A DNA stretch of 64,000 bases. It comes from Polytrichum commune. Taxonomy: Eukaryota; Streptophyta; Polytrichopsida; Polytrichales; Polytrichaceae. The notes beneath the pieces were generated by a model. The model was given only the letters and a program-made list of their open reading frames with translations, had not been told where the DNA came from and made no database searches. Shown here in pieces: positions 1 through 64,000 of the stretch. The stretch covers positions 40,393,081-40,457,080 of the forward strand of contig OX485809.1 in NCBI GenBank assembly GCA_950295325.1, in the 5' to 3' direction. Position 1 is the first letter of the stretch. Every line of letters starts with the position of its first letter. The position numbers and the translations under genes were made by a program.

Positions 1-1458
1 TGTAGGTGCCTATCTCCGCCCTACGTGGGCCCTCTGCCCCCCCCCCAAATCCCGCTGCCCTGGAGCCCTGCCCGGGGTAGCTGCCCCCTTAAACCTAGGC
101 CGTCGATGGATCCCGGGGGCCTCCATGGCCCAGATTCAATCTGCGCCTGGGGCCATGGAGCGACCCAGTGACATGGCTGCGCGGGGTCCACCTCGCCACA
201 CATAGGTAGGTAGGTAGACATGTAGGTAGGTAGATATATAGGCAGGCGGGTTTAGTGGTAGGAGAGGGGCGTTGCGTGCTCTAGTGCTCCAGTCATTTTC
301 CTACCTACCATAGATTCTAAAAGCCCCTTGTTTTGTGACCTCCCCTCTTACCCACTTCTTGTCCCTTGTGACACAAAACTCATCCACAATTCATCCACCC
401 CCCCACACACAGATATATATAAAAGAAAACATTAGGGAGCTACGATTGTTTTCTTTACGCTTATTCTAGTATAATGATATGGTGGAGAATGCAAACCCTT
501 TAATGTGAAAGTGTTGAGCCAACTATGTAGGATGATTTCAATGTGGATGGAAGCAAGAGCCAATTCCCAATCCAATCCAATCCACATAACTTTAGTTAGG
601 AAAAAGAATCAAAGTATGGTCATGAAGTATCTACCTCCTTACATACCTCCCTCACTACATCTTTACTTCTTTTCCTTGTGACTTTCCCACCTACTTATAG
701 ACAATGTTCTAGGTTCAACGTTAACACAATGGGAGGACCTATGTGATCACTTAAAACATGAAATAATCTTCACTTATGACATCTTATAACATCTACATCC
801 AAGCTCCGAATCCAAAAATTGAAATGACAAATCACGGTGATTTGCATGTGTTCCTTAACCAAACGAAACAATTCCCAATCCAATCCAATCCAACATTGTA
901 TGTGGAGTTCATTTGAGTGAGAAATAAAAATAGAGTCTGGCCTCGACCGACCGACCGACCTACCTACCTACTTCGTCCTTGCGACCTTCCCTACTCTGCG
1001 GCCGCAGTCTCTTGCTTGAGGTTCCGATTCGAGGTGATTCTACGCGATTCTTGACGATCTTTCACTGTGAGTGGTGGTTTGTGGAGCTTCACCGCGGTCT
1101 ACGCAACTGTAGGCCTGCGACGAATCACAGACTCGCCGCTCTCTGGCGACTCCTACATTCACCTCAAATTAACTTGCACTCCTCAATTTACTCAACTCTG
1201 GTCGCGGTCACCATGGCGTCGCTCAGATTTGGGTTTCTGTAAGTAGTAGCACGACCACTACCAGTATGGTGGGTTGCGTGCACTTAATAGGTTAGCATCA
1301 TCACCTACTCCCTTGCTTCACGCCATCGCCATCTGCGTCCTCCGTTTCGTGTGCTGCTGCTTAGATTCCATCCAACTCCTTATGTTTCGTCTATGTGGTC
1401 ACCACCACCACCTTCTTCCTCTTCTTCAGCTGGTGCTGTTTCTTCTTTTTCTTCTTTG
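1..1458. other. Non-coding region upstream of ctpA-like gene
   Basis: No gene is supported here. The stretch holds short simple repeats: GTAGG-type at 205-232, and CGAC- and CTAC-type at 945-971. The string CCAATCCAATCCAATCCA occurs twice, near 567 and 874. Apparent reading frames at 979-1682 start with non-ATG codons and overlap one another, so I treat them as promoter or leader sequence. Confidence 0.5.
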
Positions 1459-2068
1459 CTTGTCTCCTGGGTTTCTTTTGCTGCGAGGTCTTGCCCAGGA
1501 GCAGTAATCCGAGGGGAAGACGTGGTGGGGGCAGGGTTGGTTGTGGTTTGAGGAAGTTTGAATGTCTGTTAGGAGTTTTGAGGATCGAGGAACAAAATCA
1601 CGTGCAAGCTCCTGAAAAGTTCGTTTTTCTTGTCTTCTGGGCTCCTTTTGCTATTGGGTCTTGCCCAGGAGCAGTAATTTGAGTGGCAGAGGTGGTGGTG
1701 GTGGTTTGGGGGGGGGGGGGGCGCGGGTTGGTGGCGGTTTGAAGAAGTTTGTAATATTTTAGGTGTTTTGAGGATCGAGGAATGAAGTCTCTTGCAAACT
1801 CCTAAAATCCTCATTTTTCTTGTCTTCTGGGCTTCTTTTGGCGTTGGGTGTTGCCCAGAAGCAATAATTTGAGTGGCAGGGTTGATGGTGGTTTGAGGAG
1901 GTTTGAAATTCGTAGGAGTTTTGTGGATCGTGGGGTTTAGGAGGCTCAATTTGCTTGTCTTCTGGGCTTCTTTTGTTGCAATACTTTGAGTGCCACAGCT
2001 GGGGGGCCACGGTTGGTGGTGGTCTGAGTTTTTGAGAAATTTTGAGGATCGTGGGTTTCGGAGGTTTG
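1459..2068 (+). repeat. Four diverged tandem repeats upstream of ctpA-like gene
   Basis: Four units each begin with CTTGTCTYCTGGG, at 1459, 1629, 1819 and 1954. Each continues with a TTGCCCAGRAGCARTAAT core (missing from the last unit), a GGTGGTTTGAGG stretch and GTTTTGAGGATCG. The units shrink toward the gene, at about 170, 190, 135 and 115 bases. The last ends about 12 bases before the first in-frame ATG of the protease gene, so the array must lie in its promoter or 5' leader. Whether it affects expression is unknown. Confidence 0.75.
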
Positions 2069-2080
2069 TTGGGAGTCATC

Positions 2081-5000
2081 ATGAACGGCCTTCATGCGCT
2101 GGGGAGTGGTGTAGCACCAGGTTGCAGCATATCGCTGTTGAAGTTAACCCCAAGTAGCCATCTGGGGACGCCACTGAACAGCTGCAACACTTCTGGGCTG
2201 GTGCCGAAGGGAGCCTGCAGTTCGGTGAAATGGCGCCGACGGGATGTTGTAATGGCGAGTCAGAGATGGCAGGGGGAGGAAAAGGAGAAAGATGGGCCGA
2301 TGACGGCAAGGCTATGGAGAGCCATGCAGGGAAGCACAGCAGGAGTAGTAGTCGCCACTGGTGCAGCTCTTGCCATGTGGGCACAGTCATGTGCACCTGC
2401 TGCGATGGCGGAGACGTTCACGATTACCTTCCCGGGCTCACACATCGGAGAGGTGAGAAACTTGGAATTTTCTTTCATGCCATGTGATTCCTCCAGGTTT
2501 GTTAGGGAACTTGCTGCTCGAGTGTTCAATCACATCCCCGGCCTCTCAAGAGACATCTTAAGATTTATTCTAACATCATCTAAGTTTCATGGGATCTAAG
2601 ATGCCATCAATAAGTTGTGAGATTTACAGAAGAGACAACATTTACGATCATCTTCCCGGACTCGCACATTGGAGAGGTGAGAAACTTGAGAAGAAAGTAA
2701 GGTGGAGGGCTAGCCACACATAGCTTGAGCTCAATCTGGAAGGTAAACAATTTGGACCTTATACATGTGCTTCAAATGGTGGAGCTGTTGGTTCCTGCTT
2801 ATTTTGGATGGATTATGCAGTTTAATCCCAAACTTTATGAACTTGTAGTCATCGGACTTGATTGATATGACTACAAGTTCAAGTTTGGGCATGAACTTGG
2901 AAATCAATGCAAAAAGAAAGTGGGGACCAACCTTGAGACAAAGCTCCACCATCCTAGGCAAACGCAAGGGCTCGAATTCTCTTTTACCTTGCCCCACCAA
3001 CCTTGCAAGCTTGAGCTTGAGCTCAAGTTGTGTGTGGCAAAACCCCATGGGTCAGAGGTTATTGCTTGCTAAGGATTTGAAGGATTCTTTTTCATGCAGG
3101 TGAATGCTGTGCAGCGAACTTTGGTCGAGGCTTGGGGAATTGTTCGGGAGACCTACGTAGATCCCACCTTCAATAATCAAGGTATCTCATTTCCTCCTGC
3201 TTTGGCGATCCATTCTGTGTCTTGGAAGATTGTGCTTGCAGAAGAACCAACCTTGGGGTCAAGTTTTTTTTGCGAGTTGCTCAAGTGGTTGCTTGTGAAG
3301 TCTTCATGTGGGACAAATTTCAAGAGTGGTGTATTTGTCTTGTACTTGCTCTTGATACATTTGTTGTCGCCAGATTGGGATCTGAAGCTACAAGAAGTCC
3401 TGGGCGAGACTTTGAGCGTAAAAACCTCAGAAGATGCGTATGGCAAGATTCGCAGTATGCTTGCCACTTTAGGGGATCCCTTCACTCGAATTGTTAGTCC
3501 TCAGGTAAGGATATTGTTTGGTAATTTATTTCATGCGTCTCTTTGCCTACAAGAGAGCGAGATCATCTTGGCTGATGTGTGGGAAAGTAGATCTAATTTA
3601 GTATGTGTATCTCTGTAGGAATATGCAAGCTTTCGGATCAACAATGAAGGTGCTCTGGAAGGAGTGGGTTTGCTTATTGCTTCAGATCGGGACTCTGGGC
3701 GCTTGGTAAGTGGCTCCATCTTTCTTATTGTCCTGTTCATCACGAGCTTGTGGGTGAGATTTTGGTCCGAGGAGCTGAACACTCCCAGTTGAGTGAGTGC
3801 TTCATGGGTTTATGTTTGCCCCAAAAGGTGCTTCATGAATTGTCATCTGAATTTCTGACTGTAACCATGGCCTTGCAGGTAGTGCTTTCTCCAATAGAGG
3901 GTGGTCCTGCTCAGCGAGCAGGAATATTGTCTGGTGATGAATTGGTGCAAATTGACAGTAAGCTTCATCAACTCTTTGAACTTTTCATGCAGTCACAAAA
4001 TGAGACAGGGTTGCGTTTGTTGTACCACATAAGAATGGCATTTAGTGTAATGGGTTGTCTTGTTGTGAGTCAGTAAGCAATTTTACTACCAATTGTAATG
4101 TGCATTGTCTACGTTTGCGTAAAAGGTGATGGATTTTGGCAATATCTGATGTACTGCACTGACAACACAAACTCCATCTGTTGTACTGCAGATGTGGCAC
4201 TTGCAGGCATGAATAATGAGGAAGTGGCTACCAAGCTCCGAGGACGTGCTGGCACCTCTGTCACTTTGAAAGTCCGCAGAGCTGTGAGTATGATAAAGTT
4301 TGGTCTTTTTCTTCATCTCTTTCTTTATGTTCCTGTAAATTGAAGTCTAGGGATTGCCTCTGTTTCCTTATGGTACCTTGTTCAATGGATTTTTGGGACT
4401 TCAATGTTTTGGTTTCTGTTTATGGAAATGTTCTGTATCGTAATTGTTATAACGTCCTGGTCTCAGGTGAACGGGACAACGGTGCCTGTGCCTGTGGAAT
4501 TGACTGAGGTAACATTACAGCGGGAAACGATACTACTTTCTCCTGTATTCTCTGCAGTTATTCATCATGCGTCACCCAGTGGCCAAGACATGAAGACTGG
4601 CTATGTTCGCTTGTCTGCATTTTCCCAGGTTTTTCTTCAAACTTTCTCTTGCAGATTCATTCTAGGGTTGCGATTTCATATTTCTGAATGCAAAGATTTA
4701 GAGATTTTTCTTGTAATCTCAATCCTTGGAGATAATTGGATGAGGTGTCAAGATTCACTACCAGGGTAGAGCTGCAAGTTTGCAGACATGAGTACTTGTA
4801 AGTATGTAAGCTGGTATTTTGGTGCTTACAGTACTCAGTGTTTACTCTTGGGTGAATTTGGGATTTTAGAATGCTGCAGTCGACATGGAGAAAGCAATCT
4901 CAGAACTGGAAGATGCAGGGGTGGAGTCATACATTCTTGACTTGCGCAACAATCCAGTATGCTTCCTCTTCATATGCAGCATTCAATCACAAAAGGCTTT

Positions 5001-6054
5001 GTAACAGATCTGTGTTGTTGGCAATTGATTCAGGGTGCCCACTATATTGTGAATGTTCTTAGATCTGGATAAAAGGTCGTCCTCAGGATATATGGTTAGG
5101 CTAACAAGTTCAGAGTACTTAAGTCACCATGGTGATGTGCAGGGTGGACTAGTGAAAGCGGGCCTTGATGTGGCACAAATGTGGTTAGATGGGAACGAAA
5201 CCCTTGTCAATACAATAGATCGAAATGGATTTACGCAGCCAATCAACCTAGTGGGTGGCCATGCTCTCACCCATGACCCCTTGGTCGTACTTGTCAATGA
5301 GGGGAGTGCAAGTGCAAGTGAGATACTAGCAGGAGCCCTGCATGACAATGGCCGGGCTGTTCTAGTTGGAACAAAAACATATGGAAAAGGGAAGATACAG
5401 GTATGAAGTTCTTTGCGTTGTTGTAAGGCTGATGTGCATGACTTACAAGCATTGTTTTTGGATGTTTAGGAAAGAGTAAGATGAGTCCAAATTTGAGATA
5501 CCCATAAGGAAATAAAACAATCTATATTTCTCTACAGCTCAGGTTTGAAGAAGCTTTCTCAGATTACTGTGACAGTAGGAACACAACAGAGGATTCATAT
5601 GATCGACTCAAGCATTGAGGTTATATGTCGTAACAAATATGAACTTCATGTCACAACTACAAGGGTTAGTAAGAGGACTGTCTCTGAATGAATGGGTGGA
5701 CACTTATGATTGGAATCTCATGGTTTATATGAAACTCAACATGAGTTAAACATACCACTTGTTTAGCCTATTCTTTATGTCGATGTTGTTTCTTATATGT
5801 CTTGCTTTGCGACTTTGCAGAGTGTTACAGAGCTTCGAGATGGGTCAGCACTCTTTGTGACAGTTGCTAAGTACTTGTCACCTGCACTCCACCAGATTGA
5901 TCACATTGGTATTGCCCCTGATGTGAAATGCACCCCTGATGAAGTCGTACCAGTTTCATCATCAGGTGGTGGTAGCACCACAACTACAGGAATTCTGTCA
6001 CTGGATGGTGACTCATGTATCATAACAGCCGAACACCAGTTGGACCTCCAATGA
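2081..6054 (+). CDS. ctpA: Chloroplast lumenal C-terminal processing protease (CtpA/D1 protease family)
   Basis: Ten exons: 2081-2452, 3100-3181, 3374-3504, 3619-3705, 3879-3957, 4192-4283, 4467-4628, 4870-4956, 5143-5400 and 5821-6054. They total 1,584 nt and encode 527 residues with phase kept throughout. The first exon has a transit-peptide-like N-terminus and a hydrophobic stretch ending ...APAAMA, fitting thylakoid-lumen import. A PDZ-like segment follows ([19 protein letters not shown]). The S41 core carries [15 protein letters not shown] and GTKTYGKG. The predicted catalytic Ser421 and Lys446 are 25 residues apart, as in known D1 proteases. The family trims the C-terminus of photosystem II D1 so that the Mn cluster can assemble. 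I chose ATG 2081 because the upstream in-frame start is TTG. Identification to family is firm; the CtpA paralogue is uncertain. Confidence 0.92.
2632..2689 (+). pseudogene. Duplicated 3' end of ctpA exon 1 inside intron 1
   Basis: This segment copies the last ~42 bases of exon 1 plus its splice donor (2411-2465) with a few substitutions. It reads GAGAC-ACGAT-TTCCCGG-CTC-CACAT-GGAGAGGTGAGAAACTTG, so a second intact-looking donor lies 233 bases downstream of the real one. It could act as a decoy donor or a cassette-exon remnant. Confidence 0.75.
2827..2889. repeat. Short inverted repeat in ctpA intron 1
   Basis: CCCAAACTT...AACTTGTAGTCAT is followed after a ~14-base loop by ATGACTACAAGTT and CAAGTTTGGG. 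This gives a hairpin of about 22 paired bases with a four-base bulge. No function is implied. Confidence 0.7.
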
Positions 6055-8106
6055 GGTTACCACAATTTGTTGACATTACAGCACACGCAAGATTCATGAA
6101 AGGGTGCATAAGAACAACCTCCAGTTGTTCTAATCTGGCCCCAGGTGTATATATGTGTACAGGATTGGGTTCAGAATGGGTGTTGTCTAGATTGTGAACT
6201 GATACAATCGGATGCACTGCACCTCTGTACGTAGTCATTCATTTATTGGTGTGGATTTGAATTTGGTATCTCTCTGTAGTGCCAAACTTCCAGCTTGTCC
6301 ATATTGGGGCATACATTCTTATGTACATTACAATTGATACTAATCATTGTTTCATTATAAAATTTAAAAGGTCTTGATTTATTGTAATACTGGCTGTTGA
6401 TCAGGACTTGGAACTCCCATTGCTATGTACTTTCCAATCTGTAAATGCTGGTGATGGGGCTGGAATTGTAACCCTTCAGGTGGAGGGATTAGGTTTTGGC
6501 ACATATCGTAATTGGGGTTTGCTCTATTCTCACAATGGAATGATTTATAGTGTTATGGCTTTCCTGCTGTCAGGTTGTCGGTGGTACAGCCAAGTATGGT
6601 GTACACTGTTATGTTCCAGATAAGTGCAGAGTTTTTTTTGACTTAGTTTGAGCTACATTCAATCCCACTTGTTCTCCTGTTCATCCTTCCCAGAAGTTCA
6701 GTGCTGAGAGAACCTAGAAAATAGACATGCTTCCCATGCAGGCAGGCTAAATGCAAAGAATACTGAGCACAGTAATCTCTGAGGAGTAGTTATATTTTGT
6801 GGATGAATTCTGGCAGACCTGCCATTCCCCCTAACACATACTTTTGTATGTGTTTTGACTCAAATCATTGACATTCAGTCATTTCTGCAAACCCTTGAAA
6901 CTTTTCTAAATTATCATCATTTTGTGCATCCACGGGAATGTAAATATAATGTCGTTGATGAGGATTACTGTGAGTCAAAGCCTAAGTAACTTGAGATTTC
7001 CTTGTGGTAAGAAGACCTGGAAACGGTAATTGAGCACTTATGCACATGAAGTTCAACTGCATGGGTCAATGCTTGAATGCTTTGAACCTGAGAAAAACAG
7101 TTTTTTCAGATACTCTTAGATATGTGATTCATATACTAGTAATGTCCAAATAGGAAATGAAAAAAAATGCTTGAATCCAAGAGAAACAAATGATAAATTC
7201 ACTGCACTATGCAAGAAAACAAGAATATAACTCTTTATGCACTGTGATAACAATATGTCAAGATTTTTGAAAACTAGGCTTATGCTCTAGTACTTGATAT
7301 TGCAGTATTAAATGTGCCCTCTCCTAGAGATGACAACAAGCAGTTAGGGCAGTTGGAAAGCCAAGGACACTTAGAGGTCAATCCTACATGAACACAGAGC
7401 TTTGGCATTCTGGATTGCCTAACCAGTGTTCTTCACCAATCAACCTTTGTCCCTTCAATTTGTACGTAGTACTCGTCTACCAGGAGGGGCCAATGCTAAA
7501 CCTCCCTAGTTCTGGATCAGTATCTTAGATAAACCCAGTCAATGCTCTTAAATTAGGGTTTTCTTGATTAAAATGTGTAGGGCTAAAATTTAGACTCAGC
7601 CCCCAAAATCGTCCAATAAACCCAATTTTAGATTTTCGCAAAGTTGTTCACAGGTGGTCCTGGGATTCATTAGGACAAACTAAAAGCTGGTCTCTATGTA
7701 CTCGACAACGATATTCTTGGGAACAAAGCAAACTTATTACTTACATGAGCACTATGAGGGACGGGAGGAGAGAGATGAGCTCAAATCTTCAAATTTCGTA
7801 GATTTGACAAGAGAGGGGAGAGAGCGAGAGGCTGAGATCTACGTATGCGGTAGATTCTAGGAGAGACGAAGAACACGAGAGGGACAGAGAGAGAGCGCGC
7901 GCGAGCTTGAAACCCTAGAAACTCTTTCGCCATAGCCATGCGTACTTCCCGCACCATTATGGTTACGTTGCGTTGCAATTGTTGCGGTTTCGGGTGACAA
8001 GTGCATCACATCGATCCCTTGTAGACGTATCTTTACATCTGGCGATGTAGATGGTGCCTCTTTATTGTTATTGTCGGAGGCGGAGGTTTCTTCTTCGCAC
8101 GCATGC
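6055..8106. other. Intergenic region between ctpA-like and Ada1-like genes
   Basis: The stretch after the stop is AT-rich and holds no conserved reading frame. The first few hundred bases are probably 3' untranslated sequence. From about 7755 to 7915 it becomes GA-rich (GAGAGAGA and GCGCGCGC runs), typical of a plant promoter or leader, and probably belongs to the Ada1-like gene downstream. Confidence 0.5.
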
Positions 8107-8160
8107 ATGTTCCGGGAATCACTGTCATCATCCTCCCATCGCAGCATCATCGTCAACATC

Positions 8161-9976
8161 ATGCCTCCCATGGCACAGCCGCATCAGCATCAGCAACGGC
8201 TCCCTCGAGTCAATTTGCAGGAGTTCAAGTCCATGTTCTTGAAAATCTTGGGCCCCGCGAAGGAGTCTCATTATTCTAGCCTGCTTGCCCGGTTTCTAAG
8301 CTTCCGGCTGTCCAAGGAGGAGCTCGATAGATTGGTCCCCTCGACAATCGGCAAGGAGAATGTTGTCCTGCATAATTCGTTCGTCCGGGCGATTTTTACC
8401 AATGCCACCTGCGCTGAGCCCCCCGCCCCTCCTTCCTCAACGTTTGACCCATCCAAACCCTTGAAAGGTTTGTGAAACTCCACAATTGGCTTTAGATATG
8501 AATATGTCTGCATACGCATTTGCTTCTGAAAATGCAAGTGTTGACGTTGTGAGGAAGGTGTTTGTGTATAGCGTGAAATATAGGCAAGTGATGTCTCTGT
8601 ACATGTGATTTGATCATCTTTTGTGTCTTCCAAGGTTTCTGGATAGAATGATTCAGTGCTTTATGGTCATTCTTTTCCAATCCACAAGCTGGTTCTTTAA
8701 CAACCTCATTGTGTCGGCAATAAATATGGGCAACGTATGCCTCCACTCTATGCAGTCGTTTGATCATCTCTTCTGTCTTCGATGGTTTTTGAATAGAATG
8801 ACGTAGTACCATATGCTTATTCTTTTTGAATCTACAAGGCGGGTTTCAGCGACCTCATTGTGTCGGTGAGATACTTATAAGATTTGGAATAATGTAACAG
8901 CATCTGCTGCAGGTGTCCGGCGGAAACCAAGTACACCTGTATCAGGTGGTGATGATTCCCCACCTTCGGGTTCATCAGGACTTCAAAGCGGTCGATCAAA
9001 CGGGGATGGCTTTGGAGCGTCTCCGCGTAAAGGACGCTCAGGCATCCGTGACAGGAAAGCGGCAGAAAGGCCTAGTCCACTTGGCAATCATAGGGGGGAG
9101 GCTTCCACAGCGTTGTTGCAGGGTAGTGAAGACGAAGCATCGAGGGTTTTGGAAAATGGGCACCATGCTCTTGCAGATCTTTCAAGGCCACTGCAACAAT
9201 CACAGTCCACCATTGAGCATTCAAATCAGGATGCCTGGACCAGCCTCCCACCTGCAAAACGAGCTCGGAGCAGTGATTATCAAAATTACAGCGATTACCC
9301 GAATTATGATGGGAAATCTGAAGCTGATGTCCCAGGTGCAGATGAAGAGAAAGAAGATGAAGAGGATGATCAGGGGACTCTTTGGATGCCCTCTCAAGGT
9401 AGGGTTCCTTTGGGTATCCCATTCTGTAAACCTAGCGCAGGGGGGCCAGCTATGGCGCCAGCAGTGTGTATGCCTCAAGGACCCATCACACATTCGTTGC
9501 TTGGGTATCCTTTGGATGGTGAGTGCAATGACACCATTCTGCCAGATCCAGAGGCTTTGAGACAACGTATGCAACAGGGTGTTATTATAGAGAATGGTTT
9601 GGATGGCTGTGATGCGGACTCTCCAGTCATAGTTAGGGTAGCGCTTGAAATTTACTTACAAAGAATACTGAAGACTGTTATTGAGCTTATGCAATCAAAG
9701 CGGTTGACAAACAAAGAGACTCAAGGTTCTCCCAAGGACATTGGCAGTGCAGAGAACACGTACAGTAAAGAAGGAGGTGTTTTCCGACACGAAAGACTTG
9801 TGAACGGGGTTTTGGCAGGGGAGGAGAGACTTTCTCAAGGAGAAGAGATGGCCACAACAAATATGGTCATGCCGCTGGATTTCTATGTGGCTATGGAACT
9901 CAACAAGAAGTTATTTGGAGATAACTACCCCATGCTCTTGGAGAAAGCCTTGCTGCGAGTTTTCTGGGAGCAATAG
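8161..9976 (+). CDS. SAGA complex subunit, Ada1/TADA1-like transcriptional coactivator
   Basis: Two exons, 8161-8467 and 8913-9976, join in frame (AAA G|GT) and encode 456 residues. The N-terminus has VNLQEFKSMFLKILG, then YSSLLARFLSFRLSKEELD and a conserved NVVLHNSFVRAIFTNAT. This is the hallmark of the SAGA-Tad1/HFI1 family, in which it forms a histone-fold-like core contact of the SAGA acetyltransferase complex. The middle is low-complexity and acidic, with an NLS-like PPAKRARSS. The C-terminus reads LDFYVAMELNKKLFGDNYPMLLEKAL, similar to other plant family members. ATG 8107 is also in frame and would add 18 residues; I chose 8161 because homology starts soon after it. The product should be nuclear. 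Confidence 0.85.
8610..8872 (+). repeat. Tandem duplication in the intron of the Ada1-like gene
   Basis: Two diverged copies (about 8610-8724 and 8758-8872) share TTTGATCATCT, GAATAGAATGA, a TTATTCTTTT-like run and ACCTCATTGTGTCGG. The intron is 445 bases long and mostly made of this repeat. Confidence 0.65.
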
Positions 9977-11470
9977 ATCTCTCGCATAATCCCCCCTTGC
10001 CATCATCATCATCTGTATGTACCTGTATGAAAGTAGAGCCTTGTGAACAAATGACTATTTCAGAACCTCTGATCAGTCACAAGTATCCAGGTTATCTAGT
10101 TATGAAGGTTGGAGTGGGGCTGAAGCACCTTTAGTATTCTGATAAGAGGGTTGTGGTCTCTCTACAAAACCAGTGGTGTTCAAAGTAGAAGAGACCAAGA
10201 GGAGCGGCAATGTTGTGCCAAGTTCAGGTTCATCTTGTAAAGGACAAAGATATTGTCATGAAATGCATTCACATGTTTCCTGAGCAATTGGGTGATGCCA
10301 AAGGTTGTGGTTTAGAATCCTCTCAATTCAGACGCCGTCACCCTTAACTAGCTCCGCAATTCAGGCTCTTGAGCGTATGAGTACTGCTTTTGGTCCAGAG
10401 ATTTGCGATTTTGTTCTGCCTACTAGCATAAATAGTGGTGGTAGCTCTTTTCTCATTGACTGTAGCAAGTACTATTTCGGGCAAATGTGACACTTGTATT
10501 TTATTACCAGATTACCTCACTAATTGTAGTGTTGCAATCATGAGCATGCAGCTGTTGTATTCAGTTTTTTTTTAAATTTAATTAATTTTTTTTTATCATT
10601 AGTTTGCATTTTCTTTCATAAACCATCAGTAGTAGATGTCAAGCCAAAGGGATTTGGCACATTGTGAATGTGTGCATAAGCCACACTGTTCATATTGACA
10701 TGTCAAATTGACCGCTTCTAAGTGGTTGTGGTTAAAGTCATGAGCACAGGTTGGGTAATGAAGTTGTAAATATGAGGAACCAAGCCACGAACATTTCTGA
10801 TAGAAGGTCTTCTGTATCATTCTCAGTTGTCTTCAGCACTTTGTCCCCACTTGTGCTTCTACAGAAAAAGTTTGTAGAATGGGAAGTGAGGAAAATGACA
10901 GGCACGAGGCAGTTCTCAAGTATTGTTGTCCTATAGCTTCTCTGAGGGTATACCTTAATTGTTAATTCATGCTCCTGTGTTTATGTCACTGGAATGCTTT
11001 TGGAGCGTATCTAACCATTTCTCGATACGCGCACATGAAATTATGCACCCTGCACTTGGTAACCTTGACTTTCACTTCATTATTTTAATTCGAATCTCAG
11101 CTTGGAAGTAGTGGCATGATGGACAGTCAGCCTAATCGCCATGTCCATTTGCAGACCAATACAGTACTGCCTGCTGAGATAGCTAAATAAATAACTAAAT
11201 AATTTTCAGATTGAAAAATGAAGAAAAAAGAACCTTGAAACTCTTTCTAAAACTGTTCTATCAACAGAATTTACTCGATATGAATATACTTATTACTAGT
11301 CATAGACAACAAGGCCAGAGTCTCCTGGTATCCAACAAGACTGTTGTTTGAGAACTTCAACAATCATTTCAACACAATTTGAGAAAATGTATCATGCTAG
11401 GGCTTAGGGTTCTTGTGATACGTTGGGGTTTAGGGTCTTTGAGAAAATATGTCAATACATAATTTTTATA
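9977..11470. other. Intergenic, no gene seen
   Basis: Probable 3' untranslated sequence of the Ada1-like gene, followed by AT-rich DNA. Only short unconserved reading frames occur. Confidence 0.45.
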
Positions 11471-12296
11471 GTAGGGGCATCTATTCCCGATCAGGATCCA
11501 ATTGGCTATCTATAGGGTATTGGAATTTCGATTAGGCTGGGACTTAATTTTGATCAAGTCAACACCAATAGTACCATGATGCATTGTCATGGTTTTGAGT
11601 GCTGAAATGAGGAGGAATGAGTGCTTAAAATGAGTAGTTTTGGCAGACTCTAGCCGTAGGTAACATGTTTGGGCCAACTTTTGGCTTTAAAAATTCACAG
11701 TTATTTTAATTTAAGGAGTAACATTATCAAAAAATTGTATTCCTCTTAATTTCTATCTTCCTACACAGGAAAAAAATTGCACCACCGTATACTTCTCCAT
11801 ATATGATGCAAAATCTCTTAAGTGATTGGTTATGGGCGCCTTTACTCTAGTTTGAGAAATGAGAATGTTGCTTAGCACCTCATAGATTGTACAATCTTAC
11901 TCATAGATTGGAGGCGCCCATAACTAATCATTCAAGAGAGTTTGCACCAAATTTGGACAAGTATAAGGTGGTGCAATTTTTTCTCGTGTAGGAAGATAGA
12001 ACACAGGATGACTGCAAATTTTTTGGTAATTTTATTCCTAAACTTGAAATTATTGTGATTTTTTGAAGCCAAAAGGTGGGTCAAACACATCACCAATGTC
12101 TACTATAGCCTGCCATGACCGCTCATTTTAAGACAAATTCCTCCTCACTTTAACCCTTAGAAACTATGAAACGTGAAAGCTTATTTTACCCACCCACGAA
12201 AAGAAATTACTGAAATCAATACCACCCTGATCGAAATTATGACACCTTGTAGATTTTCCCCCGATGAGGTCCTAATCGGGAATAGGTGGTCCAACT
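11471..12296. repeat. Long foldback (inverted-repeat) element, ~0.8 kb
   Basis: The left arm (about 11471-11870) is repeated in reverse complement in the right arm (about 11895-12296). Shared blocks in order from the outside are CTATTCCCGAT.AGGA, AATTTCGAT.AGG, GAGGAGGAAT, TTAAAATGAG, CTTTTGGCTT, TTCTATCTTCCTACAC, TTGCACCACC.TATACTT, and TTATGGGCGCCT near the centre. Divergence between arms is obvious but the match runs nearly end to end. No coding capacity was found. It fits a foldback or long-TIR MITE whose transcript would form a long hairpin. Confidence 0.8.
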
Positions 12297-12871
12297 CTAG
12301 TCCTCTTTGCTTGCTATCTTTAAAATGTGCAAGTGTCATGGTGGAGCATACGTAGGCTTTTCTGACTTAATGTCGGGTGATGTAAGCCTTTAAATTCCAT
12401 GGGATTTCGTCGTTTGCCTTCAAGTTGTCAAAGATCACACACACTGCATCAACCAACAGGGAAACCCGACCTCTAGTCATATGAACTGCTTGAAGTTCAA
12501 GACTTTAGGGAAATTTTCGTTCATTCCAGAGAAGTCGATGAAATATACCTCAAATCAATAAAGAAAAACCGAAAGATCACGACTTGTAACCGGTTGGACT
12601 TGGAAACACCAGGATTTTGACTAATTATGCCTGAAACTCTCCTTGGACACTACCCTGCATCGCAACATTTGTGCTAGTATGTAAGTTATAAGTACGTGAA
12701 CATCCTTCCATAGTCAAATCAATTTTGTCATCTCTGCACTTAATCCTCCAAGAAGTGGAGAACAGGGCAGTGCAGGAGGGTTAACTTGCATTTTATTTTA
12801 TTTTATTTTTTCCCTTTGTTATAGTTATCAAAAGACATGATTTGATCCTGCCATGGAAACTAATAAAGAAC
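12297..12871. other. Intergenic, no gene seen
   Basis: Ordinary AT-rich sequence between the foldback element and the solo LTR. Confidence 0.4.
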
Positions 12872-13363
12872 TGTCACGGTATGCGGCGTCGACGGCCGCA
12901 CCTTATCCGTTGGGTTTCATCCATCTAGATTTGGATGGATGAATCTAGATGTGGAGAGGAAGGCTCCTAAGTGAGGAGCCTCCTCCTTGGCTTGGCATTC
13001 TTGCCAAGTCAAGTCAAGTCTTGTGAGTGAGTGTGTGAAGAGAGCTTGTGTGAGGTGAAGATTACATGTTGTTGCAATAAATCTTGAGTTCTTCTTCCCC
13101 TACTTACACTCTTGGATTCTCCCGTGGTGGAGTGAGAGATAGCTTGATTTATTGTGTGCATTTGAAGAGAGATTTAGAGCTTTTATGAGTGTTTGACTCT
13201 CTTCCTTCTCACTTGGCAAGAATGCTTCATTTTTTATATTTTCTTCTTCATTCTTGATATATAACACACAAGGAAATGCGTGAGGACAAGGAGTGGCGGA
13301 GTTTTGAAGTATTGGAGCGGAGAACACCGTGGATTTGTGAACACGATCGCTATTTACACGACA
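12872..13363. mobile_element. Solo LTR (about 492 bp)
   Basis: The segment starts TGTCACGG and ends CACGACA, with the inverted termini TGTC/GACA. It is flanked on both sides by GAAC (12868-12871 and 13364-13367), consistent with a target-site duplication. It contains an AATAAA signal near 13075 and no coding sequence, as expected when two LTRs recombine and lose the interior. The superfamily cannot be assigned. Confidence 0.6.
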
Positions 13364-13573
13364 GAACGGTGTATGCTGATTCAGCTGGCTGTCAACGGTG
13401 GAGAGTTTTATAAGGAAGGATTCTTGATGAGCTCAAAAACTGGGTTTATATGATAATAAACTTGTAGGGCAGTTTTGAATTAACTTAGGTCTGGATTACT
13501 TTGGTGGGTTATGCTGTCTTCCCACCTGAGTTTAGCTTAGCCTAAAAGTTCGTCCTTAAAACACAGCCTTTAC

Positions 13574-14160
13574 CAGGGGTGGAGCCAGGGGGGGTGGGGG
13601 CTCAGCCCCCCTGATATCAATAGTCGAAAACTATTCCAAAACGACTACATATTTTTCTTTCTAATTTGTGCTTGCAATGTTGAAAATTTCGAGACATGTA
13701 ATACACCGTTGGATTTCAAGACCTTTCCAACGGTATATTACAAGCCCCTAAATTCCTAAAATCTTAGTTGGTAAAACCAAAAAAAATATGAAGTTCTTTA
13801 GCGACTGCAGAGCAAGCTGGTCAAAAGAACTGCAATGGGAAATCGATAGCGATTCTTTTTCGCAATGTTTCCTACGAGGGCATTGAAGGAAAGTCGGGCA
13901 TCTGCTTACTATTGGCCATGTCTATTGGCAGTGATTCGATGGTCAATTTGATGATCATCTATATCGAAAAGACCATTGCCAAAACTTTGGATATTAATGA
14001 CATTATCAAAAAATTTATAGGGATGTCAGCTCGACAAGTCCAAATCTCTCAATAAATAATCAAATTCGACCACTTATTGAATTTTGAAAATAAAATATAC
14101 ATTAGATATTTCCATATTTTGAGGTCAGCCCCCCTGGGTCAAAATCCTAGCTCCGCCCTG
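13574..14160. mobile_element. Non-autonomous hAT-type DNA transposon
   Basis: The left end CAGGGGTGGAGCCAGG matches the reverse complement of the right end CCTAGCTCCGCCCTG apart from small differences. This is the CAGGGGCGGAGC terminus common in plant hAT elements. The flanking 8-mers GCCTTTAC and GTCTTCAC agree at six of eight positions, as an aged 8-bp target duplication would. The 587-bp interior has no transposase frame. Confidence 0.75.
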
Positions 14161-17100
14161 GTCTTCACACCATCAATGCTATCTAATCCCGGGCCTAGTT
14201 GACAAAGGACGCGACATGGTTTAAAAGCGGAGGTTTTAAGCTTCAAGCACTGACCCTCCCATCAGTACCTAAAGATGAGGAAAGAAGTAGAACTTTTTAA
14301 AGTGTTGCCTCTGACCCTTGTGATTGGTTGCTTTTAGTCTTAGCATGTTAATCCAATTGATTTTGCAACAAACAATACTATAGACTCATGCAATAATGCA
14401 GGAAGTAACTTCTATTGCAAATGCAGAATATACAAGTGAAATATGTTACAACAATTGTCTGTAACTGTGTCCATCCTCTAGAACCACTAAAACTAGTATC
14501 TATGAGTCTATCATCCACACAAAACTAACTCAAATCTTCCTGTCTTGCTTGAGGTAACTCCTGCTTTCGACCATCCAGAAACTTATGGAGTTGAAACTTC
14601 CAGAAACACGGTGGTGAGCTGCTGACGTGGCGTAGGCCATGACGAGCTGCTAACGTGGCACATGCCGTGGAGTTGCTGCAGCGGAGCTGGAGAACGACGT
14701 GGCGTGGTGCTGACGTGGAGTTTAGCTATTAGAATAATCACGATTAATTACAACTAGACAACATAGCATTGAGAGCACGAGGAACTCAATTAACAAAAAC
14801 CAATGATAAGATATTATGACCCAACCCCACTTGACTTTTGGGCGTTGTGATTTTAAATGCTAAAGCCTATCCCACTTGTAAGGTTGGGCCCCTTCACAGA
14901 GCCTGTGGTTCGGTTCGGGCTATTTTGTGACCCGGTACGTAATGGTTGGTTTTGATTTTTCTCTGAATTCCTACTTGTGGTTCGTTTTAGTTGAGGAATT
15001 GTCACATCCACCCTAACACTGCACTCTTCTAAACCTCTCCTTGTTGTTGCTAAACTAATCTCCTAGTTCTGGTATCGCTCTCTCCACCACCGAACTACTT
15101 CTCTTGCTTTAGATTCACGAATCGAAGCACATGGAGTCTCTCACCAGGGTAGCAATCCCCCGCGCTTCCTGATTTCGCTATCATTTGGCAGAAACTAGCA
15201 CTACTTGAAGCTACAGTGCGGCAGAGTTCGGTTGCTTGTTGTGATCTCCAAGTAGTCGGAGGAATCTTGTTTAGCCTTTAGCAGATTCGGCAATGTCACA
15301 CAGAGTCCACTTATCTAAATCTCTACAGTAATCCGCACTAGTGTGATAGAAACCTAGCAAGTAGTCAGACCTCACATTATACAGCGAAATCAACAAAATA
15401 AAAATAAAATCGGCAACAACGGCAGCTGATATTTGCAGCGCTGCAAACAGTGCCCGAAATTAGCCAATGTGCACACAAACTAACCAATGCTCCAAGGAGC
15501 ATGTTTTCTCGCTTCTGTCTCGCAATGCACCGCATTGGACAAAGTCTGGTATACCAAATTAATTTCTTTGCCCCTTGTACACGAAATCTTGGAGGCCCTG
15601 GGCACATACACCAGGCCCTTGGGACCAATTGCAGTCTCCATTATACCTGAAAACCTCCCCTATGTATCATCTGAGCATCCAAGCATTTGTTCTGTGAATC
15701 ACATGGGAGCATTTTGGCATTTGAAGGGTTTAGAGTTTGAGCATTTGAAGAGCTTCTGAGCTCAACCTTCGAGAAGGGCAGTAGTGACAGAAATAAGGCA
15801 AAGCAAAGTGAGCAAAAACATGATGCAAGTTCAGTGAGTTCGGAGAGTGGTGGCAGACAGATGACCTGCATTGTGCATTGTGTAGTGGGGAAAAACAGGA
15901 GGAGCGCCACTAAATCCCCAAGAGCTTGTTGGATTTGCCGTTGTTGGAATCCGGTGTGCAGATTGCGGAGCAGGCAGTAAGTGGAAGTGTTGATTGAGTT
16001 CCATATTTAATGGCTGGTATCATTTTCCCGGGGATGTCAAGGGTAGCGGAAGCGGCATTTGATTGTTGCATTTTCGCAACTGATTTGATTTTTTAGCTTA
16101 ATCTAGGGAAGAATTCACCGTAAACTAACAACGATACAAGTCTAATGAAATCGCAGCATGATCACAAGTTTAGCCGAGCGCTAGAAACAATCGTGAGGAA
16201 AACTGGGTCCTGCCCACCGAAGCCAGGGTTGGAGGTTATTAACGTTAGGTTTTGGCCTGGACACGTGGCCTGCTAGGTAGGCTCGTCATTAGTTGACGCT
16301 GTAGGTGGGAAAAGTGGGTAAATAAAAAATCCTGCCTAGCCAAAAACCCCTTAGATGAAGTCAGGTGGGGCGGAGCCATTAGATTGAGTGGTAAAGCATT
16401 TTGAAATGGGAGGAAAAAACTATTCAACATGTCATTGCTTAGTAAATAAAACAATGAACATGTGTGAAAGCTATTTAATTAAATTCTATTTGAAAATCTC
16501 TCCAGCAAGTTCTTATAAGTGCACCAAGAAAATGCCCTTTCCATAACCGTGAGAGCTTTACATGATTTTGGTTATTTGGTAAAGCCATGTGGGAATGGGC
16601 CTTTATTTAGGTTGCAAAAAACAATAACCTCCAGATAGAGGGTCGTATCAAGTGAGTGCAGGAGTTACACTTAGGACAGGAAGACAGCATGGTAGGATAG
16701 ATGGATGTATATTTTAAGTTTTTTCATCCACATCCATATCCATCCTTACCACTGGAGACGCTATCCATCGTCTCCCTTCTCGCTCTCTCAGAATTCGAAG
16801 CAGCCCTTCTGCTGCTCCACCGGCGCAATCAAATTCTAGCCCCTGTCTCTCTTCGAAACTCTTGACCAAATCTCATAAACTTCCTGCACGCCGTCTCGTT
16901 CGCGGCCTTCCGAAAACCTTCCGAAATTTCCCGAATTTGTTTCTGCCTTTCCTGAATTTGTTTGAATTGTTTCTGAGTTCTCTCGGTGCTTAAAAGTTTC
17001 CGTGAGCTGAGGAGGTGGAAGCGCGTTGTCAAGCTCAAGGAAGGTGGTGTGTCGCCAAGCGGAGTGAGATTTCCACTGCATTGTGATGATGTGTTGCCGA

Positions 17101-17422
17101 GGTAATAATTCCATTTTTGTTTGTTTTTTTTCTTTTTTCTTTTCTTATTGCTTCTTGCACGCCCTGCTATTTTCTGATCTCAAGTTTCTTTGGACGCTTT
17201 GAATCGTTTTGAAAAGATTCTGAATTCCTGGTCTGCGAGAACATTTGCAGGTTGTAGGAGCGGGTAGGGTTTAACTGTAATTTGATGTGTGAACCAGGGG
17301 TTTAGGACGTCGTCGTTACAGAGGTGGTGGTTGTGGAAAGATGATGCAGCGAGTGGGGGTTGTGGTTCATCATTTGCATAGTGGGTCAGGGTGAGAGAGA
17401 AGCATTGGAGAGTAGAGTGGAA
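14161..17422. other. Intergenic plus probable 5' leader of the CRM gene
   Basis: No conserved gene is seen. Near 14600-14720 a CTGACGTGGC-like word recurs several times. Pyrimidine-rich DNA at 16740-17180 followed by G-rich leader sequence suggests the promoter and 5' untranslated region of the CRM gene. Confidence 0.45.
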
Positions 17423-20400
17423 ATGGGAGGGCTTGCTGCCGTTGCGGCATTTCCAGTACGCCAATTAGGTCCCACGCGAAGCTCATGTCACCAGCTCTCA
17501 TCCGCTTCTTGTTACCTAGGCAGAGCCTCTAGGTCTTCGCTCCTTCTCTTCCTCCATCGCAGGAAGTTTCCTGTTTTGCACTTGAAGAAGGCCACACAGC
17601 ATTGTAGTAGTCTGCGGGTATGCGCTACGTCAGTCACAGAGCTGGACGGAGAGGAATCACCGCCCGTTAAGCCTGAGAAATGGAAGAGGCAAATTCCCAA
17701 TCCTAGAGAAAAATTCAGTTATCCTCAGCGAGGACAGAATTCTAACCTTGAGTTTCCCTGGAGATCAGCAAATGATGAGCCTTCGAGTGACAAGGGAAGC
17801 TCGAATAATTCTAGGCAAAAGCGTGCCTACACATCTGCACCTTCGAACCTTAAGCAGGATAAGTTACAAGAACCTAGGGCACGTAGTTTTGCACAACAGA
17901 GGCCTTCGGAAGGGAGGCGTCCGGCAAGGTTCAATACAGATGTGCCTTGGGACACAAACAGACGTTCGTTGGATTCTTCCAGAGATGATGATCAAGCTAC
18001 TTCTACGAGCAGGGGAAGAGGTGGCGAGACAGCGAGAGCAGGAGGACGATACACTGCGAAGAGTAGCACTTCTAGGAATTCACAGTATGACACTGGACGC
18101 AACATGCATAGGGCGCCATGGGAACAAGGGCCGCCTCGAGCTGGTAGAGCTGTTTACATGGACACCAGACCACCGGTTCCAGTAGATAGGGATTTTGAAG
18201 ATGATAAAGTGATGGAGGATTTCGAAGCAGATGAAACTTATGACAAGGACACAGAATTTGGCATGAATGATCCTCTATATCGGACCGAGAAAACTGCTAT
18301 GGTTCGAATTGTAGAGAAGCTGCGCAACATTCAGAAAAACAATAATGCTGCTACAAGACCAGAAACGGATTCCAATAAGAAGCTTCTTGCTACAGATACT
18401 TCAATCTTTCTGCCGAGGTAGATACCCTATGGGGACGGAATGTTTGGACGTTAGTCTGGATTTCGATGTTGAGCTGATTACGTAGTCTTTGTTATTGTTA
18501 TGGGGTCCTGAAGTACAGGGAGATTTTACTCGTTGGTGCCAACTGGGAGGTTATGGACCCTTTGTTGATGAAAAATCCAATATTTAGAGAATTTTAATAC
18601 TTGTTCTGCTTTCATAATACATTCTCTTGCTTGACCATCATAATAAAAAACTTAGTTCTACTTCATTGATGTTATGTGGCAGTGAGTGTTCTTAGTCAGG
18701 CATGGATACTTATTTGTTAAATTGCAGACCTGGCGTTCCAGCAAGCCCAGGATTGGATAGAAGATGGAGCAATGCTGACCATCCTGTGCCAAAGCGAGCA
18801 GGACACGCTTCAAGTGATCCGTGGCAGCTGAAGGATGCGTCCTTCCCTTGGGAGAAGAATGAGGATGAGATGGACCAAGAAGAGGAACCCGTTGAGAAAA
18901 AGAAGAAAGTCAAACCACCCTCTATGGCAGAGCTTACAATACCGCAAGATGAGCTTAAGAGGTTACGAGGACTTGGATTGATGGTAAGACAAAGGCTAAA
19001 GATTGGCAGACAGGGCGTTACTCCAGGCATTGTGGAAGCAATACACAATGGGTGGCGCACTTGTGAGATAGTCAAAGTGAAATGTGATGGCCCCTGTGCG
19101 CTGAACATGAAAAGAACTCACGAAGAACTTGAGGTTAGTAGTGTTCCGAACCAGTCTTCTGGTCCCCCTTGGAACAGGCTTATCACTTTGGGGGGAAATG
19201 CTTTATGCATTACATAATGCATACTGGTTGTACATCTGGCTTGTGTGCTTCAAATGGGCTCACTATTGTTGAGCACAAAACTTCAATGTGTATGGAATGT
19301 GGTCTTTTGTTCATTAGCAGAACCAGAGGTCTTCTCTATACAGTTTGTGCTCCCTTTGGAACTCATACGTTTAAAGCGTTTGAAACAATTATCAAGACTT
19401 TTGCGGATTCCTAACAGGGAAGCTTGTCAAATCCTTCTTAGCAAAAATAGGGTGCTTTCTTGATATCATAGATCTATGAATACCTGCATGCTTTCTGTGT
19501 CACCTGATACTTCACATACTTTGCACCCTGATTAGGAGGTTCTATTTTGACTGGATGTGACTTTGCAGAGTTTAACAGGTGGTTTAGTGATATGGCGGTC
19601 AGGGAGTGCAGCGGTAATCTACCGTGGGAAGGACTATGTTCCTCCCTCGTTGCTCCAGATGCAGGAAAGGGTGGAGGCAGAGAGGATGAAACTTATGTCA
19701 CTTGATTTGGATGAGGATGATGAAGAGGAGGTCAAGGAAGGGGAGACATCTGATAGTGGAGATAATGACTTGGGGGAAAGTGCGACACCTGATTTAGGTT
19801 AGCTATTTCAACCTGGTTGTCTATACGAATGTTCATCAAATTCAATCCTCACTAGGGACTGTGCTCTTGTATATTGGTGGGTTACTTTAAATCAGTCCAC
19901 TGGAATTGTCAAGTACCTCTGATCCTTTTTCTTTGTTGAGCACTTGAGAAACTTATCTCATATGGTTTGAAAACAGTTGGAGATGGGAAAAGCCCTGCGC
20001 AGTTGAAGAAGGAGCAAGAGCTACAAATGGTGGAGGAGATTTTAGAAGGACTTGGGCCTCGGTATGCAGATTGGACTGGGCAGAGACCTGTGCCTGTTGA
20101 TGGGGATTTGCTACTTTCTCCAGACTTTGAATTCAAGCGACCCTTTAGGCTACTTCCTTATGGAGTGAAACCAAAACTCAATAACTTTGAATTGACAGAG
20201 CTGCGCCATCTAGCACGACCCATACCTCCCCATTTCGTTCTTGGTTAGTATCTGAACTTTGAGTCTGGATGTCATGTGTGAAGGCTGCGAATGCATTTTG
20301 GCAATATGTCCTAATTTTTCCTGCAATTCTGAAATGATGTATGACTGCATGTCTGCATTTGTAGCAATCGACAAGGATACGTGATTTGGAGATCCTCTGG

Positions 20401-20668
20401 CCTTAGGAGTTCTGAAGATTACACAAGCTTTCTTAATTTTTTTTTGTCTCATCACAAGAAACATGTCTGATCATCTAAGTACTGTCTGTGCTGAACAGGC
20501 AGAAACAAGGGGCTCAGTGGACTGGCTGCAGCTATTGTCAAGTTGTGGGAGAAGAGTGAGATTGTCAAACTAGGTGTTAAAAGGGGTGTACAAAATACCA
20601 ACAATGAGCGAATGGCTGAAGAATTGAAGGTCTGTTCTATTTTCGATTCAACCTTTTTATTATGTATA

Positions 20669-20705
<37 letters not shown>

Positions 20706-23700
20706 CATGGAACACCACTCTCAGACAATTTGAAGTCTGCGAAAGCTTGATAAAATGTCCGCCTGTGGTTGATTTTCTTGAGATGGTGGTCTGCAGAGGC
20801 TTACAGGAGGAGTTCTTATAGCAAGGGACAAGGAATTCATAGTCTTATTTCGAGGAAAAGATTTTCTTCCTCCTGCTGTTCAGGCAGTTCTAGAGGAGAG
20901 AGATCGTATGGCTCGAGCTCTACAGGAGGAGGAAGAAAGGGTTCGTATGGGTGGTCGTAGCAAGATTGTGCAGCTTGCAAATGTACAATCAGAATCCAGG
21001 TACAAGGATACTAGTATTTTTTTTATCACACTTGTCCATTGTTATCTAAAGATCAGTGTTGTTCTTCTCAATCGGCTGCAATTTCCTTTTCAGCAGGTAG
21101 CCAGCCAGCTGCATAAGGTTAGAGTCAATTGTATCACAGGGGTTGTCCTTCACAGTAACAATCTTTCCATTCGGTGTCTTGTTCATTGAACACTGCTTTG
21201 AATATTTTTGAAGGATTACCTGATTACTGTGATGTGGATAAAGCTTTCTATTGTAGTTTCCCACATTTTAAGGTTTCCATTCTTTAATACAAGTGGCATT
21301 TCTTGGCTGAAGTTTTTGATGTGCATAGTACTGGTACTGTCCTCTTTCACTTCCTCTCCTCTGTTGATTGCTGCCAGCTGCCTTCAGATAATTGTGACAT
21401 CATGTTATTGGCAATGGGCTCCTGCAGTGGCATGATGTTCTATTGGGCACAAGTATAGTGTTTTTTTGTGCTCTTTACTTACGTTCCTAGACTTTACAAA
21501 TGTTATCTTTTATGGACCTTATATCAGTGATGGTTGATTTTTGTGTTTTTCTCTTGTGGTCTGTTATTCACTTCATCACATGTGTCTTTTAGGTCCTTAT
21601 TGTGGATTGCTCATTTTTTTCCCTCTATCATGGACAGCAAGGTAGGAACTCTGGAAGAAGCCTTGCAAGCAAAGGCTGCATGGGAATCCTGGCAAAGTAG
21701 TGAGGGACATCGCAAAGAAAGAATTGCTGCTCGAAAGGCTGCAAGATTTCAAGCCACTCAGAAGATAGAGAGAAAAGTGATGCTTGTAAGTGTATCTTAC
21801 CTCTTGCATTGAAATTTCACTTTAAGGCAACTTGCTTACAAACAGGAACTTGTGATGTTAAAAACATCACATTGGGATGATGGACTGCACAAAAATTACA
21901 TTGCATCAATAGCTTTGATTCAGGTCACTATCACATTGATTCCTGTATCTAGCGCACTCTTCTGAACACTGACTTAAATTTTTTTTTGATGTCTCTTCTC
22001 TCAGGCTTCTCAGAAGAAGCTAAAGGCTGAGAGCGAATTAGCAAAGTTAGACTCAAAGATGAGGCTTGCTGGGGCCCCTATAGATAGGGAGCATCTTTCA
22101 GATGAGGAGCGGTATATGTTTCAGAAGTTGGGCTTGCGAATGAAGGCCTATCTCCTCCTAGGTGAATCTAAACTCAACATTATTACTTGATATTGCAGAG
22201 AATTGGCATTAGAAGGCAAACACATACTTGAACATGTCAGGTATCATTGAAATCAAGCAACTGTATCTGTCAGAGGCCTGTATTCCTGACTGGTAACCAG
22301 GAGTTTAGTTATCTGCAGGACTGTTGACTTGGAAACTTTTGAGAAGTGAGTTGCAAGGGCCATCAAGGAGGAGGGTGTTTTATTATGTCTTCCTTTGCAG
22401 AGTGCTCTCTCCTGTCAGTTTTGATAGCTGGTTAATTTAGTATTTGAATGTCCTTGGTCCTCATCAGTTTCTTTCCTTGTACTGTACTTTGTGAAAAGAG
22501 GATCTGCATTACCTAATGTGGTCATCTTGTTTGATTAATGCAGGAAGGAGAGGAGTATTTGATGGTACTGTGGAGAATATGCATTTGCATTGGAAACACA
22601 GAGAGCTTGTTAAAATCTTGGTGAAGGCACCCTTAGATGAGGTTGAGCAAACTGCTAGGATGCTTGAAATTGAGAGTGGAGGGATTCTGGTTGGCATCAT
22701 TACCACCTCAAAAGGACAAGCTGTTATTGTTTACCGCGGCAAGAACTATCAGCGTCCACCTGAACTAAGACCTAAGAATCTGCTCACAAAGAGGCAGGCC
22801 TTGAAACGCTCTCTTGAGGTCCAGCGAATGCGGGTACATTGTCATGCCATAATCCATACATGTGTTTCTCCATTTTTTTCATAGCGTCTCATTCATTTTG
22901 TTGTGAATAACTGGATCCTGACATGTTCATACAGCAACACCATGCTTACAAGGGATCTGGCTATAATAGCAAATTTCTTACTGTGAGGGTGTACCTGTTT
23001 ATTGCACACTTAAATATGTTTAAGGTCTGCAAGTCTGACTGGGGAATCAGTTGCAATAGGACATTAGAGAGTAATTTGCTACTTGTTGTTTTATTTCACT
23101 ACTGCACATTGGTTTCTTATCTCTTATTGTCATTGCAGTCTCTGGAGAAGCATATAGAGAAGCTGGAAGAGGAGATTGAGAAGATGCAAGTAGGTCTGGT
23201 ACGTTATCTCATTGTCACACATACATCCTTTTATTATCAGTGTTATTGCACTCTATTAGGCATCAATAAAGCTGAGACTGGTGCGCATCTATTCTATGTC
23301 ACAAAGGATCATTGATTTGGTTCAGCAACCTCCCGTATTCTCAGAAGGTCCTTCCATTTTCTCAACCAATCCTAGTATGTCTTGGTCATCCCACTGTTGT
23401 CCAAGTGTTACTGCAGCTTGGATTTGAGCGGCCCCACGCTGCCTCATTTGTATTACTCACAACTTTTTATCTGACTACAAGTGGATAGATTTTGATAGAT
23501 GGGCCTTAGTGATATATTCAAACTTTGCAAAAGTGCCTAAACTGCTATGGCTTGGAAGAGGCTTGCAGTAGAGTCTCTGCTGCTGGCATGGGTAGAAGCT
23601 GAATTGACAAATAGTTGAAGCAGGTGTTACTTTACTGAGCCATCAGATTCTGCAGACCTCTTAATTAATTCTTCATGGTTTTGTAAGTTGCTGGTACTAA

Positions 23701-25087
23701 TGTCGAAATCTGGATGATTTTGTTGAGCAGAAGAAAATGGAGAGTTCAGATGAGGACCTTGAGGATGAAGATTCAGGAGGATCATTTGATGATATTGATG
23801 ATGCAGAATTAGGGCTAGAAACATATAACAATGAATATAGTGGAGATGAACCTCCCCTCTTCAAAGGGGACCAGCCCAAAAATAAAGTTAAACTAGATCC
23901 CATTTTCAGGGCTGAGCCACTGACACGGAAAGAACGGTCAGCTCTTCGGCAACAAACATTGAAGCTGGGCAAACCTGCTCATTTCAACATCGGTAAGTAC
24001 CATTCACATTTGTGGTTATCTGTGGTTATTTGTGGTTCCATGTCATTGAAAGTTTGGTCAGTGAGGCTTGTATGAGGCTTGTAAAGGTTTTCTTATTTTC
24101 TCATTTGAAAGGTTCACAGATATCTTTATATACACCCTCAAATTTTTTGGATACTGACAATCTGAGACTGGTGCACTAAAACAGGAAAAAACAATGTGGA
24201 GGAAGGCGTGACAAAATCAATCCGCCTCTACTTTCAAAAGCATGCGTTTGTCAAAGTTGGTGTCAAGGGCAGATCTCGGGGCACCACTGTGGCAGAAATT
24301 GTGGAAGCAATCGAGGTATTTTCATGTCCCTGTGTTGATGCTATAGAAAACCAAGAGTTGTCAGCTTTGATGTGACTTACGAAATGGCTCTATCATTTTG
24401 ATGATGTTCTGCCATTGATCTTTACACGAGCTCTGGTTGAAGGTATCATTATTCTACTGTGAGATGTCTGATCATGTCCATACACCAAATTGAAGTCTAG
24501 AGGCTCTGATTTTTTGTCATCATACTACACACCACTGCTTTGAATGAATTAGACTCGCAGTCATGTTTTTAATTGTTCACACGAGTTTTCAGTCTCTCAC
24601 ATCTGCATTTTATTCTTTCACCTGGTTTGTTCAGGAGACTACAGGGGGTATACTTATCTCAACAGAACCAAGCAAGCTCATATTTTATCGAGGGTGGCCT
24701 GCTGGTGAAGAACGCCCAGACATGTCCACAGATGAGGAAGGAGATGGGGCTCTTCACAAAGAGGGTCAAGACTCAATGGCCATTAACAACCTTATCAAGG
24801 AGTCGTCTGCTTCTCTTGAGCAGTCTAACATGCATGACAAAGGGGACGATGGGGCTGAAGATGGAGAGGACGATGGCTTGGTAGATGAAGACGACATGGG
24901 CATTGATGCTTGGGATGAAGAGGAGTTTGATGAAGACGAGCCAGAAAATGAGGGTGAGCTTGATGGAGATGAGACACAATGGTTGGAGTTTGATGAGAGC
25001 GATAGTGAACACTATGAACCAGACAATCTGACCCTTGAAAGGGTGAATGTGGCAGCAGATCACACTGACCAGTCAAACTCTGGATAG
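17423..25087 (+). CDS. Chloroplast group II intron splicing factor with four CRM domains (CFM2-like)
   Basis: Thirteen exons: 17423-18417, 18728-19133, 19569-19797, 19977-20243, 20499-20629, 20797-20999, 21638-21785, 22005-22161, 22544-22833, 23139-23189, 23731-23992, 24185-24315 and 24635-25087. They total 3,723 nt, or 1,240 residues, with every junction in phase. A plastid-transit-like N-terminus and a disordered Arg/Ser-rich stretch precede four CRM (CRS1-YhbY) domains. Each is recognisable by its second half: [58 protein letters not shown] and [22 protein letters not shown] domains bind plastid intron RNA. Four copies match CFM2 rather than CRS1 or CFM3 (three) or CAF (two). The tail is very acidic. 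ATG 17423 was chosen because the longer frame starts at a non-ATG codon. Confidence 0.9.
20669..20706. repeat. TG/TA dinucleotide microsatellite in CRM gene intron 5
   Basis: A run of TG repeats passes directly into TA repeats within the intron between exons 5 and 6. Confidence 0.9.
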
Positions 25088-26534
25088 AATGAAAGGTGAC
25101 ACCCACTTATGCAAATGTGACATGATTGAATAGGATAGAATTTTCCCTCTAGTATTCTTGAGGGCACATTATTGATTCACTTACATGCTCAAAAGTTTTG
25201 AAAAGAGTAGAGTTATCCTTAAAGTAAAGCAGATGAAACCATGGATTTAGTCCCAAATTCTGCGTCCATGAGAATTAACACAAAGTCACCCAGTTTTTCT
25301 TAGTGCTCAGATTACCATACACAAAGACTTGTGTTGGGCTACTAAAAACTGGCTTTTGAGCTTGTCCTACTAGGATGGGTGGGCCAAGCTAGTCTTGCAT
25401 TGGCTGATCCAAGATTTAGGATGCTGGGTCCCATGCATTCCCTATTTTAGATCTTAAAATTCTCTCAAAAGTTTTTGAGGTGGAAAGAGGAGGTCCCAAA
25501 AGTTATACCCAACTTCAAATAAGGCTCCGATGCACAATAAGCTCTTAACAAAAAGTTTTCTCAAAGAAATCAAACCCACGGTTTCGTCCCTCTTTGAGGG
25601 ACTTTAGAGATAATTCTTTTGAATGTCTTGGAATGGAATGTGTTGTTCTTTTGAATAGGGTAGAACATGATTGAACATACTCACGGCAAGATATTAGTAA
25701 GTGCACTTGAATGCCAAGTGTCATGAGGTGACACTAGTAGTGAAGTTGTTGATTATAAGTGTAACCTACCACTCAACCTCAAAATAAGGTAAGTGACATC
25801 ATTACGCATGCGACACTAAATGCCAGAAATGGTGTAGTGTGTGGCCTGCGACCACACCAGGCCCATTCACAGAGCCTCACTGCCGATCTTGTGTGTTATC
25901 ACAGCAAGCTCATGAGCGCTTGAAGAACAGATCAATGCTGCCACTGCTGTGTGAGATTGATTTGTTGTCTTGAAATTGAGTTTGCAAGTTCAACTCTTAA
26001 GCTACCAAAGACGATGATGCGACACTCATTTCTGTCGATTCTCCCAAATATAATTCCAAGTTTTGTGGCAGTCTCGTGATTTATGAGGCTATTCTCTCCA
26101 CAGAAAACAGACTGTTGGAGTGAAGTGACTTGCGTGTGTTTCATCATCGGTCTATGGGGTCGAAGGAACTAAGGTAGATGGGTCTTGAATGGTTGATTTT
26201 TTTTTCCCAACTAGCCCACTTTGCCTACAATTTGAACATGCGAATCCAGATTAACATTTTAGTCACTTTCCTCATAATTTTAGGAGCTCAAATGATTGTC
26301 ATCTTCGTTATAAAAGTGAAGATGCTCATGCTCATTAAATGGTCATGTAGGTTCCCCCCAATTTTGTTGACTATGGAACTGAGAATGGATATCATATTTT
26401 GCACACACTCCAGTCTTTCTTAATCACATGTCTTTTCTATATATGTTTTGGAGCCACACCAAAAAACATATCCTACTATACCAACAAGCCTATGTCTAGA
26501 AATTACTCAAAACCTTCCATATAAATCAAGCTCA
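25088..26534. other. Intergenic, no gene seen
   Basis: 3' flank of the CRM gene followed by repeat-like AT-rich DNA. No frame here looks like a known protein. Confidence 0.4.
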
Positions 26535-27420
26535 TTCATTATATGCCCCTATGATTGGACGTAATAAAATCCACGATGACCATTACCACCCTTGTGAAGA
26601 GGAGGAGGCGGAGATTATAGACAAAACCAGATTCCTCACTGCGGTTGGAGCCTTTATATATCTTACCGCTCATACAAGGCCAGATATTGTTTTTGCCACA
26701 AGTATCTTGGTAAGGCATAGTCAATAACCAACTACAAGACACTGGAATGGAGTAAGCATTTGATGCGATACTTACGTAGTACAGAAGATCTTGGACTACA
26801 CTACAAGAAGACTGAAAATCCAAAAATTACAGGATTTGCAGATTTTGGATTTAAGATTGACGAAATTGCAGGAAAATCACAAACATGATACATTTTCCTG
26901 AGAGATGGAGCACCCATCTCATGGAAGTCAGTAAAATAAAATGTTACTGCCATTTCTACTAACCATGTAGAAATACTCGCATTTCATGAAGCAGCTAAAG
27001 AAGTTGTATGGCTCAAAATGATGGAAGGAATCATCACCAAGCAATATAGAATTCCAACAAAAGACCAGCCAACAATCATCTATGAAGAAAATGCATCATG
27101 CATCAGACAGATGACAACTTGATTTATCAAAGTAGATAGGACTAAACATATTAGCCCTCATATTTTTAGTTACACACAAGACCTAGTTGAGAAAGGACAA
27201 ATAGAAATTAGAAAAATAGAATCAAAACATAATGTTGCAGATATGCTAACCAAAACACTATTTGCCTACAAACACAAGAAATTAGTATGTATTGCAGACA
27301 TGAAGTCATTACAAGAACTCATATCTTCCTAAAGTAACAGTTTTTTCTTTGTTAAGGTTTTATCTCATACGGTTTTTCTTGATAAATTTTTTAATGAAAT
27401 TATCTCAGGTTGAGGAGGAG
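26535..27420 (+). mobile_element. Decayed Ty1/copia retrotransposon pol 3' end with polypurine tract
   Basis: Conceptual translation gives the end of a copia reverse transcriptase (FLTAVGAFIYLTAHTRPDI and RHWNG) and its RNase H (ITGFADFG, ISWKS, HNVADMLTKTL). The frame breaks near 26755, and stop codons occur near 26727, 26886 and 27120, so the copy is dead. The polypurine tract GAGGAGGAG ends at 27420, and TGTTGTGAC begins the likely 3' LTR. No 5' part is present nearby. Confidence 0.8.
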
Positions 27421-30400
27421 TGTTGTGACTGTTGTGACAACATAACAACTAGAAGATCACCTCCATTACTAGAAAGGTAAAAATACCATGATGAGAAGGT
27501 CCAGGGTTAGGAAAGGAAGGTTGTGCCTCAGAGATATATAGGTAGTGACACTTGTCAGTTTATTAACACACTTCTTATTCTATATAAAGGGAACCTCATG
27601 CCTCTCTCGGCATATAAAGAATTCTATCTACACATACTCTGTATTTCTATCTACCTTAAGCAATACTTGCCTTTCTCCATAACATCTAAAATGAAATCAA
27701 AATTTGAACTGAACATAATACTAACTACACATAAACAATGTAGTTACACAACTATAGATCTGAAAAATCTATCAAATGCAAACTCATGAGATGATTCGGC
27801 AATTTCAAAACCTGACAAGTGCCTGCAAAGACCTAAATTGAATTTCGAATTGAACTCTGAAATAGAAATTTTAACTCTCAGATTGAACTTTGAATTCTGA
27901 AATTAAAAATCTGAATTTAAAAATCTGAAATCTGAAAATCGAAAATCAAAAATCAAAAATCTGACAATCTGACAATCTGAATTCCGAAATTGAAATCCAA
28001 ACTCTGAAATTGAAATATTAACTCTAAACTCCGTCAAAACCGATTTCATAACTTCAAAAGATTGGAAGCATCGACTACATCAACAACATTAACTACATGA
28101 AGTTATCTTACATCATCAACATTATTATAACAAACTCTCACTTTGATCAAAATTTGGATTTAACTCCTGTTGAAACCACTCCACCAAAAACCCCTCTGGC
28201 CGAAACCAACCAAAACACTCTGCCTTGGTGTAGCCGAAATTGCAAGCCAACTCCAACCAAATGACTCCAGAACCAACCTCTCTGAAACTTTGTCCAGGCT
28301 CCGAAGCGCCTGACTTCAAGTTTGCAACCCTCCAGCAGTAGTTCCTTGAACAACAACTCTGAAAGCAACCACTTTGAAACTCCAACCAGATTCCAAAATG
28401 CTAGACTCCCTCAAACAACAACTCTGAAACTCCGACCAAACCAAAATGCTAGACCCTGAGCCTGCGACCCTCAAAGAGAAGCACTTCGACCCTTGAACAC
28501 CAAAATCAAAATCAAATTGAAACTAGCAAAAAAAAGCAGAAGCGGAAGAGCGAGCAGAAGCGGAGAGCAAGTAGAAGCGGGAGAGCAAAGACAAAAACCC
28601 CAATGGAGGACTAAGATACTTTGGCCAAGGGACTCAAACTCCTTATAATCGTGACAGGGGGTCTTTGGGTGCTCGGGGCTTGGAGCCTCAAAACCCTAAT
28701 CAGCCCAAAACCCTAATCGGCCCAGTAACAACGGAAATAACCCTAACTTAGCCTCCGTGATTTTTGACCTTATGAGTCATGCCTCTAGTCTTATCCTAGT
28801 AAAAATTTCCGCCCTATCCCTAGTCCCTTCGGCTAATTGCCTTAAAAAAAAGAAGTTGGCTTGGTAAATATCCTAAACTATGATGCTTCAACCGACCATA
28901 TTGCCGATCTATTCTCCCTTGAACCGGTTGATTTCTGACCTCGACAATTTTACATCGGTACCTCATCCGAATTATTACGAACTCATTCGGAAATTTCCAA
29001 AATTTTTTGGCTAGCTCATAACTAAACCTCGGTATTCCCCGTACATTGATGACAACATGTAGCTGGCTGGATTTAGAATCACTAGGATCTTGACTCTCTA
29101 TGCCCAAAAACTTCCCGGGCACTCGTTGCTTGTGAATAATAAAGGGGGCAAAAAATATTGTATATCAAAAACTTCTTTATTAATCTAGAAGTAAGATACT
29201 AGCCATTTGCATCGGAATGATGTTTAAAACTACTACTGAATAAAATAAAAACATAGCAACAACAACTAGGAACACGCCTGTCACATTTCTCTCCTTTATA
29301 CCACGAAAATTGTCATGAATGCAAACCACCAAAGAAGTCAACCCACACCCTCGCATTGCGCCATGTGTCAACATGTGGAGAGTCTTCTTCTTCTTCTTCT
29401 TCTTCTTCTTCTTCTTCTTCTTCCGTTTGTTGAATGTTGGTACAAGCGTCCGCCACATCGCTTGGGAAGGCCAAGTGGAGTGGACCACACTAGTGTACGC
29501 GACTGGAGAACAAATTCAAATTGTCCTCACATCTCCTCTGCGTTATTCCATAGTGTCACATGCTACACTAATTCTATAGTATCATGCATCCATGTTAACA
29601 CTACAAAACTCCGTAATACCACGTGCACTTTGGTTGCCACAAGTGTGATACTACGGAGTTTAGAGTGTAATACTTTACCAAGCAAAGTCATTTATGTTCT
29701 GTAACGTCCAAATAACCATTTGAACATTTATGAGTAAGGTGAGCGTGCCTAATTCAAACAATGGCCTTAAATGGCCGCCTAGAAACAGGTTGTAAACGAA
29801 CAAAAGGGGTACCAGAATGTTCAGTCACAGGGTAGGCAGCAAGTGCCGGCAGTCTGGAGTCTGTTGCAGTACCTTAGTTGCGGCGCCACTAACTTAACCC
29901 TCCTCGGCAGTGAGGGCGCAACCACTTCGGTGGCATCTCATAAACACTTGGGGGCTGCCCAAAACTCAAATTCGGAATAGGCTTAACTTAGGCAAGTTCA
30001 TGCAGGCGAGGTCATGAGGTCAAGTTTACGGAACCCGAGAGTCAGGTTGTTCAAAAAAATCACCGAAAATAAATCAACCATCTGATGCTTGAAACTTTGT
30101 GGCTGCTGCTGCTGTTTCGACACAGATTTACTAACCCAAAGAAAGAAATAATCAGTTCTTTAATTTGATGCAGCCATAGGCGTATGTAGAACAGCAAATA
30201 GTGTGTGTGTGTTTAACACCCGGTTGGTTACCTTCAAACTTGGAGCTCCTCAGTCAGACGTTGTTGCACTGCGTATCTCCGAATAGGAACACACACTAAT
30301 TGGGGATAATCAGTGTGGTGGAATCTCGAGTTGTCCTTGAACCGCTTCCTCGTGTGCCTAATACTTTAGTAGAGGAGAGATTGCATTGTGTATCCCATTA

Positions 30401-30942
30401 CATTGAAACACCTCACTTCGATATCACCTATAGGCCCACGACCCACAGTTGTTTCCTCTGTCAAGGTGGTAAGCTTGCGGGATGGAAGACTTAGGGCCGC
30501 TTTACACATGAGCCAAGAGCCGTGACCTTGTGATGGTGAGGACCCTTGACTCTCATCCAAAGGCCGTACCATGGGTGTTGGGAAAGCCGTTTTATGTAGT
30601 CACGGGCCCTCAAGTATAGTGTGAAGTGAGAATGGACCATGTTTGTGTTGAACCCTACAAGAATTTAAAGGAAGTACATCTCCATCTCATATATTTACCA
30701 TTGCAGGTATTGAATTCATGTTGTTGTTTTCATGTGTGGTGCTACTTTGTAGAACCCAATATTAATGCATATTTTGTTGGCGGAAAAGAGGGGAGGATTT
30801 GGTTTAACATAACATGTCTCAAACTTTATCAACTTGAGAGAATTACTTGGTGGTGTTTGTCTGTCGTGGAATCTGTTCAAGAATCTGTCTTTACAATCTT
30901 TCTTGAAATTTACCCTGATGGAAAAGTATTTTAAAAAATCTT
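27421..30942. other. Repeat-rich region, likely LTR and low-complexity DNA
   Basis: The first few hundred bases are probably the 3' LTR of the copia remnant; a CTATATAAAGGG box lies at 27580-27591. From 27830 to 28030 the DNA is a chain of AAATCTGAAA-like words. Short frames at 28125-28385 and 28820-29122 resemble nothing I know. No gene is supported. Confidence 0.45.
29384..29423. repeat. CTT trinucleotide microsatellite
   Basis: About thirteen uninterrupted CTT units. Confidence 0.95.
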
Positions 30943-31016
30943 GGTCTCCCGAAATTTGCGTCAAGCCCACCTCTTGAAGGTGGGCATGACAAAAATTCCG
31001 GGAGATCATGAGACCT
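30943..31016. repeat. Foldback hairpin
   Basis: GGTCTCCCGAAATTTGCGTCA-GCCCACCT is followed after four bases by AGGTGGGC-TGAC-AAATTCCGGGAGA, and GAGACC pairs at the outside. It is a compact imperfect hairpin of roughly 30 bp and possibly the remnant of a small MITE. Confidence 0.75.
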
Positions 31017-31600
31017 TATCCAACCCCCGCCATGTAGAACTCCATGTAGACTTTTCATTCATGAAGTCTTCTTTGGGCCTTTAGGCCTTCACCTTCGTGT
31101 GTGAAGTGAACTTGGACGGTCTCCGCCCTTTCGACCAATGAGAACCCGAGCGTTGCTAGGGCATGAGCGTAGAGCGTAGAGTGTACATTTTCTGAATTTT
31201 GAGCGGAGAGGAATTATTTTAAGCAATTTTTTGTCCAAAAATAAAAAATTATTTTTGGGAAACGTATATTCCTCAGAATATTCGAATATTATAGTCTTAT
31301 GACCATGGAATTCAGTACCCATAACCGTGCAAAATGGGCTTGACATGGAATAAATTTATCTGTGACCGAGTTTTGGAGGAAATAGAAGACTTCATTGAAT
31401 AGAACTAAAAGGACACATGTTCACGGAACAACACAAGTGAAGGACAAGTACAAGTGATTCATAAATTTAACATAGCGAACAAATAATATATATTTATATA
31501 TACGTATTCACTAAATTGTGAAAATACATAGAGTGACGTGTGTCATACACGTTTATGAAAAAGAACATATATATGAGACTAATAAATAAATCTGCTGAAT

Positions 31601-34600
31601 TTAAACTGTAGCATGGGCTAAGATCCCCCTTTCAAGAATTGTTTTCACCTCCTTGAAACTGAGGGTAGGCGCATGCATGAAGAGGTCATGGTCGGCCTCT
31701 AGTTTGCAGACTTGTACGTAGAGATAGTAAAGATGCTTACAAGGTCGGAATGGACACCCGCGTCTACCCAGCTTAGCCATTGTCTCTTTGAACGCCAGGC
31801 AATTGCAGTCTGGGTAGGCACTGATTGAGAGATGGTAAACTGACTCCGTGGGAGCTGGTTTAGATTGCAAAGTTACAACGCATCCAAAACCGGGTTGAGG
31901 TATCATTACTACCTTTAGAATACTTGCCTTCATTGCTCTAGCGGAATCAATGTTCTGCATGTGCTTCGAACTGGCACAAGTGATTGAGCAGCGCATGTTC
32001 TTTGACTTTCGTGTTTTTGGATAAACGTCCGCATTATCTGGCATTGGAACCTGTGACAGATCCGGTGGCGGTGCTACACTGTTGAACGTGCGGCTCATAG
32101 GAACGCTTTGCTTTTGGGGAAGTTGAAATCCCGCATTCTCCAACGCCTCAATCTCGGAACGTGTGAGATTGGTCCCTATCTTCACAGGCCAAACCGACGG
32201 GATGGGAGGTCGTTCCTCGTAATCCGAAAATGGCTCTATCCATCGTCGACGATGCCCCTTCACACACCTCTCAATATCGTCAGCACAGAAAAAAAACTGC
32301 TCCACCACCTTCTGGTTACCTTTTTGAGGGTGGGTCCAAAGGCCAGTGTATGTGGGAGCTGGGGTGCTCTTCCCGTTTTGGACGATACGGGATGTACACT
32401 TCTTTCGAGTGACAGCCATCTGCGCCCAACAAGCCTTCGCAGAAACCTTATTAAGTCGGGCAATGTGCCATAGCTTCTCATTCACACGAGTCTCCTCCAC
32501 GGCCGTCACCCGTCCAATATCTATGCCAGTTGAGGCAGGGGGCTGTGTTGGGCGTTCCACTTCCACTTGAACTTCCTCATGGATGGTACTCAGATTTTGA
32601 GCACGAGCACGTGTCACCCTCCGACCCACTCGAGGACGTGAAAAATTAACAGTGTCTGGCCTATGAGTTTCTTCTTCGGCGCCAAGGGGAAGATCCGGCT
32701 TCCGTTTCCTTGACCCAAAAACCTCAGCTCCTTCGAGGTGTGCGTCTCGAGTACAGAAATCTTCGGTTCCGGGCATGTTCAAGACGGCTGCGTTCAGGGT
32801 AGTCGGATCCCCGGTTCGGTGAGCTCGGCGTTGGGCTGTGCGAAGTCGAAGTTCTTCTCTCGAGGGTCCAGAGCCTACCGCTCCACCTTTGAGGTATTGA
32901 TAGTACCCCACCACTTGTAGGAATGCTCTAACGTAATCGTCGACGGCTGCTACGTAGAGATCGCCACCCCTATTGCCGGACGCTTGCAACCATTTGTTGT
33001 GAACGGTCTCAGCAAGGTTGCAAGAGGGCATTTCAGCTAGTTCATCCGGAGAAAGTTTCTTCTCCTGTACGAAACAACTGGTTAAGAAATGTTCGGAAAC
33101 TCAAGTGAGCAAGGAGGAGTCGTGGTGGGCCATGCCATTTAAAAGCAAAAGATTTAATATTGTTTAGATACTACATTAGACGCAGAGAAAAAAATGCAAA
33201 CTTAAAGAATTGAATAATTTGAATGAAAGAGTGTATACTTACCAGTTCCATGAAACCACCCCACTGCCTGTATCGGAAATGCCAAAACGCAAGCCAATGG
33301 TTCAAATGGTGGAGGCCTGCGTCAGAGGTGGCACCCGAAGATGTCCACCAGGCTTTGATTGCCAAGTAACGTGTTTCAGCCTCTGCCACAGACCGTGCAT
33401 CTTTGTACTGCATACACAATTTCTTGTGTTGATCTTGCAATTCGTGCACGATGTATTGTTTGGTGTGTTTTTGTAGGGATTGCGCCCAATGGAAATAACA
33501 CGTTCGCTCGCGGCCTTCCATGGGTATCTTTGGGTCTCCGGATCCGTATATGATACGCACAGCGTTCCAATTGGCTTGAGCACTATCCGCCATGAAACCT
33601 TTGAACTGTGGCTTGTGTATTCCATGCCTACCCATGACGTGGTTAAGGTTCTTCCAGAACACGAGTTGAGCATCTTTGTCCTCAGACTGGAAATCACAAC
33701 AAGCAATGGTGAGTACACGTTGGTAAGAGGAGTCGTACACGTGGCAGGCCATGGTGGTCCAGTTGGCAACTCGTTTGACGTGGTCAAACATCATCCATGA
33801 GTGCTCTAAATCGCCGCTAGGTTGCATTCGGCGGACAAGGTCAACACCGCTGCCAGGTCCCACCTCGGACATCTTGAATATGAAGACCTTGTCGGAGTCG
33901 TCACCTTGGCCTGGAAACATGTTTCGTTGCACGTAGGCCCAGTTGCTAAGCCCTCTGAGCTTAGTGATGCCATCAAGAACGCCATATCTGCGTAGATACT
34001 TGAAACTGTAGACACGGTTTTTTAAGTTAGGGGAGTTGAGCTCCTTGCAACATTGGAAGATAGGCTCTAGCTGTTCCAGAGAAAGTAAGGTGGGAGGGTC
34101 GTCTTCTTCGCGGAGCAAGACGTTACCTAAAACATCCTTGCTAGTTTCCAAGACTATTTTGGAAATGGTAGCTTGCGGGTTGCGCTCAACATGTTGTTCG
34201 ATCAAATTGTCTATTATCTTCCGCGTGCCCCTATAGTCTCCTACCTTGACAGGATGTTTATGGTTGCCTACATGGACGCAAGCACGCTCTTGCGTATCAT
34301 CTCCAAAAACGTAGAAGATTTTTGCATCACAAGAGGCTACACAAAAAGGAGGTTCTTTACAAATCTTACAGACTATTGTTGAAGTTGGAGGTGGAGCGTC
34401 TGCAACAGGGAAGGCATCTTTGGAAGAACCTTCGAACTCGACCTCGTTCAATCCAAATGCGCGTTCAGGCCGCTGCAGAAACCCACATTTGGGATTGTGG
34501 CATTGAAGATGACCTACACAGTTAGACGACCGGAATGACAGCCCCAACGTGTTACTGATGTTAGTAGTCATAGTCTTTGTCCACATATGGCCATCGTAAC

Positions 34601-35354
34601 GTTTGTCCATACCTTCCATACATTTAGCATTCTTCTGGACGGCAGATGGAAGGGTGGGAGGAAGAATGAAGATTACATCCCCATTGAACGACGGTGGCAA
34701 GAAATCTACGTACTCAGTACGGATGGAATCATAGTTCAGTTTTTTAAGGACTGACTTTCTTCCAGGCATACTACCCAGGGAACGAAGGGAGGGAAGAATG
34801 TTTATCAGTTTAGTAGTTTGCGAAGGTATAAGGAAAGGAGTAGTCCTACGTGAATCTTGAGAAGAGGAGGGAGATGGACGCTTAGCACTCGACCGGATTG
34901 ATGGATGGGAAGGCCTCCCCTCATCATCAGAAGAATCGGACAAATCGATGCTAACGCGGAGACCTGGTTCGATCTTGACACGAGACAGTAAGGGGGCTTC
35001 AGTGCACAGTGTGGAGGAACTGCGAGGAGTGAGTAGGACTGTAGAAGCGTTCATGGACTCCGACAAGCCAAAGACATGATACCTTCCGGGCTTGAGTTTC
35101 CAAACGCGAGCATTATTCTCTAACGTTACGGGCTGGACGTATAAGGAATAAAGGACATTTCGAGTTTCTGGATCGACAACATCTGTCTCTAACCACAAGC
35201 TATCAGCATCGAAACCATAACGAATGGATAGCCACTGGGGAATGAGATCAGCGGTTCCATCAGGGCCAGTAGGTATGCATGTAGGGATAAGAGATCCAGG
35301 AGAAACAAGTTCGATGGCATCGAAGAGTGGAGCTTGGACAGCAGCGGAAGACAT
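31601..35354 (-). CDS. MULE-like transposase with SWIM zinc finger
   Basis: Two exons on the minus strand, 35354-33243 and 33064-31601, join in phase 0 (CTG|GTAAGT donor, CAG|GAG acceptor) to give 1,191 residues. The centre has the MULE-type pattern: WMMFDHVKR with Asp524, then FMADSAQANW with Asp590, then CYFHWAQSL. The C-terminus has a SWIM-like C-x-C...C-x-H zinc site (CNCLAF ... CPFRPCKH) near residue 1122. MULE transposases with SWIM fingers are typical of plant Mutator-like elements. The N-terminal ~250 residues are Ser-rich and unrecognised. The third catalytic acidic residue was not placed. No stop or frameshift is seen, so the gene may be intact. Flanking terminal repeats were not found. 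Confidence 0.75.
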
Positions 35355-35516
35355 TGAGAAACAATTTGACAAAGCTATGTGAATGCAATTGGAAAAGGGG
35401 GATTGAAAAAACATAATGGGATATATACATGAGAGGTTGATGAAATCGTTGGACATCCCAGACATGTACAGGATGTAGTCAGAAAATGTTTGGTTAATTA
35501 TGGGAAATATTAAGAA

Positions 35517-35954
35517 TCATGGAGTGCCAGACGAAAATGGGGCATTTTCCATATGGGGCCCTTTGCCATATTTCTCACCGTCATGTTTATGACAATGGTC
35601 AATCCCTAAACTACGAACTGCAGTGCATCCTGCGCAATCGAGTTTCTGACCTTTGGCACTCCTTAATATGGATCTAGAATAAGTGCCAGGTTTAATAACC
35701 CCTGCTCTAGAATAGGCATGAATCTTGAAAGTAGACTTGTTCTGTATCAGTGTTGCATCAACTGCCCGCAAAGATGGAGTCTGTGGTTTAGGAGTGTGAA
35801 CGACGACCGCCGGAGTAACTAAGCAGTCAGGTGGGTTGGCAATCTTCATGTTGTTGACGTCTGCAGAACCATCGATGGACAACGTGGTGTGAAGTTGACA
35901 TGAACTAGAAGCACCTAATGGAGCAAGGCTTGGGAGACGTGAGTCAGTACCCAT
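35517..35954 (-). CDS. Small unrecognised ORF with Cys/His motif
   Basis: A 145-residue single frame starts at ATG 35954, upstream of the MULE-like gene on the same strand. Residues near the C-terminus read CAGCTAVRSLGIDHCHKHD, a possible metal site. It may be a separate small protein of the MULE-like element or a misread leader. I recognise no family. Confidence 0.4.
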   Translation of the reverse strand: MGTDSRLPSLAPLGASSSCQLHTTLSIDGSADVNNMKIANPPDCLVTPAVVVHTPKPQTPSLRAVDATLIQNKSTFKIHAYSRAGVIKPGTYSRSILRSAKGQKLDCAGCTAVRSLGIDHCHKHDGEKYGKGPHMENAPFSSGTP

Positions 35955-36594
35955 TGGAGAAGAATATGATGAGATGACATGAAGGAAAGGGTACCAATAA
36001 TTGGGTATTATATACACCTTGGGTAGACACCAATACCCAAATATATGACAACCTATTAGATCAATTAATAGTCAATATTTATTCATGTCAATTCTAGACA
36101 ACCTGTTTCATGTAGGATTAGAATGTACTCCAGTAATAGTCATTATTTTTTTACCACCAAATATGATACATGTCAGTATAGACTAATTTTCCTACGCACT
36201 AAAAAATAACTCATTCTTGATAACCTAATATATGCTATGCCGAAATGATGAAGTTAAACCCTAAAGGTGTATGTACCTTTTATGGAAAAATAATAAATTT
36301 GAAAATTTGTGGAGGCCGTCATTGTCAGGAGAGATGCGTAAATATATCGACAAATTCGAAATAGATTAGTAACTGATGTCAGTGTTGTCAGTGATCTAAT
36401 CTCGGATACCGCGTTTTATTAAACGCGGGAATATAATTCGATGACATAGCTTGATAGAAATTAAATACAAAGAAAAGGGATACGGAGGACTAGCTTGGGA
36501 GACATGAACGTACGATTAGTTCCGGGAGGAGCATCTCGTGAGAGTAGCTAGTGTGCATGAGAGTTTGTGTAGGAGTAGAGAAGTTCGGGCATTG
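35955..36594. other. Divergent intergenic region
   Basis: AT-rich DNA between a minus-strand gene and a plus-strand gene. It would have to contain promoters for both. A GGGTATTATATACACC stretch near 36003 could supply a TATA box for the minus-strand ORF. Confidence 0.35.
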
Positions 36595-37331
36595 ATGGGG
36601 CATCGAGACGCACACATGAAGGAAACAGGGCACACAACAGTCTCTTCAGCGGAGCCGTCACGGAAGCCTAGGAAGAGGAGGGGCAGGACGAACTTCAGCA
36701 ACTCGAAGCAGAAGAGGCGCGTTGCGAGGGATCTGAAGAAGAAGGACACCCCGAGCATTGAGGGTCGTGGAACTCCATCGAACTTGAGCGACGAAGCGGA
36801 AGAGGATCAGGGAGGAACTTGGAGAGGGAGATGTAAAATACGGTCGTTACACCTAGAGTCGATAGCAGAAGCTGAGGACGCGGACAAGATTCACGGGACC
36901 TCAGTTGCAACAGCGATGGACGAGAGCGAACAAGAGAAGGAATCGAGTAGCAGAGCGAGTGATGCTAGTAAGATGGACTCACCTCAGCAGACAAGTGATC
37001 CTCCCGCGGACGATGTAAGTGTTTTCCTTGGAGGCTTAAGCTTCTGTTGAAACCCTAATCATTGCAGTAGTTTGAACTAACGCGAGATATATTTGTGATT
37101 CATTAGCGAGAAGATAGCCCTGATAGAGGACATATCTATAGGGACACGGATGATATAGAATTTCCAGATCACGAAGTGACAGCTTTAGAGGGAGAAGAGA
37201 AGCGCGCAAACTGTATTACACCGGTTATGCGGGGAGGCGCGGGACATCTGATGGAAGCAAGAGCGCCAAACAAAGAGGCCTAGAGGGAGCAACCCAAAAA
37301 GGCTCGATCGGAGACACTCGATGATTCACAA
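36595..37331 (+). pseudogene. Two exons of a charged nuclear-like protein, interrupted by a stop; possible 5' part of the 60.9 kb gene
   Basis: The exon at 36595-37014 encodes a basic NLS-like stretch (RKPRKRRGR, KQKRR) followed by acidic and Ser-rich sequence, and ends at a GTAAGT donor. The next exon, 37107-37331, stays in phase 0 and ends at a GTAAGG donor, but has an in-frame TAG at 37281. Reading frame and charge pattern continue after the TAG, so the stop looks like a mutation. The next compatible acceptor with similar acidic coding sequence is at 60856. If used, the intron holds the BamHI palindrome array and the whole 19.5 kb element. That link is inference. Alternatively this is a short 198-residue protein. 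Confidence 0.4.
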
Positions 37332-37433
37332 GTAAGGCAATCATTCCATTTGCATCTAGACTTCTCATTGCTGACTGAACATGAAACTGCATTCAGTTAA
37401 ATTCCCCGGCTTTTGATAGAGGTGAGAAATTCA

Positions 37434-38339
37434 CCAATCCCACAGATCCGTGGGATTGGAGATTGTATTTCTTGTTGGGAACAACAATTTACTCCCGATT
37501 CGTTAGATTAAATTTTGCCTACCACATCAAGCAACGATACCGACATTCATCAATCCCACGGATCCGTGGGATTGATGCATGTGCATACATTTTTACATCG
37601 GACCTAACATTCACCAATCCCACGGATCCGTGGGATTGGCAAGTGTTTACGCAGTTGAGCAACGATGCCGACATTCACCAATCTCACGGATCCGTGGGAT
37701 TGATGCATGTGTATACATTTTTACATCAGAGCTAACATTCACCAATCCCACGGATCCGTGGGATTGATGCATGTGCATAAATTTTTACATCGGAGCTAAC
37801 ATTCACCAATCCCACCGATCTGTGGGATTGGCAAGTGTTTACGCAGTTGAGCAACGATGCCGACATTCACCAATCCCACGGATCCGTGGGATTGATGCAT
37901 ATGCATGCATTTTTACATCGGAGCTAACATTCACCAATCTCACGGATCCTTGGGATTGGCAAGTGTTTACGCAGTTGAACAACGATGCCGATATTCACCA
38001 ATCCCACGGATCCGTGGGATTGATGCATGTGCATAAATTTTTACATCGGAGCTAACATTCACCAATCCCACGGATCCGTGGGATTGGCAAGTGTTTACGC
38101 AGTTGAGCAACAATGCCGACATGCATCAATCCCACGGATCCGTGGGATTAATGCATGTGCATACATTTTTACATCGGAGCTTATATTCATCAATCTCACG
38201 GATCCGTGGGATTGAATAGTATGCACATTGTCATGCAACAAGACAAACATTAATCACACGGATCCGTGGGATAGGAGAATGTCTACATTTATAGGCAGTG
38301 GGGCTCACGTCTTACAATCCTACAGATCCGTGGGATTGA
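37434..38339. repeat. Array of 14 BamHI-centred palindromes
   Basis: The core AATCCCACGGATCCGTGGGATT, or a close variant, recurs about every 63 bases. The spacers alternate between two sequences. One contains TGCATGTGCATACATTTTTACATCGG and the other AAGTGTTTACGCAGTTGAGCAACGATGCC (each abbreviated: TGCATGTGCATA / GCAAGTGTTTACGCAG). The true repeat is therefore a dimer of about 127 bases. Variants keep the dyad in most units. A half site lies near 38377. One further copy stands alone at 60742. Confidence 0.95.
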
Positions 38340-39977
38340 TGAATGTGCATAAAATCTCACAGAGGAGGCTATAGTCTTCAATCCTACGGGTTTTGATTTT
38401 CCCAAAAAGTGACATTTTTCATGATAAGTCAGTAAACTTTATGAATTACAAGAATCTATACACCATTTTCTTTTAAATAATCTAGTCTATTTGGAACTAC
38501 ACTAAATAGGTTGATTAGTGTTGGATGAAGATTAGTGTTAGAGCCAATAGTTACCCAAAACACTAAATGTCACTTGAAATTATAATTAGTGTTAGAATTT
38601 CCTTTGTCTTTATTTTGCATTATCTGAGTTGGGTTCCATTAAGTTTAAATTTTTGTAATATCAAATTCCTAGCATATTACATTTTATATGACGCTCACAT
38701 ATCCTACCTCCAATTCTTCATTTGAATATCTACAAAAAAATCTTCTAACACTAAATGCGCTTATGTAAATATTCAAAGTTACTAATTGGTACAAATAGTG
38801 TTAGAGTTGACATTTGATGTTCTAACACTATGAAGACAATTGACATTTAGCATTTTCGTCGTCTATTACTGTTTCCGACACTAATCTACATATTTAGTGA
38901 AGTCCTCCGACGGTAAGGAAGGAGAATCTTTGGAGCTGCCCGAGGGTGAGAGGCGGGCAGCGGAAAAATAGGAGGCCTTGAGGGGGGTCCGGGGAGAGTT
39001 GGGGCTTCTCTCTCATTTCTCTCTCTCTCCCCCTCAGGCTGGCTAAGAAACTCTGAGGGCTAAGCCCTGCCGGTTTACGAAGCCGGGAAGAGGGTGCAGT
39101 CACGGGAGGTGAGAGCAGGCTGGCGACCAATTCTATCTACGCCTTCACATCAGCTCACCACTCATTGGGTGGATCAGGTGCATGCTCAGTGAAAGTTTTG
39201 TCCCGCGCTCACATACTAGTAGAGGCAATCTTTAGGGATGAAATGTCTTCCTTTAAGGCCGATCCACGTCATGTAATATAGATATCAGATCATTCGAAAT
39301 GACAAGACCCACATCCTAGCGATACATCGAACTCTCTCTACAGATTCTCCATTTGTTAACAATGATTTCAAATTGATCAAATGCCTACCAAACAGAGGGT
39401 TGATAGTTGCAAGATCTACAGGATTTCATTAAGAGTTCAAATAAGTGTTGAATGAGCCGTGAGCTAAGTGTTTAGTTCGCAATGAAATTAAACATTACTA
39501 GACCCTAAAGCGCATGTATTGAAGCACGGCATTGGCTCAACATTAAGTGCTGGCCACTTGCATCTTGAGATATACTGAGAATTAGTCTACTCGAGGTCAT
39601 GGAGATGAATCAGCAACGAACCTGTAGGGGGTCAAGTACTTTTTATTTGGATGAATGATAGGTACGCTCGTATGCGGTATTCCTTCTCTTCGTTCCAAAG
39701 AAAGAAGATGACCTTCTCATTTTATTAACATTCACATTAATGTTGTGGAACTGTGGAACTCAAGATGAGTTGTCAAAGTCTCATATGCTTGTAGTGTCCA
39801 CGATGAGCCTTGTACAACGTCTTGTGTGGACTTCAATTTTTTAGGAGTAAAATTTCTGCGATCGTCCACAGAGTGGAATATAACTTCCATGGTTGTTTGT
39901 AAATAATGCACACAGAGGTCATCTCAAAATGCAAGTGACTCTGAGTTTCATGTTGAGTGACTGTTGATACATAGATA
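38340..39977. other. AT-rich region left of the large transposon
   Basis: No gene is supported. Between 38510 and 38880 the phrase ACACTAA / TTAGTGTTAG recurs on both strands many times. The sequence from 38890 to 39110 is G/C-rich and resembles ordinary repeat DNA. Confidence 0.45.
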
Positions 39978-39997
39978 GGGATATTAACTAAAATGAG
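39978..39997 (+). repeat. Left terminal inverted repeat
   Basis: Twenty bases identical to the reverse complement of 59440-59459. An inverted partial copy (CTCATTTTAAT) follows at 40010. Confidence 0.9.
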
Positions 39998-40022
39998 ACA
40001 AATGGTCCGCTCATTTTAATGT

Positions 40023-40045
40023 GGGGAACGTGATGGGAACGTCAT
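40023..40045 (+). repeat. Left subterminal GGGAACGT pair
   Basis: GGGAACGTGAT is followed by GGGAACGTCAT. The same word occurs twice, inverted, at the other end of the element. It is a likely transposase binding site by analogy with other TIR elements. Confidence 0.75.
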
Positions 40046-40181
40046 GATTGCTTCTTTGTACGATAGAACACCCGTGGAGGATTTAGGGACCACAAACAAT
40101 GTGTTCCAATGACACCGGACAAACAATCAATTGTAATATGGAGGATCCCATCAAAGAAGACAAAAGGATTGTGCCTACACT

Positions 40182-40201
40182 CCATGGGTGAACACCCGTG
40201 G
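40182..40201. repeat. Palindrome, left-most full copy
   Basis: CCATGGGTGAACACCCGTGG. A half copy lies at 40067-40077 and degraded copies near 40310 and 40425. Confidence 0.85.
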
Positions 40202-40471
40202 ATAATTTGTTCCCACCATACACATTGGAGGACTCCCACATATTAAACATATTGGCAATTATGACAATGCACGTGAAAATTCACAAAAAAATGACTTTAA
40301 AATTGGTGTCACGAACATCCGTGGGACAAATGTCAATGTCTATGGCTCTCTAATTAATGCTCACAAAATTAAAATTGAGCACCAAACTAGGTAACTTGAT
40401 GGTGTCATCCATCTAGCCCACCCACGAGACATCACCCGTGGATACCGAGGAATGAGCAATGCAGCTTTAAG

Positions 40472-43400
40472 CTAGAGGTCTTCTGTTGGTATCGCATCCT
40501 CGAAAATATCTGCATCAGTCATTTTCTCTCCTCTAGTGCATCGATCTAAATTATCCTTCGCGAAGAGAATTTGCCGAGCTGGGATGAGTACATTGTCATC
40601 GGAGGCATTCCTTTGTCTTGCCCATGATGCCACAACACAGTCTAGGGATTGATGGGCTGGTGCATAGTCCTTGAGCCTCGTCCATCGGAAAGATTTTGCC
40701 GTGTCCCATTCCTCATAACGTTCATCCAAGGTCTTCTTGTTCCTTTGGCCAAGGACCGGTACATAATAGACAATCTCAATGGAACGAGGATTAGGACCGA
40801 TATGCGCCAAATTCGGCTCAGAAATCACTCGTCCCATCCACACTGGATTAGGACAATCCTCACTAGGACATAGTAACACATAATGGCCGACCTTGATATG
40901 TGCGCCGGGATGGAAGGTCTCTACAGGTCGAGAACTAGCTGGCCCCACGTAAGCATAGTCAGTGAGGTTTTCCTCAAATAGATGCACATTATCCACATGT
41001 AGAGCTGGTGCAATGGAAAACCGTGTAGCGGGCCAAAAATGCTCGCTAAGTTCAGATGGAGTTGGTAGTAAAGGTTGATCCATAGCCGCAAGCACATTCT
41101 CCCAATATAAAATTGTTGGCGCAATGGACTCCATATATTGACCCGAAATATCTTGATCTGCCGTATCCTTCCAATACTTAATAAACCCTTGCACCCCAAG
41201 CTTTATGTTCACGGAATCTTTCATCGCCCTTTTCGGAACGGGACGGGGACACCCTATAAACACATACATACAATTGAGCTCAGAGCAGTACCACAGACTA
41301 ACTGCCCACGGGTGATCACCCGTGGGCCACACACTTCACACAATGATTTTTCCTAGTGCACTTCCAAAGCAATACAAAGAAGGGACCCACTAACCTGTAG
41401 GGAACATTGTCTTCTTTGTGATAGGGTCCACATTCCAAAGAGCAATTCCTCCATCAGGCACCCAATTTGGATCTGTACAATACACTTTGTACTGCATCAA
41501 TGGAACTCCTTGAGTGTCCACATAAAAACGGAATTGGTGCGCCTTGGAATGCCCAATAAGTCGATCTTGACCAAACTCATTGTAGTACCCCTTCACCCAT
41601 TCCTTGAAATCAGCAACCTCGTGGATTAAGGACGGGACAATAGTGGGTTCCCCAGCAGCCATGAACGATGCCATGAGATCTGGGAGTGTATGGCAATCCT
41701 CAATCTTCAACCTTTGTCCAAACCTCCCAAACATTGCATCCACATCCTCATGCGTATGTCCAACAATGAGGAAAGACACTCTGACTTCCCGAAATATTCC
41801 CTTTGCAGTCAGAGCTGACCAAAACAATATGTTGTATTTTGATTTGTTGTCCTTCGCACAATTGTCCATTTGAACAAGCAAGAGGGGTGGCAAACCTATA
41901 GCAGGAATATTGTCGAGCGGTGGCAATGGAAGTACTCTTGAACACTTCTCCACACCAACCACCAGTGCGTCGTGTAAAGGATCACCTATGGACGAAATAG
42001 GAATGTCTCTACTAGAGCAAACAGGTTGTATTTCAAGTTGACAAAGCAACTTCATAATCGAGGTGATAGTGAAGTTGGCATCGGATGGGTACATATCAAG
42101 GACATAATGCGCATAATTCACATCTGAGTGACCATGTGTAATCATCCCCGCAATAGATATGGGAAATCGCTCGTATTTGTCAACTCGTTTGTTTTTGTGA
42201 GCGAAAACGGGAAGCGCCGTTTTCCCATAATCCATTTTGTCATGGATTATACAAAGCACCTCATTGGGAGCATACTTTGACAAAATCCTATCTTTATAGT
42301 AACTGTTTCTATGAGCCTCCTGCAACGTTAGATGTCGAAGGCTAGCATTCGAGATGGCCAAGTGACCAGCTGTGTTTTTTGTGTGTATTCGCAACAAATC
42401 CTTGAAAGCTGCACAAGTTCCACAACGCGAGAAGTTGTCACCGGGGCTCTTTATAACATATTGCTTGTAATGTTGTCGATGTAGGCGGCTGAAGGTGGAC
42501 GTAGAGATAGGCGTGTACCCTAAGTCTCCGTCCAAGTTGTTCACTTCCTGCAACAAGTTGCACCACGTTGTTCCCACAGGCAGCATCTCTGTTCCTATCT
42601 TCTCACTAGTTGGAAGAGTCCGAGTCATATGGGGCATGGCGTCCGCCCTACCCTCAACCAATACTCCAAGGGTGGCTCGTGCCTGCACTGTATTCGCCCG
42701 TGGTTTTGTAGTTCCTGTATTTCCATGATCTCGGGATCTAATCCCCATCAAGCTTTCGGCCTTGTTCCTATTGAATTGTGCCCTTGATATCATATAGATG
42801 TTCATCCATGCACGAATGCATATTGTTCTCCCTTCCACAATAACCATATCACGGCCGTTTTGCTCATGTTTCTGGATCGTTTGGAACACCGACTGGGCTA
42901 TGAGCTTCCGACCATTGAATGGCAATGCGAAGTAGTGTTTCCGAATACTCATCAACAAAGGCCTTGGGAATACCTGGCAACAACGCTCCGAACAACAATC
43001 CACCGCTGATAACATCCGTGCATGCTCCTCAGTGGCTCCCCAAATTTTCTTCCCTGCTGGCCGAGTTGCACACATCCTCGCAGTGTTGTATTGGCGTTTT
43101 CCAAGCAAGCGCCGATGACTTTGAGCTTCCCGGGTCGCATTATGATGGACCAACAATATTTCCGCCAATGTATGTCCTTCAAATTTGGTGAGTGAAAGAG
43201 GCCAACGGTGCAAAGTGTTCTCCCAATCCCGCGAAATAACATTGTCGGTTGGGTTCATGATAATAACTCCAACATCCTCAGCCCCTAGGATGCTATTGTC
43301 AACACAATCCAACGGATTTGTGTTGCAAATCAATCCATCACACAAAGCATGGCCCTCATCATCAAACAACACAACGGCCTTCCCCTTCAGTTCCGTCCTC

Positions 43401-44530
43401 GACAACCCAATGTAATGTGGAATCTGAACATCGATATCAAGGGTTGTCAACACACATTGAACACAAGCTCACGGGTGTTCACCCGTGGGGGACAACATTG
43501 ACATATCAGCAGAATGTCCAAACTCATATAGCGGGTGAGCTCTACACCTCTCTTCACGCTACTCAAAAAAGTATGTGTTGCCTATCATATTCACATTGTG
43601 AGAAGTGCCCTTCTTACCAGTTCGCTTAAAGCCCCCACACCAAAACTAACATCCCTAACACTGCATTGTCAACAATTATTACTACGCATGTAGGTGTCAC
43701 ACTTGCTGGCTCAAGTGGTAACAAAATAGTAGCCATACAGGATAGTGCCAATATTCATGTTTAACGAATATCATCGTCATCATATATCAAAATGAATCAC
43801 GAAACTTCCAACTCGTAATTCACAACATATTTCACATACCTAACAGTGGATCTACAAAAGATCATAATTGCATCTACAACTATTGAGTATGTCACACACA
43901 TGATACACGGCCATCTTGTAACCTCACATATGTAGGGACAACTAACATACATATGATCTACTTCCACGGGTGAACACCCGTGGGGCCTTCCATGCATCTG
44001 CATATAGGAGTCTTCCACGGGTGAACACCCGTGGGCGCCCCCCACCGGGTCCGCGTATCTCCCACGGGTGAACACCCGTGGGGGCCCCCCACCGGGTCCG
44101 CGTCTCTCCCACGGGTGAGCACCCGTGAGCCCCCCCACCGGGTCCGCGTCTCTCCCACGGGTGAACACCCGTGGGGGCCCCCCAACCGAGTCCGAGTCTC
44201 TCCCACGGGTGAACACCCGTGGGGCCCCCACCGGGTCCGAGTCTCTCCCACGGGTGAACACCTGTGGGGCCCCAACCGGGTCCGAGTCTCTCCCACGGGT
44301 GAACACCTGTGGGGCCCCAACCGGGTCCGAGTCTCTCCCACGGGTGAACACCTGTGGGGCCCCAACCGGGTCCGAGTCTCTCCCACGGGTGAACACCCGT
44401 GGACTACTATGCCGTACAGTTTGGGGGTGTACGGACATGGGGTTGCCACGGGTGCACCCGTGGCAGAGTGGGAAAGCGAGTATGGTAGAACTCAGCTCAC
44501 CTCTTCCACCATGTGAGGCACACTCTCCAT
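40472..44530 (-). CDS. DUF7869-like protein, candidate DDE-type transposase with BAH/Tudor-like C-terminus
   Basis: Three exons on the minus strand: 44530-44501, 43423-41395 and 41253-40472. They total 2,841 nt, or 946 residues, with phase kept at both junctions. Exon 1 encodes MESVPHMVEE after a TATA box. The core has Cys-rich motifs (CCSERCC, CGTC) and an RNase-H-like series of acidic residues: HDKMDYGK (Asp408), VQMDNCAKDNK (Asp530) and VGHTHEDVDAMFGRF (Glu569). The last motif is the signature I associate with DUF7869 proteins of many eukaryotes. The catalytic reading is inference. Residues ~820-880 (VGHYVLLCPSE ... WMGRVIS ... IEIVYYVPV) look like a BAH or Tudor fold. No stop or frameshift is seen. 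Intron 1 holds a palindrome array and intron 2 one palindrome. Confidence 0.75.
41304..41327. repeat. Palindrome in intron 2 of the transposase gene
   Basis: A perfect dyad with centre GTGATCAC and CCCACGG/CCGTGGG arms, extended by a GC pair on each side. It lies wholly inside the 141-base intron 41254-41394. Confidence 0.95.
43470..43487. repeat. Palindrome near the 3' end of transposase intron 1
   Basis: CACGGGTGTTCACCCGTG, 47 bases inside the predicted acceptor of exon 2. Confidence 0.9.
43964..44402. repeat. Array of about ten palindromes, ~47-base period, in transposase intron 1
   Basis: Units read CACGGGTGAACACCCGTG followed by a GGGGCCCCC...CCGGGTCCG-GTCTCTCC spacer. Two to three units have CACCTGTG in the right arm. 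A spacer-less variant, CCACGGGTGCACCCGTGG, follows at 44446-44463. The long frames read across this array are simply the repeat translated. Confidence 0.95.
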
Positions 44531-44605
44531 GGTTGCTCCTCAAGGGTGAAGGGTGAAGGGTGGTGGACTCAAATGAGGAAAAAGAAATGACCCTCCAAAT
44601 GGTGG

Positions 44606-44617
44606 CCTTTATATAGG
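44606..44617 (-). promoter_or_regulatory. TATA box of the transposase gene
   Basis: On the minus strand the sequence reads CCTATATAAAGG, about 80 bases upstream of the predicted ATG at 44530. The spacing suits a plant core promoter. Confidence 0.65.
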
Positions 44618-47216
44618 TCGTGAGCATGGCCTCCAATTTCACATGAGGAAGTACATTGCATTCCCTCCAATCTCGTAAGTACTTAGACGTCATTCCCTCC
44701 AATTCCAAACGCCATGAGCTAATCACGTACTAACCTTCCTCATATTGAATAATGATGACCTTCGGTAGTGGGCTAAGACCTCGTATGTACATGGAGTGAA
44801 AATTTGGTACAAGGCGAAGGAGAGTCTTCGCGGTACCAATGATCATTGTGTAAGCTTTGCATACACCTCATACCACTACCGAGCATACTCATGCCAACAT
44901 TACAATATAGTTGATTACAATCACAAGAATCATTTGTAACTAACCTACGACGAGGAGAAATTGGTAGAGTTGCATAATTCTTCCGTTGACGCATGACAAT
45001 TAAGGGGTTAATATCCCAGCAAGTGTAACACACTTTTTTGTTAATCCAAATTCTAAACTTACATAATGTCACCTTTTGGGAAAAAAAAATTGAAAGTTAT
45101 ACTCCCACATAAAATAGTGGTTGTTTGCACATATATATACATGACTCCTTTACACATTGAGGTCCCCCCTGAGTTGAGGTGATCCAAAGTGATGTGAGAG
45201 GTTCGTCATCAATGAGAAGCGTGTTTTTCTTTTGAATTAAATCTTCAACATTCCTTTTAGAGATATGAACCACCTAAGATATAAGACCATGCCATGGGCC
45301 AAGGAATAAATGCACATTAACTTCTACTTGATATTGTGATATGATCTTGTCTTTTTCTCACGGTGTTTTTTAGTCGACCACCAATTATAACATAATAATG
45401 TCGCAAGCATAATAATGTCACTTACCTAGTTATAATGAGAAATTACCTATTATTCCATACCCCACAATACTTTAAAGATGTCCAATACTTACAATATTGT
45501 GATAGTATGTTGTGAAATATTTTGTGACTTACAATGAGCGATGCAATATTTTGTGACTTATAATGAGTGATGGAGTAGTTTGCAAAATAATGTCAATCCC
45601 GCAGCCCCCATTATGATTCTAAATAATGTTATGAAATGAATCATTTATAGGCCTAGTGGGTATAATATCACAAAATATCAATCATTGTTATGATAGTTAT
45701 GTAATGTCCTTGTTTCTCTCATATTATGTGCTACATTATACTATTGCAATGGTGCAAGCATAGTAAAGTGGACCAAGAAAGTGCTCCGGTATATGAATGC
45801 CATGATTTTCTTGGTCAAACCCCTATAAGTAGTAGCAAAATGTTGTTTAAAATATATATAAAAACATTATCCAAACGATTTTGAGTTTGGGGATTATTGA
45901 ACTACTATTTAAAATTGGGGTTAAATACATTTGAGTAACCTTTAAGTAACCTTTCCAGAATGTCGAGCTCCAATCCATGGGTATGACTTGTGGACTTGCC
46001 ATAAATATTTTTGAAATCACCTTTAAGGAGAATATAATGGCGTAATTTTGGACCGTGTAGCCATAGATGTTGGAGGCATGTGGGATTTGTTGTTGGCAAT
46101 GTTCAAATTTAGTACTTTGGTACTTAGGTTGTCAATCCATGCCTACAACCGACCCTACAATGACAATCATATTTTGAGAGTTTGTGATTGACTATGCTAG
46201 GTTATAATAAGAATCTATGTGATAGCATGGTTATACTTACGTGAATACCGGTCCCTTAGATGTGCACTTTCTAAAGGACATTCGAGGCCGTAAATATGCA
46301 AGTCAACCAATACATTAACTGTACAACCACACTTGAAAGGTCAAGTATGAAGTTGAGTTTAGGCACATGGGGTGGGATTGAGATATATGTTGGAGTAGGC
46401 AATATCAATCAAGTCAAGTGATAGGGTATTTCAAATTCGTGGGATCTCGCAAACAATGGGTTTAGGGTTTAGGGTTATTTCTTTCCTTATCATTAGTCTA
46501 ATTTGGGTCATCATCATAAGTTTGCTCTTCATTCTCTTCTTCTGAGTGATATGTTGGAGTTACTACACTAAATATTTTAGTTAGTGTCGTATGGTATTTT
46601 ATGTCATTCTAGCAACATTTCTAGTGACATTTATTGTAATCAAGGTTACAAATATTTGTCATCCCAACTTACTTTTAGTTCTTCCAAATGCCAATGAATC
46701 CAACAAAGTTTGGTATATTTTGCATCCGTACATTTTTGCAATGAAATGTAGTCATGGATGATTAAAATTTGGATCATAATCACAATGTCGACAATGTTGT
46801 AAATTTGTGATGCCCAATGTTTTTTTTTGAAGGAATGACAAATAATCTTAGGTTTGGATTTATTGTTGATGACACTAAACGGGCAGTTGACAATTAGTAT
46901 TGAGCAACACAAATAGAGTTGATGACTCTAACTACAATTATGTTTATTGTGTTGTGGAGGTACGTTACATGGATGATGCTCCCGTCTAGGTAGTAACATG
47001 ACATAGAAGGATGGAATATATGTGGGAGTATTTGGATGTATTGAGGGCCCAGTGGAGGGGTGGCAAGTGGGTGTGGGTTGACTTCTTTGGTGGATTGCAT
47101 TAATGGCAATACTTATGATATCAGGGAAAGAATGTGACAACAAGGAATAAGATTTGAATTGAGAACATCCACACTCTAGGGTTTCAAGATGTTTCATCGC
47201 ATTCAAGTATGCCTAC

Positions 47217-48231
47217 CTAGACCATTTTGATATGAGTTCTTAATTGGGTTCTTGATATGAACACCCGCTTCAACGTATTTGCATCTTACAACATTCTCCA
47301 ATATCGATGACACATGGAGGATGGAGCCGGCTAGGTAGGAACATGACATAGAAGGATGAAATATATGTGGGAGTATTTGGACATATTAAGGGCCCAGTGG
47401 AACTTTGGCCCGTGGGTGCATAGTTCCCAACCCAGGGGGTGTACTATGACAGACATGTACGATAATATGCCAATGCATAGAAGGCTCAAGGGGTGGACGC
47501 TCCATACCACGTAGGAACATATTAAAGTGTAAGAAGGGGTGTCACTTGCCTCATACTAGCACAAAATATACATAAGTGTTAGTTTCATCGTATTCAAGTC
47601 TTCATTCATTATTGTCATATGGTGGTAGTCCTCAAGTTCCTAGAACACTCTAAATTGAGAATTTCGCATGTCTCAAATTCATATATGGACCACAACAACA
47701 TGGTCTAATGCTTGGGTCTTCCTACCTAAACCACTTTGAACCCGTGTTCTTAATTGGGTTCTTGATATGTCACACGGAGGATGAAGCCGGCTAGGTGGGA
47801 ACATGACATGGAAGGATGAAATATATGTGGGAGTATCTGGACATATTAAGGGCCCAGTGGAACTTTGGCCCGTGGGTGAATAGTTCCCATCCCAGGGGGT
47901 TTACTATGACAGACATGTGGGATTATATGCCAATGCATAGAAGGCTCAAGGGGTGGACGCTCCATACCACGTAGGAACACATTAAAGTGTAAGAAGGGGT
48001 GTCACTTGACTCATACTCATACAAAATATACACAAGTGAGAGTTATTAATTTTTCTAGTGTGTATAACTACAAAGGATACAAAGAATTTTGAAATAAATG
48101 TAGATGTACACAAGGGGACCCTAAGGTTTCGGAGTTAACTTAACAATGTATGTGTTAGTTTCATCGTATTCAAGTCTTCATTCATTATTGTCATATGGTG
48201 GTAGTCCTCAAGTTCCTAGAACACTCTAAGT
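47217..48231 (+). repeat. Imperfect tandem duplication inside the transposon
   Basis: The block at about 47217-47664 recurs at about 47731-48231. Shared words include TTCTTAATTGGGTTCTTGATATG, abbreviated here as TTAATTGGGTTCTTGATATG, then AGCCGGCTAGGT, GGGCCCAGTGGAACTTTGGC, GGGGTGGACGCTCCATACCA and ATGGTGGTAGTCCTCAAG. The second copy has an extra ~110 bases (48045-48155). Part of the unit also occurs at 46975-47056. Confidence 0.85.
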
Positions 48232-48369
48232 TCTTAGGTTTTGCTCCTTAGACTGTGTCTTGGGCGTTGCGATTTTGTCATCGCCGGATTGATGCAACTC
48301 TTGATGATGGGTATGATGTTGTTGCATAAGCAAATCAACTTGAATTCTGACGTGATATTATCAAAGAAA

Positions 48370-48957
48370 TTAGGGGGTTGGAGTGATGCCCACCCCCATG
48401 CTAGAATTTCAGATTGCACATAAATATAACTATACCCCCCTTTTTTAAAGAAATCAAGAAATCCAAAGGAACCCATCTTGGCACTAAGATGGTGAATATG
48501 AGATTTCTTGATACTTAAAAAAAAATTGCCAACACATTTGGGCTTTTGCTTGACATTAAAATTTGAACCTATATTGTGGGGGTGGGGATCACTCCAACCC
48601 CCTTTCAATCCTTGGCTAGGCTTATGCTTGGGTTTGATGTGGCATTAGCAAATCAATTTGAATTATGATGTAGCATCAGCAAAGTAATCAGGGGCCTAGA
48701 GTGATGCCCACCTGCACACCATAATTTCATATTACATGAATGTAAGTAAAGTTCAAACATGTGGGCAAGGAACTTTGGGAATTTGTTTTTAAGAATACAT
48801 CAACAAATTCAAGAAACATAATCAAGCACCAATAGGGTCTTCTGTGATTTTTATTTAATTTTAAAGAAAAATTGTCAACATATTTGGCTTCTTTTCATTT
48901 ACATTGCATTTGAAACTCTAGTGTAGGGGGGGTAGGCATCACTCTAGTCCCCCTTTC
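48370..48957. repeat. Two tandem copies of a small foldback element
   Basis: GGGGTTGGAGTGATGCCCAC (48373) pairs with GGGGATCACTCCAACCCCC (48584). The same arrangement recurs, diverged, at 48688 and 48930. Between and after them the phrase GATGTGGCATTAGCAAATCA repeats, again near 49408. Confidence 0.75.
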
Positions 48958-49179
48958 CAATGCTTGACTAGGCTTATGCTTGCGGTTTGTTGTGGCATTA
49001 CACTCATGAGGTTGTTGTGTACTTAGGCTTGGAACACAATATTCATTAAAATGAGAGTTTTCCAGTGAATTGAGAGTACATAAAGCAACCTATTAATCCA
49101 AGAATGAAATGAAAACCACTGGATAGCTATAGAGCACAAGTAAAAAAATAACATTTGATTTTCCGCCATAAATTCCACC

Positions 49180-49294
49180 GTAGTTTCCATTAAAATGAGA
49201 GTATGTTAAGCTGGGAAATCGACTCATTTAGGTCGACTCAACCTAAATGAGTTGATTTTCCAACTTAACATACTCTCATTTTAATGGAAACTAC
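49180..49294. repeat. Hairpin of ~50 bp arms containing a TIR-like word
   Basis: GTAGTTTCCATTAAAATGAG starts the left arm, and its exact reverse complement ends the right arm at 49294. The middle pairs as ACTCATTTAGGT / ACCTAAATGAGT. The word TTAAAATGAG resembles the ACTAAAATGAG inner edge of the transposon termini and also occurs at 49045. Confidence 0.85.
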
Positions 49295-49499
49295 ACGTTT
49301 GAAGTATAATCTAGTATTTATCAACCTAACATGACTTTTAGGTGTCCAGGTGGCCAATATTATTTTGAGAGGATCCCACTCTCTCAAAATATTGAATATC
49401 GTGTTTTGGGTATGATGTGGCATTAGCAAATCAATTTGAGTTTTGATGTGGCATTAGCAAAGCACATGAATGTGAATAAAATCCAAACCCAGAGTATAT

Positions 49500-49900
49500 T
49501 TGTATGTTAACAAATTATGTTAATGACTATATGTAAATGCAACTTTTTATTTATTACCAAGTGCTGAAAATTATGTTACCAAGTGTTGATAATTATGTTA
49601 CCAATACTTGGACATATTGCTAAGTGATATTAATTATCTCACTAATACCCAGATTTCGTACTAAGCACTGATAATTTTCTTACTAACTCCCACCTATCTT
49701 ACTAGGACGTAGTTAACCAAATCTTAATACGTAGTTATCTTACTAATACGCAGTTATCTTACTAGCTAATTATCTTACCAATATTTAAATATCTTACTAA
49801 GTGCCAATAACTATATCACTAATACTTACTTATCTTACTATGTACTACTAATTAATATACGAATGTGATGCCTACATTACTAAGTACTAATAATTCTTTA
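49500..49900. repeat. Degenerate TTACTAA-type low-complexity repeat
   Basis: Words like CTTACTAA, TTACCAAGTG and TACTTA recur irregularly about every 25-40 bases over 400 bases. Confidence 0.6.
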
Positions 49901-50079
49901 TCACTACCTCCCTAAACCATCATACCGCCCAAACCCCCTCCGCATCGTCCTTAAGCCGCCGATTCCGAAATCCCTTCGCATCCCGAGATCTCATCCACCA
50001 CGTCCCTTCGTACTAATCACTCATTATGTGGCCTTTTACTTCCACCATCCCGTCATTATGGCGTTTCTTGAATGGGACC

Positions 50080-50570
50080 CACTCTCTCATTGTCTCTCTC
50101 TCTCTCATTCTCCCTCACTCTCATTCTTCCTCTCTCTCATTCTCCTCTTTCCACCATTGAAGCTTCCGACCCAAAGCTCCACTTCAAAACTCCCTCTTCT
50201 TTCTTCCACCACTTTTCTGGACTCTCTTCATTCTTGCTGGACTCTCTTCATTCTTTTTGGACTATCTTCATTCTTTTTGGACTATCTTCATTTTGGACTC
50301 TCTTCATTCTTGCTGGAATACCACTTTTCTAAATTCTTGTCATTTCTCTTTCTCTCCACATTTCTTCATTCTCTCCATTCTCTTGTTCCTCCTACTTTTC
50401 TTGTTTCTCTTATTTCTCCACCCTCTACTCACTTTCCTGATTCTCATTCTCTTTCTTGCTTCAACTGACTTTCTTGATTATCTTCTTTCTGTAGCTTCTA
50501 CTCACTTCTCCATTCTATTGCTTCATCTTGCTTCCACCCACTTCTCCATACTCTTGTTCAAATCCAGAAT
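50080..50570 (+). promoter_or_regulatory. Pyrimidine-rich promoter or leader of the H3-tail/ParB-like gene
   Basis: A dense CTCTCT/TTCATTCTT tract with tandem copies of TGGACTCTCTTCATTCTT. It precedes a likely 5' untranslated exon near 51042-51092 (AAACAAACATTGG ... CCAAAGAATCCTG) that ends at a GTGAGTAT donor. The open frames here are Leu/Phe/Ser-rich low complexity and are not called as genes. Confidence 0.45.
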
Positions 50571-51167
50571 GTGGCATTGCTGAAATGTGGAGAAAAGTGA
50601 GAGGATGAAGAAAGATTGGAGAGAAGTCCAATTCTGGTACTTGTAAGCAATCATTTCATTCTCCTAATCTTCCATTCTATTCATGCTTTGGTTGCATTGT
50701 AGTGCTTGTGAAGTCCAATTCTGGAATTGCTGTTTGTGGTGAACCAGGGTTTGTTTGTTTCTGATGGTAGGGTTTCAATTGTGAGAATGTGGTGCATTTC
50801 TGGTGCACTAGGGTTTCAATTCGTTGGAGAATCTCACACCCAAATATGTTAGAGAAATTTAAGTGAGTTGTGTGATGCTTGGTTGTGATGAATTGAGTGA
50901 AATGCTAGAGGAATGCTCAAACTAGGATGCAATGAGGGTGTGTTCCTAATAATGTGAGACCAGAATTTCTTGTTTTTTTGCTTTGAGAGCATGAATGTAT
51001 TTCACATGGAACTAATCTTTTAGGGTTTTGTTATGTGCAGAAACAAACATTGGATTTGAACAACATTAGGCATGGCTCCACCAAAGAATCCTGGTGAGTA
51101 TGCATAAATTCTCATTACCTTGGCCCTAGGTGTGAAAGGGGTTGTCTGGAAGTGGTTATTTCAAGGG

Positions 51168-51509
51168 CCCACGGGTGTTCACCCGTGGGCCTCCTCACTC
51201 GCAACTGGTGGTGGGGTATGCCCACGGGTGTTCACCCATGGGCCTCCCCACTCCTAACTGGTGGTGGGGTTGGCCCACGGGTGAACACCCGTGGGCCTCC
51301 GCACTCCCAACTGGTGGTGGGGTATGCCCACGGGTATTCACCCGTGGCCCTCCCCACTCCTAACTGGTGGTGGGGATTGCCCACGGGTGAACACCCGTGG
51401 GCCTCCCCACTCGCAACTGGTGGTGGGGTATGCCCACGGGTGTTCACCCGTGGGCCTCCCCACTCCTAACTTGCGGTGGGGTATGCCCACGGGTGAACAC
51501 CCGTGGGCC
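51168..51509. repeat. Array of seven palindromes, 53-base period, in the 5' intron of the H3-tail/ParB-like gene
   Basis: Starts near 51168, 51221, 51274, 51327, 51380, 51432 and 51485. Spacers read CCTCCCCACTC-AACTGGTGGTGGGGT. The two central bases between the dyad arms are TT in some units and AA in others, so the array mixes both orientations. It ends about 180 bases before the start codon at 51690. Confidence 0.95.
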
Positions 51510-51689
51510 TTTCCATTCTCTTGGAGGGGGCCATTTTTGGGTAGTTTTCTTTTGGCTTTCTTAGCTAACACAACATTGTTCCACCACAGGTTTATGTTTT
51601 TGAAGGTTATAGACAAGACCATGTGGTAGACAGTTGGTGTTTTATTCAGGTGCATAGAGGTGTCGCAGTGACCTCTCATTTGAATATAG

Positions 51690-54600
51690 ATGGCAAGAAC
51701 TAAGCAAACGGCTCGTAAAGGTATAACCACAATACCTATGTGCACGTCAATGTTATATGAATTCTAAAATTATGAAAATTGTACACTATGCGGAGTACTA
51801 ACACGTGCATTTTCGTCTTCAGTATCTGGGGGCGTGGGAAGAGCGGTGAACTACGATATTGAGGTGTTGGGCCCAGAGTTGCAATGGTTCATGCAGTACA
51901 GTGGTTTCGGGGAGACAACGGTCCTCTCGCTATATACGAAGACTGGGCCTAATTCCACGTGGAGGAAGTTCCTAAATGCAAAGCATGTGTTGGACATCCA
52001 AGCGGATGGGAGCCGCGTTCTGATTATGTGTAAGTCGTCAGAACGCAAGAAGGACTTCAAGGTTGCAGGATTAGTGGATACATTTTCGTATGCGGATGTG
52101 AACGAAGAACTCAACAATGAGGGAGAGAACATCCGCTCATTAAACGGTGAATTTCTCACCTATTGTATAGAATACAGCGAGACCAACAAGCATACAAGGT
52201 CCGCGGAGGAGAGATCAATCATGATCGAGCAAGACTACAAGGCTGCTCTACGGCGAGTGACGGTAATAGTTGAGGAGGCGAAGGCGGCGAGGTTGGAGGA
52301 AAATTTGAGGAAGAAGCAAATCCGAAACGGGAAGAGGAAGGATCAAGGTGAGGAACGTGCTATGTCGTCTAGGAAGAAGACAAGACCCGCCGAAGATCAT
52401 GAAATGATTGTCGAAGACACACCCGCCGAGGATGTTGTGGCGAAGAGAGGCAAGAAGAAAATTGTCGAAGATAGTCCATTTCTTGAGCTCGAGAAGATTC
52501 CGAGGCAATCAATTCATGGGCCTCCAGAAAAATCGGTTGGAGACAGATTGATGGATATGGAATTGTTTAAGAACAAGTACAACAAGGTTTGGATTTTTGG
52601 TGAAGGCGTCAATGGATTTGTAAATATTGCAAATATAGAGCGGGGCGATGCAGGGTATAACTGCCGGCCCATATCCGACGCACATTTGAGGGAGATGAAG
52701 ACATGGTTATTCAACTATGCCTTCATACCGAAGATCCATCCCAACTTCTTGACAATCGTTCCATCGGATAGGCGAAGGAAACCTACAAATTTTGAGGAGG
52801 TGAAGAACAAATCGTTCCACGTGGTGAATGGACAACACACGTTAGCAGCATGTTTGGAGTATGTGAATGATGCGGCCAGCACAGATGAGATGAAGAGGTT
52901 TTTCTCGACATGGCCCTGTAATGTGGTCTGGGCCCCTGAAGGTGATGACGACCCTCTGTTTCACTTTTCTGGTGTTCTAAACCTGGATAGTGAGTATAGG
53001 AAACATTTCCCATCATTTACGGAGTGCATTCAGCACGCCAGGAAGACGTGGATTAGGCGAGGAAGGCCTGACCGAACCGTACGCGAAAAGTCCAACAATG
53101 CGGAAGCGTTTAAGAAGTGGAAGGTATATTCCAAACTTGTGACTTTTGAATTTATCAATTGCTTGATCCCCACGGGTGTTCACCCGTGGGCCACTATGAT
53201 GCTGTTGGTGATTGATAGAAATAGAAGGAGTTGTATACATGGGGATTGATATATGGCCGCTATTTGATACAAGCATTTGTTACGTGCGTCATGTGGACGT
53301 TCCGCGTGGAGAGGGAGACCAACCTCGTCATGAAGCACGTGTTGCCCGTGTTGAGAGATGACATATGGGAGAAGTGGGAGAAGATATTCAAGGAATACGA
53401 GAGTGGCGAGTACGTGGACCCTAAGACCGGGCTTCGTATGAAAGATACGAAGGGTTTCAAACCAAGGAAGGTGGTCAAGAACGATCTGAAGCAGTTTCGA
53501 GGCTTGACAGAGATGGAGCTCGACAAGGCAGCGGATCAAATCCTCTCCGCCAAAGATGGAGAGGATTACCCTAGGCATACCTTGAAGACTGTGCGCGATT
53601 GGGCGGTGAATAGGAAGAAGAAGAATGAAACCTATATCGGAATGGCACAGTGTTTAGACCCGACCCCAATGTACATCGTCAATGTGGAGCAGAAGGAGAC
53701 TATTGATCGGAATTTGTGGAGATTGTGGAAGCGAGTGAATAACTTTGGAAAACTCCAGCGAGAACGACTTGTGGACTTGCTTGGAGCGGAGTACCTTCTT
53801 GCCGCCATGAACCCAACAAGGAAGAGACTACCTATTCCCGACCGGTTCAAAGAAGGAGTGCGAAACATACTAGGTAGCCATAATACGGAGGTTTCGCCCG
53901 CCCATGTCGTGTTGTCTATTGACAACAATTACGCGCTCAGCGGTGGGACAGTGATCGCACCAGTACTGCATGCTTACATGGACACACGTTTTCTGCCCGG
54001 AGTCTAGGCGGGAATAGGTAGTGGAGGTCGTATGATGGAGGTTGTCGACTCCACACTGCAAGGTCTTCGTCGCGCTTTTCCTGGCATTTTGGAGTCCCCC
54101 CAATTGTGGACTGTGATTTCGGAATATCCGGACCGGCATTTCATACACAATGTTCTGAAGACACACTTGCCGAGAAATGTGAGATTTTGTGACGCAGTCT
54201 ACCATGGAACCAAAGAGGAGAAAATTGCTTCTCGCGATTGCTTCTTCGAAGCAAGTGCTCTTCGTGTTACAACCTGCGTTTTTCCTAGTAGAGGCGAGGC
54301 AAGTTCGGAGGTGGCTGTGCGGCTCTGTGGAGGACGGAAGATGCTGGACGTGCATGAGCCTGGGCGATATGCACGTTATTCAGAGAAAAAGGCTTATTCC
54401 AATGAGGAGGCCAAGTCTTTATTCAAGGGGGAGTTGAGAATGCAGACCTATATAGATATCATCAAGCCTTCTTGTCTTGAGGGGTCATTTTTTCTGAATA
54501 TTTGTGGAGGCAACAAGGCGCATATAGTGGCACATGTAAGTATTGAGCATCTTCTCCCAATTGTGATATTCTGGATATACCACGTTATGTAGATGATGTC

Positions 54601-57600
54601 CTAGAGAGCCATATCCTACACCAGGTAGGAAGGCCCACGGGTGAACACCCGTGGGCCTGGACATGCACCTGCCTTATAACCCCATGTTTGATAGCTCTCC
54701 AGATTGTTATTTGTTTCCGAATCAATAAGTTGGGAATTTCACAATAACGAATTTGACATTTAATGGCTTTCTCATTCAATGGATGTGTTCAGGCCTTGGG
54801 TATGAAGGTAGTGAATATTGTGCCCGTGGAGATGGTGGAGGTGGCGAAGACAAAAATGATTTCCGCACTTGACTGGAGCCTACAAAGGTGGAATGAAGAA
54901 GGTAAAATCGCTGCCCGAGACCCGGAAGAAGAAGGAGAAGATGATATCGATATTGAATCGATTATTGAACGCGCATTGCGTCGCAAGCCTGTCAATGATG
55001 CTCCCCTGGAGGAGGAAGAGGATGAAGAGGATGAAGAGGAGGCGGTGAATGAAGACAACCCAGTTATTAACCTAGGGGAGTCTGAAAAGGAAGTGGAAGA
55101 GGAAGAGCAAGAGGAAGAGCAAGAGCAAGAGCAAGAGGATGCTGTGGCCGTTAACGCCGCAATGGCGGACGCCATGGCGGAGCTCCTCTCGGAGGCCGAG
55201 GAGGAGGCCTTTAATTTCAAAACTTCAATGGTGATTCAGGAGGACATGCCACAGGTCGAGGTTCCCCACGGGTGTTCACCCGTGGGGGGTGTGGAGGGGG
55301 AGAGGTTGGGGGAGGCGGTGGGGCAGGAAGTTGTTCATAGGGAGCCTGAGCATAGTGTTAATATCGCGGTGGGATCTTTCTCGTCTGGGATCCCATCTAC
55401 ACCCGGACGTGGGTTTGTTGAAGTTGATACTTCTACACGAAATGAAGAACAAGCAGATGTTCGTCCTATGGGAGAATCCGAGGAGGAAGAGCGTCCACGG
55501 TCCGCGGAAGAGCCTCAATTGGAGGCTAATCCTGGCAGAAGGTCTACATCGAGACCATCTGCAAGGAAGAAGGTGAAAGCTCCCCGAAGGGGGAGGTCAT
55601 CTCTACGTCCCCCTAGAGTTGTAGAACTTTCTCGATCTGCGGAGGCCATGGATCATTCTAGTCTTGAACGCGAGGTTGAATTTGGCGAAGTAGCGGATGT
55701 GGAGGATGAACTTGTGGACGTAATCATGTCTGAAGCTGCGCATGACGAAGGTGTGAGCACGGATTTGAACGTCAGCTCACCTGTGGAGGAGGTCGCCGCT
55801 GCCGTGCTCGAAGTCCTAGGCCAAGGACGAATACACAGAGATTCCCCTGGTGTTGTGGTTGCAGAGGAGCCCACAGCTAGTGAAGCAGAGGTGATCATGC
55901 GAAAACAAGTCATATGCTTGGATAGTGATGATGATATGCCCGAGAAATGTGTGGAACTAGACGTGAGGGTGAAGGTTAGAGATCGAGTTCCACATCGGGT
56001 TCGGGGGACGTTTGCGGACTACATGACGGACGATTCCGAGGACGAAGACTATGGGATGCCAGGGTACAACAGAGTTAAACTCAACTTTGTTGATTACCCT
56101 CACCCTATGCTTGCTTCGAGACCCGACACGGGCAAGGAATCGGATGGGAAGGAGAAGGTGCATTTTGCACCATTTGTGGACAAATTTTTGGCAGAGGTTC
56201 CCGAGAACGTGCGATTGAATCTTGCGCATTTATACAAGTCGTATGACTATCACAAGATGTTCGCTTATCTCTCCACTCCAGCGTTTTGTGAAGCAGTGAA
56301 GGTGAAACATGTTCTACATGCCGCTTCATTGAAGAAAATGAGAAAGAGATGGACCGCGTTTGAAGCTCCAAAACATCGTGGAGGACGAGGTCAATTCCCG
56401 GGATCCTCCGCCGCTCAAGCTGGCAGTGTTGTGGATTCTACCATGGAGATCATCGACGTCAGTGAAGTGCCAGATTCTCCAAGGAGGGATGTCCATGTTG
56501 GCCCTGTTGCTGAGGGTCAACCGTCTTCCTCCAATTTGGTTGCGGCAGAACGGGAGGTCATTCCCCCGAGTTCTCATGACGACCCTGCACTCCTAGACCG
56601 AGCTCCAGGTATCATATATGGTGTTATTTGATTGGAATTGGTCCCACGGGTGTTCACCCGTGGGTCCCCTGGTTTGTAGTTTACAATTTCCACGCAAATT
56701 GTTAGATCATGTCCAATACTTGATTGATATTTTGCCCACGGGTGTTCACCCGTGGGAGAGTATGGTTTTCAGCATGTGGATCTCATAAGTTATGTGTTGA
56801 TGTGGTCACAGGTCCTACAGCCACGGCCGAATTACCTCCTTCGGTACGATGTTCTCCCCTAGCTCGCAAAACTAATCAATAAATGTGCAAGCATTATTTT
56901 CTATTGCGGATGCATACATATGTCAACCCAATCTGTTGTTTCCTAGTCGAGAAATATCCATTAGAATCTATTGTTTCCTTAGATTAAAAACCTTTAGAAT
57001 GACTTGAGATTTTGTCATCGCCAGATACTCACCTCTCCAAGCACTGTTGTCCATCGGAGAGAGAAGATATGGTTAGTGCTGGATGTCAACGGGATCCTTG
57101 TGAGATCAACAAAGTGCGACAATGTCAACACCAGGAAGTCTCTTGAATCACAATATAGCCCCCTTATAACTGGGGAGTTGGCTCCCCTCTTTCTCCCATA
57201 TAGTGCCTTAATACCTAGGAAAGGACTGGGACGCTTTCTGCGTTTTGTTCTTTCGAACTTCCATGTTGTCATCTGGTCGTCGAAGCTCATGAAGAATCTC
57301 CAGCCAATTGTGCGACACTTCTTCAAAGGGTGTAGACATCCAGAGTATGTAATTGGGCAAGAACTATGTGACACTCTGAAGGATGAGAGAGGACAAGTTC
57401 TTCCTAGTCCTATGAATTCCGATTCAAGCTTCTTCGTGAAAGACCTGAGCGCATTTTTTGAGTGGAGCCGGACACATCCTCTGCCGCACATGAAGCAACC
57501 CTCTCATAGGACCACACTACTTGTTGATGACTCCCCTTACAAATGCATCCCAAACCCTCCTGGGAGCTACGTCAACCCTCCCCCATTTCTGTCGAACCAA

Positions 57601-57789
57601 AGCTTGGACACTCTGCATAATTACCTACAAAGGCTCTTGAGTTCTGAACAATATGTGCCAGATTTTGTGGGGAGCAACCCTTATCCATTAGGCCAGGGAC
57701 CCTTCAATCTAGAGTTGCCAAATTCTCAGATTTATAAGCAATCATTAGCTAGACATACAAGTCTGAAATCTGCCCGTATGGTCCCATAG
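51690..57789 (+). CDS. Histone H3-tail / ParB-like / methyltransferase-like / HAD fusion protein
   Basis: Seven exons: 51690-51720, 51823-53123, 53231-53942, 54018-54535, 54793-56608, 56812-56843 and 57025-57789. They total 5,175 nt, or 1,724 residues, in phase throughout. Exon 1 encodes MARTKQTARK, identical to histone H3 including K4 and K9. After the splice come V-S-G-G, keeping H3 G12-G13 in register. A ParB-like domain follows with RPISDAHLREMKTW and FHVVNGQHTLAACLEYV (near 346). Residues ~660-880 look like a beta-class N4/N6 methyltransferase: IDNNY where DPPY is expected, LWTVISEYPDRHF, then FFLNICGGNKAHIVAHALGM as motif I. An acidic tract, an NLS-like RKKVKAPRRGR and an unknown region lead to an FCP1/NIF-like HAD domain from ~1475 (LVLDVNGILV, VVIWSS, LLVDDSPYK). 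Exons 1 and 4 and the 78-nt third intron are the least certain parts. Palindromes lie in introns 2, 4 and 6 flanks, and one is exonic. Confidence 0.7.
53169..53190. repeat. Palindrome in intron 2 of the fusion gene
   Basis: CCACGGGTGTTCACCCGTGG core inside the 107-base intron 53124-53230. Confidence 0.95.
54631..54658. repeat. Palindrome in intron 4 of the fusion gene
   Basis: Perfect arms AGGCCCACGGGTG / CACCCGTGGGCCT around AA, the longest dyad in the element. It splits the methyltransferase motif I exon pair. Confidence 0.95.
55264..55287. repeat. Palindrome retained in coding exon 5
   Basis: The palindrome is read in frame as PHGCSPVG near residue 1011. It is the only copy within a predicted coding exon. 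It lies in a disordered linker, so it is likely tolerated. Confidence 0.85.
56643..56756. repeat. Two palindromes in intron 5 of the fusion gene
   Basis: Copies at 56643-56664 and 56735-56756, both with a TT centre, inside intron 56609-56811. Confidence 0.95.
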
Positions 57790-58025
57790 GCGCAGATGTC
57801 TGTGTAGATCCCTTGTTGGGGCCGCAACTCGCTCGTACATTGTATGTGAAATAAGTGGAACTAAAACTTTTTGGACTTTTTGGAAGTTGCTCTGGTTTTG
57901 TGGACTTATTTCATGCAAACATGATATGGTGATGAATGTATGCCACTCGGATTCTACTACCTTGCAACACTGTTGTGTTAGAGAAGTTTCGACTATTTAC
58001 AACCACATTGAACGTTTGGCATTAT

Positions 58026-59382
58026 CCCACGGGTGTTCACCCGTGGCAATGTGGTGGTTGATTCAATGAATGTACCAGAACACTTGGACAATGTTAGTTG
58101 ACAACTTGGGAGTTTGGGTTGTTATGGGGAACATTAATATGTAGGACTTAGTCGGCTATAATTCAATTATTTTTGCACATGTTCATCTTGCACCCACTGG
58201 CTCCTCTTGCACATAATGTCCTGCTTCCATGGAATCTTATGTTCTTGTACCATAACAGCATTCCCCATTTCCAACGCGACCTAAGAACTATATTGCCACT
58301 CCACCTCGCGGACACCGTCCTCCGGATGCTAACGCCGACTTCGCCGAAGTGACATCTCCATGCCCTAAGGTAATTTATTTTCCACATGAATCTCATTTTT
58401 TGTGGTTGTGTTTCGTCCTGGGGATTCTAATATCATTTTGGCCTATGTTGTGTTAGACACATATGCTCCAAACAAGCGATGTTGCGCTTGCGGTGGCTGT
58501 TCCGGTCGCGGTCGTGGTTGCAGCTCCGGTCACACGCGCTCATGTGAAGAGACACCTTTCTCTCCAAACCACACAGCCTAGTGAGCCCACGGGCTCGGGA
58601 AATAGTTCTGGATGTTGGAGGTGTAGTTCACCCAATACCACCTCATCCATGTCTGATTACATGGCTGCAAGGGTGAAACAACTTCGAGAAGCTACAGCTT
58701 TGACGGCGGAGAAAAAACGGCTTGAAGAACTCAAGCGCAAGCAATGTAGTGTAGCTCAAAGGATACCCCATGACAAGATGTTGAAAATGATTACTGATTC
58801 ATACTCCTCTTGTAGATAGCCGGACCTTTATGGTTATAGATTGTCTACGGGTGTTCACCCATGGATACAACAATTCATCTACTTTGTGACATATTTTGTT
58901 CACACTGTGCCAATTTTTATCAAATCCAAATGATGTTTTGACCCTTAGTTGTGTAGTCGGGTATGACTTGTAGACCTTCCTGCAAGTGTTATGGATCTTG
59001 CATCGTGTGTTGCATGCCGTTGGTTGGTCACGGGCGTTCACCCGTGGTTGGATGTTTTTGTATTAAGTGCCCATGATGGTTTTTATGATTACACCCATTA
59101 TATTTGCATACATTTGTTCACATGCGCATGGTTGTTCCTTAGTGGTGTCGACTTATGTTGTGTTATGGATATAGGTTCATTTGTTGCGGGGTGTTGGTTG
59201 GTCACGAGTGAACACCCGTGGTTACAAGTGGGCTAAGTTTCACTTTCGGCAAGTACAAGGCATTCATCTCACTTATATATATACACCAATGTGCATGAAA
59301 TAGTGTGTTAGTCTATCTCAATGACCTTCCTCTTGTTCTAAACCTTGTCAATGATGGCAATTCACGGGTATTTACCCGTGAA
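58026..59382. repeat. Five dispersed palindromes at the right end of the element
   Basis: Copies at 58026-58046, 58845-58864 (two arm mismatches), 59029-59046, 59202-59221 and 59361-59382. The last (TTCACGGGTATTTACCCGTGAA) lies just inside the subterminal motifs. Confidence 0.9.
58258..58819 (+). CDS. Possible small third gene of the element
   Basis: An exon at 58258-58370 (HSPFPTRPKNYIATPPRGHR...) ends at a GTAATT donor and joins in phase to 58456-58819. That exon ends in a coiled-coil-like MSDYMAARVKQLREATALTA, then KKRLEELKRKQ, and a stop. The first exon and start were not found. It could be a separate small protein or an alternative 3' end of the fusion gene. No family is recognised. Confidence 0.35.
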
Positions 59383-59383
59383 G

Positions 59384-59405
59384 CACGTTCCCAATGCACG
59401 TTCCC
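59384..59405 (-). repeat. Right subterminal GGGAACGTG pair
   Basis: CACGTTCCC occurs at 59384-59392 and 59397-59405, the inverse of the left-end motifs. Confidence 0.8.
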
Positions 59406-59439
59406 ATCGGTACGAATTGTCTCATAATGGTCCAATTGG

Positions 59440-59459
59440 CTCATTTTAGTTAATATCCC
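59440..59459 (-). repeat. Right terminal inverted repeat
   Basis: CTCATTTTAGTTAATATCCC, the exact reverse complement of the left end. Confidence 0.9.
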
Positions 59460-60741
59460 CATATAGCCTCCACGGTTTAATACCTTTCCAGTTCTAAATC
59501 AACCATTTAGATCTTGCAACTCTTAATTAAATAACCACCCTTTGTTTGGTCAAGATGAATTCATGTTGTAGTTTGATGCGTTTTAATCAATGTGAAATCA
59601 GTGGACAAATAAATTTAGAAGTGTGTGCTGGTATGTGGGAAATAATCAATTACATTGGGAATGGATTTCATCATCGGAGTTTAATCTGTATCAGAAAATG
59701 GCTGTAATCTAAACTTTGCAAAAAAATCGTTCAAGCTTGGTGAGGGTTGTCCATTCAAGGTATTAATGGTGTAGATCCAATGAATTTTGGAGGAACGTGC
59801 AAGAAATGGCTGTCACTTGAACTTTGCACAGGAAAATAAATGGACCTCATATGGGTGCCAGACTTGATTTTGTTTTCTTCCTTCATCTCACAACATCTCT
59901 AATACTGTTGGATGCAATTTGCATATCACTTGATTACCCACATTATGTACACTTGCAGACGCTTGCTGGAAATTCACTTGAAAGTAGGCTAGACTTTGAG
60001 AGGTATTTACCAGTGTTGGGCAGGTATATGACTTTGTTAATAACCTCAGGCTTTCTGTGAGTACAGGCCTTTATCTACATTGCTTCTTTCTCTCGATTCT
60101 GTGATCTGAAAGACCGTCCTCGCGAAGTTGATCGATAGGGGAATGCACAGATTTCTGATATGCGGTGGAGCGGTTGTTGGATTAGGTTCCTCGTGGTTCA
60201 ATCTTGTGAATTGGCTCAAATTGGTGATGTCTTGGACTAATCCGGCTGCTGCTTGAATGACTACAGAGCTTGCTGGAAGAAGGTGAGGAGATGACTGTTG
60301 TTGGGCACGTCAAGGAGAAGAAATTCCTTCGTCTCAGGCGCTCCTTGTGAGGGCCACAGGGAAATTGCCTAGTGTTATTCTAGTAATTAGGATAAGTGGT
60401 GCAAGGCTGCAGCTGCATGAAGCTTAATTCCATTAGAATGTTACTTTAGAGATGCACATGATCATGCTTGGCTACCTGTAGAAGGGACTGCTGTCACAGT
60501 GGTATTAAAGGTGGGGATGCAAAAAGCAAACTCTATGTATGAGCAAAGCATTTGTAAATGCTCTTGAGAAAGTGAAAATCAATAAAGAAAAGGTGTTTTA
60601 CACACCACTTGTGATCAAGTCAGCTGAGAAATGGAGGTAAGGGGTGACCAATTGAAGTTTAGTTGGTGAGGGAGGACGCCCCCCACCCAGCAGATTTTCA
60701 CTCGTCAGGCACCTCGGTTGCGGCTTCGTGGACAATTTGCT
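59460..60741. other. Region right of the transposon, no gene seen
   Basis: No conserved frame. If the large element inserted here, this DNA was once contiguous with the sequence ending at 39977. Confidence 0.4.
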
Positions 60742-60765
60742 CCAATCCCACGGATCCATGGGATT
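60742..60765. repeat. Isolated BamHI-centred palindrome
   Basis: AATCCCACGGATCCATGGGATT: the same motif as the 37.4-38.3 kb array with one arm mismatch, 90 bases before the first exon of the downstream gene. Its presence ties the two places to one sequence family. Confidence 0.9.
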
Positions 60766-60855
60766 AAGAGATATGGTCAAATTTTCACAATTTCTTTGCT
60801 GCTTCATCTCATTAGTCTTTCATTTTGTTAATGCCATTTGTTTCTCTCTATGTAG

Positions 60856-63800
60856 GAGTTGGAGGGAATGGATCTCTCCGATGATCTTGTGGTCTTGGAG
60901 CCCTCTGTGGAGGAGGAGCAAGTGGAGGATGCTGTGGACTTGAACAACGTCGAAGAGCTGGAGGATATTGAGGAGGTTGTTCCAGAACAACTCAAGCAAG
61001 TTGACCGGGTGAACACCGACGTGCAGGAGGTAGTTGATTTAGACACTTATGTCTTCCGTTCTTGCACCTGCCCTCCTTTAGAGTCGGTGGTTGAGTTATT
61101 CTCGTGTGTACTAAATTGAATCGGATGTTTGTAGACTCCCTCTAGACTTCCCGAGGAACCTCCCGAGTCGGCTAACCCCGAGGAGAGTGAGGTCAATCTT
61201 CGAGCGAAGCAGAAACAAGATTCGACGGCAGTCATCAATCGCCTCCGCATTCGGCCTCTTGAGAAGTCTCGACTTTGCATCCCCCTCTGCCGCTTGCGGG
61301 ATTTGCCACTCGTTCGGCCCATCAACGAGTTGGATGTCCAGAGGTTGGAGAACGAATTTGTTACGGGGTACCGAGATGGTGACCGTGTTCTCTATGTTTC
61401 CATCTACAACAACAAGGACGACATCTTGGAGGTCACGGAGGACATCTCGTCCACCTGGAGTCCGTTGTGGAAGCTTGAGAGTGAAAGATTCGATGCACGG
61501 ATGGCCGCCGACCCCGATCTTGTCCACTTTGTGGGCAAGATGTTCTACGTGTGGGAGGGGAACCACCGGTTGACCGCTTGGTGGCGCCACGTGAACATGC
61601 TCCATCCTACGGAAGAGGCGTGGCATATCTCTCCCTATTGTATTGCCTTGGATTCGGGGAAGCATAGTGGCGTTCTCATGAATGCCATGAACGACGTGAA
61701 TTGGTATGTCTCTCTCTATTCTTTGCTACTTCATTCTTTGTTTGTGAGTGTCTTCTCATCTTGTCTTCTTCAATTTTTTGTAGGTCTATCGAGAACGACC
61801 ACGTCAAGTCCAGCCTCCCCTCCAAGCTTCACCGCATCCGCTACTTTGGGACCTTGGAGTTGGAGGACTTCAAGGACCTCATTTCCAAGGAGGACTACTT
61901 GGCTTGTATCAATGCCAAGAGGAAGCACAACACTTGGTACCCCTTGACCATCGACGTCTTCGTCTCCTTTCTCTACAAGGTAATCACTTCCCCACACTTT
62001 GATTTCTCTCCTTTCAATTTCCATCTTCTTCGTTGGCTTACCTTTGCTTGCAACCAGAGAGAGATCTCCGCCGCCTCCGACGCTGCAGCTAGAGCTTACA
62101 AGGATGAGACTCCGGCCGATCAGAATGAGAAGTATGTGGCCATTGCCAACTCCGAGAATACCGACGCCTTCTTTGATGAGGTGCTCCTCTTCATCTTCTC
62201 TTCTCCTTCGATTTGTCCTTCATGATTTCTTCTCGATTTTGCTAACTCACCTCCAATTTCCTCATCTAGATCAATCGGCACTTCTCGGTGAACACAGTCC
62301 CGGACATGACCATCGAGAAGCTTTCTAAGGTGGCCAACACTCATGTCCCGTGTCATTTCAAGGCGAAATGGCTCCGTTGGTGGAATTCCACCATGACTGT
62401 CCGAACCGGCAACAAATTCCCTTCCATTGTGCCCCTTAAGGAGAGGGTCCTCGAATCCTGGCTTCATAAGGCCTCTTTCTGGGCTCAGGTGAATCTCTCC
62501 CCTCCTTTGGATTGATTGTTTTCTCTACGGTTGTCTTCCTCATTTCTTGTTTTTCATTCTATGACTACAGTTGGAGGACAGGGTTGATTTGGAGTTCAAG
62601 TCCTTAGAGGCTAGCCTTGGTCGCGCCATCAATTGGGATGTGCAAGGGGGTGTGTTACGTCCACCAAAGTTCGTGGATGGATGGAGGATCCTTCTCTGGG
62701 ACCACGCCTTCCCGCATTACTTTGAGGAGAAGTCAAACACGAAGTTCCTCAAGGGCACGAACCTCACTGAGATTGAAGATGGTATCAAGATCATTCACCG
62801 TGTCCTTTATAGGTATTTCTTCCTCCTCTCCACTTGTCCTTCATTTTCTTTGCAACACTCGAACTTCTCTCATTTTTTCCCATGTCTTTTGCTTTAGGTA
62901 CATCTATCACGAGCTTATTCCGAAAGAAGCTCTTTCTGCCTCCTTTCTTCCGGTCTATGTCGAGGAGTGGGTTCTGGACTCCTCCCCGAATTTCATGTAC
63001 ACTAACGAGCACGATGTTTACCCATTTGCTCACCTCAAGCATGCAGGGTGGTATTTGGACTGTTCGAAGGGGTTCGTTCCTCCCTCGGAGGTTCATTTGT
63101 TCACCTCTTTGAATGCTGAGGCACCCGCTGATGTTGTCTTTCACGAGCCCGTGGTCCCCGAGGAGTCGGTGAAGGGTACGAAGGCATCGAAGGTTGTTAA
63201 GGAAATCAAAAGCAAGAAGGTGAAGGCGGTCTCGGGTACTCAAGCTTCCCAAGCCACTGTGTCTACTCGTTCTGCTACGAAGGCCGCCGCCGAGGCTTCT
63301 GCTGCACCTGCTGCCACCTTTGTAGGTAGCCCATCCCTCCCTCTTGCCTTGCATGCCCCCGCTCCTTCTCACAGCACAGCCACTGCCCCCTCTTTGACTC
63401 GCAAGAGGAAGGCATTCGCAGCAGCAACGAGTGCTACATCCTCTGAGACTGCTTCTACCTACAGTCTCATTGAGAATGTAGACATCGGAGTGCTCATGGA
63501 CCACTACACGAAGACCAACTCCCACCAAGCGGCCTACCTTCGCATCGAAGAATTCATTGTCAAGGTAGGAGTCCACTTCTTTTTTCATTCTTGCATTCAT
63601 TTCTATCTTGTGAAGCATTCCTCTTCTCTTCTCAACCTTCTTCTTTGCTCTACAGGTTGGTGTCGGTCGGACTCGCCTTAACAGGAATCCCAAGTCCCAT
63701 TCCGGTATCGACCTTCTCCTTGTCGATGTACCGGACAATCTCCCGATGCCCGCCATCTCGACTTCGCCATCCGACATTCCAGCGTGGAACCGCCGGGGTC

Positions 63801-64000
63801 CGAGTTTCTTTGATGATGTCTTTACTTTCGTAGAGGACAACCTCCATGACAACGGTGTCCTCGTCATCATGCACCCCGATGCCCCCAAGATGCACGACGA
63901 CATTCGTGATTGGGCCTTGGAATGTCACTTTACTATCGCCAGGGACTGGTGGGGCGTGAATGATCTTCACCTTACGTCCGCACAAGATCCCAAGATGTTT
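60856..64000 (+). CDS. Second ParB-like / methyltransferase-like protein, incomplete at window end
   Basis: Exons: 60856-61029, 61135-61703, 61784-61979, 62058-62180, 62270-62488, 62571-62812, 62898-63564 and 63656 onward, all in phase. The start lies upstream, since the first exon opens at an acceptor. An acidic N-part leads to a ParB-like domain (RPINELDVQRLENEF, then FYVWEGNHRLTAWWRHV). After about 500 residues of unrecognised and Ala/Ser-rich linker sequence comes a Rossmann-like segment: GIDLLLVDVPDNLP, FFDDVFTFVEDNLHDNGVLVI and MHPDAPKMHDDIRDW. This matches the beta-class methyltransferase catalytic half, with VDVPDN where DPPY is expected. The same order and spacing of strands occurs in the fusion gene at 51.7-57.8 kb, so the two are diverged relatives. 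The AdoMet-binding half should lie beyond 64000. Confidence 0.65.

Follow-up and report, generated by a model that had tools for sequence, protein, structure and literature searches.

An exact histone H3 tail encoded by a conserved exon of a two-gene DNA transposon in Polytrichum commune

A gene in a 64,000-nucleotide stretch of Polytrichum commune DNA (the window, to which all positions refer) opens with a short exon that spells the N-terminus of histone H3. The locus raises the question of whether a mobile element carries a histone tail, whether that tail is maintained and what it could do for the element. Histone mimicry is already known from viruses and host repressors; we know of no transposon with a histone tail and, to our knowledge, an exact nine-residue H3 start on a transposon is new. 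No transposon carrying a histone tail was found in a literature search that covered a minority of subscription papers. The word 'histone' occurs 0 times in a 2026 review on how plant transposons capture genes (PMC13317346).

The element and its two genes

The whole transposon (sub-family A, 19.5 kb) was placed at 39975..59462 using homology end points against other copies and two empty sites. Homology of two other copies with the window stops at ∼59465, which gave the right limit; on the left, homology stops at ∼39971 in one compared copy, the C5 copy being compared only to its right end. The left terminal inverted repeat, ATAGGGATATTAACTAAAATGAG (23 bp), lies at 39975..39997 on the forward strand and its partner lies at 59440..59462 on the reverse strand with 1 mismatch. 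The core of the right repeat was also found at the right end of one sub-family B copy and one D copy, and was not found in the sub-family C stretch examined. Empty-site comparison gave target-site duplications of ATAG at 39971..39974 and 59463..59466, and the C6 copy is flanked on both sides by ATAA, as read by eye. The uninterrupted site GTTGATACATAGCCTCC was present in two element-free copies of the surrounding repeat (L072 and L073), and the element was therefore assigned to 39975-59462 with 4-bp duplications. With its inverted ends, target duplication and empty sites it is a TIR-type DNA transposon. Many near-identical copies are present in the genome, and the mobile element proposed in the earlier note is borne out. 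It is a large two-gene element, with a DUF7869 gene in the left half and the gene bearing the H3 tail in the right half. A CRM-domain gene also lies within the window.

The main exon of the DUF7869 gene is at 41393..43468 on the reverse strand (692 codons open; PF25273, E 5.6e-46). A second open frame on the same strand (40475..41335, 287 codons) is a probable 3′ exon of this gene and gave no family match in the profile search. From its sequence the protein is presumed to be the transposase, and candidate catalytic acidic residues were noticed by eye only. The likeness to other DUF7869 proteins is that the transposase-side gene of the element matches their domain, to which the Pfam entry assigns no function. 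A PDB profile search found no solved-structure relative of the DUF7869 stretch by sequence, and no paper naming DUF7869 was found, again among a minority of subscription papers. A genome search with the protein, in which 64 of 2,200 candidates were scored, gave 68 match rows, of which 61 were at 81-100% identity, one was a fragment at 57% and six, at three loci, were at 39-52%. Where pairs were compared by coordinates, the DUF7869 gene and the tail gene face each other head to head at a distance of about 8-19 kb.

The tail gene was modelled with six exons on the forward strand. Exon 1 (51690..51720), with the sequence ATGGCAAGAACTAAGCAAACGGCTCGTAAAG, encodes MARTKQTARK with one base left over and is followed by the donor GTATAA at 51721. 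Exon 2 (51823..53123) begins at the acceptor ...TCTTCAG/TATCTGGGGGC and continues in frame as V-S-G-G-V-G into an otherwise unclassified body with an NGQH motif domain; it was defined by acceptor, translation and conserved splice sites. As the earlier note had read it, residues 1-9 of the tail equal those of H3, K4 and K9 are in place and G12-G13 are in register across the splice. S10, T11 and K14 of H3 are not retained. Exon 3 (53274..54535) and the acidic, low-complexity exon 4 (54793..56608) were placed from conserved splice sites, as was the short exon 5 (56812..56843), whose sites are conserved in sub-families A-D. Exon 6 (57025..57789) encodes a NIF/FCP1-type phosphatase domain (PF03031, E 9e-12).

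The donor and acceptor of intron 1 are conserved in four sub-families despite diverged introns, which supports the splice that joins the tail to the body. Conservation of the splice sites across sub-families A-D supports the six-exon structure as a whole, the exceptions being an intron lost in C and an altered acceptor in the window copy. The loss of intron 2 in C is exact to the inferred junction, which is what back-copying of a spliced RNA would produce. A different acceptor for exon 2, 27 bases upstream in A and B and 36 in E, was rejected, there being no long open frame from it in C or D. The window copy is a member of the family that is damaged downstream with its tail intact. Exon 3 holds an in-frame TAG at 54005-54007 and the acceptor of intron 2 is altered relative to two sister copies, which also lack the TAG; the tail and exon 2 are intact. 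One of these sisters (C6:40297401) has a stop in exon 2.

In 53 of the 54 copies surveyed an in-frame stop precedes the ATG by 1-3 codons, and in the remaining one by 21 codons, so translation cannot enter from upstream without a further intron. This count left out L068 and L076, whose stretches start <60 bases from exon 1, and C1:67909330. Exon lengths of a sister-type copy predict a product of ∼1,700 residues. An initiator Met that precedes Ala is normally cleaved off, H3 being an example, and the mature protein would then begin ARTKQTARK-V-S/P-GG; the predicted tail peptide is ARTKQTARKVSGG (or ...VPGG) and differs from H3 after residue 9.

Conservation and origin of the tail

When a degenerate tail pattern allowing up to 3 mismatches was run on the window, exon 1 was the sole match (mean of 0.09 in shuffles). 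The exact pattern was found at 54 places in the 407.8-Mb genome, the reversed control giving 0. Seventeen of these places read on as histone H3 (STGG..., ...STGGKAPRKQLATK) and 37, the window included, are the transposon gene, so that exact H3 starts number 37 in transposon copies against 17 at H3-type places. All 37 transposon places carry AAAG/GTA at the donor.

Copies were also sampled independently of the tail, by searching with exon 2 (100 matches) and then seeking exon 1 with up to 3 mismatches. Fifty-seven matches were used, those at ≥61% identity that start at or before query residue 37. The other 43 were fragments without the 5′ end, a remnant group at 43-46% and distant relatives at 23-29%. 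Of the 57 copies used, in which the 5′ part of exon 2 is retained, 56 have the tail exon upstream without any indel; the one exception is a fragment matching from residue 28 onwards. Related copies that lack the exon or are frameshifted in it, which the earlier note had set against its own reading, were thus not found in the family; 19 of the copies carry 1-2 residue changes. Among the 56 placed tails 37 are exact, 14 read MARTKQTTRK and two read MAKTKQTTRK, with MARTKQIARK, MARTKQTSRK and MARTKQTAHK seen in single copies. Lys4 and Lys9 are present in 56/56. Across 57 exon-1 copies, one of which (C6:42679128) has no body row among the 57 exon-2 copies, A1, T3, K4, Q5 and K9 are invariant, R2 is changed in 2 and R8 is kept in 56.

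Selection was examined in five sub-family representatives, all with the exact tail (L017, L005, L037, L040 and L016). Over codons 2-10 none of the 10 pairs differs non-synonymously and each has 1-5 synonymous differences, with 5/9 tail codons varying synonymously; a Thr7 copy taken as representative of B or E would add one non-synonymous difference. Exon 2 of the same five gave dS of 0.56-4.6, with most pairs saturated, and dN/dS of 0.05-0.17. Only 8/277 of its nine-codon windows are equally invariant. The neutral probability of eight synonymous and no other changes among the five is about 1e-5 to 1e-4. Between A and C/D the DNA is 49-53% identical in the intron, 68-70% in exon 2 and 87-94% in exon 1. 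Beyond K9, four representatives continue as V-S-G-G and that of D as V-P-G-G. Conservation at the protein level, the test that had been proposed for this exon, is therefore seen as purely synonymous change between exact-tail representatives.

A tree of 54 copies, decayed ones included, placed 13 synonymous and 15 non-synonymous changes in exon 1. Twelve of the 15 fall at residue 7, and the others are R2K (twice) and T6I (once), each on a single terminal branch. The tree left out C6:42679128 (exon 2 barely aligns), C3:18623623 (insertion) and C1:67909330, and the copies in these counts are not independent of one another. Thr7 occurs in 16/56 placed copies, 7 of which have no stop in the exon-2 match. 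Parsimony cost is 12 for either ancestral state of the residue, and Ala7/Thr7 is a real polymorphism. Stops were found in 9/16 Thr7 copies vs 11/37 (p = 0.12), and Thr7 copies are not clearly more decayed. Plain decay at a methylation hot spot was considered as the source of A7T and rejected: C>T/G>A changes in 29 sub-family B copies number 33 over 71 CHG sites, 35 over 94 CG sites and 118 over 368 CHH sites, which is only a mild CHG enrichment, and two other sites in sub-family B differ from the majority in more copies than the A7T site does. On both grounds Thr7 may be an inherited variant.

That the tail is real and conserved we regard as nearly certain. A conserved mimic is well supported, and the function discussed below is what we infer for it.

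Distant relatives of the body provide a view of the origin of the tail. Five of them (L060-L064, 23-28% identity) have no visible tail, nor does L059, the partner gene of a DUF7869 protein at 39% identity. The same holds for L090-L092, body relatives on three contigs that look eukaryotic but are filed under a cyanobacterial MAG. ARTKQTARK was matched at best at 3-5/9 in the 1.6-1.8 kb upstream of each of L060-L064 and in the 7.9 kb upstream of L059, and 60 random 1.6-kb stretches likewise gave 3-5/9. In the whole of L090-L092 the best match was 4/9, a less telling figure since only about 0.1-0.4 kb upstream of the long frame is covered. In L060-L064 a Met aligns right after the GG of the tail. 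Since no tail is seen in the six of these loci with sufficient upstream sequence, it is probably an N-terminal addition that marks one clade, or it was lost elsewhere. An intron after K9 was found at 0 of the 17 H3-type places, so the tail may have been either captured or evolved.

Protein body and palindromic sites

The body has a basic stretch and the domain with the NGQH motif, which we take to resemble motifs of ParB and DGQHR/DndB proteins. Two structure models were of low confidence (mean pLDDT of 37.6 and 43.7); in such a model the NGQH motif lies between a strand and a helix. This placement, and a repeated palindrome beside the gene, are the likeness to ParB-parS and DGQHR/DndB systems; the difference is that the body of the element has no profile match. 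Nothing counted as significant was obtained for exon 2 or exon 3 in Pfam, NCBIfam, PADLOC or PHROGs, and a Pfam scan of the exon 2-4 stretches of the window gave no family above cut-off. A PADLOC match of exon 3 to Cas12a (E 0.0019, 14.8 bits) was taken as chance. Searching the body and NGQH domain against PDB profiles gave nothing at E <0.2, and no relatives were found in viral contigs. The body had been described as ParB-like and methyltransferase-like. The first description comes down to the NGQH motif and low-confidence predicted secondary structure and gained no support from the profile searches, and the second found none in the family searches. The limits of the element, its DUF7869 gene, the NIF phosphatase end of the tail protein and the palindrome arrays had escaped the earlier note.

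The C-terminal NIF domain scored 45.4 bits against a cut-off of 21.8. In other copies of the element it is about 96-100% identical within A and mostly 74-91% identical in other sub-families. No solved relative of this stretch was found by sequence. DxDx(T/V) is the phosphatase motif of NIF/FCP1 proteins; by eye its second Asp reads Asn here, which makes phosphatase activity doubtful.

Pattern search located two palindrome arrays. A tandem array with a 53 bp period (palindrome CCCACGGGTGwwCACCCGTGGG) lies at 51160..51506, just upstream of the tail gene, and an array with a 45-48 bp period lies at 44006..44402, upstream of the DUF7869 gene. The form CACGGGTG-nn-CACCCGTG was counted 20 times in the element, against 0 in the remaining 44.5 kb of the window. 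Single palindrome copies were found in introns, one in exon 4, and relaxed copies within about 0.3-0.7 kb of the right end of the element.

In the right half of one copy of each sub-family the relaxed form has 8 sites in A, 7 in B, 6 in C and 8 in D. The arms in A and B are TG/CA (CACGGGTG-nn-CACCCGTG) at 13/15 sites. C (6/6) and D (5/8) use CACGGGCG-nn-CGCCCGTG, CG/CG, with both arms altered, and the other 3 sites in D are mixed CG/CA. The C/D type has 232 genome sites (reversed control 0), and 41 of the 50 listed of these lie within 25 kb of element matches. The palindromes are thus specific to sub-family and, within the window, confined to the element. Repeated palindromes that differ between families were found beside 5/9 distant NGQH-protein loci examined, with 13 copies at L059, 9 at L061, 13 at L064, 5 at L062 and five copies of a relaxed form at L091. 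None at ≥3 copies was found at L060, L063, L090 or L092, of which L090 and L092 have only pairs. This wider element family, with several NGQH loci each having its own palindrome, may offer matched protein-site pairs for studies of how such pairs evolve.

On balance, the sequence evidence leans slightly towards the tail-gene protein being directed by the palindromes. The competing assignment is that they are sites of the DUF7869 protein, used in transposition or its control, with the tail protein either reaching them through the DUF7869 protein or not reaching them. Transposases commonly have subterminal sites; here arrays precede both genes and relaxed copies lie about 0.3-0.7 kb from the right end. 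L059, one of the loci with a palindrome, does adjoin a DUF7869 gene, and L060, L063, L090 and L092 show no palindrome at ≥3 copies. The family-specific palindromes repeated beside five of the nine distant NGQH loci (L059, L061, L062, L064 and L091) argue against this assignment, and we consider it unlikely, although it is the strongest of the alternatives.

The closest comparison for such sites is VANC of the VANDAL elements (Mutator-like, Arabidopsis). VANC binds a nine-base motif that recurs in tandem in the non-coding DNA of these elements, both within introns and upstream of genes, and the type of motif varies from one sub-group to another (PMC5735166). VANC induces loss of silent marks (PMC10398659). 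Shared with the present element are a transposon-encoded protein other than the transposase and family-specific motif arrays in non-coding DNA. No histone tail is mentioned for VANC in the text available (PMC5735166), whereas the element here has one, together with an 18-bp palindrome and a DUF7869 transposase-side gene. The likeness is one of system description and not of protein comparison.

Proposed role of the tail

The sequence makes it quite probable that the tail works as an H3 mimic maintained by selection. We infer four steps: production and exposure of the tail, palindrome binding, recognition as H3 and anti-silencing. The tail would be made and then exposed on loss of the initiator Met. 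The protein body would be brought to the palindromes of the element itself, arrayed before both genes. The displayed tail would be seen as H3 and would occupy or recruit host H3K4/H3K9 enzymes and readers, and silencing of the element would thereby be blunted in the manner of VANC. By analogy, a net anti-silencing effect, with the decoy version favoured, is put forward tentatively, at a little under an even chance. The whole, in which a palindrome-directed regulator shows a decoy H3 tail against silencing, is the best explanation at hand and stands about level between right and wrong. The tail could also recruit silencing or activate genes instead of blocking silencing.

A phosphorylation switch at S10/T11 of H3 releases readers of lysine marks. 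A tail that has K4 and K9 but lacks S10, K14 and the T11 of H3 could be marked at its lysines with no such switch in place. Ala7 matters to HP1-type readers, and since Ala7 drifts here, HP1-type reading fits less well as the main target. If the tail does work as a mimic, transposons fight silencing at the level of the histone. The family would also be a natural test of which H3 residues plant silencing reads, since it retains K4, R8, K9 and GG, lets Ala7 drift and lacks S10, T11 and K14.

Two known kinds of mimic bear on this reading. The viral motifs are about four residues long and not N-terminal; the tail of the element is nine residues at the N-terminus. Shared is an H3-tail motif on the protein of a selfish genome: in the available part of a review of viral histone mimicry, influenza NS1 and SARS-CoV-2 ORF8 carry such a motif acting on host chromatin, and the string 'transpos' occurs 0 times there (PMC10208167).

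The SNAG domain is not an exact copy of H3 and is found on host factors, whereas here 9/9 residues are identical to H3 and sit on a mobile element. The tail was considered as a SNAG domain and the identity was rejected, its sequence being by eye that of H3 itself. What is shared with SNAG factors (GFI1, SNAI1) is an N-terminal H3-tail mimic on a DNA-binding protein, DNA binding being only putative here. In the part of the source available, the SNAG domain occupies LSD1 as an H3-tail mimic (PMC5896174).

This precedent favours an account in which the tail switches on the genes of the element, either by bringing in activators on the H3K4 side (COMPASS, PHD-finger readers) or by blocking an LSD1-type demethylase. 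The invariance of A1, T3, K4, Q5 and K9, with R2 changed in only 2 of 57 exon-1 copies, fits it as well, as does the NIF/FCP1-type domain at the end of the protein, a fold linked to RNA polymerase II control. A purely K4-side role would not need K9 (57/57) and R8 (56/57), which are equally kept, nor the GG of the five representatives, and this account is rather improbable. Less probable again is a pseudo-nucleosome, in which the NGQH protein on parS-like palindromes displays many H3 tails able to take K4/K9 marks but devoid of S10 and the T11 of H3. Such a platform would draw H3K9 methylation and its readers onto the protein and off nucleosomes, and histone marking would be uncoupled from DNA methylation on the element.

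The tail could instead be a chromatin ligand, whose methylation or binding by the host tethers the protein to heterochromatin or limits its own activity. Self-limitation is common among transposons and gives this account general precedent, and the residues leading up to K9 (A7-R8-K9) are intact in the 37 exact copies. Against it, Thr7 is found in 16/56 copies, S10 is not kept and the position of T11 holds Ser or Pro; it appears quite unlikely. Finally, a functionless H3 fragment, captured or arisen by chance, or one retained for its role in DNA or RNA (as a splicing enhancer or start context), would suit an exon of just 31 bases, the frequent capture of gene pieces by transposons and the 15 non-synonymous changes that the tree of all copies shows, but it is very improbable given that five of nine codons vary synonymously with every residue kept in representatives mostly saturated in dS, that introns are 49-53% identical between A and C/D, and that the 17 H3-type places all lack an intron after K9.

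Intron loss and relatives of the tail gene

Intron 2 of the tail gene, the six-exon gene of the 19.5-kb transposon, was precisely absent from sub-family C at C6:39193340 (stretches L040 and L089) and at C1:33085437. In the genome search with exon 2, both loci were found to hold 895-codon frames with one stop in each match. The precise loss of this intron is a sign that spliced RNA had been copied back.

Open frames for NIF phosphatases of 236-281 codons and 35-39% identity were located at a minimum of 65 genome loci and are possibly cargo of further element families. Relatives of the tail gene interrupted by an apparent intron were also present on three contigs (L090-L092) catalogued under the uncultured Synechococcales cyanobacterium AVDCRST_MAG81, which are probably eukaryotic contamination.

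Palindromes of the element

One palindrome copy lies within coding exon 4 of the tail gene (window 55267), and a similar position is occupied in the sub-family B copy. Of the C/D-type palindromes, 232 in the genome, 50 were listed and compared with element matches; 9 of these 50 were more than 25 kb from any such match and are perhaps remnants.

Surroundings of the element

The element is enclosed by a repeat (window 39850-39970 and 59463-64000) with 98-99% identical copies at C5:25268830, C7:35659803 and elsewhere by genome comparison, two of which supplied its empty site. A short way to the left of the element is an array of a different palindrome, ATCCCACGGATCCGTGGGAT (window 37429-38289). 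Minus-strand open frames nearby, at 31601-36071, may belong to a further mobile element. Two host-type genes were identified in the window, one with a SAGA-Tad1 domain (8870-9973, E 2.5e-12) and one with a CRM (CRS1_YhbY) domain, which is linked to plants and points to a plant as the source (18696-19214, E 1.3e-14).
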